A stretch of 64,000 nucleotides of DNA, taken from NCBI RefSeq assembly GCF_025371035.1, contig NZ_JANZXB010000001.1:518800-582799 (forward strand). Reading direction: 5' to 3'. The DNA comes from Sphingomonas sp. LC-1. GTDB taxonomy: Bacteria; Pseudomonadota; Alphaproteobacteria; Sphingomonadales; Sphingomonadaceae. This document shows positions 1 to 64,000 of this stretch, piece by piece (the first letter of the stretch is position 1; each line of letters opens with the position of its first letter). The translations under genes and the position numbers were made by a program. The notes under the pieces were generated by a model. It was not told where the DNA came from. It saw only the letters and a program-made list of their open reading frames with translations, and searched no databases.

Positions 1-987
1 GGTGGCCTGATCGACCGTGATCCGCAACTGTTCGACCGCATTGGCGACCGCCGCCCCCATGTCGAGGTCGGAGCCCGCCAGCGTGCCGTCGGCATAGGTG
101 CACTTGCCACCCGACACGTCGATATGGCGCCCGTGCAGCACGAAGTCCTTCTCGACCGCTCCGACCGACGACATGGCGTCGGTGACCAGCATCAGCCGGT
201 CGAACGGACGTGCCTTCAACGCCAGCCGGAGCATCGGCGCGGCGACGTGGAAGCCGTCGATGATGAGACCGCTATAGGGGCGCGGATCGTCGAGCGTCGC
301 GCCCGCAAGGCCGGGCACCCGCTGCTGCATCGCGGGCATGGCGTTGAACAAATGGGTGATGCCCGACAGGCCGGCATCGAACGCCGCCATCGCCTGCTCA
401 TAGCTGGCTTCGCTATGCCCCGCGCTGACCAGGACGCCGGCCTGAACCAGCCGTTCGATCGTCGAGACCGGCACGCGTTCGGGGGCGATGGTGAGCATCA
501 CCTTGCCACGGCGCGGGCGAGTCAGGACCGCGACCATCTCTTCGTCCAGATCGCGGAAGCGGCTCGGGTCATGAATGCCCTTGCGCGCCGGATTGAGCAC
601 CGGCCCCTCGACATGGATGCCGACGATGCCGGGCACCTTGGCTTCGATCGCTTCATCGATGGCGTCGAGCGCGCGGGCAATCTTGTCGGGCGTCTCGCTG
701 ACCAGGGTCGGCAGCATCGCGGTGGTGCCATAAACGGCGTGCGCCGCCGCCATGGCTGCGATGCCGTCCACGTCGAGCCGGTCGTTGAACAGCACGCCGC
801 CGCCGCCATTGACCTGGGTGTCTATATAACCCGGGACGACCCAGCCGCCGTTCAGGTCGATCGCGTCGCCCGAACCCTCGACCGCGCCGATGGCGGCGAT
901 CCGGTCGCCCTCCACCACGATCTCCGCACCCGGCAGGACACCGCCCGAAGTCGCGACATGGCCGTTGATGAAGCGGAAGCGGGTCAT
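1..987 (-). CDS. nagA: N-acetylglucosamine-6-phosphate deacetylase (3' end outside window)
   Basis: NagA removes the acetyl group from GlcNAc-6-P in the cytoplasm, giving GlcN-6-P for the deaminase encoded just upstream. The 329 visible codons carry the amidohydrolase marks of the family: HVEGP with its metal-binding Glu, an AGHS histidine, THLFNAM, a substrate-loop IDGFHV, and LVTDAM with the catalytic Asp. Family members are about 380 residues, so roughly 50 C-terminal residues lie beyond the left edge. The ATG overlaps the TGA of the SIS-domain gene (ATGA), indicating translational coupling in a cutC-gntR-deaminase-nagA operon. Confidence 0.93.
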   Translation of the reverse strand, partial: MTRFRFINGHVATSGGVLPGAEIVVEGDRIAAIGAVEGSGDAIDLNGGWVVPGYIDTQVNGGGGVLFNDRLDVDGIAAMAAAHAVYGTTAMLPTLVSETPDKIARALDAIDEAIEAKVPGIVGIHVEGPVLNPARKGIHDPSRFRDLDEEMVAVLTRPRRGKVMLTIAPERVPVSTIERLVQAGVLVSAGHSEASYEQAMAAFDAGLSGITHLFNAMPAMQQRVPGLAGATLDDPRPYSGLIIDGFHVAAPMLRLALKARPFDRLMLVTDAMSSVGAVEKDFVLHGRHIDVSGGKCTYADGTLAGSDLDMGAAVANAVEQLRITVDQAT

Positions 988-2024
988 AGCGTGCGGGTCA
1001 CTTTCTGCAGATGCGGCGGGGAGTCGGGGTCCATGCCACGGGCAAGGGCCAGAGCCTCGACCATGCGGTAGAAGCTGGCGAGCATCGCGATCGGCTCCAG
1101 CGCGGGGTGGCCCGCGACCATCGGCAATGCGCCCCCCTGCCCCGCGACGAACGGCTTGGCGCCGCGCTGCTCGAACTGGTCGGCGACCGCGCGCACATCT
1201 TCGCCCGCGATGTCGGAGGTGGCGAAGCCCAGCACCGAATAGCCTGGCTCCACGATCCGCATCGGGCCGTGACGCACTTCGGCGGCGCTGAACGGCTCGG
1301 CCTGGATCGAACAGGTTTCCTTCAGCTTCAGCGCGGCTTCCTGCGCCACGCCATAACCATAGCCGCGCCCCAGCACGAACATCTGGCTGACCTCGCGCAG
1401 GCCGTCCACGGCGGCGGACCAGTCGAGGCCGAGCGCCTGTTCGACCTGCCCCGGGAGATCGGCGAGCGCGGCTTCCAGCGTCTTGTCACCGGCCCAGGCG
1501 GCAGCCAGCTGCGCCAGACCCGCCAGCGCGGTCAGGCAGGACTTGGTGGCGGCGACGGCCTTTTCGGGACCGGCCGACAGCGGCAGGAAGGTGTCGGCGC
1601 CGGTCGCCAGCGGCGATTCCTCGTCATTGACCAGCGCGACGATATGCGCGCCGCCCGCTCGGTAAGCCTCGACCGTCGCCAGCAGGTCCGGGCTGCGACC
1701 CGATTGCGAGATGGCGATGACCAGCGCGCCCTGCACCTTCATGGTCGTCTCGAAGATCGACGCGACAGAGGGAGCGGCGGAGGAGACCGGCACACCCGTC
1801 TTGGTCTCCAATATATATTTGCCATAGGTTGCGGCGTGATCCGACGACCCACGGGCGATGGTGATGATCACCGGCGGCGGGGCGGCACGCAGCCGCTCGG
1901 CCAGCGCCCTGACGGTCGGCGCATTGCGCGCGAGCAGCCGGGCGATCGCCTCCGGCGCCTCGCCCGCTTCCGCTCCCATCAGGGTGCCGGCATCCGCACT
2001 TCCGGCGGTCATCACATCAGACAT
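984..2024 (-). CDS. nagB-II: SIS-domain glucosamine-6-phosphate deaminase (NagB-II/AgaS type)
   Basis: The 346-residue protein has two SIS (sugar isomerase) domains. The first holds ISQSGRSPD and GPEKAVAATKS, the second LGRGYGYGVAQEAALKLKE and EVRHGP. This is the isomerase half of GlmS without the glutaminase domain, the arrangement of NagB-II deaminases that replace classical NagB in many proteobacteria. It should convert GlcN-6-P to fructose-6-P and ammonia. It overlaps the GntR gene by 8 bp upstream and nagA by 4 bp downstream. A galactosamine-6-P (AgaS) specificity cannot be excluded from sequence, but the nagA neighbour favours glucosamine. Confidence 0.88.
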   Translation of the reverse strand: MSDVMTAGSADAGTLMGAEAGEAPEAIARLLARNAPTVRALAERLRAAPPPVIITIARGSSDHAATYGKYILETKTGVPVSSAAPSVASIFETTMKVQGALVIAISQSGRSPDLLATVEAYRAGGAHIVALVNDEESPLATGADTFLPLSAGPEKAVAATKSCLTALAGLAQLAAAWAGDKTLEAALADLPGQVEQALGLDWSAAVDGLREVSQMFVLGRGYGYGVAQEAALKLKETCSIQAEPFSAAEVRHGPMRIVEPGYSVLGFATSDIAGEDVRAVADQFEQRGAKPFVAGQGGALPMVAGHPALEPIAMLASFYRMVEALALARGMDPDSPPHLQKVTRTL

Positions 2025-2790
2025 CGGTTAACTCCGCGACGAAATCATAGGCATCACCGCGATAGAAGGACTGGGTATATTCCACCGCCCGTCCATCGCG
2101 CAGGAATCCGCGCCGCTCGATCAACAGGCCCGCATGGCCCGGATCGACGTTCAGCATCTTGGCATGGTCCGCCCCGAACGGCACCGCACGCAGCCTTTGC
2201 AGTGCGCGCACCGGCCGGTGCCCCGCCCGCTCCAGCGCGGCGTAAAGTGACCGGTCCACCGCCTCGATCGAGGGCAAGGCAAAGCCCGCAATGGCCGACA
2301 ATTCGATCGCCATCGGCACCTCGTCGGCGAAGCGCACACGCTGGAACCGATAGACCGGCGCGCCCGGCGACAGACCCAGCGACATCGCCTCTTCGGGCGT
2401 GACCGTGCCGGGTGCGCGGCTGACCCATTGGCTGCTCGGGGTACGACCTCGCGCGATCATGTCCTCCGAAAAGGAAGACAGCTTGGAAAAGCTCTTTTCG
2501 ACGCGACCGGCGACGAAGGTGCCCGCACCGCGCCGCCGCGTCAGAAGCCCCTCCTCCACCAGACCGCCGATCGCCTTGCGCACCGTGATCCGCGACACGT
2601 CATATTCGATCGCCAGATCGCGTTCGGCGGGAATGGCATCATCCTCGGCCAGCACATTGCCGTTGATCGCATCGCGCAACAACTGCTGAAGCTGAAGGTA
2701 TAACGGCGCGGGGTTCCCCTTTCGGAAAGAGCCGACCTGCGCCGAGAATGTCATGGCCGCGCCATCCCCCTTTGCCTTCGCGTCACTCAT
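2017..2790 (-). CDS. GntR/HutC-family regulator of the amino-sugar operon
   Basis: A 257-residue regulator with an N-terminal winged helix (DVSRITVRKAIGGLVEEGLL at about residues 63-82) and a C-terminal UTRA effector domain from about residue 110 to the end. This is the HutC subfamily that includes NagR/NagQ and DasR, whose effectors are phosphorylated amino sugars. It lies directly upstream of the deaminase and nagA genes and overlaps the former, so control of this operon is the obvious role. Sequence alone does not settle whether the ligand is GlcN-6-P or GlcNAc-6-P. Confidence 0.87.
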   Translation of the reverse strand: MSDAKAKGDGAAMTFSAQVGSFRKGNPAPLYLQLQQLLRDAINGNVLAEDDAIPAERDLAIEYDVSRITVRKAIGGLVEEGLLTRRRGAGTFVAGRVEKSFSKLSSFSEDMIARGRTPSSQWVSRAPGTVTPEEAMSLGLSPGAPVYRFQRVRFADEVPMAIELSAIAGFALPSIEAVDRSLYAALERAGHRPVRALQRLRAVPFGADHAKMLNVDPGHAGLLIERRGFLRDGRAVEYTQSFYRGDAYDFVAELTDV

Positions 2791-2809
2791 GCCGCGTACC
2801 GCTTCGACG

Positions 2810-2852
2810 ACTGGTCTATCGCAGCCCCATCAACCGGGCAATAGGTATTATA
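2810..2852 (-). promoter_or_regulatory. Possible promoter and operator of the gntR-deaminase-nagA genes
   Basis: On the minus strand TATAAT (2852-2847) lies about 57 bp before the gntR start, inside the 80-bp gap after cutC. No good -35 is visible. GTAT (2845-2848) and ATAC (2859-2862) form a short inverted repeat around it. ACTGGTCTA at 2810-2818 equals one half of the DasR-type palindrome used by HutC regulators. This suggests, but does not prove, autoregulation. Confidence 0.35.
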
Positions 2853-2870
2853 TATGGCATACATTGGATT

Positions 2871-3626
2871 TTACCCTCTCTCGATAGCCTGACGGATGGC
2901 GGTGATGCGGGCGGGATCGGTTCGACGCCGTTGACCCGATGCGAAACCCATCGCCTCGATCCGCGAATCCCCCCATGGTTCGCGAATACTGGCGGAGGCA
3001 TGGACCGCATCGACGCCGGTCCTGGCGATCAGTTGCGCCACATTGTCCGCCGAAACCCCCGACCCGGCGATGATCGCAACGCGGCCATTCGCCGCCGCGA
3101 CCATGTCTGCGATCACGGCAGCACCTTGCTCCGCCGTCGCCGCGCCGCCCGAGGTGAGAATATGATCATAGCCCAGACCAGCCACCGCCTCGACCGCCGC
3201 GACCGGATCGGCGACCAGATCGATCGCGCGATGGAGCACGATCGCCACATCCTTCGCCACGTCGCGCCAGCGGGCCAATATGTCGAGGTCGAGCCGGTGG
3301 TCGTCCGCCATCGCTCCGACCACGACGCCAGCGACACCCTGCGCCACCATGCGCCGGATCTCCTCGGTCGCCACGGCGACATCACCCGCGTCATAGCGAA
3401 AGTCGCCGTCGCGGGGGCGCACCATCGCATGGACCGGAACGCCGGAGTCCACCGCACAGGCGACCAGCGCCGCCGACGGGGTCAGCCCACCCAGCGCAAG
3501 CGCACCGCATAGCTCGATCCGGTCGCCCCCGGCCGCCGCCACGGCGGCAATGCCGTCAGCATCGTCGACGCAAATTTCCAACAGCGTCGATCCACATCGC
3601 GACAATGGTGTCGCCATCGCCTGCAT
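2871..3626 (-). CDS. cutC: CutC family TIM-barrel protein
   Basis: A 251-residue CutC homologue with LEICVDD at the start of the barrel, GGDRIELC, GGLTPS, HAMVRPRDGDF, VLHRAID, LTSGG and IIAGSGV in the expected order. The family was named for copper homeostasis in E. coli, but that role is disputed and the fold is an enzyme-like barrel. Here it is the first gene upstream of the gntR-deaminase-nagA genes, on the same strand and 80 bp away. A sugar-related function is therefore as plausible as a metal one. Start is ATG 3626; MATPL four residues in is an alternative. Confidence 0.85.
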   Translation of the reverse strand: MQAMATPLSRCGSTLLEICVDDADGIAAVAAAGGDRIELCGALALGGLTPSAALVACAVDSGVPVHAMVRPRDGDFRYDAGDVAVATEEIRRMVAQGVAGVVVGAMADDHRLDLDILARWRDVAKDVAIVLHRAIDLVADPVAAVEAVAGLGYDHILTSGGAATAEQGAAVIADMVAAANGRVAIIAGSGVSADNVAQLIARTGVDAVHASASIREPWGDSRIEAMGFASGQRRRTDPARITAIRQAIERG

Positions 3627-3716
3627 CCCCCAGAAAATTATTCAGCCGCCGCTCCGCCCCTCGCCACGGCAGACGCCAGGATTCTGTCATTTAAGCAGCC
3701 CAAGACGCAATGCGCC

Positions 3717-3746
3717 AGTATAATGGTCTCATAAGGTCGACGACAA
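3717..3746 (-). promoter_or_regulatory. Candidate sigma-70 promoter of cutC and the amino-sugar genes
   Basis: TTGTCG (3746-3741) and TATACT (3722-3717) are separated by 18 bp on the minus strand, about 90 bp before cutC. The -10 sits in CCAGTATAATGG (3715-3726), a CCA/TGG dyad followed by TC that resembles a HutC/NagR-type operator. Confidence 0.35.
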
Positions 3747-3778
3747 ACTTTTCCCGTTTTCGGACCAATGGCATTTTG

Positions 3779-3807
3779 GTTACAGACTGGTATGCTTGAA
3801 ATATAAA
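3779..3807 (+). promoter_or_regulatory. Candidate plus-strand promoter
   Basis: GTTACA (3779-3784) and TATAAA (3802-3807) with a 17-bp spacer. It points into a stretch without a clear gene that ends in a terminator-like hairpin near 4200. Confidence 0.3.
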
Positions 3808-3813
3808 GCAGAT

Positions 3814-4200
3814 TGCCGAGGGCAGGGAATCCCTACACCCTCTTATCTTGTAACGCACATCGCCTCGCCGCGCGGCGCGACGCACACAAGGGGGGGGTTC
3901 GGCATGTTGGGCGTTCGCACCATGATCCTGAACGACGGTGCGCCGAGCCGATCCTGACAAGAGGGCAGCCCCTGCGGCACCATGATTGCGCCCCTGCTGT
4001 CCGCCCGGCCAAGCTGACCGCCTACGCACAGAAGCTGCACGACAAGACCTACTGCCAGATCGAGGCAAGCAGGCACCGTCTGGCCGCCTCCCATAAGAAT
4101 GATCGGACCTATGCAGCGTCGGTGAGCGTACGTTTCCAGGGGAATGCTTTCACACGACGATGCGAGACAGCCCCGTCGACCATGGGACCGACGGGCTTTT
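3814..4200 (+). ncRNA. Possible small RNA or leader transcript of about 390 nt
   Basis: The stretch is bounded by a promoter-like pair (GTTACA, 17 bp, TATAAA) and a GC hairpin followed by TTTT. No domain-bearing frame fits between them. A short frame at 3904-3957 has a very strong ribosome-binding site. This could be an sRNA, a small-protein transcript, or decayed sequence. It rests on position and signals only. Confidence 0.2.
4172..4200 (+). terminator. Rho-independent terminator
   Basis: CCCGTCG (4172-4178) pairs with CGACGGG (4189-4195) across a 10-nt loop, followed by CTTTT. It lies 115 bp upstream of the LpxH-like gene and would end a transcript coming from the intergenic region. Confidence 0.55.
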
Positions 4201-4314
4201 CATCTGCGTGACTTGAAGGAGTCATCGAAATGCTGCGCGTCTGTCACCGATTTGCGACGCAGGCGTAACAGATGACGGGCATGACAGGCGGGACGCCAAG
4301 CGTGGGGAACGCCG

Positions 4315-5199
4315 ATGCCGATGACCAGCATAACGATGGATGGTTCGCTGCACGAAGACGCCGCCATTCTCGACTTCATCCCTCGCGCGCCGGTGAGGCC
4401 CGAACCCGAAGGCCATGAGCGCCGCCGGTATCGCACCATATGGATCTCGGACGTCCATCTCGGCACGCGCGGCTGCAATGCGGAGATGCTGATCGACTTT
4501 CTCGACCATGTCGATAGCGAGACCATGTATCTGGTCGGCGACATGATCGACGGCTGGCGGCTGAAGAAGAAGTTCTACTGGCCCGCCGCGCACAATGACG
4601 TGGTGTGGCGGCTGCTCAAGCGCGCCAAGCGGGGCACCCGCGTCGTCTATATCCCCGGCAATCATGACGAGATATTTCGGCAGTTCACCGGCATGGATTT
4701 CGGCGGCATCGCCATCTGCCGCAAGGCGATCCACGAGACGGCGGATGGCCGCCGCCTGCTGATCCTGCACGGCGACGAGTTCGACGCGATCACGCTGGCG
4801 CATCGCTGGCTCGCCCATGTCGGCGACTTCGCCTATACCGCGCTGATGGAGGTGAACCGCTGGGTCAACATCGTCCGCCGGTGGATGAAGCGCCCCTATT
4901 GGTCGCTGTCCAAGCACGCCAAGGCCAAGGTGAAGAACGCCGTCGCCTTCATCTCGCATTTCGAGGAGGTAGTCGCCCATGCGGCGGGTGCGCGCGGCGT
5001 CGACGGCGTGGTGTGCGGGCATATCCACACCGCGGAAATTCGCGAGATCGGCGGCGTTACCTATTATAATGACGGCGACTGGGTGGAAGGCTGCACCGCA
5101 CTGGTCGAGCATTTCGACGGCACGATGGAAATCCTCCATTGGGGCGACGAGATGGAGGCCCGCCGCCAGCAGCCCATGGCGGCCGCCATCGCCGCCTGA
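4315..5199 (+). CDS. UDP-2,3-diacylglucosamine diphosphatase-like metallophosphoesterase
   Basis: A 294-residue calcineurin-type phosphoesterase with the full metal-binding set: SDVHLG (Asp46, His48), GDMIDGW (Asp76), GNHD (Asn116, His117), LHGDEFD and CGHIHT. It is in the LpxH-like family, though longer than E. coli LpxH (about 240) at both ends. A GT4 gene follows 15 bp downstream, a pairing that recurs in alphaproteobacteria and suggests a role with an envelope glycolipid. Whether this is the lipid A pathway enzyme or a paralogue acting on another pyrophosphate cannot be told. GGGGA 7 nt before the ATG supports the start. Confidence 0.82.
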   Translation: MPMTSITMDGSLHEDAAILDFIPRAPVRPEPEGHERRRYRTIWISDVHLGTRGCNAEMLIDFLDHVDSETMYLVGDMIDGWRLKKKFYWPAAHNDVVWRLLKRAKRGTRVVYIPGNHDEIFRQFTGMDFGGIAICRKAIHETADGRRLLILHGDEFDAITLAHRWLAHVGDFAYTALMEVNRWVNIVRRWMKRPYWSLSKHAKAKVKNAVAFISHFEEVVAHAAGARGVDGVVCGHIHTAEIREIGGVTYYNDGDWVEGCTALVEHFDGTMEILHWGDEMEARRQQPMAAAIAA

Positions 5200-5214
5200 G
5201 CGAAGGGAAACGGC

Positions 5215-6243
5215 ATGCGCATTGCGATCGTCACCGATGCCTGGTCCCCCCAGGTGAATGGCGTGGTCCGCACGCTGCAGTCGGTGACGGCGGAGCTGCG
5301 AGCAATGGGCCATGATCTGTCGATCATCTCGCCCGATCTCTACGCCTCGGTGCCCTGCCCCACCTATTCCGAGATACGGCTGGCGATGCCGGGCCCGGGC
5401 GTGGTCGGGCGGACGCTGGGCGCGTTTCGCCCCGATGCGATCCATATCGCGACCGAGGGACCATTGGGGCTGCGCGCACGGCGGTGGTGCCTGTCTCGCG
5501 GTCTGCCCTTCACCACCGCCTATCACACCCAGTTCCCCGAATATGTCGCCGCGCGGATCAGGGCGATCAGCCCCGAACTGGTATGGCGCTATGTCCGCTG
5601 GTTCCATGCGCCCTCGTCCGCGATCCTGGCCTCGACGCCCAGCGTGGCGGCGGCGCTGGCCGCGCATGACCTGCCGCAAAGCCGCCATTGGGGGCGCGGG
5701 GTCGATACCGCCCTTTTCCGCCCCGATGGTCCGCGCGACGCGTTCGTCCGCGCATTGCCCGGTCCGGTACAGCTTTATGCGGGGCGGGTCGCGGTGGAGA
5801 AGAACATCGCCGCCTTTCTGGCGACCGATGCGCCGGGCTCCAAGGTGGTGGTCGGAGATGGTCCGGCGCGCGCGGCGCTGGCTGCGGAATATCCGCACGT
5901 GCATTTCCTGGGTGCGAAATTCGGCGAGGAACTGGCGGCGATCTACCGTGCGGCCCATGTGTTCGTCTTTCCCAGCCGTACCGACACGTTCGGGCTCGTG
6001 ATGATCGAGGCGCTGGCCTGCGGCACGCCGGTCGCCGCGCTGCCGGTCCAGGGGCCGCTCGACGTGCTCACCCCCGAAGTCGGCGTGATGGACGAAGCGC
6101 TGGACGTGGCCATTGCCGGGGCGCTGAGCCGTGATCGCGACACCTGCGCCGCTTATGGGCAGGGCTTCACCTGGCGGGCGAGCGCGGAGCAGTTCCTTGC
6201 GGCACTCGCCCCCATCAACCACCCCCTGCGCGCGGCGGCGTAG
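5215..6243 (+). CDS. Glycosyltransferase family 4 (GT-B), mannosyltransferase-like
   Basis: A 342-residue GT-B enzyme. The N-terminal acceptor half begins MRIAIVTDAWSPQVNGVVRT and contains TAYHTQFPEY; the nucleotide-sugar half has GRVAVEKNI and the EX7E region FGLVMIEALACGTPVAA. Such proteins resemble PimB/MgtA mannosyl- or glucosyltransferases that act on lipid acceptors at the cytoplasmic face of the inner membrane. It is co-directional with and 15 bp after the LpxH-like gene, so the two are probably one operon making or modifying a glycolipid. Donor and acceptor are not determined. Confidence 0.85.
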   Translation: MRIAIVTDAWSPQVNGVVRTLQSVTAELRAMGHDLSIISPDLYASVPCPTYSEIRLAMPGPGVVGRTLGAFRPDAIHIATEGPLGLRARRWCLSRGLPFTTAYHTQFPEYVAARIRAISPELVWRYVRWFHAPSSAILASTPSVAAALAAHDLPQSRHWGRGVDTALFRPDGPRDAFVRALPGPVQLYAGRVAVEKNIAAFLATDAPGSKVVVGDGPARAALAAEYPHVHFLGAKFGEELAAIYRAAHVFVFPSRTDTFGLVMIEALACGTPVAALPVQGPLDVLTPEVGVMDEALDVAIAGALSRDRDTCAAYGQGFTWRASAEQFLAALAPINHPLRAAA

Positions 6244-6558
6244 CCCCTTCTCGGCATGGGTCATGGCGAAACTCGCCGCACCGTCCCGTTAAGGCCGAAA
6301 TCCGTTGGGGAGGCGTCAGCAACTTCCCCTCGTGGGCGTGCTTCACCAGATTTGCTGGGCTTCTTGCTCTGGGAAGGTCGGGCCGACACATGCATCAACT
6401 TGGAAAACTCCGTTTAACGGGTTGAACCAAGCTTGCCGCCCATGTCATTCATGGGCCTCGCGCGATTCGGTGCGGGGCTTGCCCGCCTGTCGCTGATCCA
6501 TCGGTCGTGCCGCTTGTCGCCATGGCCGCTCCAACCGCTGCACCCGAAAGGTCCCCGA
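6244..6558. other. Intergenic stretch with no recognised feature
   Basis: About 315 bp between the GT4 gene and the preferred TTG start of the antiporter. An upstream ATG at 6433 would extend the antiporter by 42 residues unlike the family, so I treat this part as noncoding. No clear promoter or terminator was found. Confidence 0.5.
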
Positions 6559-8190
6559 TTGGACGTCGTCACGCTTAGCCTTTTCCTCCTCCTCGCCGTG
6601 GTGTTGAGCGGGATCATCTCCCGCCTGCTGCCCTCGGCGCTGCCCCGCCCGCTGGTCCAGATCGCACTCGGCGCGGTGATCGGTGGCATCGCGCAGATCC
6701 GGGTGGAGCTCGATCCCGAAATCTTCTTCCTGCTGTTCGTGCCGCCTCTGCTGTTTCTCGATGGCTGGCGCATTCCGAAGGACGAACTGTTTCGCGACGC
6801 GGGGGCGGTGTTGGGACTGGCCCTGGGATTGGTGTTCCTGACCGTGCTGGGCATGGGTCTGTTTATCCACTGGATGATCCCGGCCATGCCCTATGCCGTC
6901 GCCTTCGCGCTGGCCGCCGTGGTGTCGCCGACCGATCCGATCGCGGTGTCGGCCATCGCGCAAAAGGCCCCCATCCCCAAGCGCATGATGCACATCCTCG
7001 AAGGGGAATCGCTGCTCAACGATGCGTCGGGTCTGGTCTGCCTACGCTTCGCGGTGGCGGCGGCGCTGACGGGGGCGTTCTCGCTGACCGGAGCAGGGCT
7101 GACCTTCCTGTGGATGGCGATCTCCGGGGTCGGCCTGGGCGTGGGGATCGCCTGGGGCACGATCACCGCCAAGGGGCTGTTCGCGCGCCGTTTCGGCGAC
7201 GACAGCGGATCGAACATTCTGGTCAGCCTGCTGATCCCCTTTGCCGCCTATCTGGTCGCCGAACATATCGAGAGTTCGGGCGTGCTGGCGGCGGCGGCGG
7301 CAGGTATCGCGATGTCCTTCACCAACGTCTCGTCGGGGGCCAAGGCCGCCACCCGCATCCGGCGGCAGGCGGTGTGGGACATGCTGCAATTCACGCTGAA
7401 CGGCATCATCTTCGTGCTGCTGGGCGAGCAATTGCCGCAGGTCTTCGCCGGCGCGCGCGACACGGTGATGCTGACCGGGCATCACAGCATCTGGTGGCTG
7501 GGGCTGTATGTGCTGGCCATCGTCGCGGGCCTGGCGGCGTTGCGCTTCGCCTGGACCTGGGTCGCATTGCGCCTGACCCTGTTCCGACATCGCAACAATC
7601 CGCAGCATACCAGTCCGCCGCGCCGTGTCATCACCGCCATGTCGGTGGCGGGCGCGCGTGGCGCGATCACGCTGGCGGGTGCGCTGACCCTGCCGCTGAC
7701 GCTGACCGACGGCACGCCTTTTCCCGCGCGCGATCTGGTCATTTTCCTGGCATGCGGGGTCATCCTCTCGTCGTTGGTCATCGCCAGCCTGACTTTGCCG
7801 CTGCTGCTGCGCGGCCTCGCTCTGCCCAATGAGGATGCCGCCAGCGAGCTCGACCGGACCCGGCTCGCCGCCGCCAAGGCCGCGATCGCGGAACTGGAGC
7901 GCCTCCAGCATGAAATGGCCGAGGGCCGCGACGATGCCGACCAATATGTCGAGATCGCCTCGCGCCTGATGGACGGCTATCGCAGCCGGATCGACACGCT
8001 GGAGGGCGATGTGGACCCCGATGCCCGCCGCTTCGAGGAGGTGGAGCGCAAGATGCGGTTGGCCGCGATCCGGGCTGAACGGCGGGTGGTGTTCGAACTG
8101 CTCAACGCCCGCATGATCGGTTCCGCCACCGCACAGCGGCTGGGGCGCGAACTCGACCTGATCGATACCCGCCTGTCCGCCCAAAGCTGA
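6559..8190 (+). CDS. CPA1-family Na+/H+ antiporter
   Basis: An integral inner-membrane antiporter of 543 residues from a TTG start. About a dozen hydrophobic segments fill residues 1-420. The family signature region contains SPTDPIAVSAI, then LEGESLLNDASG, and a later helix has SVAGARGAITLAG. A charged cytoplasmic tail of about 120 residues follows. I prefer TTG at 6559 because the first membrane segment starts there and GAAAGG lies 7-8 bp before it; ATG 6433 would add an unlikely proline- and arginine-rich leader. Transported cation (Na+, K+ or Li+) is not clear from sequence. Confidence 0.88.
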   Translation: MDVVTLSLFLLLAVVLSGIISRLLPSALPRPLVQIALGAVIGGIAQIRVELDPEIFFLLFVPPLLFLDGWRIPKDELFRDAGAVLGLALGLVFLTVLGMGLFIHWMIPAMPYAVAFALAAVVSPTDPIAVSAIAQKAPIPKRMMHILEGESLLNDASGLVCLRFAVAAALTGAFSLTGAGLTFLWMAISGVGLGVGIAWGTITAKGLFARRFGDDSGSNILVSLLIPFAAYLVAEHIESSGVLAAAAAGIAMSFTNVSSGAKAATRIRRQAVWDMLQFTLNGIIFVLLGEQLPQVFAGARDTVMLTGHHSIWWLGLYVLAIVAGLAALRFAWTWVALRLTLFRHRNNPQHTSPPRRVITAMSVAGARGAITLAGALTLPLTLTDGTPFPARDLVIFLACGVILSSLVIASLTLPLLLRGLALPNEDAASELDRTRLAAAKAAIAELERLQHEMAEGRDDADQYVEIASRLMDGYRSRIDTLEGDVDPDARRFEEVERKMRLAAIRAERRVVFELLNARMIGSATAQRLGRELDLIDTRLSAQS

Positions 8191-8269
8191 GCCCGACCAT
8201 CATCTTTGCGCTTGCGCCAAGGCGAAATTTATCGTGTCTCGCCAATGGAGTTTGCATCAGGGGGGTGGG

Positions 8270-9268
8270 ATGCACGGTAATGTCGGGGAAAGCTGCCTGA
8301 ATTGTGGCGCGACGCTGGTCGGCCATTATTGCCACGCATGCGGCCAATCCTCGCATATTCATCGCACATTGGGCGCGTGGTGGCATGATTTCAGCCACGG
8401 CGTGCTGCATATCGAGGGGCAGGTCTGGCGCACCATCGCCTTCCTCGTCACCCGCCCGGGCGAGCTGACCCGCCGCTATATCGCGGGCGAGCGGCGGCGT
8501 TTCCTGTCACCATTGGCGCTGTATCTGTTCAGCGTCTTCCTGCTCTATATCGCCTACTCGATCCTGGGCGGCTTCGCGACGTTGAAGGCCCCCGATACGC
8601 AGGAGGCCGCGACCGAAATCCATGCCAAGGCGGTCGAAACCCAGGCGCAGATCGCCGCGCTCGATCGACAGCGTCCTGCCATTGTCGCCAACAAGGGCGA
8701 TGTCGCCGCCATCGACAAGGAACGTGCGCGCCTGGCCGAACGCTATCGCCAGCTCGATCTGACGAGCGCGGCGCTCGGGGGCGGAGAGGTCGCCGGTGCG
8801 CCCTCCGGCAACGCAGAGCATCATGCCCCCGTGATGACCGGCTGGAAATCGCTCGACGAGAAGCTGGCCCATGCCGCGCGCGATCCGGAGTTCCTTTTCT
8901 TCAAGATGGAGGCCAATGGCTATAAATTCTCTTGGGCGCTGATCCTGCTGTCGATGCCGTTCATGGGGCTGTTCTTCATCTGGAAACGCGGCGTCGCGAT
9001 GTTCGATCATGCCGTCTTCGTCACCTATTCGCTCAGCTTCGTCAGTCTGCTGACGGTGGTGATGATCCTGTGGGTGAAGCTGGCGCATCTGCCGGGGGAA
9101 GCGATGCTGATGCTAGCCTTTCCGGTGCATCTCTTCGCCCAGACGCGTGGCGCCTATGGTTTGGGATGGGTGACCAGCCTGTTCATGACGGTGGCGCTGT
9201 GCGTGATGGCGGCGACCGTTTTGCTGATCTGGGTGATCGGCTTGCTGGCGCTCGGCATCGCACACTGA
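8270..9268 (+). CDS. DUF3667 membrane protein
   Basis: A 332-residue protein of the DUF3667 family. The N-terminus is a small zinc ribbon with two CxxC pairs (Cys9/Cys12, Cys21/Cys24), followed by a conserved segment with TRRYIAGERRRFLSPLALYL running into the first membrane helix. A soluble, Ala/Gln-rich, probably helical insertion spans about residues 110-200. Three or four hydrophobic helices close the protein. Function is unknown. AGGGGGG just before ATG 8270 marks the start; GTG 8234 has no such site. Confidence 0.8.
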   Translation: MHGNVGESCLNCGATLVGHYCHACGQSSHIHRTLGAWWHDFSHGVLHIEGQVWRTIAFLVTRPGELTRRYIAGERRRFLSPLALYLFSVFLLYIAYSILGGFATLKAPDTQEAATEIHAKAVETQAQIAALDRQRPAIVANKGDVAAIDKERARLAERYRQLDLTSAALGGGEVAGAPSGNAEHHAPVMTGWKSLDEKLAHAARDPEFLFFKMEANGYKFSWALILLSMPFMGLFFIWKRGVAMFDHAVFVTYSLSFVSLLTVVMILWVKLAHLPGEAMLMLAFPVHLFAQTRGAYGLGWVTSLFMTVALCVMAATVLLIWVIGLLALGIAH

Positions 9269-9339
9269 CACCGCCAATCGGTTGCAGCGCCGAGACGAAT
9301 TGTTTCACACGATAAAAGGGTGGACGCCCCCGATCCGCC

Positions 9340-9391
9340 TTGTCATGATACCAAAACATACCATGAGAATACCGGCGCAAGATAAGCCGGT
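9340..9391 (+). promoter_or_regulatory. Promoter/operator candidate of the N-glycan glycosidase operon
   Basis: TTGTCA (9340-9345) could serve as -35, with GAGAAT about 19 bp on as a weak -10. Overlapping it are three ATACC pentamers starting at 9348, 9358 and 9369, roughly one helical turn apart. The first two form part of CATGATACC-aaaa-CATACCATG. A 6-bp stem (ACCGGC/GCCGGT, 9371-9391) follows. Similar GGTAT elements lie before the nag genes, so shared control by the GntR protein is possible. Confidence 0.3.
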
Positions 9392-9562
9392 AGATTGAAG
9401 GGGACGCGGGGTGGCGAGGAAGAGCCTGACGATAGGGGGGATTTTGCCCATCGGCTCGGCGCGCCCCACTCCCTTCGCCAAGCGCGATCGGCGCCCATCT
9501 TCCAAGGTCTTTGCCGCGTCGGACCGGCGCCCGCGAAGCCGCCAGCTTTCGGGGAAATCGTC

Positions 9563-12148
9563 TTGAAACATCGCCTCGGCCTGATCCTGGCCGCGCTCGC
9601 CCTTCCCTTCCCCGCGCTGGCCGCACCCAAGACGGTGGCGGCGCTCGATCATTGGCAGGTTCGGATCGACCCCAAGGACGCCGATGCCGCCCGCGCGCAT
9701 CCACAGGCGGCGAATTGGCTGACCGCGACTGTCCCGGGCAGCGTGCAGCAGGATCTGATTGCCGCGCATATCGTCCCCGATCCCTATCAGGGCGCGAACG
9801 AAGCCCCGATCCAATGGGCGGGCCTGACCGGCTGGCAATATCGCACCACGCTGGACGTCACGCCGGAGATGCTGCGCCGCGATCATCTCGACCTGGTGTT
9901 CGACGGGCTGGACACCTTCGCGACCGTGACCGTCAACGGCCAAAAGCTGCTCTCCGCCGACAATGCCCATCGTCGCTGGCGCGCCGACGCCAAGCCGCTG
10001 CTCAAGGCCGGCGCGAACGAGGTGGTCGTGACCTTCGCCTCGCCGATCAAGACGCTCCAGCCGATGGTGCTAGCCGAGAAGAACCCGCTGCCCGGCGAAT
10101 ATGACTCCCCCTATGGCGACGAGCCCAAGGGCAAGCAGACCTCGCCCTATATCCGCAAGCCGAAGTATCAATATGGCTGGGACTGGGCGCCTCGCATCGT
10201 CGATGTGGGCATCTGGCGGCCCGCCCGGCTGGAGGCGTGGGACGCCGCGCGGATCGACAACCTCCGCATCGAGCAGGAGGCGCTGACCGATGCCGAGGCG
10301 CGCATCCTCGCCCGCGCCTCGGTGGTCGCCGACCGTACGCAGACCGGCCGGATGGACGTGACCGTCACCGGCCCTGACGGCCGCCGTATCCGGGTAAAGC
10401 GCGACGTGGCGCTACAGCCGGGCGAGAACGATGTGGTCGTCCCCGTCTCGATCACCCGCCCACAGCGTTGGCAGCCGATCGGCTTCGGCGCGCATCCGCT
10501 CTACACGGTGGCCGCCACGCTGGCGGGCGCGGATTCGGTCGAGAAGCGCACGGGACTGCGCACCGTCGAGTTGGTCCGCAAGGACGGCAGCTTCGGGCTG
10601 AAGGTCAACGGCAACGTCATCTTCGCCAAGGGGACCAACGTCATCCCCTTCGACGCCTTCCCCGCGCGCGTCCCTGCCGCGACGGAGCGGGCTATGCTGG
10701 AGAAGGCCGCCAAGGCCAATATGAACATGGTCCGCGTCTGGGGCGGCGGCTATTATCCCGAACATAGCTTCTACGACGCCGCCGACGAGCTGGGCCTGAT
10801 GGTCTGGCAGGACTTCATGTTCGGCGGCAGCGTGACGCCCCCCGACGCCCAGTTCCGCGAGAATGTCCGGATCGAGGCGGAAGAGCAGGTCGCGCGCCTG
10901 CAATCGCATCCCTCGCTGGTCATCTGGGCGGGCAATAACGAGGTGCTGTCGGGCTGGGAAAACTGGTCGGATCGCAAGGCGTTCAAGAAGGCGGTCGGCC
11001 CCGACGAGCAGGAGCGGATCGGCACCGGCATGGCCGTGCTGTTCGACCGCGTGCTGCGCGAGGCGGTGACGAAGAACTCGCCCGGCATCCCCTATTGGCC
11101 GGGCTCCCCCTCGACCGATTATGAGGCACCGACCGACACCGACAAGAATGGCGACCGACATTTCTGGGACGTCTGGTCCGGCTCCAAGCCGATCGAACGC
11201 TACACGGATAGCTGCCCGCGCTTCATGTCCGAATATGGCTTCCAGGCCTTTCCCGACCTGTCGACCATCGCGACCTTCGCCGACCCGGCGGATTTCCGCA
11301 TCGACAGCCCGGTCATGAAGGCGCACCAGAAGTTTCTGGCGGGCGAAGGCAATGAGCGCGTCACCTTCTACTTGAAGCAGAATCTGCGCGATCCGCGCGA
11401 CTTCGCCGATCTGGTCTACCTGTCCCAGGCGATGCAGGCCCGCGCCATCGGTCTGGCCGCGCGCCATCACCGCGCGTGCCGCCCGGTGACCCTGGGGTCG
11501 CTCTATTGGCAGCTCAACGACAGCTGGCCCGCGATCAGCTGGTCGAGCATCGACTGGACCGGGCATGACAAGATGCTGCAGCATGAGGTCCGCCGCTTCT
11601 TCGCGCCCCAGACCATCGTTGCGGAGACCAAGCCCGGTGCGACGCGGATCGCCCTGGTTTCCGACGCGACGACGCCGAAGCCGCTCGGCTGGCGCGTCAC
11701 CGGCTATGGCATGGACGGGCGCAAGCTGGGCTCGCAATCGGGCAGTGCGACCATGGCCGCCGCCTCGGCCAGCGATATCGCTATGATCCCCGACGCGACG
11801 CTGTTCGCCGGGGCGGCCCCTGAAGCGAGCTACGCCGTCGCCGAGCTGTTCGACGGCGACACGGTGATCGCGCGCCAGATCGTCGAGCGGAAGGTGCCGC
11901 GCGACATGCTCTATCCGGCGCCGGGCATCACCGCGCGCTGGGCGGGAAAGCAACTGACGCTGACCGCGCGCCATCTCGCGCGCCAGGTGCAGGTCAATTT
12001 CGGCACCATCGCCGCCGAGCCGTCCGATGACGGCTTCGACCTGTTGCCCGGCGAAAGCATCACGGTCACCATCCAGAGCGACGCGGACGCCGCCACCCTG
12101 GCGCGTACGCTTGCCATCTACACCCTCGGTCCGAAGGACGCCCAGTGA
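9563..12148 (+). CDS. Exported GH2 beta-mannosidase
   Basis: An 861-residue glycoside hydrolase family 2 enzyme of the beta-mannosidase type, expected to release the beta-1,4-mannose at the base of the N-glycan core. A Sec signal peptide (LGLILAALALPFPALAAP) precedes the jelly-roll and Ig-like domains. The TIM barrel carries the acid/base in WAGNNEVLSGW (Glu460) and the nucleophile in FMSEYGFQ (Glu557). The TTG start at 9563 gives a normal signal peptide and follows GGGGAAA; the frame upstream encodes no family sequence. First gene of a five-gene glycosidase operon; its TGA overlaps the GTG of the GH3 gene. Confidence 0.9.
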   Translation: MKHRLGLILAALALPFPALAAPKTVAALDHWQVRIDPKDADAARAHPQAANWLTATVPGSVQQDLIAAHIVPDPYQGANEAPIQWAGLTGWQYRTTLDVTPEMLRRDHLDLVFDGLDTFATVTVNGQKLLSADNAHRRWRADAKPLLKAGANEVVVTFASPIKTLQPMVLAEKNPLPGEYDSPYGDEPKGKQTSPYIRKPKYQYGWDWAPRIVDVGIWRPARLEAWDAARIDNLRIEQEALTDAEARILARASVVADRTQTGRMDVTVTGPDGRRIRVKRDVALQPGENDVVVPVSITRPQRWQPIGFGAHPLYTVAATLAGADSVEKRTGLRTVELVRKDGSFGLKVNGNVIFAKGTNVIPFDAFPARVPAATERAMLEKAAKANMNMVRVWGGGYYPEHSFYDAADELGLMVWQDFMFGGSVTPPDAQFRENVRIEAEEQVARLQSHPSLVIWAGNNEVLSGWENWSDRKAFKKAVGPDEQERIGTGMAVLFDRVLREAVTKNSPGIPYWPGSPSTDYEAPTDTDKNGDRHFWDVWSGSKPIERYTDSCPRFMSEYGFQAFPDLSTIATFADPADFRIDSPVMKAHQKFLAGEGNERVTFYLKQNLRDPRDFADLVYLSQAMQARAIGLAARHHRACRPVTLGSLYWQLNDSWPAISWSSIDWTGHDKMLQHEVRRFFAPQTIVAETKPGATRIALVSDATTPKPLGWRVTGYGMDGRKLGSQSGSATMAAASASDIAMIPDATLFAGAAPEASYAVAELFDGDTVIARQIVERKVPRDMLYPAPGITARWAGKQLTLTARHLARQVQVNFGTIAAEPSDDGFDLLPGESITVTIQSDADAATLARTLAIYTLGPKDAQ

Positions 12149-14667
12149 TCCCCTTCCTTCTCCTTGCCGCCGCCGGTCAGGCCGCTGCCCCCGCTCCCGC
12201 CCTTCCCGAAGCCGCGCGCAAGCTGACCGTCGAGCAAAAGGCGGCGCAACTGGTCAACGAGGCCCCCGCCGAACCCGCGCTCGACCTGCCCGCCTATGAC
12301 TGGTGGAGCGAGGGTCTGCACGGCATCGCACGCAACGGGCCGTCGACCGTCTTTCCGCAGGCGATGGGCATGGCCGCGACCTGGGATCCCGCGCTGATCC
12401 AGAAGGTCGGCGACGTCGTCGCGACCGAGGCGCGCGCCAAGTTCAACAGCCAGCCGCTGAACGCCGATCGCGGCCTCTATCAGGGGCTGACCATCTGGTC
12501 GCCCAATATCAACATCTTCCGCGATCCGCGCTGGGGCCGGGGCCAGGAAACCTATGGCGAGGACCCGTTCCTCACCAGCCGGATCGGCATCGCCTTCGTG
12601 CGTGGCCTGCAAGGACCGGACCTGAAGCATCCCAAGGTGGTCGCGACCGTCAAGCATCTGGCGGTCCATTCGGGACCAGAGGGCGGTCGCGACAGCTTTG
12701 ACGTGATGGTGTCCCCACGCGATCTGGAGGCGACCTACCTCCCCGCCTTCCGCGCGACGATCACCGAGGGTCAGGCGCTGTCGCTGATGTGCGCCTATAA
12801 CGCGATCCACGGCACGCCGGTCTGCGCCAATCCGATGCTGCTGACCGAGCGCCTGCGCCGCGACTGGGGTTTCAACGGGCTGGTGGTGTCGGACTGCGAC
12901 GCAGTCGGCAATATCTGGATGTTTCACCATGCCCAGCCCGATGCGCCTGCCGCGGCGGCGGCCGCCCTGCGCGCCGGAACAGACCTGAACTGCGGCAAGG
13001 CCTATCTCTCGCTACCGCAAGCGGTCACGCGCGGCCTGATTTCCGAAGGCGAGATCGACACCGCACTGGCTCGCGCGCTGGCGGTGCGGCGAATGCTGAC
13101 GGTCGACAGCCCCTGGAACCGGATCAAGCCCAACCAGCTCGGCACCGCCGCCAACCGTGCGCTGGCGCTGGAGACGGCACGCAAGGGCATCATCCTGCTC
13201 GACAATCCGAACGACCTGTTGCCGCTCAAGGGCAAGCGGATCGCGGTCTTCGGGGCCAATGCCGATGATCTGGGCGTGCTGGAGGGCAATTATCACGGCA
13301 CCGCGATCAACCCGGTGACGCCGCTCGAGGGCATTCGCGCGAAGTTCGGTCGCGACATCCGCTACGCCCAAGGATCGGTGCTGGCCGAGGGCGCCTTTGT
13401 AGGCGTGCCCGAGACGGCGCTGTCGAGCAACGGCAAGACCGGCCTGACGGTCGAGACGATGGGCGCGAACGGCCAATGGGCGGCCAGCGGACAGGATCGC
13501 CGCATCGACTTCAACTATACCAAGACCGCGCCCTTCCAGCGCCGCTGGACCGGCACGCTGACCCCACCGGGTCCCGGCCAGTATCGCTTGCGGCTCGATG
13601 GTCCGGCCTGCTGGCACGCCTGCCCCGCGCATGATGCGGTCAAGCTGTATGTCGACGATCAGCTGGTCATCGACGACGTGATCGGCGGCAAGAAGCTGGA
13701 AACCACGATCGACGGCACCGCGCCGCGCCGCATCCGGGTCGAGATCGATCACAAGGGCGGCGACGAAGGTTTCCGCCTGCAATGGCTCCCGCCCGCCGAA
13801 GCGCTTCAGGCCGAGGCGCTGAAGGTGGCGGGCGACGCCGATGTGCTGGTCGCGATAGTCGGCCTGTCGCCCGATCTGGAGGGCGAGGCACTGGGCGTCT
13901 CGGTCCCCGGCTTCGCAGGCGGCGACCGGACCGACATCGTGCTGCCCGAGATGCAGCGCAAGCTGCTCGCCGCGCTTCAGGCGACGGGCAAGCCGGTGGT
14001 CGCGGTGGTCGTCTCGGGCTCGGCGGTGTCGCTGGGGGACATCAAACCCGCCGCGACGCTGGCCGCCTTCTACCCCGGCGCCGAGGGCGGGACCGCGCTG
14101 GCCGAGATTCTGGCGGGTGACGTGAATCCCTCGGGCCGTCTGCCGGTGACCATCTATCAATCGACCGCCGACCTGCCCGCCTTTGCCGATTATGGGATGA
14201 AGGAGCGGACCTATCGCTACTTCACCGGCAAGCCCGCCTGGGGCTTCGGCCATGGGCTCAGCTATACCCGGTTCGATTACGGTCAGCCGACCGTGACGGC
14301 AAGCGTCGCGGCGGGCCAGCCGGTCGAGGTCGCGGTGCAGCTTCGCAACACCGGCGCGCGAGCGGGTGAGGAAGTGACGCAGGCCTATCTCGTCCCCCCC
14401 GCCACGGGCGAGACGCTGGTGATGACCGACCCCGTGCTGCAACGCCAGTTGGTCGGCTTCACGCGCGTCGCGCTCAAGCCCGGTCAAGCCGGAACGGCGC
14501 GCTTCACCATCGATCCGCGCCTGATGAGCCAGGTCTGGCGCGACGGCAGCCGCCGTATCCTGCCGGGCACGTACAAGCTCTATATCGGCGGCGGCCAGCC
14601 GGGTGACGGCGCGGGCCAGTGGACGCAGTTCACCGTGACAGGCAACGCTCAGGATCTGCCGAAATGA
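12145..14667 (+). CDS. Exported GH3 glycosidase with PA14 insert
   Basis: An 840-residue family 3 enzyme, beta-glucosidase/beta-xylosidase branch. It has a short signal peptide, the (beta/alpha)8 domain with SPNINIFRDPRWGRGQETYG, the nucleophile in VVSDCD (Asp250), a PA14 domain at about residues 435-550 inserted in the second domain, and a C-terminal fibronectin-III-like domain. In this operon a beta-GlcNAc- or other beta-hexoside-cleaving role on N-glycan fragments would make sense, but the specificity is inferred only. It begins with GTG sharing bases with the GH2 stop and ends in ATGA with the GH125 gene. Confidence 0.88.
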   Translation: MIPFLLLAAAGQAAAPAPALPEAARKLTVEQKAAQLVNEAPAEPALDLPAYDWWSEGLHGIARNGPSTVFPQAMGMAATWDPALIQKVGDVVATEARAKFNSQPLNADRGLYQGLTIWSPNINIFRDPRWGRGQETYGEDPFLTSRIGIAFVRGLQGPDLKHPKVVATVKHLAVHSGPEGGRDSFDVMVSPRDLEATYLPAFRATITEGQALSLMCAYNAIHGTPVCANPMLLTERLRRDWGFNGLVVSDCDAVGNIWMFHHAQPDAPAAAAAALRAGTDLNCGKAYLSLPQAVTRGLISEGEIDTALARALAVRRMLTVDSPWNRIKPNQLGTAANRALALETARKGIILLDNPNDLLPLKGKRIAVFGANADDLGVLEGNYHGTAINPVTPLEGIRAKFGRDIRYAQGSVLAEGAFVGVPETALSSNGKTGLTVETMGANGQWAASGQDRRIDFNYTKTAPFQRRWTGTLTPPGPGQYRLRLDGPACWHACPAHDAVKLYVDDQLVIDDVIGGKKLETTIDGTAPRRIRVEIDHKGGDEGFRLQWLPPAEALQAEALKVAGDADVLVAIVGLSPDLEGEALGVSVPGFAGGDRTDIVLPEMQRKLLAALQATGKPVVAVVVSGSAVSLGDIKPAATLAAFYPGAEGGTALAEILAGDVNPSGRLPVTIYQSTADLPAFADYGMKERTYRYFTGKPAWGFGHGLSYTRFDYGQPTVTASVAAGQPVEVAVQLRNTGARAGEEVTQAYLVPPATGETLVMTDPVLQRQLVGFTRVALKPGQAGTARFTIDPRLMSQVWRDGSRRILPGTYKLYIGGGQPGDGAGQWTQFTVTGNAQDLPK

Positions 14668-16088
14668 CGCCCAACCGCCGCGAACTCATGGCTGGCGCTG
14701 CGGCCTTCGCCGCGACGCCGGCCTTCGCCGCCGCACCCGGCTTCGTCAGCAAGCGTCCCCCGGTCGCCGAGCGCCGCTTCGTATCGAAGGCGGTCGAGGC
14801 GGAGATCACCCGCATCTCGAAGATGATCGCCGATCCCGAACTCCGCTGGATGTTCGGGAACTGCTATCCGAACACGCTCGACACCACCGTGCTGTCGCTG
14901 GGCGAGGTGAACGGCAAGCCGGACGCCTTCGTCATCACCGGCGACATTCCCTGCCTGTGGCTGCGGGATTCGGCGGCGCAGCTAAGGCCCTATCTGCATC
15001 TGGTGAAGCGCGATCCCGCGCTCGGGCGGCTGTTCCGGGGGCTGATCGGGCGGCAGGCGCGGTCGATCCTGATCGACCCCTATGCCAATGCCTTCATGCA
15101 GGACCCGAACGCCAAAACGAACCTAAGCTGGGCGTTGAAGGACGATACCGAGATGAAGCCCGGCGTCGCCGAGCGGAAGTGGGAAATCGACTCGCTCTGC
15201 TACGCGATCCGGCTGGCGTACGGCTATTGGCGCGAGACGGGCGACGTGACGCCGTTCGACGCGGAGTGGAAGGCCTCGGCGCGGTCGATCGTGAAGACCT
15301 TCCGCGAGCAGCAGCGCAAGGACGGCCTGGGCCCCTATCGCTTCCGCCGCTCCGCACCCGAGCCGACCGAGACGCTCTATCGCGGCTATGGCCTGCCGAC
15401 CCGTCCCAACGGTATGATCCATTCGGGCTTCCGCCCCTCGGACGATGCGTGTCTGTACGAACAGTTCATCCCCGCCAATCTGTTCGCGATGACGACGCTG
15501 CGCGAACTGGCGGCCCTGTCGAATGCGGTCGGGGAGCCGATGCTGGCACAGGACGCGACCGCGCTCGCTGGCGAAGTGGAAGCCGCGCTTAGGCAGCACG
15601 GCACCATGACGCTGCCGAACGGACAGACGGTCTGGGCCTATGAGGTCGATGGTTACGGCAATGCCGTTTTCATGGACGATGCCAATGTCCCCTCGCTTTC
15701 GGGGTTGGCCTATCTCGGCTGCGTCGACCCGGCCGATCCGCTGTGGCAACGCACCGTCTCCGCGTGTTGGAGCAAGGACAATCCCTGGTATTTCGAGGGG
15801 GCCGCGATCAGCGGGATCGGGGGTCCGCATACCGGGCCGGGACAGGTCTGGCCGATGTCGGTCATCACCCGCGCGCTGACCTCGACCGATCCGGCATTGC
15901 TGCGCGACAGCCTGGCGATGATCCGTCGATCGCATGGGGGGACCGGCTTCATTCACGAAGGGGTCGATATCAACGACCCGACCAAGTTCACACGTGACTG
16001 GTTCGCCTGGGCCAATGGCCTGTTCGGGGAACTGATCGTCCACATCGCGGCGACCCGGCCGCAGGTTCTTCGAGAGACGTTCGCATGA
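14664..16088 (+). CDS. GH125 exo-alpha-1,6-mannosidase (Tat-exported)
   Basis: A 474-residue member of GH125 (former DUF1237), metal-independent inverting alpha-1,6-mannosidases that trim N-glycan branches. Conserved stretches are MFGNCYPNTLDTTV, GDIPCLWLRDSAAQLRPYL, DSLCYAIRLAYGYW, GFRPSDDAC and FMDDANVPSL. The N-terminus TPNRRELMAGAAAF looks like a twin-arginine signal, pointing to export in folded form. ATG 14664 overlaps the GH3 stop; earlier in-frame codons would read into the GH3 gene. Confidence 0.92.
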   Translation: MTPNRRELMAGAAAFAATPAFAAAPGFVSKRPPVAERRFVSKAVEAEITRISKMIADPELRWMFGNCYPNTLDTTVLSLGEVNGKPDAFVITGDIPCLWLRDSAAQLRPYLHLVKRDPALGRLFRGLIGRQARSILIDPYANAFMQDPNAKTNLSWALKDDTEMKPGVAERKWEIDSLCYAIRLAYGYWRETGDVTPFDAEWKASARSIVKTFREQQRKDGLGPYRFRRSAPEPTETLYRGYGLPTRPNGMIHSGFRPSDDACLYEQFIPANLFAMTTLRELAALSNAVGEPMLAQDATALAGEVEAALRQHGTMTLPNGQTVWAYEVDGYGNAVFMDDANVPSLSGLAYLGCVDPADPLWQRTVSACWSKDNPWYFEGAAISGIGGPHTGPGQVWPMSVITRALTSTDPALLRDSLAMIRRSHGGTGFIHEGVDINDPTKFTRDWFAWANGLFGELIVHIAATRPQVLRETFA

Positions 16089-18397
16089 TGTTCAGCCGCC
16101 GCTCGCTCCTCGCCGGGACCGCGCTCGCCGCGCTTCCCCTTCGCGGCGTCATGGCCAGCCTGCCCGCGCTGCCGACCCGGCCCAACCTGTTCGTCGGGAC
16201 GGGCGGCGATGGCCATACCTATCCCGGCGCGGTCCTGCCCTTCGGCATGGTGCAGTTGAGCCCCGATACCGATGTCGAGCGCTGGGACACCTGCTCGGGC
16301 TATCACCATGGCGACAGCTCGATCATGGGGTTCAGCCATACCCATTTGTCGGGCACGGGGATCGGCGACATGCTGGACGTGCTGGTCGTGCCGACGCGGG
16401 GGGAACTGAAACTGGTGCCGGGTCCGCTGTCCGACCCGGACGCGGGCTATCGCCAGCGTTACTCCGACGAGATGGCCGAGCCCGGCTATTACCGCGTCAA
16501 GCTGGAGTCCGGGGTGCTCGCCGAACTGACCGCGACGGAGCGGACCGGCTGGCATCGCTACACCTATCCCAAGGGGCCCGGCCATGTCCTGATCGACCTG
16601 TCGCATCTCGTCCTGGACAAGACCGACGAGAAGCCGCTGATCACCGATGCCGAGATCACCATCGAACCCGATGGCACGATCACCGGCACGCGCCGCGTGT
16701 TCCGCTGGGCCAAGGGGCGGCGCATCTTCTTTGCGATGCAATTGTCCAAGAAGCCGAGCAGGATCCAGCTTTACGGCGACGGCGATACGCCCGCCACGGG
16801 CACCGCCGTCAAGGGCAACCGCCTGAAGGCCGCGCTGCATTTCGACGAATTGGGCGATGCGCCGCTGCTGATCCGATGCGGCATTTCGGCGGTCGATGTG
16901 GCAGGAGCCAAGGCCAATCTGGCGACAGAGGCCTCGCATTGGGATTTCGGTCGCGTCCTGGAAACGGCGCAACGCCATTGGGCGACCGCGCTGGGCGGTG
17001 TCCGGGTCGAGGGCGGGACCGAGGATCAACGAACGATCCTGGCCTCCGCCAATTACCATACGCTGATCGCGCCGACGCTCTTTTCGGATGTGGACGGGCG
17101 CTATGTCGGGCTGGACGGACAGGTGCACAGGCTGCCCGCCGGGCAGTTCGCCTATAGCACCTTCTCCACCTGGGATACCTATCGCGCGCTGCATCCCTGG
17201 CTGATCCTGACCCAGCCCGAGCAGGCCAGGAAGCTGATCGAGGACGTGATCCGCCAGACCCAGCAAAGCGCCTATGGCCCGCCGGTCTGGACGCTCCAGG
17301 GCAAGGAGACGGGGATCATGATCGGCTGGCACGGTACGCCGATCATGGCCGAGGCGATGGTGAAAGGCATTCCGGCCGACTATGCCGCCGCCTGGCCCGG
17401 CATCGCCAAGCGCAGCTTCGACTTTTCCGCGCCCGATCTGGACAATAGCAAGGGCCGCGACCTGTATGACGCCAAGGGCTATGTCCCCGCCGACATCTGG
17501 TTCGAGAGCGTCAGCCGGACGCAGGAATATGCCTATGACGACTGGGCCGCGTCGCACATCGCGCGCAAGGCGGGGGCCACCGCGCAGGCCGACCGGTTGC
17601 TCAAGCGGTCGGGCAATTGGCGCAACGTCATCGACCCGACGATCGGCTTCGCCCGCCCGCGCTTCAACGACGGCAGCTGGTGGAAGGATTACGACCCCAT
17701 CCAGCTCGGCCATATGCCCAAGCCCTGGTCGCGCGACTATACCGAGGCCAATGGCTGGCAGGCGACGTTCCTCAACCAGCATGACGTCTATGGCCTGATC
17801 CGCCACATGGGCGGCAATGCGAAGTTCGAGGCCAAGCTCGACGGCCTGTTCAACGCGCCCTCGACCCTGCCCAAAAATGCGCCGCCAGACATTTCCGGAC
17901 TGGTCGGCCAATATGCGCATGGCAACGAACCGGACCAGCACGCGGCCTATCTCTATGCCTATGTCGGCGCGCCGTGGAAAACGCAGAGGATGGTCCGCCG
18001 CCTGCTGACCGAGATGTACAAGAACGCGCCCGATGGCATCATCGGCAATGACGATTGCGGCCAGATGAGCGCGTGGTTCCTCTTCTCCTCGCTCGGCTTC
18101 TACCCGGTCGATCCGGTCAGCGGCGCCTATGTCTTCGGCGGACCGCTGTTCGACCGGGCGCAGGTGGCGATGGGCGGGGGCAGGACGTTGACGGTCGAGG
18201 CGAAGGGCAATGGCCCGGACGCGCCTTATGTGCAGTCGGTGACATGGAATGGCCGCCCCTGGACCAAGAGCTGGATCGACCATGCCACCCTGTCCCGGGG
18301 CGGAACCCTGTCCTTCACCATGGGCGCGCAGCCGAACCGCGCCTTTGGCCGCGATCCGAAGGATCGCCCGCCTTCCTTCGACTACAAGCCCGCCTGA
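16085..18397 (+). CDS. GH92 alpha-1,2-mannosidase (Tat-exported)
   Basis: A 770-residue GH92 enzyme, calcium-dependent exo-alpha-mannosidases acting on high-mannose glycans. A Tat signal (SRRSLLAG) opens the protein. The N-terminal beta-sandwich includes NLFVGTGGDGHTYPGA and SGYHHGDSSIMGFSHTHLSG; the (alpha/alpha)6 barrel includes FSTWDTYRALHPW, GNEPDQHAAYLY and NDDCGQMSAWFLFSSLGFYP, which supplies the catalytic acid/base region. Length is normal. Start and stop overlap: ATGA with GH125 upstream, and 23 bp to the GH29 gene. Confidence 0.94.
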   Translation: MMFSRRSLLAGTALAALPLRGVMASLPALPTRPNLFVGTGGDGHTYPGAVLPFGMVQLSPDTDVERWDTCSGYHHGDSSIMGFSHTHLSGTGIGDMLDVLVVPTRGELKLVPGPLSDPDAGYRQRYSDEMAEPGYYRVKLESGVLAELTATERTGWHRYTYPKGPGHVLIDLSHLVLDKTDEKPLITDAEITIEPDGTITGTRRVFRWAKGRRIFFAMQLSKKPSRIQLYGDGDTPATGTAVKGNRLKAALHFDELGDAPLLIRCGISAVDVAGAKANLATEASHWDFGRVLETAQRHWATALGGVRVEGGTEDQRTILASANYHTLIAPTLFSDVDGRYVGLDGQVHRLPAGQFAYSTFSTWDTYRALHPWLILTQPEQARKLIEDVIRQTQQSAYGPPVWTLQGKETGIMIGWHGTPIMAEAMVKGIPADYAAAWPGIAKRSFDFSAPDLDNSKGRDLYDAKGYVPADIWFESVSRTQEYAYDDWAASHIARKAGATAQADRLLKRSGNWRNVIDPTIGFARPRFNDGSWWKDYDPIQLGHMPKPWSRDYTEANGWQATFLNQHDVYGLIRHMGGNAKFEAKLDGLFNAPSTLPKNAPPDISGLVGQYAHGNEPDQHAAYLYAYVGAPWKTQRMVRRLLTEMYKNAPDGIIGNDDCGQMSAWFLFSSLGFYPVDPVSGAYVFGGPLFDRAQVAMGGGRTLTVEAKGNGPDAPYVQSVTWNGRPWTKSWIDHATLSRGGTLSFTMGAQPNRAFGRDPKDRPPSFDYKPA

Positions 18398-18420
18398 CCT
18401 TTCCCGGAGCCGCATTGAAG

Positions 18421-20331
18421 ATGATCGATTTCTCCCGCCGCGCCGTCCTCGCCTCCGGGCTGGTCGCGTCCGCCACGCCCGCCATGGCGAAAGCCGGACC
18501 GGGTGCACCCGCCCCCTATGGCGCCATCCCCTCGGCGCGGCAGTGGCGTTGGCATCAGCGCGAGCAATATGCGTTCATCCACTTCGCCATGAACACCTTC
18601 ACCGACAAGGAATGGGGTTATGGCGACGAAGACCCCAAGACGTTCAATCCCAGTGATTTCAGCGCGGACCAGATCGTCGGAGCGGCCAAGGCAGGCAATT
18701 TGAGGGGCATCATCCTGACGGCGAAGCACCATGACGGCTTCTGCCTGTGGCCGACCCGGCTGACGGAGCATTGCATCCGCAACTCGCCGTACAAGGACGG
18801 AAAGGGCGATATCGTCCGCGAGATGTCGGACGCCTGCAAGCGCGCCGGGCTCGCCTTCGGCATCTATCTGTCGCCCTGGGACCGCAATCGGGCCGATTAT
18901 GGCCGCCCGTCTTATGTGGAATATTTCCGCAAACAGGTGGTCGAACTCTGCACCGGTTATGGCGAGCTGTTCGAATTCTGGTTCGACGGCGCCAATGGCG
19001 GCGATGGCTATTATGGTGGTGCGCGCGAGACGCGGCAGATCGACGCGCCCAAATATTACAACTGGCCATCGATCATCGCGCTGGTCCATCAATATCAGCC
19101 CATGGCGTGCACCTTCGATCCGCTGGGTGCCGATATTCGCTGGGTCGGCAATGAGGACGGCATCGCGGGCGATCCCTGCTGGCCGACCATGCCGAACCAC
19201 CCTTATGTCCAGTCGGAAGGCAATTCGGGCGTGCGCGGCGGCGCGCTGTGGTGGCCCGCCGAGACCAACACGTCGATCCGGCCCGGCTGGTTCTATCACG
19301 CCGACGAGGATTCTAAGGTCCGGACGCCTGAGAATCTCATCGGCTATTTCGACACCTCGGTCGCGCGCGGCACCAATATGAACCTGAACCTGCCGCCCGA
19401 CCGGCGCGGCCGTATTCCCGATCAGGACGTGAAGATTCTGAAGAGCTTTGGCGATGCGATCCGCGCCAGCTTCGCGACCGACCTGGCGCAAGGCGCGGTG
19501 GCGAGCGCCAGCCATGTGCGCGGCAAGGGCTATGAAGCGACCAAGGTCCTCGACGGCAACCGCGACACCTATTGGTCGGCCCCCGATGGCGTGACGACGC
19601 CCAGCCTGACGCTCGACCTGCCGCCAGGGCGCCGCTTCGACCTGATCCGCATCCGCGAATATCTGCCGCTCGGCGTGCGCGTCACGCGCTTCGCGGTGGA
19701 TGCCGAGGTGAACGGCCAGTGGCAGCAGCTTGCCGAGCATGAGTGCATCAGCGCGCAGCGGATCATCCGCCTGCCCGCCCCCGTCACCGCGCGCCGCGTC
19801 CGCCTGCGCATCGTCGAGGCGCCCGTCTGTCCGGCGATCAGCGAGGTCTCGCTGTTCCAAAGCGTCGCGCCGGTGCCCGTCCCCGCGATCGTCTCGAGCG
19901 ACCCGACCGTGCTCGATACCAAGGGCTGGACCATCGTCTCGGCCAGTGCGCCGGGCGCGGAAAAGCTCCTCGACAATGACGCCAAGACCATCTGGACGCA
20001 GCCTGCGCCGACGCCGGGCAAGCCCGCCAGCGTCACGGTCGATATGGGTCAGGTCCGCGATGTCGCGGGCTTCAGCCTGACCCCCTCGCGCCAGGTCATG
20101 GTCGATGCCGCCCCGCCACGCGGCTATGTCGCGGAGACGAGCGTCGACGGGAAGAGCTGGACCCCGGCGGGTTCGGGCGAATTCTCCAACATCGCCTATG
20201 CGCTCTCGACCCAGCGCCTGCCCTTCACCAGCGTCCGACCGGTCCGCTATCTGCGGCTGACCTTCGCCGAAATGTCCAAGCCGGCCGAAAAGCTGGCGAT
20301 CGCCGGGATCGGCGGCTTCACCAAGCGGTAA
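18421..20331 (+). CDS. GH29 alpha-L-fucosidase with discoidin-like domains (Tat-exported)
   Basis: A 636-residue fucosidase. The Tat signal SRRAVLASG is followed by the GH29 barrel with HFAMNTFTDKEWG, LTAKHHDGFCLWPT and the nucleophile in FEFWFDGANGG (Asp189). Two F5/8-type (discoidin) carbohydrate-binding modules follow, at about residues 360-460 and 500-630. It would remove fucose from N-glycans so that the mannosidases and GlcNAc-releasing enzymes can proceed. ATG 18421 is chosen because it starts the Tat signal; a longer frame would run back through the GH92 gene. Confidence 0.92.
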   Translation: MIDFSRRAVLASGLVASATPAMAKAGPGAPAPYGAIPSARQWRWHQREQYAFIHFAMNTFTDKEWGYGDEDPKTFNPSDFSADQIVGAAKAGNLRGIILTAKHHDGFCLWPTRLTEHCIRNSPYKDGKGDIVREMSDACKRAGLAFGIYLSPWDRNRADYGRPSYVEYFRKQVVELCTGYGELFEFWFDGANGGDGYYGGARETRQIDAPKYYNWPSIIALVHQYQPMACTFDPLGADIRWVGNEDGIAGDPCWPTMPNHPYVQSEGNSGVRGGALWWPAETNTSIRPGWFYHADEDSKVRTPENLIGYFDTSVARGTNMNLNLPPDRRGRIPDQDVKILKSFGDAIRASFATDLAQGAVASASHVRGKGYEATKVLDGNRDTYWSAPDGVTTPSLTLDLPPGRRFDLIRIREYLPLGVRVTRFAVDAEVNGQWQQLAEHECISAQRIIRLPAPVTARRVRLRIVEAPVCPAISEVSLFQSVAPVPVPAIVSSDPTVLDTKGWTIVSASAPGAEKLLDNDAKTIWTQPAPTPGKPASVTVDMGQVRDVAGFSLTPSRQVMVDAAPPRGYVAETSVDGKSWTPAGSGEFSNIAYALSTQRLPFTSVRPVRYLRLTFAEMSKPAEKLAIAGIGGFTKR

Positions 20332-20697
20332 ATCCACGCCGCTCATCATCCCATCCGCGAGGGCGGGGTGGCGAGCGGCACCATCCGGTCGGAGCCGCGT
20401 CGCAGCGGTTCGTCCACGACTGCCCCATATTATTCGCCGTTGTCATGACGCTACAGCGCGAGCCGGTCGCCCGGTTTGTGGAGCGCATCCCCCTTCGATG
20501 CCGGGGGGATCTGAAGGCATTCCCATATGACCGGCCCGCAAACGAACAGGGATACGTTGGGAAAGCGCGTACGATTGATAAAGATCAAGATTGGGATGGC
20601 CGGACCCGCCTTCCAGATGTCCTTTGATATTTCGCGCCAAGTTCCGGGAGCTAATCAATATTAACAACGTTGTCGCTCCATAACGAAAGGGGCGAGA
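20332..20697. other. Intergenic stretch with one hairpin
   Basis: About 366 bp between the fucosidase and the next cluster. ATCCCCC (20487-20493) pairs with GGGGGAT (20504-20510) around a 10-nt loop, without a T run; it may stabilise or end the glycosidase mRNA. No gene is recognisable. AAAGGGG at 20687-20693 is the ribosome-binding site of the next gene. Confidence 0.5.
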
Positions 20698-22737
20698 TTG
20701 TTCATCCTGCATTTGGCGCTTGGCGGCTGCCTGAAATCCCCGCCTGTCCATTATGGCATCACGGCCGACACGGGCGGACATATCGCCTATATCCTGGATG
20801 CAGCGCTCGCTCAGGTGGACAATATTGATGTTGATCAAGTTTCGATCGTCACCCGAATGTTTGCTGGCGATGGACTCGATCGCGAACATGGCCTGCCCAG
20901 TGAGCGCCTGTCGCCCAAGCTGACCATCGATCGGATCGCCACCGGCGATCATCGCTACCTGGAAAAGGAAGCGTTGGCGGACGACCTGTCCGCCTTTACC
21001 GAGGCGTTCTGCGCGCATCTGGAACGGCTGCCCCGGCTGCCAGATGTGATCCACGCGCATTTCTCGGACGCGGCTGCCGTGGCGGCCGAAGCACGGCGGC
21101 GTTTCGCCATTCCCTTCGTCTACACGCCCCACGCGCTGGGGATCGACAAGCGCAAGCATCAGGGTCATTGCCCCGCGCTGGATGGGCGGATCGCCGCCGA
21201 ACGCAGCGCCATCGCCGGGGCCGACGCGATCATCGTCTCGACCCGTGACGAAGCCGAGCGGCAGGTCCATGCCTATGCCGCCCCGGTCACGGGCCGCATT
21301 CACTGCATCCCGCCGGGGGTGCCCAGCCGCGATGCCAGCCCGATCAGCCGCCCCTCGCTGGCCGAGCGGCTCGACACGATGCTGCACGATCCGGCCAAGC
21401 CCATAATTCTGGCGATCGCGCGGCCGGTCGCAAAGAAGAATCTCGGGGGCCTCGCGCGCGCCTATGCCGCCTCGCCCGCGTTGCGCGAGGCCGCCAATCT
21501 CGTCATTCTGGCCGGGCAGCACGACGGCCCCGGATCGCCCGAAGAACGCACCGTCCTGGCCGAGCTTCAGGCGCTGGCGCAAAGCCCCGAGCTTCTGGGA
21601 CGCTTCGCCCTGCCGCCCGAACATGACGGTCATGACGTCGCGGCGCTATACGACCGCGCGGCACGCGGCGGCGTCTTCGTCAACGCGGCGCTTCACGAAC
21701 CATTTGGCCTGACCCTGATCGAAGCCGCAGCGGCCGGCGTGCCGGTCGTCGCGACCCGGCATGGCGGCCCGAGCGAGATCGTGGGGTCCCTAGACCACGG
21801 ACTGCTGATCGAGCCCACCGACGAACACGCCATTGCGCAGGCGTGCCTGACCATCCTGTCGGATCGCGAATGCCATGCCCGGATGAGCCAGGCCGGGCGT
21901 TCCGGTGCGGCGCGTTACGACTGGGGTCGCTATGCCACCGAGTCCATCGCGCTCTATACCCGGTTGCCGCGCGCGCCGGGCCTGTTGGCGAGCGACATCG
22001 ACCATACGCTGACCGGTTGCCCGGCGGGTGCGCATGGCTTTTCCGAGTGGCGACGCGCGAGCGGCCTGCCCTTCGTGGTGGCGACGGGACGGTCCTTCGC
22101 CATGGCCCGCGCGATCCTGTCGCAATGGGGCCTGCCCGAACCCGATGCCTTCATCACCGATGTCGGTACGCGGATCATGCTGAAGGGTCCGCGCGGCTGG
22201 AGCGAGTGTCCGCTCTTTTCCGCCCGGCTCGATCAGGGATGGGATCGCAAGGCGGTGGTCGCCGCGCTCAAGCCGTTGCGCTTGCGGCCACAGCCACGCG
22301 ATACCGCTGGTCCGCACAAGCTGAGCTTTTTCGGAACGGCGGAGGATGCCGGACGGGTTCGCGCCGCGTTGGCCGAACACGGTATCGCCGCCAAGACCGT
22401 CTTTTCGCATGGCCGGCTGATCGACGTGCTGGCCCCATTGGGGGGCAAGGCCGCGGCGGTCGCGGCCTATGCGCGGCGGTTGAACCTGCCGCTCGGCGCG
22501 TGCATCGCGGCGGGGGACAGTGGCAATGACGTCGACATGCTGGAGGCCTGCGGCCACGCTATCGTCGTCGGCAATGCCAGCGACGAGCTGGACGGACTGC
22601 CCCCGCGCGAAGGGCTGATGCGGGTGGCCGCTCATCACGCGCAGGGCGTGCTGGAAGGGTTGGAGCGGCTGGGTCTGGCCGATGCCAGGGCAGCCACCGG
22701 TACCAACCTCTCCCCGATACGGGCCAGCGCGGCATGA
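20698..22737 (+). CDS. Sucrose-phosphate synthase-like GT4 fused to a sucrose-phosphatase-like HAD domain
   Basis: A 679-residue bifunctional protein. Residues 1-430 are a GT-B transferase of the sucrose-phosphate/mannosylfructose-phosphate synthase group: YGITADTGGHIAYIL near the start, HAHFSDAAAVA, ARPVAKKNLGGLARAY, and HEPFGLTLIEAAAAGVPVVA with the EX7E glutamates. Residues 435-665 are a HAD phosphatase with SDIDHT, VVATGRS, ITDVGT and GDSGNDVDML. It could make a hexosyl-fructoside phosphate and dephosphorylate it in one step; sucrose and mannosylfructose are the obvious candidates. TTG start with AAAGGGG 7 bp upstream. It heads a six-gene overlapping cluster of sugar-transfer enzymes. Confidence 0.83.
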   Translation: MFILHLALGGCLKSPPVHYGITADTGGHIAYILDAALAQVDNIDVDQVSIVTRMFAGDGLDREHGLPSERLSPKLTIDRIATGDHRYLEKEALADDLSAFTEAFCAHLERLPRLPDVIHAHFSDAAAVAAEARRRFAIPFVYTPHALGIDKRKHQGHCPALDGRIAAERSAIAGADAIIVSTRDEAERQVHAYAAPVTGRIHCIPPGVPSRDASPISRPSLAERLDTMLHDPAKPIILAIARPVAKKNLGGLARAYAASPALREAANLVILAGQHDGPGSPEERTVLAELQALAQSPELLGRFALPPEHDGHDVAALYDRAARGGVFVNAALHEPFGLTLIEAAAAGVPVVATRHGGPSEIVGSLDHGLLIEPTDEHAIAQACLTILSDRECHARMSQAGRSGAARYDWGRYATESIALYTRLPRAPGLLASDIDHTLTGCPAGAHGFSEWRRASGLPFVVATGRSFAMARAILSQWGLPEPDAFITDVGTRIMLKGPRGWSECPLFSARLDQGWDRKAVVAALKPLRLRPQPRDTAGPHKLSFFGTAEDAGRVRAALAEHGIAAKTVFSHGRLIDVLAPLGGKAAAVAAYARRLNLPLGACIAAGDSGNDVDMLEACGHAIVVGNASDELDGLPPREGLMRVAAHHAQGVLEGLERLGLADARAATGTNLSPIRASAA

Positions 22738-23879
22738 CCCGACCCTTTGGCTATTTCGTCCATCATCAAGGGCGCGGTCATGCCGAACGCTGTGCCGCGA
22801 TCCTAAACGCGCTGCCGCCCGAACGGCCCGTGACGGTCTTTTGCGCACGCGACGATATTTTCCCGGCACTGCCGCCCCAGGCCGAGCTAATCGTCATCCC
22901 CTCGCTATTCGAGCCGACGGGGTTGGAGGCGCGGGGCATGGACGGGGTGCCGACCCCCGATACGCTGCACTGCGCACCGCTGGGGTGGCCGGGGATCCGG
23001 CATGCGATGGCGGTGATCGCGGGATGGTTCGACCGTGCCGACCCCGCGCTGATGATCTGCGACGTGTCGGCGGAGATCGCGCAGCTCGCGCGTATTTGTT
23101 CGGTGCCGCATGTGAAGGTGCTGCAACATGGCGACCGGAGCGATCCGGGCCACCGCGCCGCCTATGACGGAGCCGCCGGGCTGCTTGCGGCCTTTGACGA
23201 AGCGCTGGCCCAGCCCGAATGGGACGCCGCGATGCGCGCCAAGACCTGTTTCGCCGGTGGCCTGGGCGTCGATACCCGCGTGCCCGAACGCGAACTGGCG
23301 CGTCAGCGGATCGGCGTCGGTGCGGACGAAGAGGTGATATTGGTGCTGTCCGGCGGCGGCGGCGGCGGCTTTGCGCAGGCTCCCCTGGGCGTCGGCGCGC
23401 GCAGCCGCCCCGGTGCGCGCTGGATCACCATCGGCCCGGTCGTACGCGACTGGCATGCGACCGAGCCCGCCAATATCGAGCATCGCGGCTGGGTCGACAA
23501 TCCGGCGGATCATGTCGCCGCCGCCGATCTCGTCATCGCCTCGACCGGCAACACCACCTGCCAGCAGATCCTGGCCGCCGCCCGCCCCTGGCTCGCCATC
23601 CCCGAATGGCGCTATTTCGACGAACAGCATCGCAAGGCCGAAGCGCTGGCGGCAGCGGGGGTCGCATGCGTCCGGTCGCACCTGCCCTCTTCTGCGCAGA
23701 GCTGGTCCGCCGCTTTGGCCGAGACCCGCGCCGGACACCGCCCCGCCGCCCAGCGCGCGATGATCGCCGACACGCCCGCGCAAGACGCCGCCGATTGGCT
23801 GGAGGCGCTGGCCGTGCGGCTATGGCCCACCGAACTCGATCTTTCCCCCGCCACCAATCCCGCCGGAGCCCGTTCATGA
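22734..23879 (+). CDS. GT-B glycosyltransferase, MurG/GT28-like
   Basis: A 381-residue protein with a MurG-like layout. The N-terminal GYFVHHQGRGHAER resembles the HG-rich loop of GT28 enzymes; the C-terminal half has ILVLSGGGGGGFAQ and ADLVIASTGNTTCQQILAA with PWLAIPEWRYFDEQ, the donor-binding region. Donor and acceptor are unknown. It is coupled to the upstream fusion gene and the downstream GT2 by 4-bp ATGA overlaps, so it should work on the same product. Confidence 0.7.
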   Translation: MTRPFGYFVHHQGRGHAERCAAILNALPPERPVTVFCARDDIFPALPPQAELIVIPSLFEPTGLEARGMDGVPTPDTLHCAPLGWPGIRHAMAVIAGWFDRADPALMICDVSAEIAQLARICSVPHVKVLQHGDRSDPGHRAAYDGAAGLLAAFDEALAQPEWDAAMRAKTCFAGGLGVDTRVPERELARQRIGVGADEEVILVLSGGGGGGFAQAPLGVGARSRPGARWITIGPVVRDWHATEPANIEHRGWVDNPADHVAAADLVIASTGNTTCQQILAAARPWLAIPEWRYFDEQHRKAEALAAAGVACVRSHLPSSAQSWSAALAETRAGHRPAAQRAMIADTPAQDAADWLEALAVRLWPTELDLSPATNPAGARS

Positions 23880-24790
23880 TCTCGGTCGTCACTCTTGCCG
23901 GGGGACGCCCCGAACACCTGCGCAACGTCGTGCTGGGGCTCGGTCGTCAGACGCAACTGCCGACCGAATTGATCGTCGCGGTCATGCAGGACGACGCCTA
24001 TGACCTTCCCGCCGCCCCCTTCCCCATTCGCCAGATGCGGGTGTCGGGCCCCCGACTGCCGCTGGCGCAGGCGCGCAACGCGGCGGCACGCGCCGCGGTG
24101 GGGGACAAGCTGGTCTTCCTCGATATGGATTGCATCCCGACGCCCGGCCTAATCGCGGAATATGACCGCTATCTGGACGAGATGGACGGGCTGCTGATGG
24201 GCGAAGTCATGTATCTGCCAGGCGGCGCGACCCAAGGCGATTGGCAGTACGAGGACTTTGCCGCGCGCGCGGTCCGCCATTCCGACCGGCGCGGCCCCCC
24301 GCCCGAAGGGATTGAGCGGTGCGAGGATTATCGCTGCTTCTGGTCGCTCAATTTCGCGATGCGGCGCAACACCTTCCTGGCGACCGGCGGGTTCGACGAG
24401 CGCTATTCGGGCTATGGCGGCGAGGACACCGATTTCGGCAAGGTCGTGGACAAGGCTGGCGTGCCGATCGCCTGGATCAAGGGCGGCCTCGCCTATCACC
24501 AATACCATCCCCACCATATGCCGCCCGTCCACCATATCGACAGCGTGGTCCGCAATGCCGAGTTGTTCGAAAAGAAATGGGGATACCGGACCATGGGCCA
24601 TTGGCTGCACGCCTTTCGCCTGATGGGGCTGATCGACGACACGCCGGGCCGCCCGATCCGCATCCTGCGCCAGCCGGATGCCGACGACCTGACCCTGACC
24701 GGGCAACAGAGCCATCAGCCCTATGCCAACACCGCCAGCGTCATCCGCCTGCTGGAGGAACGCGCCGCCAGCGCTCAGGTCGCGGCATGA
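23876..24790 (+). CDS. GT2 glycosyltransferase, galactosyltransferase-like
   Basis: A 304-residue GT-A enzyme: SVVTLAGGRPEHLRNVVLGL at the start, LVFLDMDCIPTPGLI as the metal-binding DxD-type motif, and GGFDERYSGYGGEDTDFGK, the C-terminal Asp/Glu motif of galactosyltransferase-like GT2/GT7 proteins. No membrane segments, so cytoplasmic. ATG 23876 overlaps the previous stop; a longer open frame upstream lies within the MurG-like gene and is spurious. Confidence 0.8.
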   Translation: MISVVTLAGGRPEHLRNVVLGLGRQTQLPTELIVAVMQDDAYDLPAAPFPIRQMRVSGPRLPLAQARNAAARAAVGDKLVFLDMDCIPTPGLIAEYDRYLDEMDGLLMGEVMYLPGGATQGDWQYEDFAARAVRHSDRRGPPPEGIERCEDYRCFWSLNFAMRRNTFLATGGFDERYSGYGGEDTDFGKVVDKAGVPIAWIKGGLAYHQYHPHHMPPVHHIDSVVRNAELFEKKWGYRTMGHWLHAFRLMGLIDDTPGRPIRILRQPDADDLTLTGQQSHQPYANTASVIRLLEERAASAQVAA

Positions 24791-25863
24791 GGATCGCGCT
24801 GCTCGCGCATGTCCGCCAGCCGATCCGCCAGCCCTTTCTGGGCGGGATGGAGGCACATGGCTGGTATCTGGCCGAGGGGCTGGCGGCGCGCGGGCATGAA
24901 GTGGTGCTGTTCGCCAGTGGCGACAGCGACCCGCGCTTCGCCATCGATCCGGTCCTGCCGGAGCATTATGAAGCGGTCTTCCCCTGGGCCGAGCATCGCG
25001 GCAAGCCCGAGCTGATCGCGCATGTCGATCGCGGCTATGCCGATGCCTGCGACCGGATCGCGCGCGGCGGGTTCGACGTGGTGCATAACAACAGCCTGCA
25101 TCGCTTCCCCCTGGAGCCGCGCCGGACGGCGGTGACGCCGACCGTCACCTCGCTCCACGTCCCGCCCTATGATGCGCTTCACCATTTCGTCCGGGTCAGC
25201 CCGGCTCCGACCCACCGGCTGACCGTCACCTCGGCCAGCCAGTTGCGCGCCTGGTGGCCCGAGGACGCACCGCCGGAGGCATCGGTCCTGCACAATGCGA
25301 TCGACCCCGCCGCCTGGCCCTTCGTCCCCGTCGGGAATGGAGAGGCGGTGTGGTGCGGCCGGATCACCCCGAATAAGGGCCCGCATCTGGCGATCGACGC
25401 CGCGCGGATCGCGGGCCTGCCGCTGACCCTGTTCGGCGCGGTCGAGGACCCGGATTATTGGGCGGCGGAGGTCGAGCCCCGGCTGGGCGGCGCGATCCGC
25501 TATGGCGGGCATCTGGACGGTGCCGGGCTGGCGGCGGAACTGGGCCGAGCCTCCGTCTTCGTCTTCACGCCCTGCTGGGACGAGCCGTTCGGCCTGGTCG
25601 CGATCGAGGCGATGGCATGCGGCCTGCCCGTTGCGGCGTTCGACCAGGGCGCGGCGCGCGAAGTGGTCGGCGACGCCGGATGCATCGCACTGGCGGGCGA
25701 TGCGGCGGCGCTGGCACAGGCCATCCTCACCGCGACCGCCGTTCCGCGCCGCACCGCCCGCCGCCGGGTGGAGATGCATTTCGCCCGCGACCTGTGGCTC
25801 GATCGGTGCGAGGCGCTTTACGCCAGCGTCCGCAACGCTGCGCCGAGCGCTATCGCCGCATGA
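24787..25863 (+). CDS. GT4 glycosyltransferase
   Basis: A 358-residue GT-B enzyme. It shows IRQPFLGGMEAHGWYLAEGL near the N-terminus, LHVPPYDALHHF in the acceptor half, WCGRITPNKGPHLAIDAA in the linker/donor half, and DEPFGLVAIEAMACGLPVAA as the EX7E motif. No signal or membrane segment. ATG 24787 overlaps the preceding stop, and its own stop overlaps the pyruvyltransferase start, so all genes here are translationally coupled. Substrates unknown. Confidence 0.83.
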   Translation: MRIALLAHVRQPIRQPFLGGMEAHGWYLAEGLAARGHEVVLFASGDSDPRFAIDPVLPEHYEAVFPWAEHRGKPELIAHVDRGYADACDRIARGGFDVVHNNSLHRFPLEPRRTAVTPTVTSLHVPPYDALHHFVRVSPAPTHRLTVTSASQLRAWWPEDAPPEASVLHNAIDPAAWPFVPVGNGEAVWCGRITPNKGPHLAIDAARIAGLPLTLFGAVEDPDYWAAEVEPRLGGAIRYGGHLDGAGLAAELGRASVFVFTPCWDEPFGLVAIEAMACGLPVAAFDQGAAREVVGDAGCIALAGDAAALAQAILTATAVPRRTARRRVEMHFARDLWLDRCEALYASVRNAAPSAIAA

Positions 25864-26771
25864 CCACCGACGTCATCGGACGCCAACGGACCCGATTGCT
25901 TGACCTGTATCGCCGGCATGTCCGCCCCGGCGAACCCTATGCCTTGGTCGATTTCCCCGATCACCCCAATGTCGGCGACAGCGCGATCTGGCTGGGCGAG
26001 GTGACCTGCCTGCATGACATCGGTACCGGCGATCCAGCCTATGTCTGTCGGTGGGACGATTTCGATGAGGACGCGTTACGCCGCGCCTGCCCCACCGGGC
26101 CGATCATGATCCATGGCGGCGGCAATCTGGGCGACATCTGGCCGCATCACCAGCATTTTCGCGAAACGATCCTGACCCGTTTCCGCGACCGCCGGGTCAT
26201 CCAGCTTCCCCAATCGATCCATTTCCGCGATCCTGGCCAGCGCGACCGTTTCGCGCGCGTGGCAGGCGGGCATCCCGACTTCCACCTTTATGTCCGCGAC
26301 ACGGCAAGCGTCGCCTTGGCGGAGCGTCATTTCGATTGCCCGGTGCAGCTCGCTCCCGACTCTGCCTTCGGGTTGGGCGCGTTGGTGCGGCCCGTCGATC
26401 CGGATTGTCGCCACCTGATGCTGTTGCGGTCCGATGCGGAACGGGTCGAGCGGGACGATGGGCCGCTGGCCGCGCTGGATGGAAGTGTCCTGCTCGATTG
26501 GCTGGACGAGCCGCCCGTTCTCTTAGCCGATCCGCTGGAGCGGGCGCGCATCCGGGTCGAGCGCGGCCTGCGCCTGTTGTCACGGGGCGAGAGGGTGGTG
26601 ACCGATCGGCTGCATGGTCATATCCTTTCGCTGCTGCTCGGCATTCCGCATGTCGTGATGGACAATGACTATGGAAAGGTCAGTGCCTATATCGCTACCT
26701 GGACGAGCGACAGCCCGCTCGTCCGCCAAGCCCAGGGCCCGCAGGAGGCGGCGGAGATGGTGGGGCGATGA
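25860..26771 (+). CDS. Polysaccharide pyruvyltransferase family protein
   Basis: A 303-residue protein of the polysaccharide pyruvyltransferase family, which transfers a ketal pyruvate from phosphoenolpyruvate to a sugar. Visible motifs: DHPNVGDSAIWLGE, MIHGGGNLGDIWPHH, RVVTDRLHGHILSLLLG and PHVVMDNDYGKVS. Family members decorate exopolysaccharides or cell-wall glycans. In this cluster it implies an acidic, pyruvylated sugar product. Some family members act as ordinary glycosyltransferases, so the reaction is inferred. Overlaps both neighbours by 4 bp. Confidence 0.82.
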   Translation: MTTDVIGRQRTRLLDLYRRHVRPGEPYALVDFPDHPNVGDSAIWLGEVTCLHDIGTGDPAYVCRWDDFDEDALRRACPTGPIMIHGGGNLGDIWPHHQHFRETILTRFRDRRVIQLPQSIHFRDPGQRDRFARVAGGHPDFHLYVRDTASVALAERHFDCPVQLAPDSAFGLGALVRPVDPDCRHLMLLRSDAERVERDDGPLAALDGSVLLDWLDEPPVLLADPLERARIRVERGLRLLSRGERVVTDRLHGHILSLLLGIPHVVMDNDYGKVSAYIATWTSDSPLVRQAQGPQEAAEMVGR

Positions 26772-27685
26772 TCGACCTCAGCCTGTTGATCTGCACGCGC
26801 AATCGCCGCGACAGCCTGTCCGCGACGCTTGCCTCGATCGTCACGGCGGCGAGCCATGGCGGAGCGGAACGGCTGGAATTGATCGTCGTCGACAACGGAT
26901 CATCCGACGGGACGCCCGCGATGGTCCGGCAATGGGCGACCGAGCGCAGCTTCACCGTGCGCCTCTTGTCGGAGCCGCGCCCTGGCCTGTCGCGCGCGCG
27001 GAACATGGCGCTGGCAGCAGCGCGCGGCCGGATCATCGCGATGACCGATGACGACTGCGTCCTGCACCGCGATTACTTTGCCCGACTGGCTCAGGCCTTT
27101 GCGACGATCCCGGCCCCGGTGGTCATTGGCGGGCGTATCCTGTTGGGCGATCCGGCGGACCTGCCCGTCACGGTCAAGCTCGAGGATCACCCGATGATGG
27201 CCGATCCGCAGGGCTTTCCCGGTGGTTTCGTCATGGGGGCGAATCTGGCATTCACTGCCGATGTGCGAGGTCGGGTCGGGCGGTTCGACGAACGTTTCGG
27301 AGCGGGTGCGCCGTTTCGGGCGGCTGAGGATACCGATTTCCTGTTCCGCGCCCAGGCGGCGGGGATTCCCATCCGCTACGACCCCGGCTTCGTGGTCGAT
27401 CATCACCATGGCCGGCGCTGCCAAGAAGAGGCGGTCTCACTGCTGGCGGGATACGGGTTCGGCGACGGGGCGCTCTATGCCAAGCATCTGCTGACCGACC
27501 GGCGGATCGGACGATTGATCCGCGAGGATGTCCGAAACTTGCGGATGCGCTTTGTGGGGCCGGTCCCTGCCATTCGCCACTTCCATGCCTTTCGCCTGCG
27601 TCATGTGTTGGCGGGCTTTACTGCTTATGGCCGCGCCGCGATCACAGGTCGACGCCCATCCGCACCCCGACCGTCCTCGGCCTGA
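26768..27685 (+). CDS. GT2 glycosyltransferase
   Basis: A 305-residue GT-A enzyme with LLICTRNRRDSLSATL, VVDNGSSDGTPAM, IIAMTDDDCVLHRDYF as the DxD region, GANLAFTADV and AEDTDFLFRAQ. Last gene of the six-gene cluster. Its final 44 bp overlap the 3' end of the oppositely transcribed TonB receptor gene, leaving no room for a terminator between them. Donor and acceptor are unknown. Confidence 0.82.
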   Translation: MIDLSLLICTRNRRDSLSATLASIVTAASHGGAERLELIVVDNGSSDGTPAMVRQWATERSFTVRLLSEPRPGLSRARNMALAAARGRIIAMTDDDCVLHRDYFARLAQAFATIPAPVVIGGRILLGDPADLPVTVKLEDHPMMADPQGFPGGFVMGANLAFTADVRGRVGRFDERFGAGAPFRAAEDTDFLFRAQAAGIPIRYDPGFVVDHHHGRRCQEEAVSLLAGYGFGDGALYAKHLLTDRRIGRLIREDVRNLRMRFVGPVPAIRHFHAFRLRHVLAGFTAYGRAAITGRRPSAPRPSSA

Positions 27686-30026
27686 CCGGCGTCGAGACGG
27701 TGCGCCGCCCCAGCAGGAAGGGATTGCCGAAGGCGAAGCGATTGCCCCGTTCGTCCAGCACATTGTCGAGCGTCGCGACCAGCGTATAGCGGCCGGTGCG
27801 CGCGGTCAGCGCCAGATTGCCGATGCCATATCCGCCCTGGCGCACATCGAACATGTCGCCCACCCCCAATACCGAGGGACCGACGAATGCCGCCTCGGCC
27901 TTGGCGGACAGGGTCAGGTCCGGCGTGACGCGGAAATCGCGCACGACGCCCAGTCGCGCCGATATGCTCGGCGTTTCCGGCAAGCGGCGGTTGCGCGCCT
28001 TACTGAGCGCGGCGGTGGAGCCGGTCACTTCGTTGTCCGTCGCGAAGAAGGCGCCCGTCAGATGCCAGTCGGCATGCGGCACCCATTCCGCCCACCCCTC
28101 CAGCGCATCGACCCGCGCATCGCCGATATTGCTGGTCACCGGCTGTCCCGACCGGTTGATCAGGTCCGCCTGGATCGCGGTCCAGCGTGCATGGGACAGG
28201 CTGATCGACGCGGACAGGCCGGTCGCGCCGCGCCGCAAATGGCGGATGCCGAGTTCCACCATCTGGATCGAGTCCGACTCGAAATTGGCGACCCGCCCCA
28301 CCCCCGCCGCGACGGAAAGACCGCCGGTGCGAAACCCCGATTGATAGCGTCCGAACAGGCTCCAATGCGGGGCCAGCAGCCAGGACAGGCCGAAGGTCGG
28401 ATCGACCCGCGTGGTCGAGCGTCCCCGGACATAATGGGTGCTTCGCGGCTTGATCGAGGGTTCGCCATCGACCCGCGCCGCCGTCACGCGCCCGCCCAGC
28501 GTCAGCGACAGGCGATCGTTGAGCGGATGCGTCGCCTCGGCGAATATCGCGCCGCTCCGGGTGACGTTGGTCACTCCGATCACCGGCCGGACGCCTTGCT
28601 TGACGGTCAACGAGCGCGCCATCACCGACTGGTCGGAGACCAGATTGAGGCCCACCACCCATGACCCGCCCCCCGGCAATCGCCGCGACAGGCGGCTTTC
28701 ATGGGTGAACAGCGTCTTCGACCCATCCAGCTGATAGGATTGGTGCGCGCCCAGCACGCTGGCGTCGAACTGCTCGAACGAGGCACCCTGCACCAGTCCG
28801 GTCGCCGACACGAATTGCAGGCCATCCGCCCCGCTCTTCGACAGGAGCAGGCGGCCGAACGTCATGTCGCTCCAGGACGGCTGGGCGATTGCGGCTTGGC
28901 TGACCAGCACATCCTCGTTCATCACATATTGCGCATCGCGCGCGACGATCGACTGGGTGCCGCCCCCCAATTCGATCCGCCAGCCATCGCCCGGATCCCA
29001 TCGCAAGGTGCCGCGCGCGCCGCTGGTCAGCACCCGGTTGATATCGGTCGCACCCGTTCGGCCATTGTCGATATAGCCGCCCTCGACGGCATGATAGCCG
29101 ACCAGCCGGACGCCCAATGTCGAGGGCACGAGCATCACATTCGCCACCGCCGCGACATCGCCGCTCGGGGTTCCGTGGGTGGTCAGCTCACCACCCCATT
29201 CCAGCCGCCCGCTATCGCGATCCAGCATCACCGGGTTGGAGGTCAGCCGCACGATCCCCCCGATCGCGCCCGAGCCGTGCAATGCGCCCTGCGGCCCCTC
29301 CGCAATCTCGACCTCGCCAATGTCATAGAGCCGCAAACCCGGATCGGGCCCGGCAAAGGCGATCTGCACCTCGTCCAGATAGAGGCTGGCGGTCGACTCG
29401 GTCGCGCCGTTGAAGCTGCTGTCCGCGATGCCGCGAATGAACAGCTTGTTGCGCCCCGGCCCCAATGCGGTGGTCTGGAGAATGGGGGTCTGCGCCGCCA
29501 CATCGCTGAGATCGACCGAGCCCGTGGGAATGGTGACCCCGCGCCCGATCACGGAGACGCTGCCCGGATAGCGAGCGAGTTCGGTGCCCTGTTTGCTGGC
29601 GGTGACGATGATGTCCTGCGCATTGCCGGACGGCGGCGGCGGTGGCGCTGGTCCGCGCTTGGGCGAGGCCTGTCGGGGCATGCGCGGCGAACCGACGATG
29701 CGGAAACTTTCCCCATCGATCGCCACCGCCCTATATCCTGTCCCCCGCAGCAATTGCGACAAGGCGCGCGCGGGTGGGGATTGGGTCGCAAGCGCCGGAG
29801 TGCGCACGCGGCGCAAGCGATCGTCGGTCGTGACGATGGTAATCCCGCCCTGCCGCGCCAGTTCGCGCAAGGCGATATCGAGCGTCGCGGATGGTAGGAC
29901 GATGCGGCGCGGGACCGCTACGGGCCGCTCACGCGCCTGGACCGTAACGGGCAGGACGAGACAGAACGCGGCCCAAAGGCCGCGCTCAACGATCCCCGTC
30001 CGACGCCCGCAAAATCCAGTCCCCAC
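27642..30026 (-). CDS. TonB-dependent receptor with N-terminal STN signalling domain
   Basis: A 794-residue outer-membrane transducer. After a signal peptide (GLWAAFCLVLPVTVQA) an STN domain covers about residues 40-110 (ATLDIALRELARQGGI through RALSQLLRGTGY). A TonB box (DIIVTASKQGTE), plug (LFIRGIADSSFNGATES, EGPQGALHGSGAIGG) and beta-barrel follow. An STN domain lets substrate binding be signalled to the FecR/ECF pair encoded just upstream. The ligand is unknown. GTG start at 30026 overlaps fecR by 41 bp. The C-terminus VRMGVDL lacks the usual terminal aromatic residue, and the last 44 bp overlap the opposing GT2 gene. Confidence 0.86.
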   Translation of the reverse strand: MGTGFCGRRTGIVERGLWAAFCLVLPVTVQARERPVAVPRRIVLPSATLDIALRELARQGGITIVTTDDRLRRVRTPALATQSPPARALSQLLRGTGYRAVAIDGESFRIVGSPRMPRQASPKRGPAPPPPPSGNAQDIIVTASKQGTELARYPGSVSVIGRGVTIPTGSVDLSDVAAQTPILQTTALGPGRNKLFIRGIADSSFNGATESTASLYLDEVQIAFAGPDPGLRLYDIGEVEIAEGPQGALHGSGAIGGIVRLTSNPVMLDRDSGRLEWGGELTTHGTPSGDVAAVANVMLVPSTLGVRLVGYHAVEGGYIDNGRTGATDINRVLTSGARGTLRWDPGDGWRIELGGGTQSIVARDAQYVMNEDVLVSQAAIAQPSWSDMTFGRLLLSKSGADGLQFVSATGLVQGASFEQFDASVLGAHQSYQLDGSKTLFTHESRLSRRLPGGGSWVVGLNLVSDQSVMARSLTVKQGVRPVIGVTNVTRSGAIFAEATHPLNDRLSLTLGGRVTAARVDGEPSIKPRSTHYVRGRSTTRVDPTFGLSWLLAPHWSLFGRYQSGFRTGGLSVAAGVGRVANFESDSIQMVELGIRHLRRGATGLSASISLSHARWTAIQADLINRSGQPVTSNIGDARVDALEGWAEWVPHADWHLTGAFFATDNEVTGSTAALSKARNRRLPETPSISARLGVVRDFRVTPDLTLSAKAEAAFVGPSVLGVGDMFDVRQGGYGIGNLALTARTGRYTLVATLDNVLDERGNRFAFGNPFLLGRRTVSTPVRPRTVGVRMGVDL

Positions 30027-30915
30027 CGCTCTGGCGCCACTCCGCTCCGATCAGCCTCGCGAGACGGGGAACATCCTTGCCGGCATCGCCCGTCATCCGG
30101 ACGACACCCGTGACGTTGCGATCGACCAGTGGCCCCTCCACCGCGATGCGAACGCCATAGGCCGATTGCAATCGTGCAGCAATCGCCCCCACCGTCTCCC
30201 GGTCGAAATCGAGCAAGCCGCCGCGCCACCCCCCGATGGCGGACGGATCGATCGCAACGCGGCGCAGGCTATGGCGCGCTTCGTCCAGCCGAATTCCCTG
30301 CCCCGCCGTCAGTGCGACCTGCTGTCCCAGTGGAGCCAGCGACACCGATCCCTCGGCCACCGCGACGTCCAGCCGGGTTCCCGCACGGCGCACGTCGAAC
30401 ACCGTGCCCATGTCGCGGATCACGACCGCGCCCGAATGGAGTTCGAACGGCGCGGACGGGTCGTGCCGGACATGGAACAGCGCCTGCCCGGTCTCCAGCG
30501 TGGCGACGCGGGTGTCGTTACGATCGTAGCGGAGGCGCGATCCCCCGGCGAGCTCGATCCGGGTGCCGTCGTTGAGCGCGATCTGGCGGGTTTCCCCTGC
30601 CCGCGTCTGCTCGACCCGAATGTCCGGGCCGCGGTTCAACATCGTCGGGCCGGCGACGAGAGCGACAGCCGCCGCCACCCCGCCGAGCAGCCACCAGCGC
30701 CCCCAGCCGGCATTGTCATTGACTGCCTCAATCGGAGGAGCAGGTTCCACGGCCGCCGTCGGCGGGACCAGCAACGCATCGGCCATCGCGACCGCGTCAT
30801 AGGCGCGTGCGTTGGCCGGGCTTTCTTCCAGCCACGCGGCAAAGGCGTCCCATTCGGCCGCGCTCATGTCACGCTGCCGGATGTGCCAGTCGATCGCCTG
30901 TTCCTCACGCGTCAC
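29986..30915 (-). CDS. FecR-type anti-sigma factor
   Basis: A 309-residue inner-membrane regulator. The N-terminal DUF4880 region (AIDWHIRQRDMSAAEWDAF) is the cytoplasmic anti-sigma part; one membrane helix lies near residues 85-105 (WWLLGGVAAAVALVAG); the periplasmic FecR domain has LNDGTRIELAGGSRL and FELHSGAVVIRDMGTVFDV; a DUF4974-like end closes it. It should hold the ECF sigma factor until the receptor reports substrate. GTG 30915 shares bases with the sigma TGA and follows AAAGGAG; an in-frame extension to 31221 lies inside the sigma gene. Confidence 0.9.
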   Translation of the reverse strand: MTREEQAIDWHIRQRDMSAAEWDAFAAWLEESPANARAYDAVAMADALLVPPTAAVEPAPPIEAVNDNAGWGRWWLLGGVAAAVALVAGPTMLNRGPDIRVEQTRAGETRQIALNDGTRIELAGGSRLRYDRNDTRVATLETGQALFHVRHDPSAPFELHSGAVVIRDMGTVFDVRRAGTRLDVAVAEGSVSLAPLGQQVALTAGQGIRLDEARHSLRRVAIDPSAIGGWRGGLLDFDRETVGAIAARLQSAYGVRIAVEGPLVDRNVTGVVRMTGDAGKDVPRLARLIGAEWRQSGGDWILRASDGDR

Positions 30916-31463
30916 TCGTCCGCGCTCCTTTCGAGGACATGACGATGCGGTGACGTGCAATCCGCACCCTCCATCTCCCGATTTTCCTGCAAAAAATGAT
31001 AGGCCCGGCGCAACAGTTTCTCGACCGCGCTGACGGTGATGCCCATCCGGTCGGCGATCATCCGTTGCGGCTGATCCTCGAAGCGGAAAAGCGTAAAGGC
31101 CTGGCGCATCCGCTCGGGCATTTGCGCGATCCGCGCCTGGGCCTGTGCCAGTTCGCCCCGCGCCGCGACGATGCGTTCGGGGTCGGCATATTCCTCCGAT
31201 TGGGGCTGGACTTCTTCCCATGCCCCCTCGCGGGCACCGCGTCGGGCGGCGGCAATCCGGCGATCGGTGGCGAGGTTGGTCGCCATACGGCAGAAAAAGG
31301 GAATGGGCTGTTCGACATGCCCCCCCTCCAGCGCAGCGATGCGCAGCCAGAGATCCTGAAGCGCGTCCTCGGCATCCTCCACCGAGCCGAGCCGGGCCGC
31401 CAACAGGCGACGCAGCAGCGGTCGCGCCTCCATGAACTGGCCTTCCAGACCCGTATCGCCCAA
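30912..31463 (-). CDS. ECF sigma factor, FecI-like
   Basis: A 183-residue sigma-70 family factor with region 2 at about residues 15-75 (SVEDAEDALQDLWLRIA, ATNLATDRRIAAARR) and region 4 at about 115-160 (MRQAFTLFRFEDQPQRMIAD, GITVSAVEKLLRRAYHFL). It should direct transcription of the receptor operon when released by FecR. The frame starts with TTG 31463 after AGAGGG; ATG 31433 also has a fair site, so the true start is uncertain by ten residues. It follows the deacetylase gene after only 15 bp. Confidence 0.88.
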   Translation of the reverse strand: MGDTGLEGQFMEARPLLRRLLAARLGSVEDAEDALQDLWLRIAALEGGHVEQPIPFFCRMATNLATDRRIAAARRGAREGAWEEVQPQSEEYADPERIVAARGELAQAQARIAQMPERMRQAFTLFRFEDQPQRMIADRMGITVSAVEKLLRRAYHFLQENREMEGADCTSPHRHVLERSADE

Positions 31464-31478
31464 TCCACCGCCCTCTGG

Positions 31479-32279
31479 TCAGGCGGCGAAGGCCAGCCCG
31501 CGTTGCGCCGCCATGTCCGAAACCGAAACCCCGCGCAAGACATCGGCCTCGTCCCGCCGTGCCGCCGCGATGGCGTCACCCGGCCGCATACCCGCGCCGG
31601 GGTGACACATGACCAGGTGAAAGCGACCCGCCCGATCGAGAAAAGACGGAAGGGCCTGCGCAAAGCGGCCGTCAAAGCCATAATGCCCGGCAAAGCCGTC
31701 ATTGCAGCGCAGCCCCGCCGCCCCGGCATCGCGGCGCAATCCGCGCGAGTGAAAGGCGCTGCCGATCGCCTTGCCGCGCCAAGGCCGACCGAGCAGTGCG
31801 GCGACTTTGTCCTCGCAGGTGCGAAGCCAGGCGTCCGGCGCGCGGCGACGCGTGGTGGACAGCACGATCGGGCGGATGCCGGGAAGCGCGTGCGAATGCT
31901 GATGCCCGTCGACAAAGGCGGGCGGACGCCCCATCGCCTCCTCGAAACGGTCGAACTGCGCCTCGACCTCGCGGGCGATCTCTGCCGGATCCAGCCGCCC
32001 GCGCGCAGCCAGCCGGGTCAGCGGGTCGATCCCTGGCATCACCCCATCACGGGTAAAGCCATTGGGGTGGATCGGCGCCTCTTCGGTCAGCGTCAGGTGA
32101 AGCCCGATCTGCGCCGTGTCGGGCAGATCGCGCAGCATCGCGCTGTCCTCCGCCCAATTGGGGCGCAGCGTCATGCAACTCGTGGCGTTGAGCTTGCCGG
32201 CTTTCAGCAGTTCGGCGATGATCAGACTGTCTGCGGTCGAAAAGGCGAAATCGTCAGCGCATAGAATAAGCCGGTTCAC
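31479..32279 (-). CDS. YdjC/ChbG-family carbohydrate deacetylase
   Basis: A 266-residue protein with the YdjC hallmarks: LILCADDFAFS (metal Asp), IGLHLTLTEE (metal His) and FVDGHQHSHALPGI (metal/catalytic His). Members remove N-acetyl groups from chitooligosaccharides (ChbG), from hopanoid-linked GlcNAc (HpnK) or from undecaprenyl-phosphate-GalNAc (NaxD). Its first 26 bp overlap the 3' end of a GT2 gene, so it probably deacetylates what that transferase makes, a logic shared with HpnI/HpnK and FlmF2/NaxD. A chitin role would fit less well with that partner. Confidence 0.82.
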   Translation of the reverse strand: MNRLILCADDFAFSTADSLIIAELLKAGKLNATSCMTLRPNWAEDSAMLRDLPDTAQIGLHLTLTEEAPIHPNGFTRDGVMPGIDPLTRLAARGRLDPAEIAREVEAQFDRFEEAMGRPPAFVDGHQHSHALPGIRPIVLSTTRRRAPDAWLRTCEDKVAALLGRPWRGKAIGSAFHSRGLRRDAGAAGLRCNDGFAGHYGFDGRFAQALPSFLDRAGRFHLVMCHPGAGMRPGDAIAAARRDEADVLRGVSVSDMAAQRGLAFAA

Positions 32280-33153
32280 CCACCACTCCCGCCAGATTCT
32301 GATAGGCCTTTTCGCGCATCCGCTCGGTGGTCAGCCGCCGGGCCGTCAGTCGGCGGGCCAGAAACGTGTAGAAGAACCAGTCCCCCGCGAACGGCGCGGC
32401 GATGCTGTAGAGCAGGCGCTCGCTGAAGGTCCAGCGGATCGATTCCCGGTCCCGCTCCCGGTCGGAGGGCGTGCACCAGAAGCCGTCGGCATAACGCATC
32501 GTGCCGTGGCGCAGCACCCGGTGGATCACCTCATGATCCTCCAGCACGTAATTCCAGCGGCGCGGATCGAAACCGCCCGCCGCCTTCAGCGTCCTGGTGC
32601 AAAAGGCTTGCCCCGCACCGCCCGCATGGCATTGCCGAGGCAGCAGTCGCGCGGCCAGACGGATGGTCGCGGACTCGCGCCGACGCTCCGCTTCGCCATC
32701 ACCCGGTGCGATGAAATAGGCCCCCGCGACGACGCATCCGGGTCGTTCCAGCAGCGCCTGCGCCTCGGCCAGATAGGTCTCCGGGTACCGCGTATCGGCG
32801 TCGCACGTCGCGACGAAGCGCGTATGGACATGGTCGAGGCCGAGGCGCAGCGCGTTGATCTTGCCCGGCAATCCCTGATGCAGCAGGATATGGTCCAGGC
32901 CCAGCCGCTCGCACGCCTCCGCCGCTACCCGCGCGCTGGCGTCGAGCGAGCCATTGTCCACCAGCACCAGCCGAAAGCGCAGGCTCTGCCGCGCCAGACT
33001 TTCCAGCGTCGCCGCCAGTTCGGCCTCTTCGTTGAAGAAGGGCACGATCACCGTCCAACCTGGCGCGACATATGCCGGTGCCTGTTCCGTCTTGCCGGCA
33101 TTGGCGCAGGCCCTGACATTGCGCCAAGCCGCGCCTTCCGCATCGAGCAGCAT
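32254..33153 (-). CDS. GT2 glycosyltransferase paired with the deacetylase
   Basis: A 299-residue GT-A enzyme: WTVIVPFFNEEAELAATLES, LVLVDNGSLDASARV, LPGKINALRLG, VATCDADTRYPETYL as DxD, and NYVLEDHEVIHR as the catalytic ED region. A hydrophobic stretch near the C-terminus (AAPFAGDWFFYTFLA) may sit at the membrane, but there are no clear transmembrane helices. Start ATG 33153 follows GGGTGGG; ATG 33240 (328 residues) is an alternative, and the frame further upstream is not family-like. It overlaps the deacetylase gene and heads the operon that runs through sigma, fecR and receptor. Confidence 0.8.
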   Translation of the reverse strand: MLLDAEGAAWRNVRACANAGKTEQAPAYVAPGWTVIVPFFNEEAELAATLESLARQSLRFRLVLVDNGSLDASARVAAEACERLGLDHILLHQGLPGKINALRLGLDHVHTRFVATCDADTRYPETYLAEAQALLERPGCVVAGAYFIAPGDGEAERRRESATIRLAARLLPRQCHAGGAGQAFCTRTLKAAGGFDPRRWNYVLEDHEVIHRVLRHGTMRYADGFWCTPSDRERDRESIRWTFSERLLYSIAAPFAGDWFFYTFLARRLTARRLTTERMREKAYQNLAGVVGEPAYSMR

Positions 33154-33397
33154 CAACCCACCCCGCCCATGAAACCCAAAACAACCTCGTCGCCAAAGCC
33201 CCCGCCCGACAGCGTTTCCGCTCAAGTCGAGGTGTTTCATAAGCCTGACGTCACCACCCCCGGCCGACCGGACATAGGTTAGGAAAAATTTTTCACCGGG
33301 CGGATGCGATGCCGATTTCCTTTGCGATCGGGCGACCGGCAATGACATGGGCGCTGCGAAGCCGGGGCCCCCGGCAGCCCACCCGGAACGGATCGAA

Positions 33398-34909
33398 ATG
33401 ACGGATCTGACGTCGCCCCGCTTGAACGCCAGCCGCTTTGCCACGCTCCGCCTCCTCGACAGGCCGACCGTCGTGGCGTTCGCGCTGCTGATCTTCGCCG
33501 TACTGGTCCGCGCGCGCGATTACGGCAATCCGGTCGCGCATGTGGACGAGCAATATTATCTGCTGGTCGGCGATCGGCTGTTGCACGGCGCACGTCTCTA
33601 TATCGATCTCTGGGATCGCAAGCCGCCGGGGCTGTTCCTGCTGTTCGCCGGTTTCCGCCTGCTGCCGGGGGATGGTTTCCTGGCCTATCAGCTGGTCGCC
33701 ACGCTGTGCGCCGCCGCGACGGGCTGGCTGATCTGGCTGGCGGCGCGGCGCATGACGCTGGCACCGCCCGCCGGGCTGGCGGCGGGCGCAGCCTATATCC
33801 TTTGGCTGCCATTGCTCAGCGGCGGGAGCGGCCAGTCGCCGGTCTTCTACAATCTGGCGATGACGGCGGCGGCGGTGCTCACGCTGGAACTCCCCCGCCT
33901 GGCCGAGCGGCGCGCGGTGGGCGCGATCGGGACGAGCGGTGTGGCGGCCTGCCTGCTGGCCGGTATCGCCATCCAGATCAAATATACCCCGTTGGTCGAA
34001 GGCGCGTTCTTCGGGCTTGCCCATCTCTGGTATCTCTGGCGGGCGCGAGCGAGCGTCCTCTCGCTGGGATTCGCGGCGCTGCTCTGGATGGTGCTGGGGC
34101 TGTTGCCGACGGCGTTGATCGTCCTGCAATATTGGATGAAGGGCCCGGCGGCGTTCGACGCCTTCTGGTTCGCCAACTTCACCTCGATCACGCTACGACG
34201 CGGCTATCCCATGGCGAAGATCGTCGGACGACTGGCGGGAATCGGGGGCCAGTTACTGCCGCTGATCGCCTGCGCCGTGATCGCGTGGCGCAAGGGGCCG
34301 CAAAGCCCCGCCATGACCCTGACCCGCATCTGGCTGATCTTCGCGCTGGTCGCCTTCGCGATGATCGGCGCGTTCTTCGACCATTATGCCTTGCCGCTGG
34401 TCGCCCCGCTTTCGCTCGCCGCCGTGCCCGCCTTCGCCATGGGGCGAAAGGCGATCGTCCCGGTCTCCCTGATCGGCACCGGGTTGTTCATCTTCCACGC
34501 CGCCACCAACGACCCGAGCGAGGGCGATGGCATCCGTCGCATGGCCAGGATGATGGCGGCCGTCGATGGCGCCGAATGTCCCTATGTCTTTGCCGGGGAT
34601 TCCAGCCTCTATCATCTTTCGGGTGGCTGCGTGCCGACCGCCTATGCCTTCCCCTCCTCGCTCGCCTATGAGGCGGAGCGCGGGGCGATCGGGGTGGACG
34701 AGACGGCGGAGGTCGCGCGCATCCTGGCCCGCCGCCCGCCCGCCATCGTGACGCTGGACGATCCCTTCTCGCCCTGGAACGTCGCGACGCAAAGGCTGAT
34801 GATCCAGGCTCTCGCCCGCGACTATCGCCCGGTAATGGCGGTCCCGCGCGAAGGACGGCACGAAGTCCTGTATGTCCGCCGCGACCGGCTCGTTCCGCCC
34901 CTGAAATAA
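33398..34909 (+). CDS. GT39/ArnT-like membrane glycosyltransferase
   Basis: A 503-residue polytopic protein of the PMT/ArnT superfamily, which uses polyprenyl-phosphate sugars on the periplasmic side. The first loop has the acidic motif VAHVDEQYYLLVGDRLLHG and LWDRKPPGLFLLF, typical of the family; about ten hydrophobic helices follow, then a soluble C-terminal part from about residue 390 (GAECPYVFAGDSSLYHLSGG). It is divergent from the GT2/deacetylase operon, so it may be the final transferase of that pathway. ATG 33398 (MTDLTSPRL) has GGAACGGA upstream; the longer frame to 33347 looks noncoding. Confidence 0.82.
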   Translation: MTDLTSPRLNASRFATLRLLDRPTVVAFALLIFAVLVRARDYGNPVAHVDEQYYLLVGDRLLHGARLYIDLWDRKPPGLFLLFAGFRLLPGDGFLAYQLVATLCAAATGWLIWLAARRMTLAPPAGLAAGAAYILWLPLLSGGSGQSPVFYNLAMTAAAVLTLELPRLAERRAVGAIGTSGVAACLLAGIAIQIKYTPLVEGAFFGLAHLWYLWRARASVLSLGFAALLWMVLGLLPTALIVLQYWMKGPAAFDAFWFANFTSITLRRGYPMAKIVGRLAGIGGQLLPLIACAVIAWRKGPQSPAMTLTRIWLIFALVAFAMIGAFFDHYALPLVAPLSLAAVPAFAMGRKAIVPVSLIGTGLFIFHAATNDPSEGDGIRRMARMMAAVDGAECPYVFAGDSSLYHLSGGCVPTAYAFPSSLAYEAERGAIGVDETAEVARILARRPPAIVTLDDPFSPWNVATQRLMIQALARDYRPVMAVPREGRHEVLYVRRDRLVPPLK

Positions 34910-34984
34910 AAGCACGGTCGCGGTTGTTTTCGCTGACACCCCGCCCCATTTGCCGCGTCGAACCCTTTATGGAGCCGCAAGCGC

Positions 34985-35848
34985 ATGAGCGACGACGCCT
35001 ATACCCCGCCCGCCATCTGGACTTGGGACAAGGAGAGCGGCGGCCGCTTCGCCTCGATCAACCGGCCGATTGCGGGTGCGACGCACGACAAGCCCCTGCC
35101 CGTCGGTCGGCATCCGTTCCAGCTCTACTCAATGGGCACGCCCAACGGGGTGAAGGTCACGATCATGCTGGAGGAGTTGCTCGCCGCCGGTCATACGGAC
35201 GCGGAATATGACGCGTGGTTGATCCGCATCGGCGAAGGCGACCAGTTCGGCAGCGGTTTCGTCGAGATCAATCCCAATTCAAAGATACCGGCACTGGTCG
35301 ACCATCGCGGCGACGAGCCGCTCGCCATCTTCGAATCCGGCGCGATCCTGACCCATCTGGCCGAGAGCTTCGGCGCCTTCCTGCCGACCGAGCCCGCCGC
35401 GCGGGCGCGGGTCCTGTCCTGGCTGTTCTGGCAGATGGGCAGCGCGCCGTTCCTGGGAGGCGGCTTCGGCCATTTCTATGCCTATGCGCCGGTGAAGATC
35501 GAATATGCGATCAACCGCTATGCCATGGAGGCCAAGCGTCAGCTCGACGTGCTGAACCGGCAACTGGAGCATCATCGCTATGTCGCGGGCGATGACTATA
35601 GCATCGCCGACATGGCGATCTGGCCCTGGTACGGGCAGCTCGTGCTGGGCGATCTCTATGGCGCGGCCGAGTTTCTGCAGGTGCAGGACTATGGCCATGT
35701 CATTCGCTGGGCCCGTGAACTGGCCGCACGCCCGGCGGTCAAGCGCGGGCGAATGGTCAACCGCACCATGGGTGACCCCGCCGAGCAACTGCCCGAGCGG
35801 CACGATGCCAGCGATTTCGAGACGCGGACCGCCGACAAGATCGGCTGA
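34985..35848 (+). CDS. yghU: Glutathione S-transferase, YghU type
   Basis: A 287-residue glutathione transferase of the Nu/YghU class, cytoplasmic, active as a disulfide-bond reductase and peroxidase. The N-terminal extension YTPPAIWTWD and the thioredoxin-like domain (HPFQLYSMGTPNGVKVTIML, NPNSKIPALVD, IFESGAILTHLAE) match the family closely, as does the all-helical domain (YAINRYAMEAKRQLDVLNRQ, YSIADMAIWPWYG). Length is normal. It seems to be a stand-alone gene 75 bp after the GT39 gene. Confidence 0.92.
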   Translation: MSDDAYTPPAIWTWDKESGGRFASINRPIAGATHDKPLPVGRHPFQLYSMGTPNGVKVTIMLEELLAAGHTDAEYDAWLIRIGEGDQFGSGFVEINPNSKIPALVDHRGDEPLAIFESGAILTHLAESFGAFLPTEPAARARVLSWLFWQMGSAPFLGGGFGHFYAYAPVKIEYAINRYAMEAKRQLDVLNRQLEHHRYVAGDDYSIADMAIWPWYGQLVLGDLYGAAEFLQVQDYGHVIRWARELAARPAVKRGRMVNRTMGDPAEQLPERHDASDFETRTADKIG

Positions 35849-35855
35849 CCTGCCA

Positions 35856-35882
35856 ATCCTCCCCATCGCTGATGGGGAGGAT
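35856..35882. repeat. Perfect 12-bp hairpin with 3-nt loop
   Basis: ATCCTCCCCATC (35856-35867) and GATGGGGAGGAT (35871-35882) are exact reverse complements around GCT. The stem is followed by CAAAAA on the plus strand, so a T run exists only on the minus strand. It lies 8 bp after the yghU stop. It may be an intergenic repeat of the kind common in sphingomonads and a stabilising or terminating structure. Confidence 0.75.
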
Positions 35883-35956
35883 CAAAAATGACGGGCCGAT
35901 GTCATCTGCCGCGAATGGGTTGATCCCTGCGGCCGTCTGCGCCTTAAGTCCTTGCC

Positions 35957-38350
35957 ATGCTCCCCCGCTTCTTCCTCCCGCGCCCTCTTCTGACGCTGGC
36001 GCTAGCCGCCGCCGCTCTGGTCGAAAGCCCGCTCTGCGCGGCCGACCCGGCCCCCTTCGACCTGCCCGGCCCGGCCTTGCGGATCGCGGTGACGCGCGGC
36101 GACAAGACGCTGCCCATAGCCGAGGTGCCCAATCTCGCTGCTGGCGATCGCCTGACCATCGAGGCGGATCTGCCGAGCGACCAGCGGGCGCATTACATCC
36201 TATTCTCCGCCTTTCTCAGCGGTGCGACCAATCCGCCGCCCAAGAATTGGGTCCAGTCCGCCGAGACTTGGAAGGCCAAGGACAAGGATCGCCGCCTGAC
36301 CTTGACCGTGCCCAAGGGCGCGCGGCAGATGGCGCTGTTCCTGGTGCCGGAGACCGGCGGCGCATCGGGCACGATCGTCGATGCCGTGCGCGACCGCCCC
36401 GGCGAGTTCGTCCGCGCGGTACAGGATCTGAACCAGGCCTCGCTCGACCGCTCTCGCCTCAACGCCTTCGTCGCGGCGATCCGGGCCCAGGAAAACAGCC
36501 ATCCCGAATTTCTGCGCACCCTCGCCCCGGCGCTGTCCAACAGCCTGGCGATCAAACTGAACCCCGATTGCCTGGCCCGCGTCATCGAGTTGCAGGCGGC
36601 CTGTCTTCTTGAAAATCGCGATTCGCTGGTGCTGGCGGATATTCACAGCAGCTCGATGACCGACACGCTGATCGGCGCACCGACCGACCTGGCATTGCAA
36701 CTCAGCTATACGCGCGAGGCCGGGCTGGGTTATTACAGCCCTTATATCGGTGTGATCCGCGACATTGCCCGCGTGTTCGGCGCGTTCGGCAATCCGCAAT
36801 TCGGCTATCTGCCCACGCTCGCGACGCGCGAGGGGGATCGGCTGTCGCTGCTGCTTAACGCCGCACCGTCCTTCGCCAAGCCCAAATCGGTGCTGGTCGC
36901 CGCGATGCCGGCCATCGACGCGGTCAGCCCGCCGCGTCTGCGCGTGACCGGGGATCAGCCCCTCTGCGGTGCCCGCCCCGGCCTGGTCCTGCCGGTCGAG
37001 GGTGCGCCGCTCATCTATTCGACTGCCTTTGCCCGTAACATGACGGTGTCGCTGACCAGCGCGGACGGCAAGACGATCGACCTGCCCGTCCGGGCACGGG
37101 CGGACCGGGGCGGCTATGTGCTGACCGAACCGCTGCCCGCCGGTGGCCTGTCGGGCAAGGTCACCGCCAAGCTGCACGGCCAATGGGGTTTCGACGGGTT
37201 CGAGGGGCCCAGCTTTACCTTGCAATTCCCCGACGGCGGGGCATGGCGCGCGGGCGATGCGGGGCAGAGCTTGGTCGTCGGCCGCGACAATGCGGTGACG
37301 CTGACCGGCCCCGCCGCCGCCTGCGTCACCGGGGTCACCATGCGATCGCCCGGCGGCGCGGCACAGCCCGTGTCCTTCACGCTTCGCGGCAATGACGGCA
37401 TCGCCGTCACCCTGCCGTTGAAGAACGCGCGCGGTGGCGACGTCACGCTGGAGGTGCAACAGATCGGCGATCCGGCTCCGCGCACCGTCACCTTGCGCGC
37501 CTATTCGCCCGCCAGCCGGATCGACACGGTGACGCTGGCCAAGGGGGACCGGTTCGTGACGCTGACCGGCCAGCGCTTGGACGAGATTGCCGGGGTCGAG
37601 GTGGGCGACGTGCGCCTGTCACCCGATCAGGTGACGCGCGAGGGGGATAGCGATCGGCTGATCGCGACCGCCGCCGACGGCCGCCTGCCCGATGGGAACA
37701 GCGCCAGGATACGACTGGACGACGGCCGGACCCTGTCGGTGCCGATCACGCCCGCGCCGCCGCGCCCCGCCGCGACGCTGATCGCGCGCAGCCTGACGCC
37801 CAAGGATGCCGCGGGCGCCGTCACGCTCGCGACGCGGGACGAGGCCGTCCTGCCCGACCATAGCCGCCTGACCTTCTCGATCCGCGCCGCCGAGGGCACG
37901 CGGCTGGCCCCGACCGACGCGGTCGAGGTCGCCACCACCGATGGCAACACCAGCGTCATGCTGGAGGGCGGACGCGACGTTCGCCTGTCCTCGCCCGACA
38001 TCGCGGTCGCGACGCTCGATCCGGCGCGGCTGGGGCCGGCGGCGGCGGGCCCGCTCCGTTATAGGATCGTGCGCGGGCCCGTCAGGGGTGACTGGGCACC
38101 GCTCGCCACGCTGGTGCGACTGCCCCGGATCGATGCTGTCGCCTGTACGACGGACGGTTGCCAGATGTCCGGCAGCGACCTTTTCCTGATCGAGCGGGTC
38201 GCGGCCAGCGCCGACATGACCGGGGCGATCAGCGTTCCGCCGGGCTTCACGGCGGCGCGGTTGACGGTGCCGCAGCCGCAGAATGGCGGGCTGAGCCTGA
38301 CGCTGCGCGATGCGCCGGGGGTGGTGTTCGCCTTGTCGCAAAAGCCGTAA
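35957..38350 (+). CDS. Large exported protein of unknown function
   Basis: A 797-residue protein I do not recognise. A signal peptide (PLLTLALAAAALVESPLCAA) precedes a first domain that resembles surface-attachment beta-sandwiches. A middle region contains NSHPEFLRTLAPALSNSLAI and YTREAGLGYYSPYIGVIRDI. From about residue 330 several beta-rich, possibly Ig-like units follow with DGRTLSVPITP-type strands. Cysteines occur in near pairs, for example ACTTDGCQ near the C-terminus, compatible with periplasmic disulfides. No catalytic motif, membrane anchor or TonB box is visible. It stands alone between yghU and ohrR. Starch- or glycan-binding, or a structural envelope role, are guesses only. Confidence 0.75.
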   Translation: MLPRFFLPRPLLTLALAAAALVESPLCAADPAPFDLPGPALRIAVTRGDKTLPIAEVPNLAAGDRLTIEADLPSDQRAHYILFSAFLSGATNPPPKNWVQSAETWKAKDKDRRLTLTVPKGARQMALFLVPETGGASGTIVDAVRDRPGEFVRAVQDLNQASLDRSRLNAFVAAIRAQENSHPEFLRTLAPALSNSLAIKLNPDCLARVIELQAACLLENRDSLVLADIHSSSMTDTLIGAPTDLALQLSYTREAGLGYYSPYIGVIRDIARVFGAFGNPQFGYLPTLATREGDRLSLLLNAAPSFAKPKSVLVAAMPAIDAVSPPRLRVTGDQPLCGARPGLVLPVEGAPLIYSTAFARNMTVSLTSADGKTIDLPVRARADRGGYVLTEPLPAGGLSGKVTAKLHGQWGFDGFEGPSFTLQFPDGGAWRAGDAGQSLVVGRDNAVTLTGPAAACVTGVTMRSPGGAAQPVSFTLRGNDGIAVTLPLKNARGGDVTLEVQQIGDPAPRTVTLRAYSPASRIDTVTLAKGDRFVTLTGQRLDEIAGVEVGDVRLSPDQVTREGDSDRLIATAADGRLPDGNSARIRLDDGRTLSVPITPAPPRPAATLIARSLTPKDAAGAVTLATRDEAVLPDHSRLTFSIRAAEGTRLAPTDAVEVATTDGNTSVMLEGGRDVRLSSPDIAVATLDPARLGPAAAGPLRYRIVRGPVRGDWAPLATLVRLPRIDAVACTTDGCQMSGSDLFLIERVAASADMTGAISVPPGFTAARLTVPQPQNGGLSLTLRDAPGVVFALSQKP

Positions 38351-38477
38351 GGGGTTTGCCTTGGCCGCCGCTCCGGCTTGACGGAGATTGGCGGGCGGCA
38401 CCGCCGGGAGGACCGAAACCAAGGGACTATGCCATAGCTCGGTTCACCAGCTCAAAGGGCTGTCGGCGATCCCCTTT

Positions 38478-38936
38478 TCACGCCGCCTTCCCGTCGCCGC
38501 CGCCCTCTCGCTGTTCGAGCGCCAGACGCAATGCGCGCACTTCGCCGCGAAGTGCGGTCAGGTCGTCCATCGCCATCCCGGACCGGGAGATGATCTCCTC
38601 GCCCAGGCAGCCGCACTGGTCGCGCAGGGCATGGCCCGCCGGGGTTAGACGCACACGCACCTGACGCTCGTCCTGCGGATCGCGCTCGCGCATCAGCTGC
38701 CCGCTAGCCTCCAGCCGTTTGACCAGCGGCGTCACCGTGCTGGACTCCAGCCCCAGCCGCTGGGCGATGGCACCGATGGTCCGGCCATCCTCTTCCCATA
38801 GGACGTGCAGCGCCAAATATTGCGGATAGGTCAGGCCAAGCTGGTCGAGCATCGGCTTATAGGTGCGCTGGACCGCCATATTGGCCGCGTACAGTGCGAA
38901 GCATAACTGATCGTCCAGCGGCCACGGCACCGACAT
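38478..38936 (-). CDS. ohrR: MarR/OhrR-family organic-peroxide-sensing repressor
   Basis: A 152-residue winged-helix repressor. [16 protein letters not shown] holds the reactive cysteine of OhrR (Cys12); [33 protein letters not shown] and [16 protein letters not shown] are the recognition helix and wing. Oxidation of the cysteine by organic hydroperoxides releases DNA. It is divergent from ohr and shares a short regulatory region with two palindromes. ATG 38936 is chosen because GGGAG lies 7 bp before it; the open frame up to 39029 would overlap the operator region. Confidence 0.9.
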
Positions 38937-38964
38937 CCACATTCTCCCGAAATCACAAAATGCA

Positions 38965-39025
38965 TATCGCGATAAAAGAAGGGCTGGACAAGCCCGATCA
39001 CTCGCGCCATTTATGTATCGCGATA
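38965..39025. promoter_or_regulatory. Twin OhrR operator candidates in the ohrR-ohr divergent region
   Basis: The perfect palindrome TATCGCGATA occurs twice, at 38965-38974 and 39016-39025, five helical turns apart (51 bp), in the 109 bp between ohrR and ohr. A third half-copy, TTATCG, follows at 39030-39035 close to the ohr ribosome-binding site. A small GGGCT/AGCCC hairpin lies between the palindromes. Confidence 0.7.
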
Positions 39026-39045
39026 ACAATTATCGGAGACCAGAT

Positions 39046-39471
39046 GTGACGATCGACGTGAAGTACCAGACCCAGGCCAGCGCAACCGGTGGCCGTGAAG
39101 GCCATGCCCGGACCGAGGACGGCACGCTCGACGTCAAGCTGTCGACGCCCAAGGAATTGGGCGGCGCGGGCGGCGACGGCACCAATCCCGAACAGCTGTT
39201 CGCGGCGGGCTATTCCGCGTGCTTCATCGGCGCGCTGAAGGTCGCTGGCCAGCAGTTGAAGGTGAAGGTGCCCGACGACGTGTCGGTTTCCGCCAAAGTC
39301 GGTATCGGCCCGCGCGCGGCGGGCGGTTTCGGGATCACGGCCGACCTGACCGTCGCGCTGCCCGGCATCGACCGTGCCGAAGCAGAGAAACTGGTCGAAG
39401 CCGCGCACCATATCTGCCCGTATTCCAATGCCACGCGCGGCAATGTGGATGTCGGCCTGACGCTGGCCTGA
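39046..39471 (+). CDS. ohr: Organic hydroperoxide resistance protein Ohr
   Basis: A 141-residue thiol peroxidase that reduces organic and fatty-acid hydroperoxides with lipoylated proteins as donor. It has the conserved arginine ([13 protein letters not shown], Arg17) and both catalytic cysteines, Cys59 in YSACFIGAL and Cys124 in [11 protein letters not shown]. The start is GTG 39046, preceded by TCGGAGA; an upstream ATG at 39013 lies across an operator palindrome and is rejected. A strong terminator follows. Repression by the divergent ohrR product is expected. Confidence 0.95.
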
Positions 39472-39497
39472 CATCCATCCGTACTCCCTGAACCTAC

Positions 39498-39539
39498 CGG
39501 CGCGGTCGATTCTTCCCTAAGACCGCGCCGTTCTTTTTT
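39498..39539 (+). terminator. Rho-independent terminator of ohr
   Basis: CGGCGCGGTC (39498-39507) pairs perfectly with GACCGCGCCG (39521-39530) and is followed by TTCTTTTTT. It sits between the convergent ohr and lacI genes. Confidence 0.92.
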
Positions 39540-39541
39540 CC

Positions 39542-40564
39542 TCAGGCCGAATCCCGCACGATCAGGCGAGGCGGCATTTCCAGCCCCGGCGCCGCCTGTC
39601 CGTCCAGCCGCGCGAACAGCGCCTCGACCATGGCCTTCGCCCCCGCCTCCAGATCCTGTCGGATCGTGGTCAGCCGCGGCACCGCGCGTTCGGCCAGCGG
39701 CAGATCGTCGAACCCCGTGACCGCGACATCGCCCGGTACCGAAACGCCGGACGCGGCCAGCGCCGACATGGTCGCCACCGCGATCATGTCGGAGGCCGCG
39801 ACGATACCGTCGATCCCCCGCCCCTCCCGCTGCAATCGCGACAGATTGGCGGCGATCTGATCGGGCATCAGGTCGGGCGCGAGCGCGACGTCCAACTGAT
39901 AGGGCGGCGGCAATCCCGCTTGCGCCAGCGCATCGCACAGCCCGGCATGGCGCTGCGCCAGTTCCAGGGTGCGGATTTCACCCATGAAGGCGATATGACG
40001 GCGGCCCGTCGCGATCAGATGCTCGCCCGCCAGCCGTCCGCCCAGCCGATTGTCGACGCCGACCGCGCAGTGACGCTGCCCCGCCAGATTGCTGCCCCAG
40101 ACGACGAGCGGAAGATAGGTTTGCGCGACCGCCTCGATCACGGCCAGCTGATCCGATTGGCCGATCAGCAATACGCCATCGGCCATGCCCGAACGGGCGA
40201 TGCGCGACAGCCAGTCGTCGTCATCCGGAATGATCCGCGACAGCATCACGTCATGGTCGCGCGCCGCCAGTTCATCCGCGAGATGGCCGAGCAGCGTCAT
40301 GAAGAAGGGATCGGACAGGCGCTGCCGTCGCTCATGCCCCAGTGGAATGGCGAGGCCGATCACTCCCGTACGCTGCGCGCGCAGGCGACGGGCCATCTGG
40401 TTGATCTGGAAATTATGTTCCGCCGCCAGGGCCTCGATCCGCTGCCGCGTCTCGGCATTGACGACGCTCTTGCCCGCCAGGGCCCGGCTGACCGTGCCGG
40501 GCGACACGCCTGCCAGCCGAGCAATGTCCTTCAGGGTGCGGGCGGGTTGGGCCGTGTCGGTCAT
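39542..40564 (-). CDS. LacI-family transcriptional regulator (copy 1)
   Basis: A 340-residue LacI regulator with the DNA-binding domain at residues 10-65 (LKDIARLAGVSPGTVSRALA, hinge NQMARRLRAQRTG) and a periplasmic-binding-like sensor domain. It lies downstream of the TonB receptor on the same strand, separated by a terminator. It is strikingly similar to the LacI protein at 51951-53000, sharing LGHERRQ-LSDPFFMT, GVLLIGQSDQ, DGIVAASDMIA-type blocks and the ends RDSA. The two are paralogues that probably read related operators, such as the GCAA-n4-TTGC sites upstream of the receptor and of the MFS gene. Confidence 0.92.
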   Translation of the reverse strand: MTDTAQPARTLKDIARLAGVSPGTVSRALAGKSVVNAETRQRIEALAAEHNFQINQMARRLRAQRTGVIGLAIPLGHERRQRLSDPFFMTLLGHLADELAARDHDVMLSRIIPDDDDWLSRIARSGMADGVLLIGQSDQLAVIEAVAQTYLPLVVWGSNLAGQRHCAVGVDNRLGGRLAGEHLIATGRRHIAFMGEIRTLELAQRHAGLCDALAQAGLPPPYQLDVALAPDLMPDQIAANLSRLQREGRGIDGIVAASDMIAVATMSALAASGVSVPGDVAVTGFDDLPLAERAVPRLTTIRQDLEAGAKAMVEALFARLDGQAAPGLEMPPRLIVRDSA

Positions 40565-40581
40565 GGCCTGCCTCCTGAACG

Positions 40582-40614
40582 AAAAAAGGGGCGGATGCCA
40601 TTGGCACCCGCCCC
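40582..40614 (-). terminator. Rho-independent terminator after the TonB receptor
   Basis: Read on the minus strand, GGGGCGG pairs with CCGCCCC, extended by TGCCA/TGGCA inside, and is followed by TTTTTT (40587-40582). It separates the receptor from the co-directional lacI gene, so lacI probably has lower or independent expression. Confidence 0.9.
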
Positions 40615-40629
40615 AAAGTTGTTTGTCGG

Positions 40630-43188
40630 TCAGAAGCGGTAACGGACCGATGCCGTTAGCGTTCGTCCATACAGCGCGGTATTGTTGAAGACCCCCTGGG
40701 TCGAGGACAGGATGGGGAACAGCCCGCCGCCGCCACGGAAACCCAGCTTGTCGAACAGGTTGTTGACGTTCAGGCCCAGTTCCAGCTTCTCCATCGGACG
40801 CACCGTCACGAAGCCGTTGACGAAGGTCGAGCCCTTGATCGTGTACAGGTTGAAGTCGTCCGACTTCGTGCTGGTCTGACCGTTCACGCTGACGCCGAAG
40901 GCGATCGGACCCGCATCGTAAGAGGGCGATACGACGAACAGGAAGTCGGGCAGGCCGCCGGGTTTCTTGCCGACCAGCCCCGCCGTCGCGCTGCTGGTGA
41001 TCTTGGAATTCGCATAGGTCGCATCGGCGGACAGATGGAAATTGCCATAGCTCACCCGGCTGCTGAACTCGATACCCAGCGAGCGATAGCCGTTGGAGAT
41101 GTTCGGGTTGTTGTTCGGCGCGGGGTTGTTGATCCGGGTGAAGTCGTAATTATTCTCGGTCAGCGTCGAGCGGAAGCCGGTGATTTCGACCGAATAGGAC
41201 GCGCCGAAGATGCCGCCGCGCTGCTTCAGGCCGATTTCCTGCTGGTTGAGATAATTGACCGAGGTCGCCTGCCCCTGGCTGTTGAGCGAGCCATCGGCAT
41301 TGAAATTGCCCGACAGGACACGGCGGTCGGCGTTGAAGCGGCCACCCCGGCTGGCGCGGGCAAAGACGCTGGTCTTGCTGTTGAACGCATAGAGGGCACC
41401 GACCGACCAGCTGACATAGCCATCGGTATAGTTGATCTTCTCGGCCGTCGGGTTGAGCACCAGCGAGGGGATCAGCGCCGAGCCCAGCGCATCCGACACG
41501 CGGGTATTCGGACCCGCGATACCGCCCTGCGCGGTGCCTTCCCCATGCACGCTGTCATAGCGGACCGAGGCGTCGAGGTTCAGGCCGCCGACTTCGTAAC
41601 CCGCCTGAAGGAAGGGCGCGACGTCGGTATAGGTCAGGTCGACGCGGCGGGCGCAGCAGCTGCCCCAATTGTCGTTGAACCCGGCCTGGCCAGCGGCGGT
41701 CAGCTGCGTGCCGGTGGTCGAGAACAGGTCGAGCGGCGCGGCGTTGTTACCGTTCAGCTCGCTATACTGGCGATTGACATGCCAGTCCTGGACGATGTTC
41801 TGCCGCATCACGAACAGACCGGCGGTCAGGCGCGCCTTGCCCGGCCCGACCTGGAACTTGCCGTTCAGGGTCAGGTTGTTGGCGAAATTGTCCATGTTCT
41901 TCATGAACACGTTGATGTTCGGATTGTTGTTTACATAGCTTCCCGTGAACAACTGTCCCAGCTTCGGCCCAGCCGCATAGCGGACCGAACCCACCGTCTG
42001 GCCGTTGACGGTCGAGCCGATCAGGCCGCCGCTGCCGGTCAGCGTCTGGACGTTGATGAACTGGGTCGTGAAATTCCCGCTGATCCACTGATAGCGCATC
42101 GTGTCGTCGAGCGAGATATTGTCGTTGAAGTCGTAATGGATCTGGCCGCTGATGCCGGTGACGCGCGGGTGGATGCCCTGCACCTCGGCCGACTTCACGC
42201 CGCCATTGTCATAGTCCAGATACTGGAAGTTGCGGTTGTAGATCGTATAGGCCGAACCCGAACGCCCGTCGAAATTGGGCAGCGGGGTGAAGCCGGTCAC
42301 GCGATTACCGTCCAGCGTCGCCAGCGTCGGCGTGGTGGTGTTGGTCGGCGCCTGCTCGTCCAGCCGCTTGAAATAAAGACGGATGAAGCCGCGATTGTCG
42401 GGCAGATCCTTGGTGATGTTCGCCTTGATCTGGTAGCCGCGCAGAATGTTGAAATTCTCGTTGGTGTAGCCGCCGCCGTTGCGCGCATAGCCGCCGATGT
42501 GGAAGCGCGTGCTGTCGTCGATCGGGCCGCCATAGTCGAAGTCGACGCGGTGTTCACGGAAGCCCAAGCCGTTGGAATAGGCGACCTGGCCGCCCTTGAT
42601 GTCGCCGGTCTTGCTGATGAAGTTGATCACCGCACCCGGCGCCTGGCTGGCGAAGGTCGAGGCCGAACCGCCGCGCACCGCCTCGACCGTCTTGATGTTC
42701 TGGTCGAAGCGCAGCCAATAGTCGTTGTTGCCGAAGTTGATGTCGCCGAACAGGACGTCGGGCAGGCCGTCTTCCTGCAGCGAGACATATTCCGAGCCGC
42801 CGGTCGAAACGGGGATGCCGCGCACGCCGATATTGGCGTTGCCGCCCGGACCTGCGGTATCGCTGGGCTGAAGACCCGGGATGTTGCGCAGGATTTCCGC
42901 GGTCGAGCGCGGGGTGAAATTCTGGATGGCTTCCTGGCTGACCTGCGACACCGAGATCGAGCTGCGGAAGCGCGAGCGCTCGCCGCTGGTCGCGGTGACG
43001 ACGATGTCTTCGCTCTGCACACCGGCGTCGGGGATGCTACCGGCCTGGGCTACGGCGCCCGAACCGGTCGGAGCCGGCTGCGCGGTCGTCGCCTGGGGGG
43101 CATTGGTCTGCGCGAAGGCCGGGAAGCTCACCAGCGCCACCGCCAAAGCTGCCATCGATCCACAGGACCGCAGAACGCTCGTCTTCAT
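40630..43188 (-). CDS. TonB-dependent receptor, probable sugar importer of the LacI regulon
   Basis: An 852-residue outer-membrane receptor without STN domain. A signal peptide ends at SFPAFAQ; an Ala/Pro/Gln-rich linker leads to the TonB box (SEDIVVTATSGE, about residue 59); the plug has STAEILRNIPGLQPSD and ANIGVRGIPVSTGGSEY; the barrel ends in LTASVRYRF with the terminal Phe needed for assembly. The neighbours (LacI regulator, operator-like palindromes, MFS importer and GH68 sucrase) point to a disaccharide or fructoside substrate, comparable in logic to the Xanthomonas sux locus. Substrate is inferred. Confidence 0.9.
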   Translation of the reverse strand: MKTSVLRSCGSMAALAVALVSFPAFAQTNAPQATTAQPAPTGSGAVAQAGSIPDAGVQSEDIVVTATSGERSRFRSSISVSQVSQEAIQNFTPRSTAEILRNIPGLQPSDTAGPGGNANIGVRGIPVSTGGSEYVSLQEDGLPDVLFGDINFGNNDYWLRFDQNIKTVEAVRGGSASTFASQAPGAVINFISKTGDIKGGQVAYSNGLGFREHRVDFDYGGPIDDSTRFHIGGYARNGGGYTNENFNILRGYQIKANITKDLPDNRGFIRLYFKRLDEQAPTNTTTPTLATLDGNRVTGFTPLPNFDGRSGSAYTIYNRNFQYLDYDNGGVKSAEVQGIHPRVTGISGQIHYDFNDNISLDDTMRYQWISGNFTTQFINVQTLTGSGGLIGSTVNGQTVGSVRYAAGPKLGQLFTGSYVNNNPNINVFMKNMDNFANNLTLNGKFQVGPGKARLTAGLFVMRQNIVQDWHVNRQYSELNGNNAAPLDLFSTTGTQLTAAGQAGFNDNWGSCCARRVDLTYTDVAPFLQAGYEVGGLNLDASVRYDSVHGEGTAQGGIAGPNTRVSDALGSALIPSLVLNPTAEKINYTDGYVSWSVGALYAFNSKTSVFARASRGGRFNADRRVLSGNFNADGSLNSQGQATSVNYLNQQEIGLKQRGGIFGASYSVEITGFRSTLTENNYDFTRINNPAPNNNPNISNGYRSLGIEFSSRVSYGNFHLSADATYANSKITSSATAGLVGKKPGGLPDFLFVVSPSYDAGPIAFGVSVNGQTSTKSDDFNLYTIKGSTFVNGFVTVRPMEKLELGLNVNNLFDKLGFRGGGGLFPILSSTQGVFNNTALYGRTLTASVRYRF

Positions 43189-43247
43189 TCACCCTCTCCT
43201 GATTCGCCCCGGTGTCCGGGATGTCGTGATTAAGGGTTAGCATACTC

Positions 43248-43259
43248 GCAATCGTTTGC
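43248..43259. promoter_or_regulatory. LacI-type operator candidate 1
   Basis: GCAATCGTTTGC: GCAA/TTGC arms around a 4-bp centre containing CG, the classic LacI-family layout. It lies 60 bp before the TonB receptor start, in the divergent region shared with the halogenase. Confidence 0.65.
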
Positions 43260-43270
43260 AACACGACTTT

Positions 43271-43284
43271 TGCAAACCATTGCA
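43271..43284. promoter_or_regulatory. LacI-type operator candidate 2
   Basis: TGCAAACCATTGCA: TGCAA/TTGCA arms around ACCA, centred 24 bp from candidate 1, a little over two helical turns. Confidence 0.6.
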
Positions 43285-43348
43285 TAAAATCTGCATGACT
43301 GTGATCGAGAAAACACAGCATGACCGTCGCCATCATGGCGGTGGGATC

Positions 43349-43360
43349 GCAAACCTTTGC
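43349..43360. promoter_or_regulatory. LacI-type operator candidate 3
   Basis: GCAAACCTTTGC: GCAA/TTGC arms around ACCT, 70 bp upstream of the halogenase start. It could control the plus-strand gene or form a loop with the two sites nearer the receptor. Confidence 0.6.
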
Positions 43361-43429
43361 ATGATATGCCAAGGGACAGGCGCGCGACCCGGACCGACAG
43401 GATCAAGGCGTGAAGAAGAGGATGGCAGA

Positions 43430-44944
43430 ATGAGCGATACTCCCCCCGATGCGATCCGGTCCGTCCTGATCGTCGGCGGCGGCACGGCGGGTTGGATGAC
43501 CGCCGCCGCCCTCGCCCATGCCAGCCCACGTGGGCTGACCATCACGCTGGTCGAGTCGGACGCCATCGGCACGGTCGGCGTGGGCGAGGCGACCATCCCG
43601 CCGATCCGCCTGTTCAACCAGACGCTGGGCATCGACGAGGCCGAATTCTTGCGCGAGACCAAGGGTAGTTATAAGCTCGGCATCGAATTCGTCGGCTGGG
43701 GGCGCGAGGGGCATCGCTATTTCCACCCCTTCGGCACGCACGGCAAATCCTTCGATCTGGTCGCGGTGCATCAGCATTGGCTGGCGGCGGGAGGGCCGGA
43801 CAGCGGCATCGCCTTCGACGACCTGTCCATGGCATGGGGTGCCGCCAAGCGCGGCCGGTTCGCCGCGCCGATGACCGACCCGCGCAGCGTCGCCTCGACC
43901 TTCGACTATGCCTATCATTTCGACGCAGGCCTCTATGCCCGTTTCCTGCGCCGCTATGCCGAGGCACGCGGGGTGATCCGGGTCGAGGGCAAGATCGCCG
44001 ACCATCGCCTGGAGGGTTCGCGCGGCCATGTCGCCTCGGTCACGCTGGAGGATGGCCGGACGCTGGCGGCGGATCTGTTCGTCGATTGCTCGGGCTTTCG
44101 CGGGCTGCTGATCGAAGAGGCGCTGGGCACGGGGTATGAGGATTGGACCCACTGGCTGCCCTGCGACCGGGCGGTGGCGGCGCCATGCGTCACCGGCGGC
44201 GACGGTCTGACGCCCTATACCCGTTCGACCGCGCGGGCGGCGGGATGGCAATGGCGCATTCCGCTCCAGCACCGCACCGGCAATGGCTATGTCTATTGCA
44301 GTCGCCATATCTCGGATGACGCGGCAGCCGCGACGCTGATGGCCAATTTGGACGGAGAGGCATTGGGCGATCCGCGCTTCCTGCGCTTCACCACCGGTCG
44401 GCGCAAGCTGATGTGGAACCGCAACGTTGTGGCCATCGGCCTGTCGAGCGGCTTCATGGAGCCGCTGGAGTCGACCAGCATTCATCTGATCCAGGCGGGC
44501 ATCGCCAAGCTGCTCGCCTATTTCCCCACCCGAGCCTTCGAGCCCGAGGCCATCACCGAATATAACCGCGTCGCGATCACCGAATATGAGCGGATTCGCG
44601 ACTTCCTGATCCTGCACTACAAGCTGACCGAGCGACAGGATTCGGCCCTGTGGCGCGAATGCGCGGCGATGCCGATCCCGGAGACGCTGGCGATGAAGAT
44701 CGCGCATTTCCGCACGGCTGGTCGTCTGGTCGCGCGCGACATGGACCTGTTCGGCCCGGCGAGTTGGGCGGCGGTGCATATCGGGCAGTTCAATATGCCC
44801 CAGGGACTCGACCCGCTGCTGGCCTATGGCGAGCCTGCGCAGAGCCGGACCTTTGTCGGCAAGCTGGCGGGCGCGATCGGACAGATGGCGGAATCGATGC
44901 CGGCCCATACGGATTGGCTGAAACGGATCGGAGCCCTGGCCTGA
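43430..44944 (+). CDS. Flavin-dependent (tryptophan-type) halogenase
   Basis: A 504-residue FAD-dependent halogenase of the PrnA/RebH family. The FAD fold has [17 protein letters not shown]; the catalytic lysine is in [12 protein letters not shown] (Lys82); the family signature WQWRIP is intact, and so is [13 protein letters not shown] near the chloride/substrate site. Such enzymes use FADH2 and O2 to make hypohalous acid for halogenating an aromatic substrate. It is divergent from a TonB receptor and shares its LacI-type operators, so expression should follow sugar availability; the real substrate in such loci is unknown. ATG 43430 follows AAGAGGA. Confidence 0.88.
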
Positions 44945-44965
44945 TCCTACCCGGCGCGGGGGGAT

Positions 44966-46324
44966 TTACAGCCCCTCGCCGCCCACCCATTGGGCGTGGG
45001 CCAGCCGCCGTGCCAATTCCCAATTCTGTTGCCGCAGGTCCGGTACCGCCACCACTTCCCACAAACCGCCGCGCGTCATCGGGCCGATGCAATAGAGGCG
45101 GTCATCCACTCCGCCATCGCCCGCCACGACATGGCTCTGCGCATCGACCTCCAGCCCGATCCGTAGCGCATCCGGCCGGATCATGCCCTGGCTCAGCAAT
45201 TGCCGGATCAGCGGCTCGCGCGATCTCAGCAAATCTCCCTGCGGCCCCGTGCAATTGACGATCCGCGCCACACGCATCGCCTCCACTTTGTCGGCCCCGC
45301 GCCGTCGCCAATGGACGAGGGCCCCGTCGCCATCGCACTCGACCCGCACCAGCTTGCCGCCCGCGATGGACAGCCGCCCCGCCTCGACCAGCGCATCGAC
45401 CCGATCGGCGACCGAAGGGGCCAGTCGATGCCGATGCACGTCCCAATAGGGGCGCAAATGCCGTAGAAAGCGGGCGCGGGTTGCGCCATCGGCGGCACCC
45501 CACATCATCTGGGTCACGGGCCGCAAGGCATCGACCGCCGCGCGCCAGCCCTGCTCGTCTGCGGCACAGCGCACATGCCGCACCAGCGCCGACAAGCTGG
45601 CGGCGGGCCGCTCTCGCAGCGGCATGGCGGGCGGCGTTTCGGCATGGCGACGCGGCGCCAGGCCCCGCCGCGACATGGCGGTAATCCGCCCACCGAACCC
45701 GCTCGCATCCAGCAGCAGCGCCGCGTCGATCGCGGTCAACCCGCTGCCGACCAGCAAGACCCGGTCGTCCGGCCCCAGCCCTTCGGCAATATCGCCCGCC
45801 CAAGGGTCCTCCCGGTAGCAGCCCTCCACCAGCGCGGCCGGATCGATTCCCGGCGGACTGTGCGGCGGCAGGTTGCCGAGCGCCAGCACGACCGCGTCGG
45901 CGGACAGCGCGCGGCCCTCCATCGTCAGCCGATAGCCCGCCCCCTCGCGGTCGAGCGCCACCACCTCGCCCGAGGCGAGCGTCAACCGAGCCGGATCGGC
46001 GGCGATCGTCTCCATCAGCAGATCGCGGAGATAATCGCCATAGACCCGGCGCGGCACGAAGGTCTTGGCATCCCCCGCCCCGCGCGCGACCAGCCAGCGG
46101 ACGAAATGATCGGAGTCGTCCCGCAGGGCGCTCATATTGCCTGCCCGGACGTTCAGCAGATGCTCGGCATGCGCGGCGCTATAGGCGACGCCCCGCGCCA
46201 ACTGATTGGCCCGCCGTTCGATCAGCGTCGCCCGCGGCCCGCCATGGCGAACCAGATTGATGGCCAGCAGCGTCCCCGCAAAGCCGCCACCGATGATGGC
46301 GACATGATCGATACCCGTCGTCAT
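44966..46324 (-). CDS. FAD/NAD(P)-binding oxidoreductase-like protein
   Basis: A 452-residue protein of the FAD-NAD(P)-binding family (PF13454 type). The N-terminal Rossmann motif is HVAIIGGGFAGTLLAINL; LLNVRAGNMSA, ALGNLPPHSPPGI and a second dinucleotide motif VLLVGSGLTAIDAALLLDA follow; the end has NCTGPQGD and GPMTRGGLWEVVAVPDLRQQ. It may supply or regenerate reduced flavin, or act as an N-hydroxylase-like monooxygenase. It faces the halogenase gene end to end 21 bp away and is divergent from the S9 peptidase. Start ATG 46324 (MTTGIDHV); the longer frame lacks family sequence. Confidence 0.75.
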   Translation of the reverse strand: MTTGIDHVAIIGGGFAGTLLAINLVRHGGPRATLIERRANQLARGVAYSAAHAEHLLNVRAGNMSALRDDSDHFVRWLVARGAGDAKTFVPRRVYGDYLRDLLMETIAADPARLTLASGEVVALDREGAGYRLTMEGRALSADAVVLALGNLPPHSPPGIDPAALVEGCYREDPWAGDIAEGLGPDDRVLLVGSGLTAIDAALLLDASGFGGRITAMSRRGLAPRRHAETPPAMPLRERPAASLSALVRHVRCAADEQGWRAAVDALRPVTQMMWGAADGATRARFLRHLRPYWDVHRHRLAPSVADRVDALVEAGRLSIAGGKLVRVECDGDGALVHWRRRGADKVEAMRVARIVNCTGPQGDLLRSREPLIRQLLSQGMIRPDALRIGLEVDAQSHVVAGDGGVDDRLYCIGPMTRGGLWEVVAVPDLRQQNWELARRLAHAQWVGGEGL

Positions 46325-46462
46325 TGGTCCGCTCGTCCTTTTCCGCTGGCGTCGCATCACCCTCTAATCGGATCGCGCCACCTCTTCACGCAGATTTCAG
46401 TATACGATTTTACATCCGAGCGTTACGCTATCGGCATCATCTCTGGGCAAGTGGACGTTTCG

Positions 46463-48742
46463 ATGCGGTCGTGTTGGCGGATTTCCGGTCTTTTGGTTTC
46501 CCTGTCGTCCATCGCCATGGCCGTCCCCGTCGCCGCTCAGCCCCCCGCTGCCACCACGGCGCCCGCCCCGACGGAAAGCCTGTCGGTCGAGGGCATTTTC
46601 GGCCCGAAGGCCGTCCGCATCGAATCCGTCCGCGAAAGCCGCTGGGGCAAGGATGGCGAAAGCTATCTCGCGCTCGAAAGCGCGGCCCAGGGCGGACAGG
46701 ATATCGTCCGCTACGCGATCGCCGACGGAAAGCGACAGGTGGTGGTCGCCGCGTCCGATCTGGTGCCGCCGGGTGCAAGCGCCCCCTTGTCCATCGACAG
46801 CTATGAATGGTCGCCCGACAATCGCTGGCTGTTGATCCAGACCAACGGCCAGCGCTTCCGCCGGACCAACGCACTGTCCGATTATTGGCTGTACGACGTC
46901 GCCAACAAGCGGCTGCACAAGGTCGGCAAGGACGCCGCGCCCTCCACTCTGCTCTACGCCACGGTTTCCCCCGACAGCAGCCGCATCGCCTATGTCCGCG
47001 CGAACAACATCTATGTCGAACCGATCTCCGGCGGTGCGCCCACCGCGCTGACCAGGGACGGTGACGACTATGTCGTCAACGGCCTGGCCGACTGGGTCTA
47101 TGAGGAGGAATTCTCGGTCCACCGCGCGTTCGAATGGAGCCCGGATTCCAAGCGTATTGCCTTTCTGCGCTTCGATACGAAGGGCGTCGGTACCTTCGAC
47201 ATGATCAAGAACACCGGCGGCCAATATTCCAAGGTCATTCCGCTGCAATATCCCAAGGCGGGCACGACCAACTCGGCGGTGACGGTCGGCGCGATCGACC
47301 TGGACGGTGGTGCCACCCGCTGGTTCAAGCTGTCGGGCGACCCGCGTCAGAATTACGTGCCGCAGATCAGCTGGGCGGGCGGAGCGGAGGCGCTGTTCAT
47401 CCAGCAGTCCAACCGGCTCCAGAACAGTTACAATGTCCTGCTCGGCGATCCCGCGACCGGTGCGGTGAAGCCGATCCTGGTTGAAAAGGACGCCGCCTGG
47501 GTCGAGGCGAATGCCGCGCCCGAATGGCTGAAGGGCGGCGGCGCCTTTACCTGGCTGTCCGAGCGGGACGGCTGGCGTCACCTCTACACCGTCGACCGGG
47601 CGACGGGCCGCGCGACGCTCCGCACGCCGGGCAAGTTCGACGTCGTCGATCTGCTCCATGTCGACGAGAAGGCGGGCTATGCCTGGTTCATCGCCTCGCC
47701 CGACAATCCGACCCAGCGCTATCTCTATCGCACCACCCTGTCGGGCCGCCTCAGGGTCGAGCGGCTGACCCCGGCGGACCAGCCGGGCACGCACAGCTAC
47801 AATATTGCGCCTGGCGAACATTGGGCACTGCACACCGTCTCGCGCTTCGACGCGCCGCCGGTCACCGACATGCTCGACATGACCCGCCAGCAGCCGCTGC
47901 GTACCCTGGCCGCGAATGCGCCGCTGGCGAAGGAAGTCACCGACAGCGGCCTGCCCGCGACCGAATTCTTCCGCGTCGATATCGGCGGCGGGACGCAACT
48001 CGACGGATGGCTGATCAAGCCGCCCGGCTTCGATCCGGCCAAGCGCTATCCGATCCTCTACTTCGTCTATGGCGAACCCTGGGGCCAGACGGTCGCGGAC
48101 CGCTGGGCGGGGGCACAGGGGCTGTGGCACAGGATGCTCGCGCAAAAGGGCTATCTGGTCGCCAGCCTCGATCCGCGTGGCACCGCCACCCCGCGCGGGC
48201 GCGATTGGCGCAAGAGCATCTATCGCCAGGTCGGTATCCTCGCCTCGGCCGATTATGCGGCGGGTGTGCGCAAGATGCTGGCGACGCGGCCCTATATCGA
48301 CCCCGCGCGGATCGGCATCTGGGGCTGGAGCGGCGGCGGCGCGATGACGCAGAACGCCTTGTTCCGCTATCCGGACCTCTACAAGACCGGCATTGCGGTC
48401 GCCGGACCGACCGACATGAAGCTCTACGATACCATTTATCAGGAACGGTATATGGGCCTGCCCGACGACAATGCCGAAGGGTATAAGAACGGCTCGCCCA
48501 TAACTTTCGCCGACCGGCTGAAGGGCAATCTGCTGCTGATCCACGGCACGCTGGACGACAATGTCCATTACCAGAACCAGGATCAGCTGGTGGATCGCCT
48601 GATCCACTTCAACAAGCCCTTCACGATGATGGCCTATCCCGATCGCAGCCACGGCATCTATGAGGGCGAGAATACCAGCATCCACCTCTATTCGCTGATG
48701 ACCCGCTATCTGGAGACCAACCTGCCCCCCGGCGGGCGATAA
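46463..48742 (+). CDS. S9 family (dipeptidyl peptidase IV-like) peptidase
   Basis: A 759-residue exported serine peptidase. A signal peptide (ISGLLVSLSSIAMAVPVAAQ) precedes the DPP-IV beta-propeller (YEWSPDNRWLLIQTN, WVYEEEFSVHRAFEWSPDSK with the EE pair that binds the peptide N-terminus). The alpha/beta hydrolase domain holds the triad: Ser623 in GWSGGGAM, Asp698 in GTLDDNVH and His730 in DRSHGIYEG. It should cleave X-Pro or X-Ala dipeptides in the periplasm. ATG 46463 is preferred; GTG 46451 is in frame and possible. Confidence 0.92.
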   Translation: MRSCWRISGLLVSLSSIAMAVPVAAQPPAATTAPAPTESLSVEGIFGPKAVRIESVRESRWGKDGESYLALESAAQGGQDIVRYAIADGKRQVVVAASDLVPPGASAPLSIDSYEWSPDNRWLLIQTNGQRFRRTNALSDYWLYDVANKRLHKVGKDAAPSTLLYATVSPDSSRIAYVRANNIYVEPISGGAPTALTRDGDDYVVNGLADWVYEEEFSVHRAFEWSPDSKRIAFLRFDTKGVGTFDMIKNTGGQYSKVIPLQYPKAGTTNSAVTVGAIDLDGGATRWFKLSGDPRQNYVPQISWAGGAEALFIQQSNRLQNSYNVLLGDPATGAVKPILVEKDAAWVEANAAPEWLKGGGAFTWLSERDGWRHLYTVDRATGRATLRTPGKFDVVDLLHVDEKAGYAWFIASPDNPTQRYLYRTTLSGRLRVERLTPADQPGTHSYNIAPGEHWALHTVSRFDAPPVTDMLDMTRQQPLRTLAANAPLAKEVTDSGLPATEFFRVDIGGGTQLDGWLIKPPGFDPAKRYPILYFVYGEPWGQTVADRWAGAQGLWHRMLAQKGYLVASLDPRGTATPRGRDWRKSIYRQVGILASADYAAGVRKMLATRPYIDPARIGIWGWSGGGAMTQNALFRYPDLYKTGIAVAGPTDMKLYDTIYQERYMGLPDDNAEGYKNGSPITFADRLKGNLLLIHGTLDDNVHYQNQDQLVDRLIHFNKPFTMMAYPDRSHGIYEGENTSIHLYSLMTRYLETNLPPGGR

Positions 48743-48749
48743 GCCGGGA

Positions 48750-49205
48750 TCACGAAACCCATAGCGGGGATGGAGGGCCATCGCGTCGCCATCCCCGGCT
48801 CGTGCGGACATAGCGATAGAGCATTCCGCTGCCACACATTCCGGTACATTCGGTGGTGAGGGTCAGCTTGGCATGGCGCCCGTCCTTATCGATCTCCGGA
48901 AGACCGATCGTGTATAGAATGGCGACCGGCGGCCGGGGTCCCGCCAAGGGGGGCGCATGAATGCTGGCCCGCAAACGCGCATCCGCGTCTGCCGCCCGAT
49001 AGCCGGCGGGCAGCTTTCCCGCCAATTCCGGGCATAGCGCCAGCAGACCGGCCTGCCCGGAATCCGTGTCGATATAGCGGCCCGCCTCCGACGTGATCGG
49101 CATGTCGGCAAGGACCGTCTTGCCCAGTTCGCACGACACTTTCCTCTCCGCCGCCGTCATGGCAGGCAAAGGGGTGAGCAGTGCCAATATTCCAAGATGG
49201 ATCAA
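48750..49205 (-). CDS. Small exported protein of unknown function
   Basis: A 151-residue protein with a signal peptide (LGILALLTPLPAMTAAE) and a mature part with five cysteines: SCELGKTVLADMP, LLALCPELAGKLPAGY, and a TECTGMCGSGMLYRYVRT segment near the end. No family recognised. The TTG start at 49205 follows GGAGGGAG, a very strong ribosome-binding site; the longer open frame would cross the promoter region of the MFS gene. It converges on the S9 peptidase gene with 7 bp between the stops and is divergent from the MFS gene. Confidence 0.65.
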   Translation of the reverse strand: MIHLGILALLTPLPAMTAAERKVSCELGKTVLADMPITSEAGRYIDTDSGQAGLLALCPELAGKLPAGYRAADADARLRASIHAPPLAGPRPPVAILYTIGLPEIDKDGRHAKLTLTTECTGMCGSGMLYRYVRTSRGWRRDGPPSPLWVS

Positions 49206-49277
49206 TGCGTTTCTCCCTCCTGTCCGACTATCGTCGGGCTCCGCACCACAGGCAAGTCGCCACCGGTCGCATTCCTT

Positions 49278-49289
49278 GCAATCGTTTGT
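49278..49289. promoter_or_regulatory. LacI-type operator candidate before the MFS/GH68 operon
   Basis: GCAATCGTTTGT matches operator candidate 1 (43248) in 11 of 12 positions and lies 92 bp before the MFS start. A further TTGC follows directly. Confidence 0.6.
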
Positions 49290-49380
49290 TGCATTCCTCT
49301 GAAAGCCACGGCATGATCGAGCCCGACGCGGCAAGCCAGCGATAGACCATGGCCCTTCCCCCGCGTGCGAGAGGATTCGC

Positions 49381-50748
49381 ATGACCCCGTCCACCCCCGC
49401 CGCCGGAACCATGGCCCCGATCAAGCCCCGCCTGTCCCTGGGCCGCATTCTGGAAATGAATCTCGGCTTCCTCGGACTGCAATTCAGCTTTGGATTGCAA
49501 CAGGGCAATATGGCGCCGATCTACAGCTATCTCGGCGCGTCGGAGGCGCAGATTCCGCTGCTTCAGCTCGCCGGGCCGATGACGGGGCTGCTGATCCAGC
49601 CGCTGATCGGTGCGATGAGCGACCGGACGGACAGTCGCTGGGGCCGCCGCACGCCCTATTTCGTGATCGGTGCGGTGCTTTGCGCCCTTGGTCTGTTCTT
49701 CATGCCGCTCAGCTCGTCGCTGCTAATGGCGGTGTCGCTACTGTGGATTCTCGACGCAGGCAACAACATCACCATGGAGCCCTACCGCGCCTATGTCTCC
49801 GACCGGCTCGACGGGGCGCAGCATAATATCGGCTTCCTGACGCAGAGCGCCTTTACCGGGCTTGCCCAGATGCTTGCCTTCCTGACCCCCTCGATCTTGG
49901 TCTGGGCGGGAATGAACCCGGATTGGGTCGACGGGCATCATATTCCCTATACGGCGCGCGTCGTGTTCATGATCGGCGCGGTCCTGTCCTTCGCCACGAT
50001 CATCTGGTCGATCCGGCGGGTGCCCGAACTCCCCCTCACGACCGGGGATCGCGCCCGTATCGCCGCCGCACCCAAGGGGATCGGCGCGACGCTGAAGGAG
50101 ATCGGCGACGCGATCCGCGCCATGCCGATGCCGATGCGCAAGCTGGCCCTGATGAGCCTGTTCCAATGGTATGCGATGATGGCCTATTGGAATTACGTCA
50201 TCTATGCGATCGGCCGCTCAGTCTATGGCACCGCCGATGCCACTTCGTCGGGCTTTCACGCCGCCGTCCTGACCAATGGCGAGGTCGCGGCCTTCTATAA
50301 CGGGGTGGCCTTCGTCGCCGCCTTCGCCATGGTGCCGCTCGCCAAGCGGATCGGTGCCGCACCGCTCCATGCACTGTGCCTGGTCATCACCGGCATCGGC
50401 ATGATGACGATGCCCCATATGACCAGCAAGGCGATGCTGTTCCTCCCCGCCATAGGCATCGGGCTCGGCTGGGCGAGCATGATGGGCAACCCGTATGTCA
50501 TTCTGGCGGGCTCGATCCCGCCCGAACGGACCGGCGTCTATATGGGCATCTTCAACATGATGATCGTCATTCCAATGCTGATCTTCGGCGTGACCCTGCC
50601 CCTTTTCTATCAAAGCTGGCTTGGCGGCGATCCGCGCAACGTCCTGACCCTGTGCGGCGTGCTGATGCTGTTCGCGGCGGCGTCGGTCTACTGGGTCCGC
50701 GCGCGCGCGCCGCAGGGGGTGCCGCTCGGCGCTGCATCGCAGGCCTGA
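49381..50748 (+). CDS. MFS sugar transporter, GPH/sucrose-carrier type
   Basis: A 455-residue, 12-helix inner-membrane symporter. FGLQQGNMAPIYSYLGA in helix 1 and the loop DRTDSRWGRRTPYFVIGAVL are typical of glycoside-proton symporters and plant/bacterial sucrose carriers; ERTGVYMGIFNMMIVIPM in the second half is likewise conserved. It should bring an intact disaccharide into the cytoplasm for the GH68 enzyme encoded 68 bp downstream. A LacI-type palindrome upstream suggests induction with the TonB receptor at 40630. Confidence 0.87.
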   Translation: MTPSTPAAGTMAPIKPRLSLGRILEMNLGFLGLQFSFGLQQGNMAPIYSYLGASEAQIPLLQLAGPMTGLLIQPLIGAMSDRTDSRWGRRTPYFVIGAVLCALGLFFMPLSSSLLMAVSLLWILDAGNNITMEPYRAYVSDRLDGAQHNIGFLTQSAFTGLAQMLAFLTPSILVWAGMNPDWVDGHHIPYTARVVFMIGAVLSFATIIWSIRRVPELPLTTGDRARIAAAPKGIGATLKEIGDAIRAMPMPMRKLALMSLFQWYAMMAYWNYVIYAIGRSVYGTADATSSGFHAAVLTNGEVAAFYNGVAFVAAFAMVPLAKRIGAAPLHALCLVITGIGMMTMPHMTSKAMLFLPAIGIGLGWASMMGNPYVILAGSIPPERTGVYMGIFNMMIVIPMLIFGVTLPLFYQSWLGGDPRNVLTLCGVLMLFAAASVYWVRARAPQGVPLGAASQA

Positions 50749-50780
50749 TCTCCCGATTCCTGCTCCCTTTCTCCGATCCC

Positions 50781-50807
50781 CCAATTCTGATCCTCCAATT
50801 CTGATCC
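50781..50807 (+). repeat. Two 13-bp direct repeats with 14-bp period
   Basis: CCAATTCTGATCC occurs at 50781-50793 and 50795-50807, separated by one T, between the MFS and GH68 genes just before the GH68 ribosome-binding site (GAGG). Confidence 0.8.
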
Positions 50808-50816
50808 CGAGGTATT

Positions 50817-51932
50817 ATGACGACCACCCCCACCCATTGGTCGGCCGACGCGCTGGCCGGGATCGCCGCCCAGACGGATGCGCGCCTGCCCGTATTCACG
50901 GCCGCCGATGTCGTCCCGATCCTGCCCGACCATGATCTGTGGGACATGTGGCAGATCGCCTATGCCGATGGCCGTACCGCCTTTTTCGGGGAGCGGAGCT
51001 GGTGGTTCTTCCTGGCGACGCCGCGCTTCGACGACCCCGAAATGCGCCATGACGAAGCGCGCATCCGCCTGACCAGCTATGGTGCGGACGGCTGGCGCGA
51101 TCATGGCGTGACCTTTCCCGACGGCTTCACGCCGGGCAGCCGCGAATGGTCGGGCTCGGCGGTGCTGGGGGAGGACGACACCACGCTGACCATGTATTTC
51201 ACCGCCTCGGGACGGCGCGGCGGGCCGCGCACCTTCGAACAGCGACTGTTCGAGACGCAAGGCCGCTTCCTCGCCGATGAGGGGCGCTGCGAGGGCTGGA
51301 GCGAGCCGGTCGAGAGCGTTGTGGCGGACGGCCATCACTATATCGTCGCCAACCAGGCGGAACCCGAAAATGGCGGCATCAAGGGCTTTCGCGATCCGGG
51401 CTATTTCCGCGATCCGGCAGATGGGGCGGAATATCTGCTGTTCGTCGGATCGGCGGGCTGGGTGAACCAGGACGTCGACGGCGTCGTCGGGGTCGCACGA
51501 CGCACGGGCGACGGCTGGGCCATCCAGCCGCCGCTGATCGAGGCGCTGGGCGTCAACAGCGAGTTGGAGCGGCCGCACATCATCCTGCGCGACGGCCGCT
51601 ATTATTGCTGCTGGTCGACGCAGGCAAAGCGCTTCGCCCCCGGCCTGGACGCACCTACCGGGCTCTATGCGATGGTCGCGGACCGTTTCGAAGGACCCTG
51701 GCGGCCGGTCAACGGCACCGGGCTGGTCGCGGGCAATCCCGTCGAGGAACCGACTCAGGCCTATTGCTGGTGGGTCACCTATGAGGGCGACGTGACCAGC
51801 TTCGTCGATTATTGGGGCCTGGCCGGAAGCGACGCCAGCGCCGATCCGGCGCTTCGTCGCGAACGCTTCGGCGGGACCGCCGCGCCCTGGTTCCGGCTGA
51901 ACTTCGATGGCGACCGGGTGACGATCGCCTGA
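50817..51932 (+). CDS. GH68 sucrose-cleaving enzyme (sucrase/levansucrase family), cytoplasmic
   Basis: A 371-residue GH68 protein with the five-bladed propeller motifs: DLWDMWQI with the nucleophile (Asp43), REWSGSAVLGED, FRDPGYF with the transition-state stabiliser (Asp193) and ELERPHII with the acid/base (Glu251). Levansucrases are usually 420-480 residues and secreted; this one is shorter and lacks a signal peptide. Beside an inner-membrane sugar importer it probably hydrolyses imported sucrose or a similar fructoside rather than making extracellular levan. Downstream it converges on the second lacI gene with an 18-bp gap. Confidence 0.88.
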   Translation: MTTTPTHWSADALAGIAAQTDARLPVFTAADVVPILPDHDLWDMWQIAYADGRTAFFGERSWWFFLATPRFDDPEMRHDEARIRLTSYGADGWRDHGVTFPDGFTPGSREWSGSAVLGEDDTTLTMYFTASGRRGGPRTFEQRLFETQGRFLADEGRCEGWSEPVESVVADGHHYIVANQAEPENGGIKGFRDPGYFRDPADGAEYLLFVGSAGWVNQDVDGVVGVARRTGDGWAIQPPLIEALGVNSELERPHIILRDGRYYCCWSTQAKRFAPGLDAPTGLYAMVADRFEGPWRPVNGTGLVAGNPVEEPTQAYCWWVTYEGDVTSFVDYWGLAGSDASADPALRRERFGGTAAPWFRLNFDGDRVTIA

Positions 51933-51950
51933 TCCGCGATCAGGCCCGGT

Positions 51951-53000
51951 TCAAGCGGAGTCGCGGGCGATCAGTTCGGGGGTCAGGATCACCGAGCCCG
52001 CCTCTTCTCCGCCGATCCGGGCGAACAGCGCGTCGACCATCGCCCGCGCCCCCGCCGCAATGTCTTGACGAATGGTGGTGATGCGCGGCACCGCCTGCGC
52101 GGCGACGGGCAGATCGTCATAGCCGATGACGGGCAGCATGTCGGGCACCGCGATCGCCCGATCGGCCAGCACGCGAACGGCGGTCATGGCGATCATGTCG
52201 GACGCGGCGACGATCGCGTCGATCGGCATGGTGCCACCGCCCTGCTTCAGCAGAGCGTCGATATGCGCCGCGATCTCCTGCTCCATCACGTCGGAGGCGA
52301 GGTGCGTGGAAAGCTGGATCAGCGCACCCTCCAGCCCTGCCTCCGCCATGGCGCGGGCGACGCCGTCATGGCGCAGGCGAATTTCGGGGGCGCTGACATC
52401 GCCCAGGAACGCGATACGGCGGCACCCCCGCTCGATCAGCCGTTGCCCCGCCAGACGCCCGCCCAGCGCATTATCGGTACCCACCGCCGTATGGACCTGA
52501 TCGGGCAAGGTGACGCCCCAGGCGACCAGCGGGCGATAACGGCGCGCGACCCGTTCGATCGCGTCATACTGGTCCGACTGGCCGATCAGCAGGACGCCAT
52601 CGACCATGCCGCTGTCCACCACCCGGTCCAGCCAGTCGGTGGCGTCCGGAATGACCCGCGACAGCATGACGTCATAGCCATTCTCGGTCAGCCCATCCGC
52701 CAGATAGCCCAGCATGGTCATGAAGAAGGGGTCGGACAAATGCTGGCGCCGTTCATGGCCCAGCGGCACGACGATGCCGATGACGCCGGTGCGACGGGTG
52801 CGCAACCGGCTGGCCATCTGGTTGGGGCGGAAACCATGTTGATCGGCCAGCGCCTGGATGCGCGCGCGCGTCTCGGCATTGACCAGCGACTTGCCCGCCA
52901 GTGCGCGCGAAACGGTGCCCGGCGACACCCCTGCCATCTGCGCCAGATCCGCGATCGTGCGAACGCGACGATCGCCTTCCCCCGTGAAATTTTCGGTCAT
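51951..53000 (-). CDS. LacI-family transcriptional regulator (copy 2)
   Basis: A 349-residue LacI regulator: DNA-binding domain TIADLAQMAGVSPGTVSRAL, hinge NQMASRLRTRRTG, then the sugar-sensing domain. It is a clear paralogue of the LacI protein at 39542-40564, with the same recognition helix (SPGTVSRALAGKS) and shared blocks throughout, so both may bind the same palindrome. It is convergent with the GH68 gene. I saw no GCAA-n4-TTGC palindrome before its own start. Confidence 0.92.
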   Translation of the reverse strand: MTENFTGEGDRRVRTIADLAQMAGVSPGTVSRALAGKSLVNAETRARIQALADQHGFRPNQMASRLRTRRTGVIGIVVPLGHERRQHLSDPFFMTMLGYLADGLTENGYDVMLSRVIPDATDWLDRVVDSGMVDGVLLIGQSDQYDAIERVARRYRPLVAWGVTLPDQVHTAVGTDNALGGRLAGQRLIERGCRRIAFLGDVSAPEIRLRHDGVARAMAEAGLEGALIQLSTHLASDVMEQEIAAHIDALLKQGGGTMPIDAIVAASDMIAMTAVRVLADRAIAVPDMLPVIGYDDLPVAAQAVPRITTIRQDIAAGARAMVDALFARIGGEEAGSVILTPELIARDSA

Positions 53001-53095
53001 GGGATAACGCTAACCGTAGGGGCCCATATCCGACAAGCGGGCTCGGAATTTTCCGCGCCAGAACTTACATGGATCAGGACGATCGTGTAACGGGC

Positions 53096-53152
53096 GGCCC
53101 TTCGGGCCATGTTGCCGCCGACAGACATTCCGCCACCCCGGCCCATGCCGGG
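53096..53152. repeat. Two adjacent intergenic hairpins
   Basis: GGCCC-ttc-GGGCC (53096-53108) and CCCGGC-n4-GCCGGG (53137-53152), the latter followed by ATGACGG. They lie in the 170 bp between lacI copy 2 and the etfA stop and may end the etf operon (transcribed leftward). Confidence 0.6.
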
Positions 53153-53170
53153 ATGACGGATATAGTCGGC

Positions 53171-54100
53171 TCAGACCTTGTCGGTCAGTTCGGGCACGAC
53201 GGTGAAGAGGTCGCCGACCAGGCCGATATCGGCGACCTGGAAGATGGGGGCATCCTCGTCCTTGTTGATCGCGACGATGACCTTGGAGTCCTTCATGCCC
53301 GCCAGATGCTGGATCGCGCCCGAGATGCCGACCGCGACATAGACTTCGGGTGCCACGATCTTGCCGGTCTGGCCGACCTGATAGTCGTTGGGGGCATAGC
53401 CCGCATCGACCGCCGCGCGGCTCGCGCCGACAGCGGCGCCCAGCTTGTCGGCCAGCGGGTCGATCAGCGCATGGAACTGCTCTTCCGAGCCCAGCGCGCG
53501 ACCGCCCGAGACGATGACCTTGGCGCTGGTCAGTTCGGGACGGGCATTCTCGGCCTTCTCCGCACCGACGAAGCGCGACTTGGCCGCGTCGCCCGTGGTC
53601 GGGATGGCCTCGATGGTGCCCGAACCGCCCTCGGCCGCCGCCTTTTCGAAGGCGGTCGTGCGGACGGTCAGGACCAGCTTGGTGTCGCTGGTCTTTACGG
53701 TCGCGATGGCATTGCCCGCATAGATGGGCCGGGTGAAGCTGTCCGGCCCCTCGACCGACAGGATGTCGCTAATCTGCATCACGTCGATGAGGGCTGCGAC
53801 GCGCGGCGCGATGTTCTTGCCCGTCGTGGTCGAGGGCGCCAGGAAGGCGTCGTGATGCCCCATCAGCTCGGCGATCAGCGGCGCGACATTCTCAGCCAGC
53901 GCATTCGCATAGGCCGCGTCGTCCGCGACGTGGACCTTGCCGACGCCCGCGATCTCCGCGGCGGCCTGCGCCACGCCGTCGACGCCCTGCCCGACGACGA
54001 TCAGGTGCACCTCGCCCAGCTTGGCCGCCGCCGTGACGGTCGCCAGCGTGGTATCCTTGACGGTCCCGCCGTCATGCTCGACCCAAACCAGCGTCTTCAC
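53171..54100 (-). CDS. etfA: Electron transfer flavoprotein alpha subunit
   Basis: A 309-residue ETF alpha subunit. The N-terminal ETF fold ([31 protein letters not shown]) is followed by the FAD-binding C-terminal domain with [40 protein letters not shown] and [20 protein letters not shown]. With EtfB it passes electrons from acyl-CoA dehydrogenases, such as the one encoded at 56779, to the ETF-quinone oxidoreductase. Its ATG overlaps the etfB stop. Confidence 0.97.
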
Positions 54101-54846
54101 TTGGCCACTCCCAGTGCTTTGAGTTTCTCGACCAGCTCGTCGACCGAGCCGACCTTGACGCCCGCCTGGCGCTTGCCCGGCTCGGCGACATGGGTGATCG
54201 CCAGCCGGGGGGCGATGTCGACGCCGTAATCGGCTGCCGTCTTGGTCGCCATCGGCTTGGACTTGGCCTTCATGATGTTGGGCAGCGACGCATAGCGCGG
54301 CTCGTTGAGGCGCAGGTCGGTCGTCACGATCGCGGGCAGCGTGAGCGCCACCGTCTCCAGCCCGCCATCGACCTCACGGGTGACGTTGGCGCTCTGTCCG
54401 TCGATCTCCACCTTCGACGCGAACGTGCCCTGCGCCCAGCCGAGCAGCCCCGCCAGCATCTGGCCGGTCTGGTTGTTGTCGCCATCGATCGCCTGCTTGC
54501 CCAGGATCACCAGACTCGGCTGTTCCTCCTCGACCACCTTCGCCAGCAGCTTGGCGACGCCCAACGGCTCGGGTGCCTGGTCGGCGGTGATCAGGATCGC
54601 GCGGTCCGCCCCCATGGCGAGCGCGGTGCGCAGCGTATCCGCCGCCTTGGGCTCGCCGATCGAGACGACGACCACTTCCGTGGCCGCCCCCTTCTCCTTC
54701 AGCCGGATCGCCTCTTCCACCGCGATCTCGTCGAACGGGTTCATGCTCATCTTCACGTTCGCCAGATCGACGCCCGTCCCGTCCGCCTTCACCCGCGGCT
54801 TCACGTTATAATCCAACACCCGCTTCACGGGCACGACGATCTTCAT
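54097..54846 (-). CDS. etfB: Electron transfer flavoprotein beta subunit
   Basis: A 249-residue ETF beta subunit, the length usual for the family. Motifs: [57 protein letters not shown] and the AMP-binding/recognition-loop region ATREV-like [12 protein letters not shown] with [15 protein letters not shown] 54846 is chosen over 54852 because GAGAG lies 7 bp upstream. Only 14 bp separate it from the FadL-type gene, so etfBA may be co-transcribed with it. Confidence 0.97.
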
Positions 54847-54860
54847 AACCATTCTCTCAA

Positions 54861-56165
54861 TCAGAAGCTGAAGCGGCCGCCGATCGACGCCACGAACGCG
54901 CGGGCGTTCTGCACCTGGCCCGAGGTCAGGATCGGCGTCTGCACCGCCGTGCCCGCATAGGCGGCGGTGCGGCGATCGATGCTGGCATTGGCGAAGTCGA
55001 TATAGCTGCCCGCCGCGTCCAGCGTGAAGCGCGGGGTCAGCTTGTACGAACCGCCGATCGAGTAATTCCAGCGGTTCGCATCGGGCACACGTGCGTCGCG
55101 ATTCCCATTCTGCGTCGGAGTGATGCCACGCTGTACACCGGCGCGTACGGTCAGTCGGTCATTGGCGGCGTAATCGAAGCCACCGGCCAACGAGAAGCTG
55201 TTCTTGTAATTCTCCGGGATCGCGGTGTTGATCGGCGCGCCCAGGCGGATCGCATCGAAGTCAGCCCAGGTGAAGCGCACCGCCTGAGCGTTCAACGTCA
55301 GCTTGTCGGTGGCGCGGAAGCGGCCCGCGACGATGATCTGGGCGGGGGTGTAGAATTCCGCCGTCGCGCCGTCGACCGTCCGGTTCTGCGCCGCGAGCGG
55401 GCCAAGCAGGCCCCCCACTTCCAGACTACCCTTCAACTGATGCTTGATCCGCGACTTGTAGCTGATGCCAACCGTCGCCCAGTCATTGTGAAGCTGCACA
55501 CCCGCGGTCCAGCCGAGGTCCCAGCCATCGCCCTTCAACCGCTGATACCCATCGGCCAGCAGCGGCGACAAATTGGGGAGCGCGTTCCCTAGTTCGGCCT
55601 TGGTATATTCGACGTTCAGCGCGCCGCCGACGCGCAGCCAGTCGAGCAGCGCGATACCGACCGAAGGCTGGATGTCGATGGTCCGCAACTCGGTCTTGAG
55701 CGCGCTGTACCGCGCCCAGCTGTTCGCGTCATATTCGGTGGTGAAGCTGTACGGCGAGGTCACCGCCAGGCCGACGGCGACCCGGTCGTTGAGCGGATAG
55801 GCGACCGCACCCGACGGCACGATACCGCGATTGATCGGATCGCTGGAAACCCCATTGCCGCCAACGGGACGCGCCGGCTGGCCCGGACGCAGGATCACCG
55901 TGCCGGTGTCGACCACATCACCCTTCGGAATGATCGCGGAGGCACCGATCACCGCCTCGCCACGCTCCATGCCTGCGATCGCGGCCGGGTTCCACCAGAG
56001 CGAGGACGCGCCGGTGTCGGCACCCTCACCCGAAAAGGCGCGACCCTGGCCACGCGTCGACTGTTCCTGAAGGTAGAAGGCCTGGCCGTGCGCCGCGCCC
56101 GCAAAGGCGAAGGAAGACGACAGGATGGCGGTGGACAGAAGCGAAGCCTTGAGGCCCTTGGTCAT
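54861..56165 (-). CDS. fadL: FadL/OmpP1-family outer-membrane fatty-acid porin
   Basis: A 434-residue outer-membrane channel for long-chain fatty acids. A signal peptide ends at AGAAHGQ; the mature N-terminus [18 protein letters not shown] and the following [13 protein letters not shown] are the FadL hatch signature; the barrel ends in ASIGGRFSF. Start ATG 56165 has GGGGAG 7 bp before it. It is upstream of etfBA and beside the beta-oxidation operon, which fits a fatty-acid uptake role. Confidence 0.92.
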
Positions 56166-56208
56166 GATCTTACTCCCCGAATCATATGTTGGATGGCAAC
56201 GCGTCGGA

Positions 56209-56616
56209 TCAGCGGATCCGCGTCCAGGTCTGCGTCTTGCACAGCGGCACAAAGACGCAGCCGCGCACCTTCAGCGTGTCGGCCCCTTCGGGTGTCAGCT
56301 TGGCGCTATAGGTCTTGCCATCCTCGGCATTATAGATGGTGCCACCACCCCACGCCGCGCCATCCTGCGAAAAGCCCTGCAGGATCAGCAGGTTCTTCAG
56401 TGGGCGATTGCGCAGCTTGGGATCGCGGTTGTTCTGGTCGGTCAGTGCAGGGTTGGTCCGCAGCTTTTCCGAAGTCAGGATGCGCCCGCACACCGAATTG
56501 CCGCATTTCTGGATTTCGACCACGCCACCGCGGGTCTGAGTCTGCCAGCGGCCGATCACCGCGTCCGCATTGGCGCCGGCGCCGGCCAATGCCATGGCTG
56601 TCAGGGTCAACAACAT
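56209..56616 (-). CDS. DUF2147 exported protein
   Basis: A 135-residue periplasmic protein of family DUF2147: signal peptide (LLTLTAMALAGAGANA), then VIGRWQTQTRGGVVEIQKCG, VCGRIL, LLILQGFSQDGAAWGGGTIY and YSAKLTPEGADTLKVRGC. The family is a small lipocalin-like barrel; function unknown. Start ATG 56616 follows GGAGAAGAGG; ATG 56634 is in frame but has a weaker site. It lies 43 bp before the fadL-type gene on the same strand. Confidence 0.85.
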   Translation of the reverse strand: MLLTLTAMALAGAGANADAVIGRWQTQTRGGVVEIQKCGNSVCGRILTSEKLRTNPALTDQNNRDPKLRNRPLKNLLILQGFSQDGAAWGGGTIYNAEDGKTYSAKLTPEGADTLKVRGCVFVPLCKTQTWTRIR

Positions 56617-56734
56617 GCCTCTTCTCCTCTCCATACCCGCTTGTTCGGGTAAGAACGCCGGCTTTTCCGGTCGCCCTCCAATTTCCCTATACGTTCACAT
56701 ACTGACGCATAGGATAATTACTTATCATGCCTAC

Positions 56735-56772
56735 GATGCCGGTTGATCGCAATCAAGCGCAACCGGCATCGC
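56735..56772 (-). terminator. 12-bp perfect hairpin after the beta-oxidation operon
   Basis: CGATGCCGGTTG (56735-56746) and CAACCGGCATCG (56761-56772) are exact reverse complements around a 14-nt loop, 6 bp after the acyl-CoA dehydrogenase stop. No T run follows on the minus strand, so it may be a factor-assisted terminator or an mRNA-stabilising end. Confidence 0.6.
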
Positions 56773-56778
56773 GTCATC

Positions 56779-58575
56779 TCAAAACGCCTCCAGCTCCAGC
56801 GCCATCGTCGAGCGCTTGCCCGACTTGATCGCCAGGAACGCCGCCGTCGCCTGGGGCAGGATGCGGTCGAAGAAGAAGCCGGCGGTGGCGAGCTTGGCCT
56901 TGTAGAAGCCCGCCTCGTCGGTGCCCCCGGCCAGCTTCTCGGTCGCGATCCGGGCCGACTTCAGGAAGCAATGCCCCATGCCGACCAGACCCAGCAGGCG
57001 CAGATAGTCGGTCGCGGCGGCACCCGCTTCCTCAGGGTCCTTCATCCCCTTTTGCGCGATCATGCCGGTGCTGAGTTGTAGCGCGCCGAAGGCCTGCTGC
57101 ATCCCCGCCGCCCAGCCGGTAATGGCCTTGTCGTCATGCTTCACCAGCGCCTCGACCTGTTCGGACACCGCGTGGAAGAAGGGACGCATATAGCGGCCCA
57201 TATGCGCGGGCATCTTGCGGCCGACCAGATCGAGCGCCTGGACGCCGTTGGTGCCCTCATAGATTTGTGCGATGCGGGCGTCGCGGACGAACTGCTCGAT
57301 GCCATGGTCGCGAACATAGCCGTGGCCGCCATGAACCTGCACCGCCATGTTCGCCGCATCGAAGGCGAGGTCGGTGAACAGCGCCTTCACGACCGGGGTC
57401 ATCAGCGCGACGAAGTCCGAAGCACGCGACTTGTCGGCCGGATCGACCGCATTCGCCTCCGCGTCCAGACCCCGCGCTGCCCATTGCCCCAGCGCACGGC
57501 ACCCTTCCGCATAGGCGCGCATCGTCATCAGCATCCGACGCACGTCCGGGTGGACGATGATCGGGTCGGCGGGCAAGTCGGGGCGCTTGGCGCCGCCCAG
57601 CGCACGTCCCTGCAAGCGGTCCTTGGCGTAGGCGACGGCCGACTGGTACGCGATCTCGTTGACGCCCAGGCCCTGGATGCCGACCGACACACGCTCGGTG
57701 TTCATCATGGTGAACATGGCGGCCAGGCCCTTGTTCAGCTCGCCCACGACCCAGCCCTTGGAATCGTTGAACTCCAGCTGGCAGGTGGCCGAGGCCTTCA
57801 GGCCCATCTTGTGCTCGATCGCCGCGACGCTGACGCCATTGGCGGGGCCGACCGAGCCGTCGTCCTTGGGTAGATATTTCGGCACCAGGAACAGGCTGAT
57901 TCCCTTCACCCCCTTGGGCGCATCGGGCGTGCGGGCGAGGACGAGGTGGATGACGTTATCGGTCAGGTCATGGTCGCCTGCCGAAATGAATATCTTGCCG
58001 CCGGTCAGCAGATAGGAACCGTCCTCCTGCGGCTCGGCGCGGGTGCGCAGCAGGCCCAGATCGGTGCCGCAATGCGCCTCGGTCAGGCACATGGTGCCGG
58101 ACCATTCGCCCGAGATCATCTTGGGCAGGTAGAAGCTCTTCAGGTCTTCCGAGCCATGGCCCATCAGCGCGGTCGTGGCACCATGGGTCAGGCCGGGATA
58201 GAGGCTGAACGACAAGTTGGTCGCGCAGATCATCTCCTCGACCAGCTTGTTCACCGCCTCGGGCAGCCCCTGGCCGCCATATTCGACCGGCGAGGCGAGC
58301 GCGGCCCAGCCGCCTTCGCAGAACTGGCTATAGGCGTCCTTGAAACCGGCGGGGGTACGGACGACGCCATTCTCCAGCTTGCACCCTTCAATGTCGCCGG
58401 TGGCGTTGAGCGGGAGCAGAACCTCCTGCGTGACGCGCGCCGCTTCTTCCAGGATCGCGTCGTACAGTTCGGGGCCGAATTCGTCCTGCCCCACGACGGG
58501 GCCGAACTCGTCTTCCTGGAATAGCTCGTGGAGGACGAAGCGCATGTCGCGCAGCGGCGCATTATAGACTTGCAT
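56779..58575 (-). CDS. Acyl-CoA dehydrogenase (FadE type with C-terminal extension)
   Basis: A 598-residue flavoprotein that introduces the 2,3-double bond in acyl-CoA, donating electrons to ETF. N-terminal FDAFG-type extension (MQVYNAPLRDMRFVLHELF), then the dehydrogenase core with GTMCLTEAHCGTDLGLLRT, GGKIFISAGDHDL, AIEHKMGLKASATCQLEF, and VQVHGGHGYVRDHGIEQFV with YEGTNGVQALDLVGRK. A C-terminal domain beyond residue 470 is usual in these long bacterial enzymes. It is the last gene of an operon with thiolase and FadN-type genes and starts 18 bp after the latter. Confidence 0.94.
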   Translation of the reverse strand: MQVYNAPLRDMRFVLHELFQEDEFGPVVGQDEFGPELYDAILEEAARVTQEVLLPLNATGDIEGCKLENGVVRTPAGFKDAYSQFCEGGWAALASPVEYGGQGLPEAVNKLVEEMICATNLSFSLYPGLTHGATTALMGHGSEDLKSFYLPKMISGEWSGTMCLTEAHCGTDLGLLRTRAEPQEDGSYLLTGGKIFISAGDHDLTDNVIHLVLARTPDAPKGVKGISLFLVPKYLPKDDGSVGPANGVSVAAIEHKMGLKASATCQLEFNDSKGWVVGELNKGLAAMFTMMNTERVSVGIQGLGVNEIAYQSAVAYAKDRLQGRALGGAKRPDLPADPIIVHPDVRRMLMTMRAYAEGCRALGQWAARGLDAEANAVDPADKSRASDFVALMTPVVKALFTDLAFDAANMAVQVHGGHGYVRDHGIEQFVRDARIAQIYEGTNGVQALDLVGRKMPAHMGRYMRPFFHAVSEQVEALVKHDDKAITGWAAGMQQAFGALQLSTGMIAQKGMKDPEEAGAAATDYLRLLGLVGMGHCFLKSARIATEKLAGGTDEAGFYKAKLATAGFFFDRILPQATAAFLAIKSGKRSTMALELEAF

Positions 58576-58593
58576 GGGATTATCCTCTCCCGA

Positions 58594-60924
58594 TCAATTG
58601 CGCAGCGGCTTGCCGGTTTCGAGCATATGCTCGACCCGCGCCTGGGTCCGCGCATCCTTGACGCTTTCCATGAAGGCGGCGCGTTCCAGCTTGAGCAGCT
58701 GATCCTCGCTCACCTCGTCGATGATGTCGGCCTCGCCGCCGGTGACGATGTTCGCCAGACGGCCCGCGACGACCACATCGTACGGCGTCGCGACGCCCTT
58801 CTTGGCGAAGTCGGCGACCGCGCCGCTGAACGCGACCCGTCCGGCCGCACCCGGCAAGCGGAAGACCGGCTTTTCGGGCGGCTGATAGCCCTCGATCAGC
58901 GACAGCGCCTTCTGCTTGGCATCGGCCAGCAGGCGGTCGCGGTTCATGGTGATGCCATCTTCCTTGCGCAGATAGCCGAGGTCCTTGGCCAAAGCCGCCG
59001 AGCGCGACACCTGCGCGGTCGAGATGGTCTCGAACGCCTTCATCGCGGCGGGCATCGGCCCCTTGGGCATCTTGGGCGACTTGGCGAGGCGGTCGATCAG
59101 CTCGCCATTCCCGCCCCAGCCGGGCACCAGACCGACGCCGGTCTCGACCAGCCCGATATAGCTTTCCGCATGCGCCTGGATCGCATCGGCATGGAGCAGA
59201 ATCTCGCACCCGCCGCCCAGCGCCATACCAGCCGGAGCCGCGACCACCGGGAAGGGCGCGTACTTCAACGCCTTGTAAGCCTGCTGCCCCGCGACGACCA
59301 GCTTGTCGACCTCGCCCCAGGCCGCGATGTTCACCGCGAACATGGCAAGGCCTAGGTTTGCCCCCGCCGAGAAGTTGCTGCCCTCGTTATAGATGACCAG
59401 CGCCTTATACTGGCTCTTCACCAGCGCGATGGTCTTTTGCAGGAGCGACAGAACCTGCTCGTCGAGCGCGTTCATCTTGCCGGTAAACTCGAACGCCACG
59501 ACACCGTCGCCGACATCCCAAGCCGCCGCCGAACCGTTCTTCAGGAGCGGTTCGGAGCGCAGCTTGATGTCTTCGAGCAGCAACACGCCCTCGGCGCGCA
59601 CGACATCGGCATAGTCGCCGCCGAGCGTCAGATATTGCCGCTTGCCATCGACCACGCGGTAGAAGGGCCGATCGCCTGCCGTCTCCAGCAGCGCCGGGAC
59701 TGGCTTGCCCTCGGCACGCAGTCGCTCGGCCAGCTTGCCCGGACCCAGCCGGTCGATAAGCTCAAACGGGCCGAACTTCCAGTTATAGCCCAGCTTCATT
59801 GCGTCATCGATCGCGACCACGTCGTCCGCTGCCTCGCCGACCAGACCGGCGGCATAGGACAGGACGGGCCCCAGGATCGCCCAGGCATAGTCGCCGACCT
59901 TGCCCGGCGTCGCGACCAGCGCGGCTAGGTCCTTTTCGGCGCGACCGGGCAGACGCTCGGGCTTCTTCTCGGCGCGATATTCACCGGTCTTCAGGTCGAT
60001 CGCCTGCTTGGCCTTGGTGCCGTCGGGCTTGCGGTCGAGGCGGTAGAAGCCGCCCTTACCCTTGCGGCCCGTAAAGCCCTCCGCGATCATCTTGTCGACC
60101 AGCGGCAGCGGACGGATCGTGTCGAAATAGGCATCGCCATCCGGCAGGGTCGAGGACAACGACTTGGCGAGCAGCGGCATCAGGTCGATGCCGACCAGGT
60201 CGATCAGCCCGAAAATGCCGGTCTTGGGCACGCCCATCGGACGGCCGCCAATCTGGTCCGCCTCCTCGACGGTCAGCCCCTGGTCCATCGCCGCATTGAT
60301 CGCGACCGCCAGCCAATAAGTGCCGATGCGGTTGGCGATGAAGCCCGGCGTGTCCTTGGCGCGGACGATCCGTTTGCCCATGCGGTGATCGACGAACTGC
60401 TCGACCTTGGCCGTCACACCGGCATCGGTGTGGTCCGAGGTCACGATCTCGATCAGCCGCATATAGCGCGGCGGGTTGAAGAAATGGGTGATGAGGAAGT
60501 CTTGTCTGAACTGCTCCGACCGCCCCTCGACCAGATGGCCGAGCGGGATGGTCGAGGTGTTGGACGACACCGCCGTGCCGGGACGCTTTAGCGTTTCCAG
60601 CTTGGCATAGAGCGCCTGCTTAATGTCCAGCCGCTCGACCACCGCCTCGACGATCCAGTCGCACTCGGCGACCTTGTCGAGGTGATCTTCGATATTGCCC
60701 GTTTCCACCAGCTTGGCGGCGGCGGGGGACATGAAGGGCGCGGGCTCGGTCTTGAGCATCTTCGCCACGGCACCCTTGGCGATGACGTCGCGGTCGGCGC
60801 CGTCCTTGGGCACGATGTCGAGCAGCAGGACGGGCACACCGGCATTGGCGACCTGCGCCGCGATGCCTGCGCCCATCACCCCTGCGCCGATCACGCAAAC
60901 CTTGTTGATCGTGTCAGCCATCAT
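58594..60924 (-). CDS. FadN-type 3-hydroxyacyl-CoA dehydrogenase/enoyl-CoA hydratase
   Basis: A 776-residue bifunctional beta-oxidation enzyme. The NAD-dependent hydroxyacyl-CoA dehydrogenase comes first (VCVIGAGVMGAGIAAQVANA, FFNPPRYMRLIEIV, GFIANRIGTYWLAVAIN) and the crotonase domain second (NFSAGANLGLAMFAV, GMALGGGCEILLHADA, ETGVGLVPGWGGNGE). This order is the reverse of E. coli FadB/FadJ and matches Bacillus FadN. The thiolase-FadN-FadE gene set also mirrors the Bacillus fadNAE operon. ATG 60924 overlaps the thiolase TGA; ATG 60921 is equally possible. Confidence 0.94.
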   Translation of the reverse strand: MMADTINKVCVIGAGVMGAGIAAQVANAGVPVLLLDIVPKDGADRDVIAKGAVAKMLKTEPAPFMSPAAAKLVETGNIEDHLDKVAECDWIVEAVVERLDIKQALYAKLETLKRPGTAVSSNTSTIPLGHLVEGRSEQFRQDFLITHFFNPPRYMRLIEIVTSDHTDAGVTAKVEQFVDHRMGKRIVRAKDTPGFIANRIGTYWLAVAINAAMDQGLTVEEADQIGGRPMGVPKTGIFGLIDLVGIDLMPLLAKSLSSTLPDGDAYFDTIRPLPLVDKMIAEGFTGRKGKGGFYRLDRKPDGTKAKQAIDLKTGEYRAEKKPERLPGRAEKDLAALVATPGKVGDYAWAILGPVLSYAAGLVGEAADDVVAIDDAMKLGYNWKFGPFELIDRLGPGKLAERLRAEGKPVPALLETAGDRPFYRVVDGKRQYLTLGGDYADVVRAEGVLLLEDIKLRSEPLLKNGSAAAWDVGDGVVAFEFTGKMNALDEQVLSLLQKTIALVKSQYKALVIYNEGSNFSAGANLGLAMFAVNIAAWGEVDKLVVAGQQAYKALKYAPFPVVAAPAGMALGGGCEILLHADAIQAHAESYIGLVETGVGLVPGWGGNGELIDRLAKSPKMPKGPMPAAMKAFETISTAQVSRSAALAKDLGYLRKEDGITMNRDRLLADAKQKALSLIEGYQPPEKPVFRLPGAAGRVAFSGAVADFAKKGVATPYDVVVAGRLANIVTGGEADIIDEVSEDQLLKLERAAFMESVKDARTQARVEHMLETGKPLRN

Positions 60925-62057
60925 GCACGCTCCAAAACGGTCGCGATGCCCTGCCCGCCGCCGATGCACTGGGTGGCGAGCGCGTACTGGCCGCCATCGC
61001 GCGCCAACAACGCCGCCGCCTTGCCGACGATGCGCGCGCCGGTCGCGCCCAGCGGATGGCCGATCGCGATCGCGCCGCCATCCTTGTTGATCGTCTCGTC
61101 CTTCAGGCCGAGGTCGCGGATGCAGGCGATCGCCTGGCTGGCAAAGGCCTCGTTGATCTCGACCACGTCGAGATCACTGGCCGAAATACCCGCACGCTCC
61201 AGCGCCTTCTTGGACGAGCCGATCGGGCCCAGGCCCATCGTCTCGGGTTCGCAGCCCGAAATGCCGACCGACTTGATGCGGGCAAGGATCTTCAGGCCGT
61301 GGCGATTGGCAAACTCTTCCGACGTGACCAGCACAGCGGCCGCCCCATCGGTCAGCGGCGAGGCGGTGCCCGCCGTGACGGTGCCTTCCTTGTCGAAGGC
61401 GGGCTTCAGGCCGGACAGCACTTCTTCGGTCGTGTCGGGACGGATCAGGCCGTCCTCGGTGACGTCGCCCGCCTTGGTGTGGATCGGCACGATCTCATCG
61501 GCGAGACGCCCGGCGGCGCGCGCCTCGGCGGCCTTTTTCTGGCTGGCGACCGCGAATTTTTCCTGCTCGGCGCGAGTGATCTGGTACTTGGTCGCGACAT
61601 TCTCGGCGGTCTGGCCCATGCCCATATAGGCGCCGGGCCGGGCAGCGGCGAGTTCGGGGTTGGGCAGCGGGTTATAGCCGCCCATCGGCACCCGGCTCAT
61701 CGACTCGATGCCGGCGCAGATGAACGCCTCGCCCGCGCCGATCTGGATCTGGCCCATGGCGATATGAATGGCCGACATGGACGATCCGCAGAAGCGGTTC
61801 ACCGTCATGCCGCCGACCGACAAAGGCAGGTCCGCCAACAGGCCGATCAGCCGCGCGACGTTCATGCCCTGCTCGCCTTCGGGGAAAGCGCAGCCCAGGA
61901 TCACGTCCTCAATCTCGGCGGCATCGACGCCCGTCCGCTCGATCAAGCCGCGAATCACCTGCGCGGTCAGATCGTCGGGCCGAACCCGTGCGAGCGCGCC
62001 CTTGCCAGCCTGGGTGAAGGGAGAGCGGGCATAGCCTGCGATCACGATGTTGGTCAT
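60921..62057 (-). CDS. fadA: Acetyl-CoA acyltransferase (thiolase)
   Basis: A 378-residue degradative thiolase that releases acetyl-CoA in the last step of each beta-oxidation cycle. The nucleophilic cysteine is in VNRFCGSSMSAIH, the catalytic His in GHPLGATGARI and the second Cys in TQCIGGGQGIA. It is first in the operon, followed by the FadN-type and acyl-CoA dehydrogenase genes, and divergent from the fadD-type ligase. AGAGAGGA lies just before its ATG. Confidence 0.94.
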   Translation of the reverse strand: MTNIVIAGYARSPFTQAGKGALARVRPDDLTAQVIRGLIERTGVDAAEIEDVILGCAFPEGEQGMNVARLIGLLADLPLSVGGMTVNRFCGSSMSAIHIAMGQIQIGAGEAFICAGIESMSRVPMGGYNPLPNPELAAARPGAYMGMGQTAENVATKYQITRAEQEKFAVASQKKAAEARAAGRLADEIVPIHTKAGDVTEDGLIRPDTTEEVLSGLKPAFDKEGTVTAGTASPLTDGAAAVLVTSEEFANRHGLKILARIKSVGISGCEPETMGLGPIGSSKKALERAGISASDLDVVEINEAFASQAIACIRDLGLKDETINKDGGAIAIGHPLGATGARIVGKAAALLARDGGQYALATQCIGGGQGIATVLERA

Positions 62058-62093
62058 CCAATCCTCTCTTTATGGGCTTGCGGCCTAACGTTA

Positions 62094-62106
62094 AGGTGCG
62101 TTACCT
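62094..62106. promoter_or_regulatory. Possible regulator site between thiolase operon and acyl-CoA ligase gene
   Basis: AGGT-n5-ACCT inverted repeat in the 131-bp divergent region, where a FadR/TetR-type fatty-acid regulator would be expected. Short and unproven. Confidence 0.25.
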
Positions 62107-62188
62107 ACCCTATACGTCAACACAATAAGCAACTCGACCACAATCGACAACCGGGTATGGTCGAAAAATGATATAGGAGAGCGACGCG

Positions 62189-64000
62189 ATGATGACCGGA
62201 GCCATCGGGGGCGGTGCGAATACGGCATCTGGCATGGCCGTACCGGGGCAGGCGACCGGAAGCCCGCTGCTGTCCGAGCCTCGACTGTTGTCCGATATGT
62301 TCGAGACTACGGTACGGCGACACGGACATCGTCCGGCGATCGATTTCATGGGCCGGATCACGCGTTACGGCGAATTATCGGATATGGTGGACCGCGCCGC
62401 CGCCGGCTTGCAGGCGCTCGGGGTGAAGCCGGGAACGCGCGTCGCGCTCTGCCTGCCCAATATCGTCTATTACCCGGTGCTGTTCTTCGCGACGCTCAAG
62501 GTTGGTGGCATCGTCGTCAACGTCAATCCGCTCTATGTCGAGCGCGAGCTTTGCCATCTTCTGGAGGATTCGGGCGCGGAGATCATCGCGACCTGCGACA
62601 TTCCCGACATTTACACGCGGGTCAGCCATGTCGCCGAAAAGCTGGGGCTGCGGCATGTTATATCCTGCCCCGTGGCCGATGCCCTGCCGAAGGTGAAGGG
62701 GCTGGCCTATCGGCTGCTCAAGCGGTCGATGATCGCCGCGCCCGGACCCTCGCCCCGCCACCTGAGCTTTGCGCAGATGATGAAGCGCGGCGGCACGCTG
62801 ACCCCGGTATCGGCCAAGCCCTACGATGTGGCGGTGCTGCAATATACCGGCGGCACGACCGGCAGCCCCAAGGCGGCGATGCTGTCGCATGCCAACCTGA
62901 TCGCCAATGCCGACGCCATGGTCATCCATACCGGCGGCGAGGAGATGATCGGAGAGGAACGCATCCTCGGCGTCCTGCCCCTCTTCCACGTCTTCGCGCT
63001 GACCACGGTGCTCAGCTTCGCGATCCGGGTCGGCGCCGAGATGATCCTGCTTCCCCGGTTCGAGCTGGACCAAGTGCTCAAGACCATCGCGCGCAGCCAG
63101 CCGACCTATTTCCCCGCCGTGCCCACCATCTACAACGCGATCGCCGGCGTGGCGGCGGCGCGCAAGGTAGACCTGTCCGCGATCAAGGCCTGCATTTCGG
63201 GTGGCGCGCCCCTACCCGCAGAAGTCCGCATCGCGTTCGAGAATACGACAGGCGGCAAGCTGGTCGAGGGCTATGGCCTGTCCGAGGCATCGCCGATCAT
63301 CACCTGCAACCCGATCATCGGTGAAAACAAGGGCGGCTCGGCGGGCCTTCCATTCCCCGGCACGATCATCGAAATCCGCGACCGCGACAATCCCGACCGG
63401 CTGATGCCGCCGGGCGAGGTGGGCGAAATCTGCGCGCGCGGGCCGCAGGTCATGTCCGGCTACTGGAACAAGCCGACCGAAAGCGAGCAGGTCTTCGTCG
63501 ATGGCGCGCTGCGGACCGGCGATGTCGGCTATCTGGACGAGGACGGCTATCTGTTCATCGTCGACCGGATCAAGGACGTGATCCTGTGCGGCGGCTATAA
63601 CGTCTATCCGCGCATGATCGAGGAAGCGCTGTACGAGCATCCGGCGGTCGCCGAGGCGGTGGTGATCGGCATTCCCGATGCCTATCGCGGCCAGTCGCCC
63701 AAGGCCTTCGTCAAGCTGGCCCCCGATCATCACGCCACTCCTGCGGAATTGCGTGCCTTTTTACAGGACAAGGTCAGCAAGATCGAACTTCCCCGCGAGG
63801 TCGAAATCCGCGAAAGCCTGCCCAAGACCTTGATCGGCAAATTGTCGAAAAAGGAACTGGTTGAGGAAGAAATGGGTCGCGTCCGTCAATGTGGTGTAAA
63901 ATCGGGTGTGGCCACTGGGCTGCATTTTCAGGCGGCCTTGGGTGTAATCTGTAGCGGCTGTGCCTCCTCGATCATTGGTGTGGCAAGGGCGGCCATGCCC
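62189..64000 (+). CDS. fadD: Long-chain fatty acid-CoA ligase (reading frame open at window end)
   Basis: An AMP-forming acyl-CoA synthetase of at least 604 codons that activates fatty acids before beta-oxidation. The adenylation P-loop is YTGGTTGSPKA (from residue 219); later motifs are VEGYGLSEASP, LRTGDVGYLDEDGYLFIVDR, GGYNVYPRMIEEALYEHP and the end motif with the catalytic lysine, PKTLIGKLSKKELVEEE (Lys551). Relatives usually stop within some 10-20 residues of that motif. Here about 40 atypical residues follow with no stop before the edge, so the true end may be lost to an insertion near 63,890. ATG 62189 follows AGGAG. Confidence 0.9.
   Translation, partial: MMTGAIGGGANTASGMAVPGQATGSPLLSEPRLLSDMFETTVRRHGHRPAIDFMGRITRYGELSDMVDRAAAGLQALGVKPGTRVALCLPNIVYYPVLFFATLKVGGIVVNVNPLYVERELCHLLEDSGAEIIATCDIPDIYTRVSHVAEKLGLRHVISCPVADALPKVKGLAYRLLKRSMIAAPGPSPRHLSFAQMMKRGGTLTPVSAKPYDVAVLQYTGGTTGSPKAAMLSHANLIANADAMVIHTGGEEMIGEERILGVLPLFHVFALTTVLSFAIRVGAEMILLPRFELDQVLKTIARSQPTYFPAVPTIYNAIAGVAAARKVDLSAIKACISGGAPLPAEVRIAFENTTGGKLVEGYGLSEASPIITCNPIIGENKGGSAGLPFPGTIIEIRDRDNPDRLMPPGEVGEICARGPQVMSGYWNKPTESEQVFVDGALRTGDVGYLDEDGYLFIVDRIKDVILCGGYNVYPRMIEEALYEHPAVAEAVVIGIPDAYRGQSPKAFVKLAPDHHATPAELRAFLQDKVSKIELPREVEIRESLPKTLIGKLSKKELVEEEMGRVRQCGVKSGVATGLHFQAALGVICSGCASSIIGVARAAMP
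63889..64000. mobile_element. Possible end of an insertion sequence in the 3' part of the ligase gene
   Basis: From about 63889 the sequence stops encoding ligase-like protein. It begins TGTGGTGTAAAA and holds imperfect copies of a GGTGTAA...GGC unit (63893-63912 and 63941-63958) plus another GGTGTGGC at 63977-63984. On the minus strand a frame enters from the right edge and ends in TGA at about 63930. Terminal repeats beside the end of an inward frame are what an IS end would look like, but the family is not recognisable from 112 bp. Confidence 0.25.

Follow-up and report, generated by a model that had tools for sequence, protein, structure and literature searches.

In the mannosylfructose pathway of Agrobacterium, a GT4 synthase (MfpsA) and an SPP-like phosphatase (MfppB), encoded by separate genes and acting with no further enzymes, yield a soluble fructoside. 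The cyanobacterial sucrose/glucosylsucrose pathway, represented by TeSPS (tll1590) with TeGSS (tll1591) and by alr1000 of Nostoc PCC 7120, produces soluble oligosaccharides under salt or heat stress, according to the part of PMC9909042 consulted. The cluster studied here lies in a 64,000-nucleotide stretch of the Sphingomonas sp. LC-1 genome (the window). Like TeSPS/TeGSS as presented in that part of the source, it encodes a sucrose-phosphate synthase (SPS)-type enzyme and a predicted product-extending GT4 side by side. Unlike the cyanobacterial pair, the SPS-like and SPP-like parts are fused here, two extra glycosyltransferases and often an acid-adding enzyme accompany them, the Gln of SPS is replaced by His, and the GT4 of the window lacks the catalytic Tyr18 of TeGSS. 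Compared with the mannosylfructose pathway as it is generally described, the type of enzyme pair is the same, but the two are fused and joined by further enzymes. The SPS-SPP fusions of Acidithiobacillus plasmid p6 and Flavobacterium also hold a GT4 and a HAD phosphatase in one chain, and the Acidithiobacillus fusion of this layout sits among GH100, PfkB and MFS genes. In contrast to the fusion studied here, these proteins keep a GGQ motif, stand without the neighboring glycosyltransferase genes and branch apart in the tree with 100/99 support. The mycothiol and bacillithiol pathways (MshA, BshB) resemble our system in their SPS-related GT4 and in a PIG-L deacetylase, which here belongs to a co-occurring second cluster, and differ from it in the fused SPP-like phosphatase, the extra glycosyltransferases and the acid cap found here. 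A literature search weighted to openly accessible journals gave no description of this gene set among the matches listed, nor is it described in the part of PMC10040529 consulted.

The cluster, as read from the sequence, consists of six ORFs at 20698-27685, all on the plus strand, and each of its five junctions is a 4-bp ATGA overlap, as the initial annotation had stated. G1 (20698-22737, TTG start, 679 aa) matches PF00534 and PF05116 in a single chain. G2 (22734-23879, 381 aa) is a soluble GT-B glycosyltransferase of GT1/GT28-like type with a weak PF04101 match (E 1e-4). G3 (23876-24790, 304 aa; PF02709/PF10111), a GT2 with a galactosyltransferase-type C-terminal domain, is kept alongside G1 and G2. 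It is followed by the GT4 enzyme G4 (24787-25863, 358 aa; PF13692/PF00534), the pyruvyltransferase G5 (25860-26771, 303 aa; PF04230) and the GT2 enzyme G6 (26768-27685, 305 aa; PF00535). In none of the six proteins does a 19-residue Kyte-Doolittle mean exceed 1.68. Across 17 relatives (the window, L009-L022 and two plasmid loci), 75 of 80 scored junctions are 4-bp ATGA or GTGA overlaps; the five others are in L009, L018, L021 (two) and L178, the one in L009 stemming only from the chosen start codon. The overlapping junctions therefore indicate an operon and nothing beyond an operon. We give about an even chance to the reading, drawn from sequence comparison, that its product would be a short, soluble, negatively charged cytoplasmic oligosaccharide on a sucrose-type core that serves as a stress protectant.

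The proposed fusion of an SPS-like GT4 to an SPP-like phosphatase was confirmed by domain search and alignment. G1 scores 313.6-315.5 bits against the SPS model TIGR02472, far under its curated NCBIfam cut-off of 576, and no other protein of the genome comes close to it on this model, the runner-up reaching 52.4 bits. Its phosphatase half scores 160.4 bits against PF05116, the SPP family (threshold 20.3), and 111.6 bits against the SPP model TIGR02471, far under the NCBIfam cut-off of 209.75. SPP is the best phosphatase match of this half, and its HAD motifs are intact. The closest PDB match of G1 is SPS of H. orenii (5.4e-36), followed by MshA. Among the catalytic and phosphate-binding residues of TeSPS, taken from the part of PMC7264703 consulted, His158, Glu331, Glu339, Arg178 and Arg249 are retained in the alignment, and Arg105 and Arg253 are changed to Lys. 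On the fructose side, His28 of the window G1 stands where the solved SPS has the Gln of its GGQ motif, which we infer to be the Gln that the TeSPS paper refers to. Of the 46 rows examined outside Flavobacterium, 44 have GGH, the exceptions being P. yeei (GGA) and a Pirellulaceae row (GGQ), and all 24 Flavobacteriaceae rows have GGQ. Because His replaces the Gln of SPS, the acceptor of G1 may not be fructose-6-phosphate. The fructoside core proposed in the initial annotation is thus plausible but qualified by this substitution.

The remaining class assignments, GT2, GT4, pyruvyltransferase and GT2, agree with the domain searches, but the description of the second enzyme as MurG-like needs correction. 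G2 has no sequence match in the PDB up to E 1, and its predicted structure (pLDDT 84.4) has the GT-B fold and is nearest to GT1 enzymes, with MurG at rank 9. Among solved structures, those closest to the window G4 are glucosylsucrose synthase and a tetrahydrobiopterin glucosyltransferase, about equal at 109 and 106 bits. Aligned with TeGSS, whose residues and sucrose-glucosylating activity come from the part of PMC9909042 consulted, it keeps Arg179 and Lys184 and has Leu for Tyr18 and Arg for Trp10. In the L111-L115 sub-clade, G4 was searched for L113, one of the five members; it matches glucosylsucrose synthase (7fg9) at 6e-59 and 203.7 bits, with the next family at 86.9 bits, and retains Tyr18, Arg179 and Lys184 of the same consulted source. 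A glucosylsucrose-synthase-like G4 in one early-branching cluster group points to sucrose.

This last observation weighs against a different core, which we consider unlikely. In that case, G1 would accept not fructose-6-phosphate but another phosphorylated compound, a polyol or an acid, and the resulting glycoside would perhaps be joined to the products of a deacetylase, a flavoprotein and a methyltransferase encoded in a second conserved cluster (GT2, flavoprotein, PIG-L, methyltransferase). The GGH motif and the rank of MshA among the relatives of G1 speak for such a core, since the acceptor of MshA is inositol phosphate. In addition, the second cluster co-occurs with the core genes and adjoins them in three other genomes (L024, L111 and L219), and BshB1 is the best NCBIfam match of its PIG-L enzyme, under the cut-off. 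The affinity of the G1 phosphatase half to SPP, like the L113 G4, argues instead for a sucrose-type core, and no thiol-pathway ligase came to light among the genes identified near either cluster.

The sucrose-type oligosaccharide would be assembled by a set of genes that recurs well beyond Sphingomonas. The gene neighborhood proved conserved, but the conserved unit is G1-G4 (fusion, GT-B, GT2, GT4) and not the six-gene cluster taken as a unit in the initial annotation. All four genes are present in 46 of 49 loci, which were picked by G1 or G2 similarity, so that one gene of each locus is given, and G5 and G6 are limited to 15 of the 49. The core loci span four alphaproteobacterial orders. Three arrangements occur with the genes still together: the order of the window, G4 inverted, and both G4 and G2 inverted. 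Several loci are plasmid-borne, the plasmids belonging to Paracoccus, Sulfitobacter, Roseomonas, Pontibrevibacter, Jiella and Sphingomonas. In Paracoccus aestuarii, treZ, treY and glgX adjoin the core. Outside close Sphingomonas, the recurrent families beside the core, among the flanking families scanned and nameable, are Crp, sulfotransferase, YqcI/YcgG, DUF1989 and YetF. A functional link to the upstream glycan-degrading genes was dropped, as that synteny is confined to close Sphingomonas.

These flanks and plasmids also bear on the idea that the core enzymes assemble the glycan of a glycolipid or other membrane-bound glycoside, a glycosphingolipid-like head group for instance, which pyruvate or sulfate would render charged. 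Sphingomonads produce tetrasaccharide glycosphingolipids, GT-B enzymes with the fold of G2 often act on small hydrophobic acceptors, macrolides among them, and head groups would suit acid caps. On the other hand, it is hard to see what a glycosyltransferase fused to an SPP-like phosphatase would do on a lipid acceptor, the recurrent flanks named above include no lipid genes among the flanking ORFs scanned, and the core is also carried on plasmids of Paracoccus and Sulfitobacter, genera that are not known for glycosphingolipids. We regard this possibility as slightly less probable again than a different core for the G1 product.

On the reading of a soluble oligosaccharide, G5 would supply the negative charge in Sphingomonas. 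G5 scores 116 bits against PF04230 (threshold 25.3), of which it is the sole match in the genome. Its only PDB sequence match is Pvg1p (5ax7, 3.5e-36) of fission yeast, which acts on N-glycan galactose, and like Pvg1p it keeps the DRLH motif. G5 and G6 occur together in 15 of 49 loci, all of them Sphingomonas, G6 being found in the same 15 loci as G5. A sulfotransferase gene is present in 17 loci, no locus has both, and 17 have neither nearby. The pyruvate cap predicted earlier is in keeping with the pyruvyltransferase family match here but would not extend to the other loci; judged from gene content, the charge-adding step is replaceable, a pyruvyltransferase in some loci corresponding to a sulfotransferase in others.

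As first proposed, the cluster itself lacks transport functions: the domain search found no match to flippase, polymerase, initiating transferase or transporter families among the six proteins. Likewise, no export gene recurs beside the module, either in the flanking families scanned or among the products in annotated plasmid copies, and neither the six genes nor the scanned recurrent flanks show the hallmarks of a Wzx/Wzy- or ABC-dependent exopolysaccharide locus. The cluster was not found to belong to a known exopolysaccharide pathway with transport genes; the sole Poly_export (Wza-type) gene on its contig is ~460 kb away, and three more are on other contigs. With no export gene found beside the module, the product would be kept inside the cell; export in trans could still take place, because four Wza-type genes lie elsewhere in the genome. 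A role in the synthesis or decoration of an exported polysaccharide, with flippase, polymerase and export genes elsewhere, is quite improbable. In its favor, exopolysaccharide loci commonly contain pyruvyltransferases and GT2/GT4 enzymes, the four Poly_export genes exist, one Sulfitobacter copy has dTDP-rhamnose (rfb) genes nearby, which are absent from the stretch covered for the other, and a GDP-mannose dehydratase gene is ~7 kb from another. Against it, the core is mobile on plasmids without a recurrent export gene, and an SPS/SPP-type first step would give a free disaccharide, not a lipid-linked repeat unit.

The simplest reading of the cluster remains, as first proposed, that its product is a soluble oligosaccharide with an acid tag. 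According to this model, judging from homology and the intact catalytic residues of G1, its GT4 half would take a hexose from a sugar-nucleotide donor and join it to fructose-6-phosphate or a similar phosphosugar, and its HAD half would then strip the phosphate. G4, G2 and G3 would each attach one sugar. In the Sphingomonas lineage, G6 would attach the last sugar and G5 would place a pyruvate ketal on that sugar. In other lineages, a sulfotransferase would give the charge, and some lineages may omit it.

Expression in Sphingomonas may be controlled by a Crp/Fnr-family regulator acting through a predicted TTGAT-N4-ATCAA site that is common to the catalase-linked second cluster. In the window, this Crp/Fnr-type box (TTGATAAAGATCAA) lies at 20575..20588, 123 bp before the G1 start; it is perfect in seven of ten close Sphingomonas and has one mismatch in the other three, while its N4 spacer varies. 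With at most one mismatch, it precedes G1 in 12 of 14 chromosomal Sphingomonas/Novosphingobium loci versus 2 of 216 other ORFs. At 0-1 mismatch, it is missing from the region upstream of G1 in the two Sphingomonas-type plasmid copies (L178 and L179), all six Rhodobacterales, 14 of 15 Erythrobacteraceae-type, all five L111-type and one of two Hyphomicrobiales loci. The 4.15 Mb genome contains nine perfect sites, a second one being inside the G1 coding sequence (20825..20838). The other seven lie near catalase, Crp, ArsR-type, zinc alcohol dehydrogenase, DUF2147 and acyl-CoA dehydrogenase genes. A classical FnrL low-oxygen regulon was rejected, as no respiratory gene was recognised near these seven sites, the remaining neighbors being judged by eye. 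One perfect box sits between the catalase gene and the second cluster, which in LC-1 is flanked by catalase, Ku and LigD genes; before the second cluster, the box (at most one mismatch) is found in 12 of 30 loci. The Crp homologue C1:508524 (44%) is nearest to the Crp genes beside other clusters, and no box with 0-1 mismatch was found for it within L216. A perfect box precedes another Crp gene, C1:198406 (31%). In addition, a conserved GGAGC-N16-CGTT element, a candidate promoter core, lies on the plus strand at 20647..20671, 51 bp before G1, with identical spacing in nine of ten close Sphingomonas and a variant in L016. An EcfG promoter was rejected, because GGAAC-N16/17-CGTT is not enriched genome-wide (35 versus 76 for the reversed control), and with this motif rarer than its control, no link to the general-stress sigma factor is claimed.

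The recurrence of the core in other bacteria, many with a sulfotransferase in place of the pyruvyltransferase, suggests a family of protective sugars not described so far. A wider and more tentative proposal, which we hold to be possible but somewhat doubtful, is that this mobile four-gene core of four alphaproteobacterial orders makes new cytoplasmic anionic oligosaccharide protectants on a fructoside-type core laid down by the GGH enzyme. Their charge would be swappable, sulfate in Erythrobacteraceae and Rhodobacterales and a pyruvate ketal with an extra sugar in one Sphingomonas lineage, and in Sphingomonas they would be co-regulated with a second pathway (a deacetylated amino sugar, a DszC-like flavin monooxygenase and a NodS-like methyltransferase) as a new class of stress metabolites. 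Compatible solutes form a short list. If this proposal is true, it would add a new family of anionic solutes from bacteria of plants, soil and sea, with sugars and an exchangeable acid on a sucrose-type core, tied in Sphingomonas to a box common to the catalase-linked cluster. The plasmid-borne HAD/glycosyltransferase islands carry annotations of generic enzymes only, and their product would become testable.

The six genes lie on the plus strand at 20698-27685, as the initial annotation had placed them, and all five junctions are the 4-bp ATGA overlaps that it described. Relatives show 4-bp overlaps, ATGA or GTGA, at 75 of the 80 junctions scored; such overlaps mark an operon and are not unusual by themselves. 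The host is a Sphingomonas with a 4.15 Mb genome in 48 contigs, the window being C1:518800-582799. That the genes form an operon with a conserved module is practically certain. A search of named genomes with G1, the synthase-phosphatase fusion, gave 70 loci. All 20 with a G1 identity of at least 38% (L009-L028) carry G2, G3 and G4 within 10 kb, and the Flavobacterium loci (identity ~32%) have no nearby G2-G4 match above 60 bits. With G2, 249 family genomes yielded 35 matches, 31 of them strong (E <=1e-40); 20 of these 31 were fetched as stretches of up to 20 kb, and 17 hold all four core genes. L117 and L118 hold G2-G4 together with a second cluster and lack G1, and in L116 the 18.5 kb covered hold G2 but none of its core partners. 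Overall, G1-G4 are complete in 46 of 49 tabulated loci, which were selected by G1 or G2, omit L116 (46/50 if it is counted) and are in some cases cut by contig ends. Besides L117 and L118, Paracoccus yeei (L177) is the only one without the full set.

Clades arrange the core genes in different orders but keep them together. Of 385 class-level genomes, 55 yield a G2 match of any strength and only four a strong one (our genome, one congener and two from other families), so the distribution of the core is patchy. The core is not rare on plasmids: 37 plasmid records match G2, 28 of them over at least 80% of its length. On a Methylobacterium bullatum replicon (L176:10858-18100), G1 and G2 are surrounded by G3-like and G4-like genes, two of each kind. 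Of the core, the P. yeei plasmid (L177:12001-15159) carries only G1 and a G4-like gene; its G1 lacks the GGH motif and several HAD motifs and is a decaying or repurposed copy. The glycan-degrading genes upstream of our cluster (9395-20331; GH2-type and GH3 enzymes, GH125 and GH92 mannosidases, then an alpha-L-fucosidase bearing F5/8 type C domains), which look like an N-glycan utilisation locus, recur only in close Sphingomonas. So do the genes that converge on the cluster from downstream (27642-31221, minus strand), for a TonB-dependent receptor that includes an STN-like domain and for a FecR regulator. Elsewhere, the scan of recurrent flanking genes identified the families Crp, sulfotransferase, YqcI/YcgG, DUF1989 and YetF; two further small groups matched no family. 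YqcI/YcgG (PF08892) and DUF1989 genes, sometimes with a YetF-type gene, occur close to the core in a number of Sphingomonadales (flanks of L025, L099, L106 and L112-L114), and a DNA polymerase III alpha-type gene lies near three Erythrobacteraceae-type loci (L101:12656-15988, similarly in L100 and L106). Four Poly_export genes are present in the genome, one ~460 kb away on the window's contig and three on other contigs.

G1 combines a GT4 domain (PF00534, 4.2e-25) with a sucrose-6-phosphate phosphatase domain (S6PP, PF05116, 7.5e-47), and scores far below the equivalog cut-offs of both sucrose-phosphate synthase (SPS) and phosphatase (SPP) domains. Among solved structures, it is most closely related to H. 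orenii SPS, MshA, a sucrose synthase and the T. elongatus enzyme TeSPS. Of the TeSPS functional residues named in PMC7264703, His158, Glu331, Glu339, Arg178 and Arg249 are conserved and Arg105 and Arg253 are replaced by Lys; by our count, the chain numbering in the alignment runs 3 above that of the paper. The HAD motifs are complete. For G2, the one family match is weak and a PDB sequence search gave none; its AlphaFold2 model (mean pLDDT 84.4) is a GT-B fold whose nearest structures are GT1 enzymes, among them CalG1 and OleD, and MurG ranks ninth. G3 and G6 are GT2 enzymes and G4 is a GT4.

From these sequences, the chances that the core is of sucrose type appear about even. The SPS/SPP homology and catalytic residues argue for it, and above all the L111-L115 clade, in which the one G4 searched of five (L113) matches glucosylsucrose synthase (7fg9) at 6e-59 and keeps Tyr18, Arg179 and Lys184. 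According to PMC9909042, glucosylsucrose synthase has sucrose and UDP-glucose as substrates, and its gene adjoins SPS in T. elongatus. Against a sucrose-type core, the window's G4 scores alike for glucosylsucrose synthase and tetrahydrobiopterin glucosyltransferase, and has neither Tyr18 nor Trp10; L025 G4 likewise scores similarly for both enzymes. Also against it, 44 of 46 non-Flavobacterium G1 rows read GGH, where GGQ is found in H. orenii SPS, Nostoc, Acidithiobacillus, one Pirellulaceae row and 24/24 Flavobacteriaceae enzymes. A Gln contacts fructose in TeSPS (PMC7264703), and this may be the Gln of GGQ. In the G1 tree, the GGH enzymes and P. yeei G1 form a single group (support 100/99). 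A GGQ-type fusion resembling SPS-SPP occurs with GH100, PfkB and MFS genes on a 10.8-kb Acidithiobacillus plasmid (L218:3029-6628). On a Sulfitobacter plasmid, the core is followed by the dTDP-rhamnose genes rfbCBDA (L180:10552-13922), a possible hint of the donor.

G5, the single PF04230 member recognised in the genome, has the fission yeast pyruvyltransferase Pvg1p as its sole PDB match (3.5e-36); it probably adds an acid cap. G5-G6 occur in 15/49 loci, every one Sphingomonas. A sulfotransferase (PF13469 in L025) occurs in 17/49, 12 among L025-L027 and L099-L110 and five in Rhodobacterales, where the L180 gene lies right at the end of the stretch. No locus has both types and 17 have neither; these counts are not a significance test, since related loci are not independent. 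Outside the 49, an annotated sulfotransferase lies close to the core on S. pontiacus and P. aestuarii plasmids. In the midpoint-rooted G1 tree, the pyruvyl lineage is placed beside Rhodobacterales and Roseomonas (100/99) and away from the Erythrobacteraceae type, a pattern for which one exchange of sulfate for pyruvate following transfer would be enough.

The second cluster (in stretch L125, C44:152700-170000 of our genome) encodes a GT2 (PF00535), a flavoprotein, a PIG-L protein (PF02585; BshB1-like, far under cut-off) and a NodS-like methyltransferase, beside catalase and the adjoining Ku and LigD genes. The flavoprotein has no Pfam match alone and belongs to an acyl-CoA-dehydrogenase-fold family; a six-sequence profile best matches DszC-type monooxygenases (1.8e-11). 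The methyltransferase is under Pfam cut-offs in our genome and reaches 68 bits against 24 in L117. The second cluster is next to the core in three genomes, those of Loktanella (L024), a member of the Sphingomonadaceae (L111) and Jiella (L219). In L117:6101-12430 and L118:6078-12383 the two are merged, in a run of G4, GT2, G2, flavoprotein, PIG-L, methyltransferase and G3 homologues that lacks a G1 match. Among 249 family genomes, 31 have G2, 30 the flavoprotein (E <=1e-20, three weaker matches dropped) and 19 both, against 3.7 expected (Fisher 3e-13). Leaving out six genomes with adjoining genes as in L117 (two inspected, four judged by coordinates) gives 13 with both, from 25 and 24 (6e-9). 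In 121 genus genomes, G2 occurs in 47, the second-cluster GT2 in 40 and both in 24, against 15.5 expected (8e-4). All these values use one gene as proxy per cluster and are inflated by shared ancestry.

A Crp/Fnr-type box, TTGATAAAGATCAA, lies 123 bp upstream of G1. The box (TTGAT-N4-ATCAA) precedes G1 in 10 close Sphingomonas, seven perfectly and three with one mismatch, with differing spacers; L012, whose upstream region is cut, was outside the scoring. With one mismatch it occurs in 2/4 more distant Sphingomonas/Novosphingobium loci. Allowing one mismatch, the background is 2/216 upstream regions of other ORFs in the same loci, and the box is found at G1 in 1/15 Erythrobacteraceae-type (L109), 1/2 Hyphomicrobiales, 0/2 plasmid copies of Sphingomonas type, 0/6 Rhodobacterales and 0/5 L111-type loci. 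The genome has nine perfect sites, and none of a control pattern. Two are at G1 (20575 and 20825, the latter within G1), one lies between the catalase gene (PF00199) and the second cluster (C44:156.8-160.1 kb), and another, at 56743-56756, closely follows an acyl-CoA dehydrogenase gene and precedes a DUF2147 gene (56209-56634, minus strand) by 109 bp. Before the second cluster, the box (at most one mismatch) occurs in 12 of 30 Sphingomonas loci, eight perfect; the 30 are those covered out of 40 genomes with a match. A Crp/Fnr-type gene lies near the core in 21/49 loci, none of which carries G5. Stress control of the operon seems somewhat the likelier case.

The four core genes make up a conserved, mobile module whose acid-adding enzyme is exchangeable and which, in Sphingomonas, has a conserved box of Crp/Fnr type. 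None of G1-G6 has a membrane-type hydrophobic stretch. The product is somewhat more likely than not a soluble intracellular oligosaccharide, which would have a protective role.
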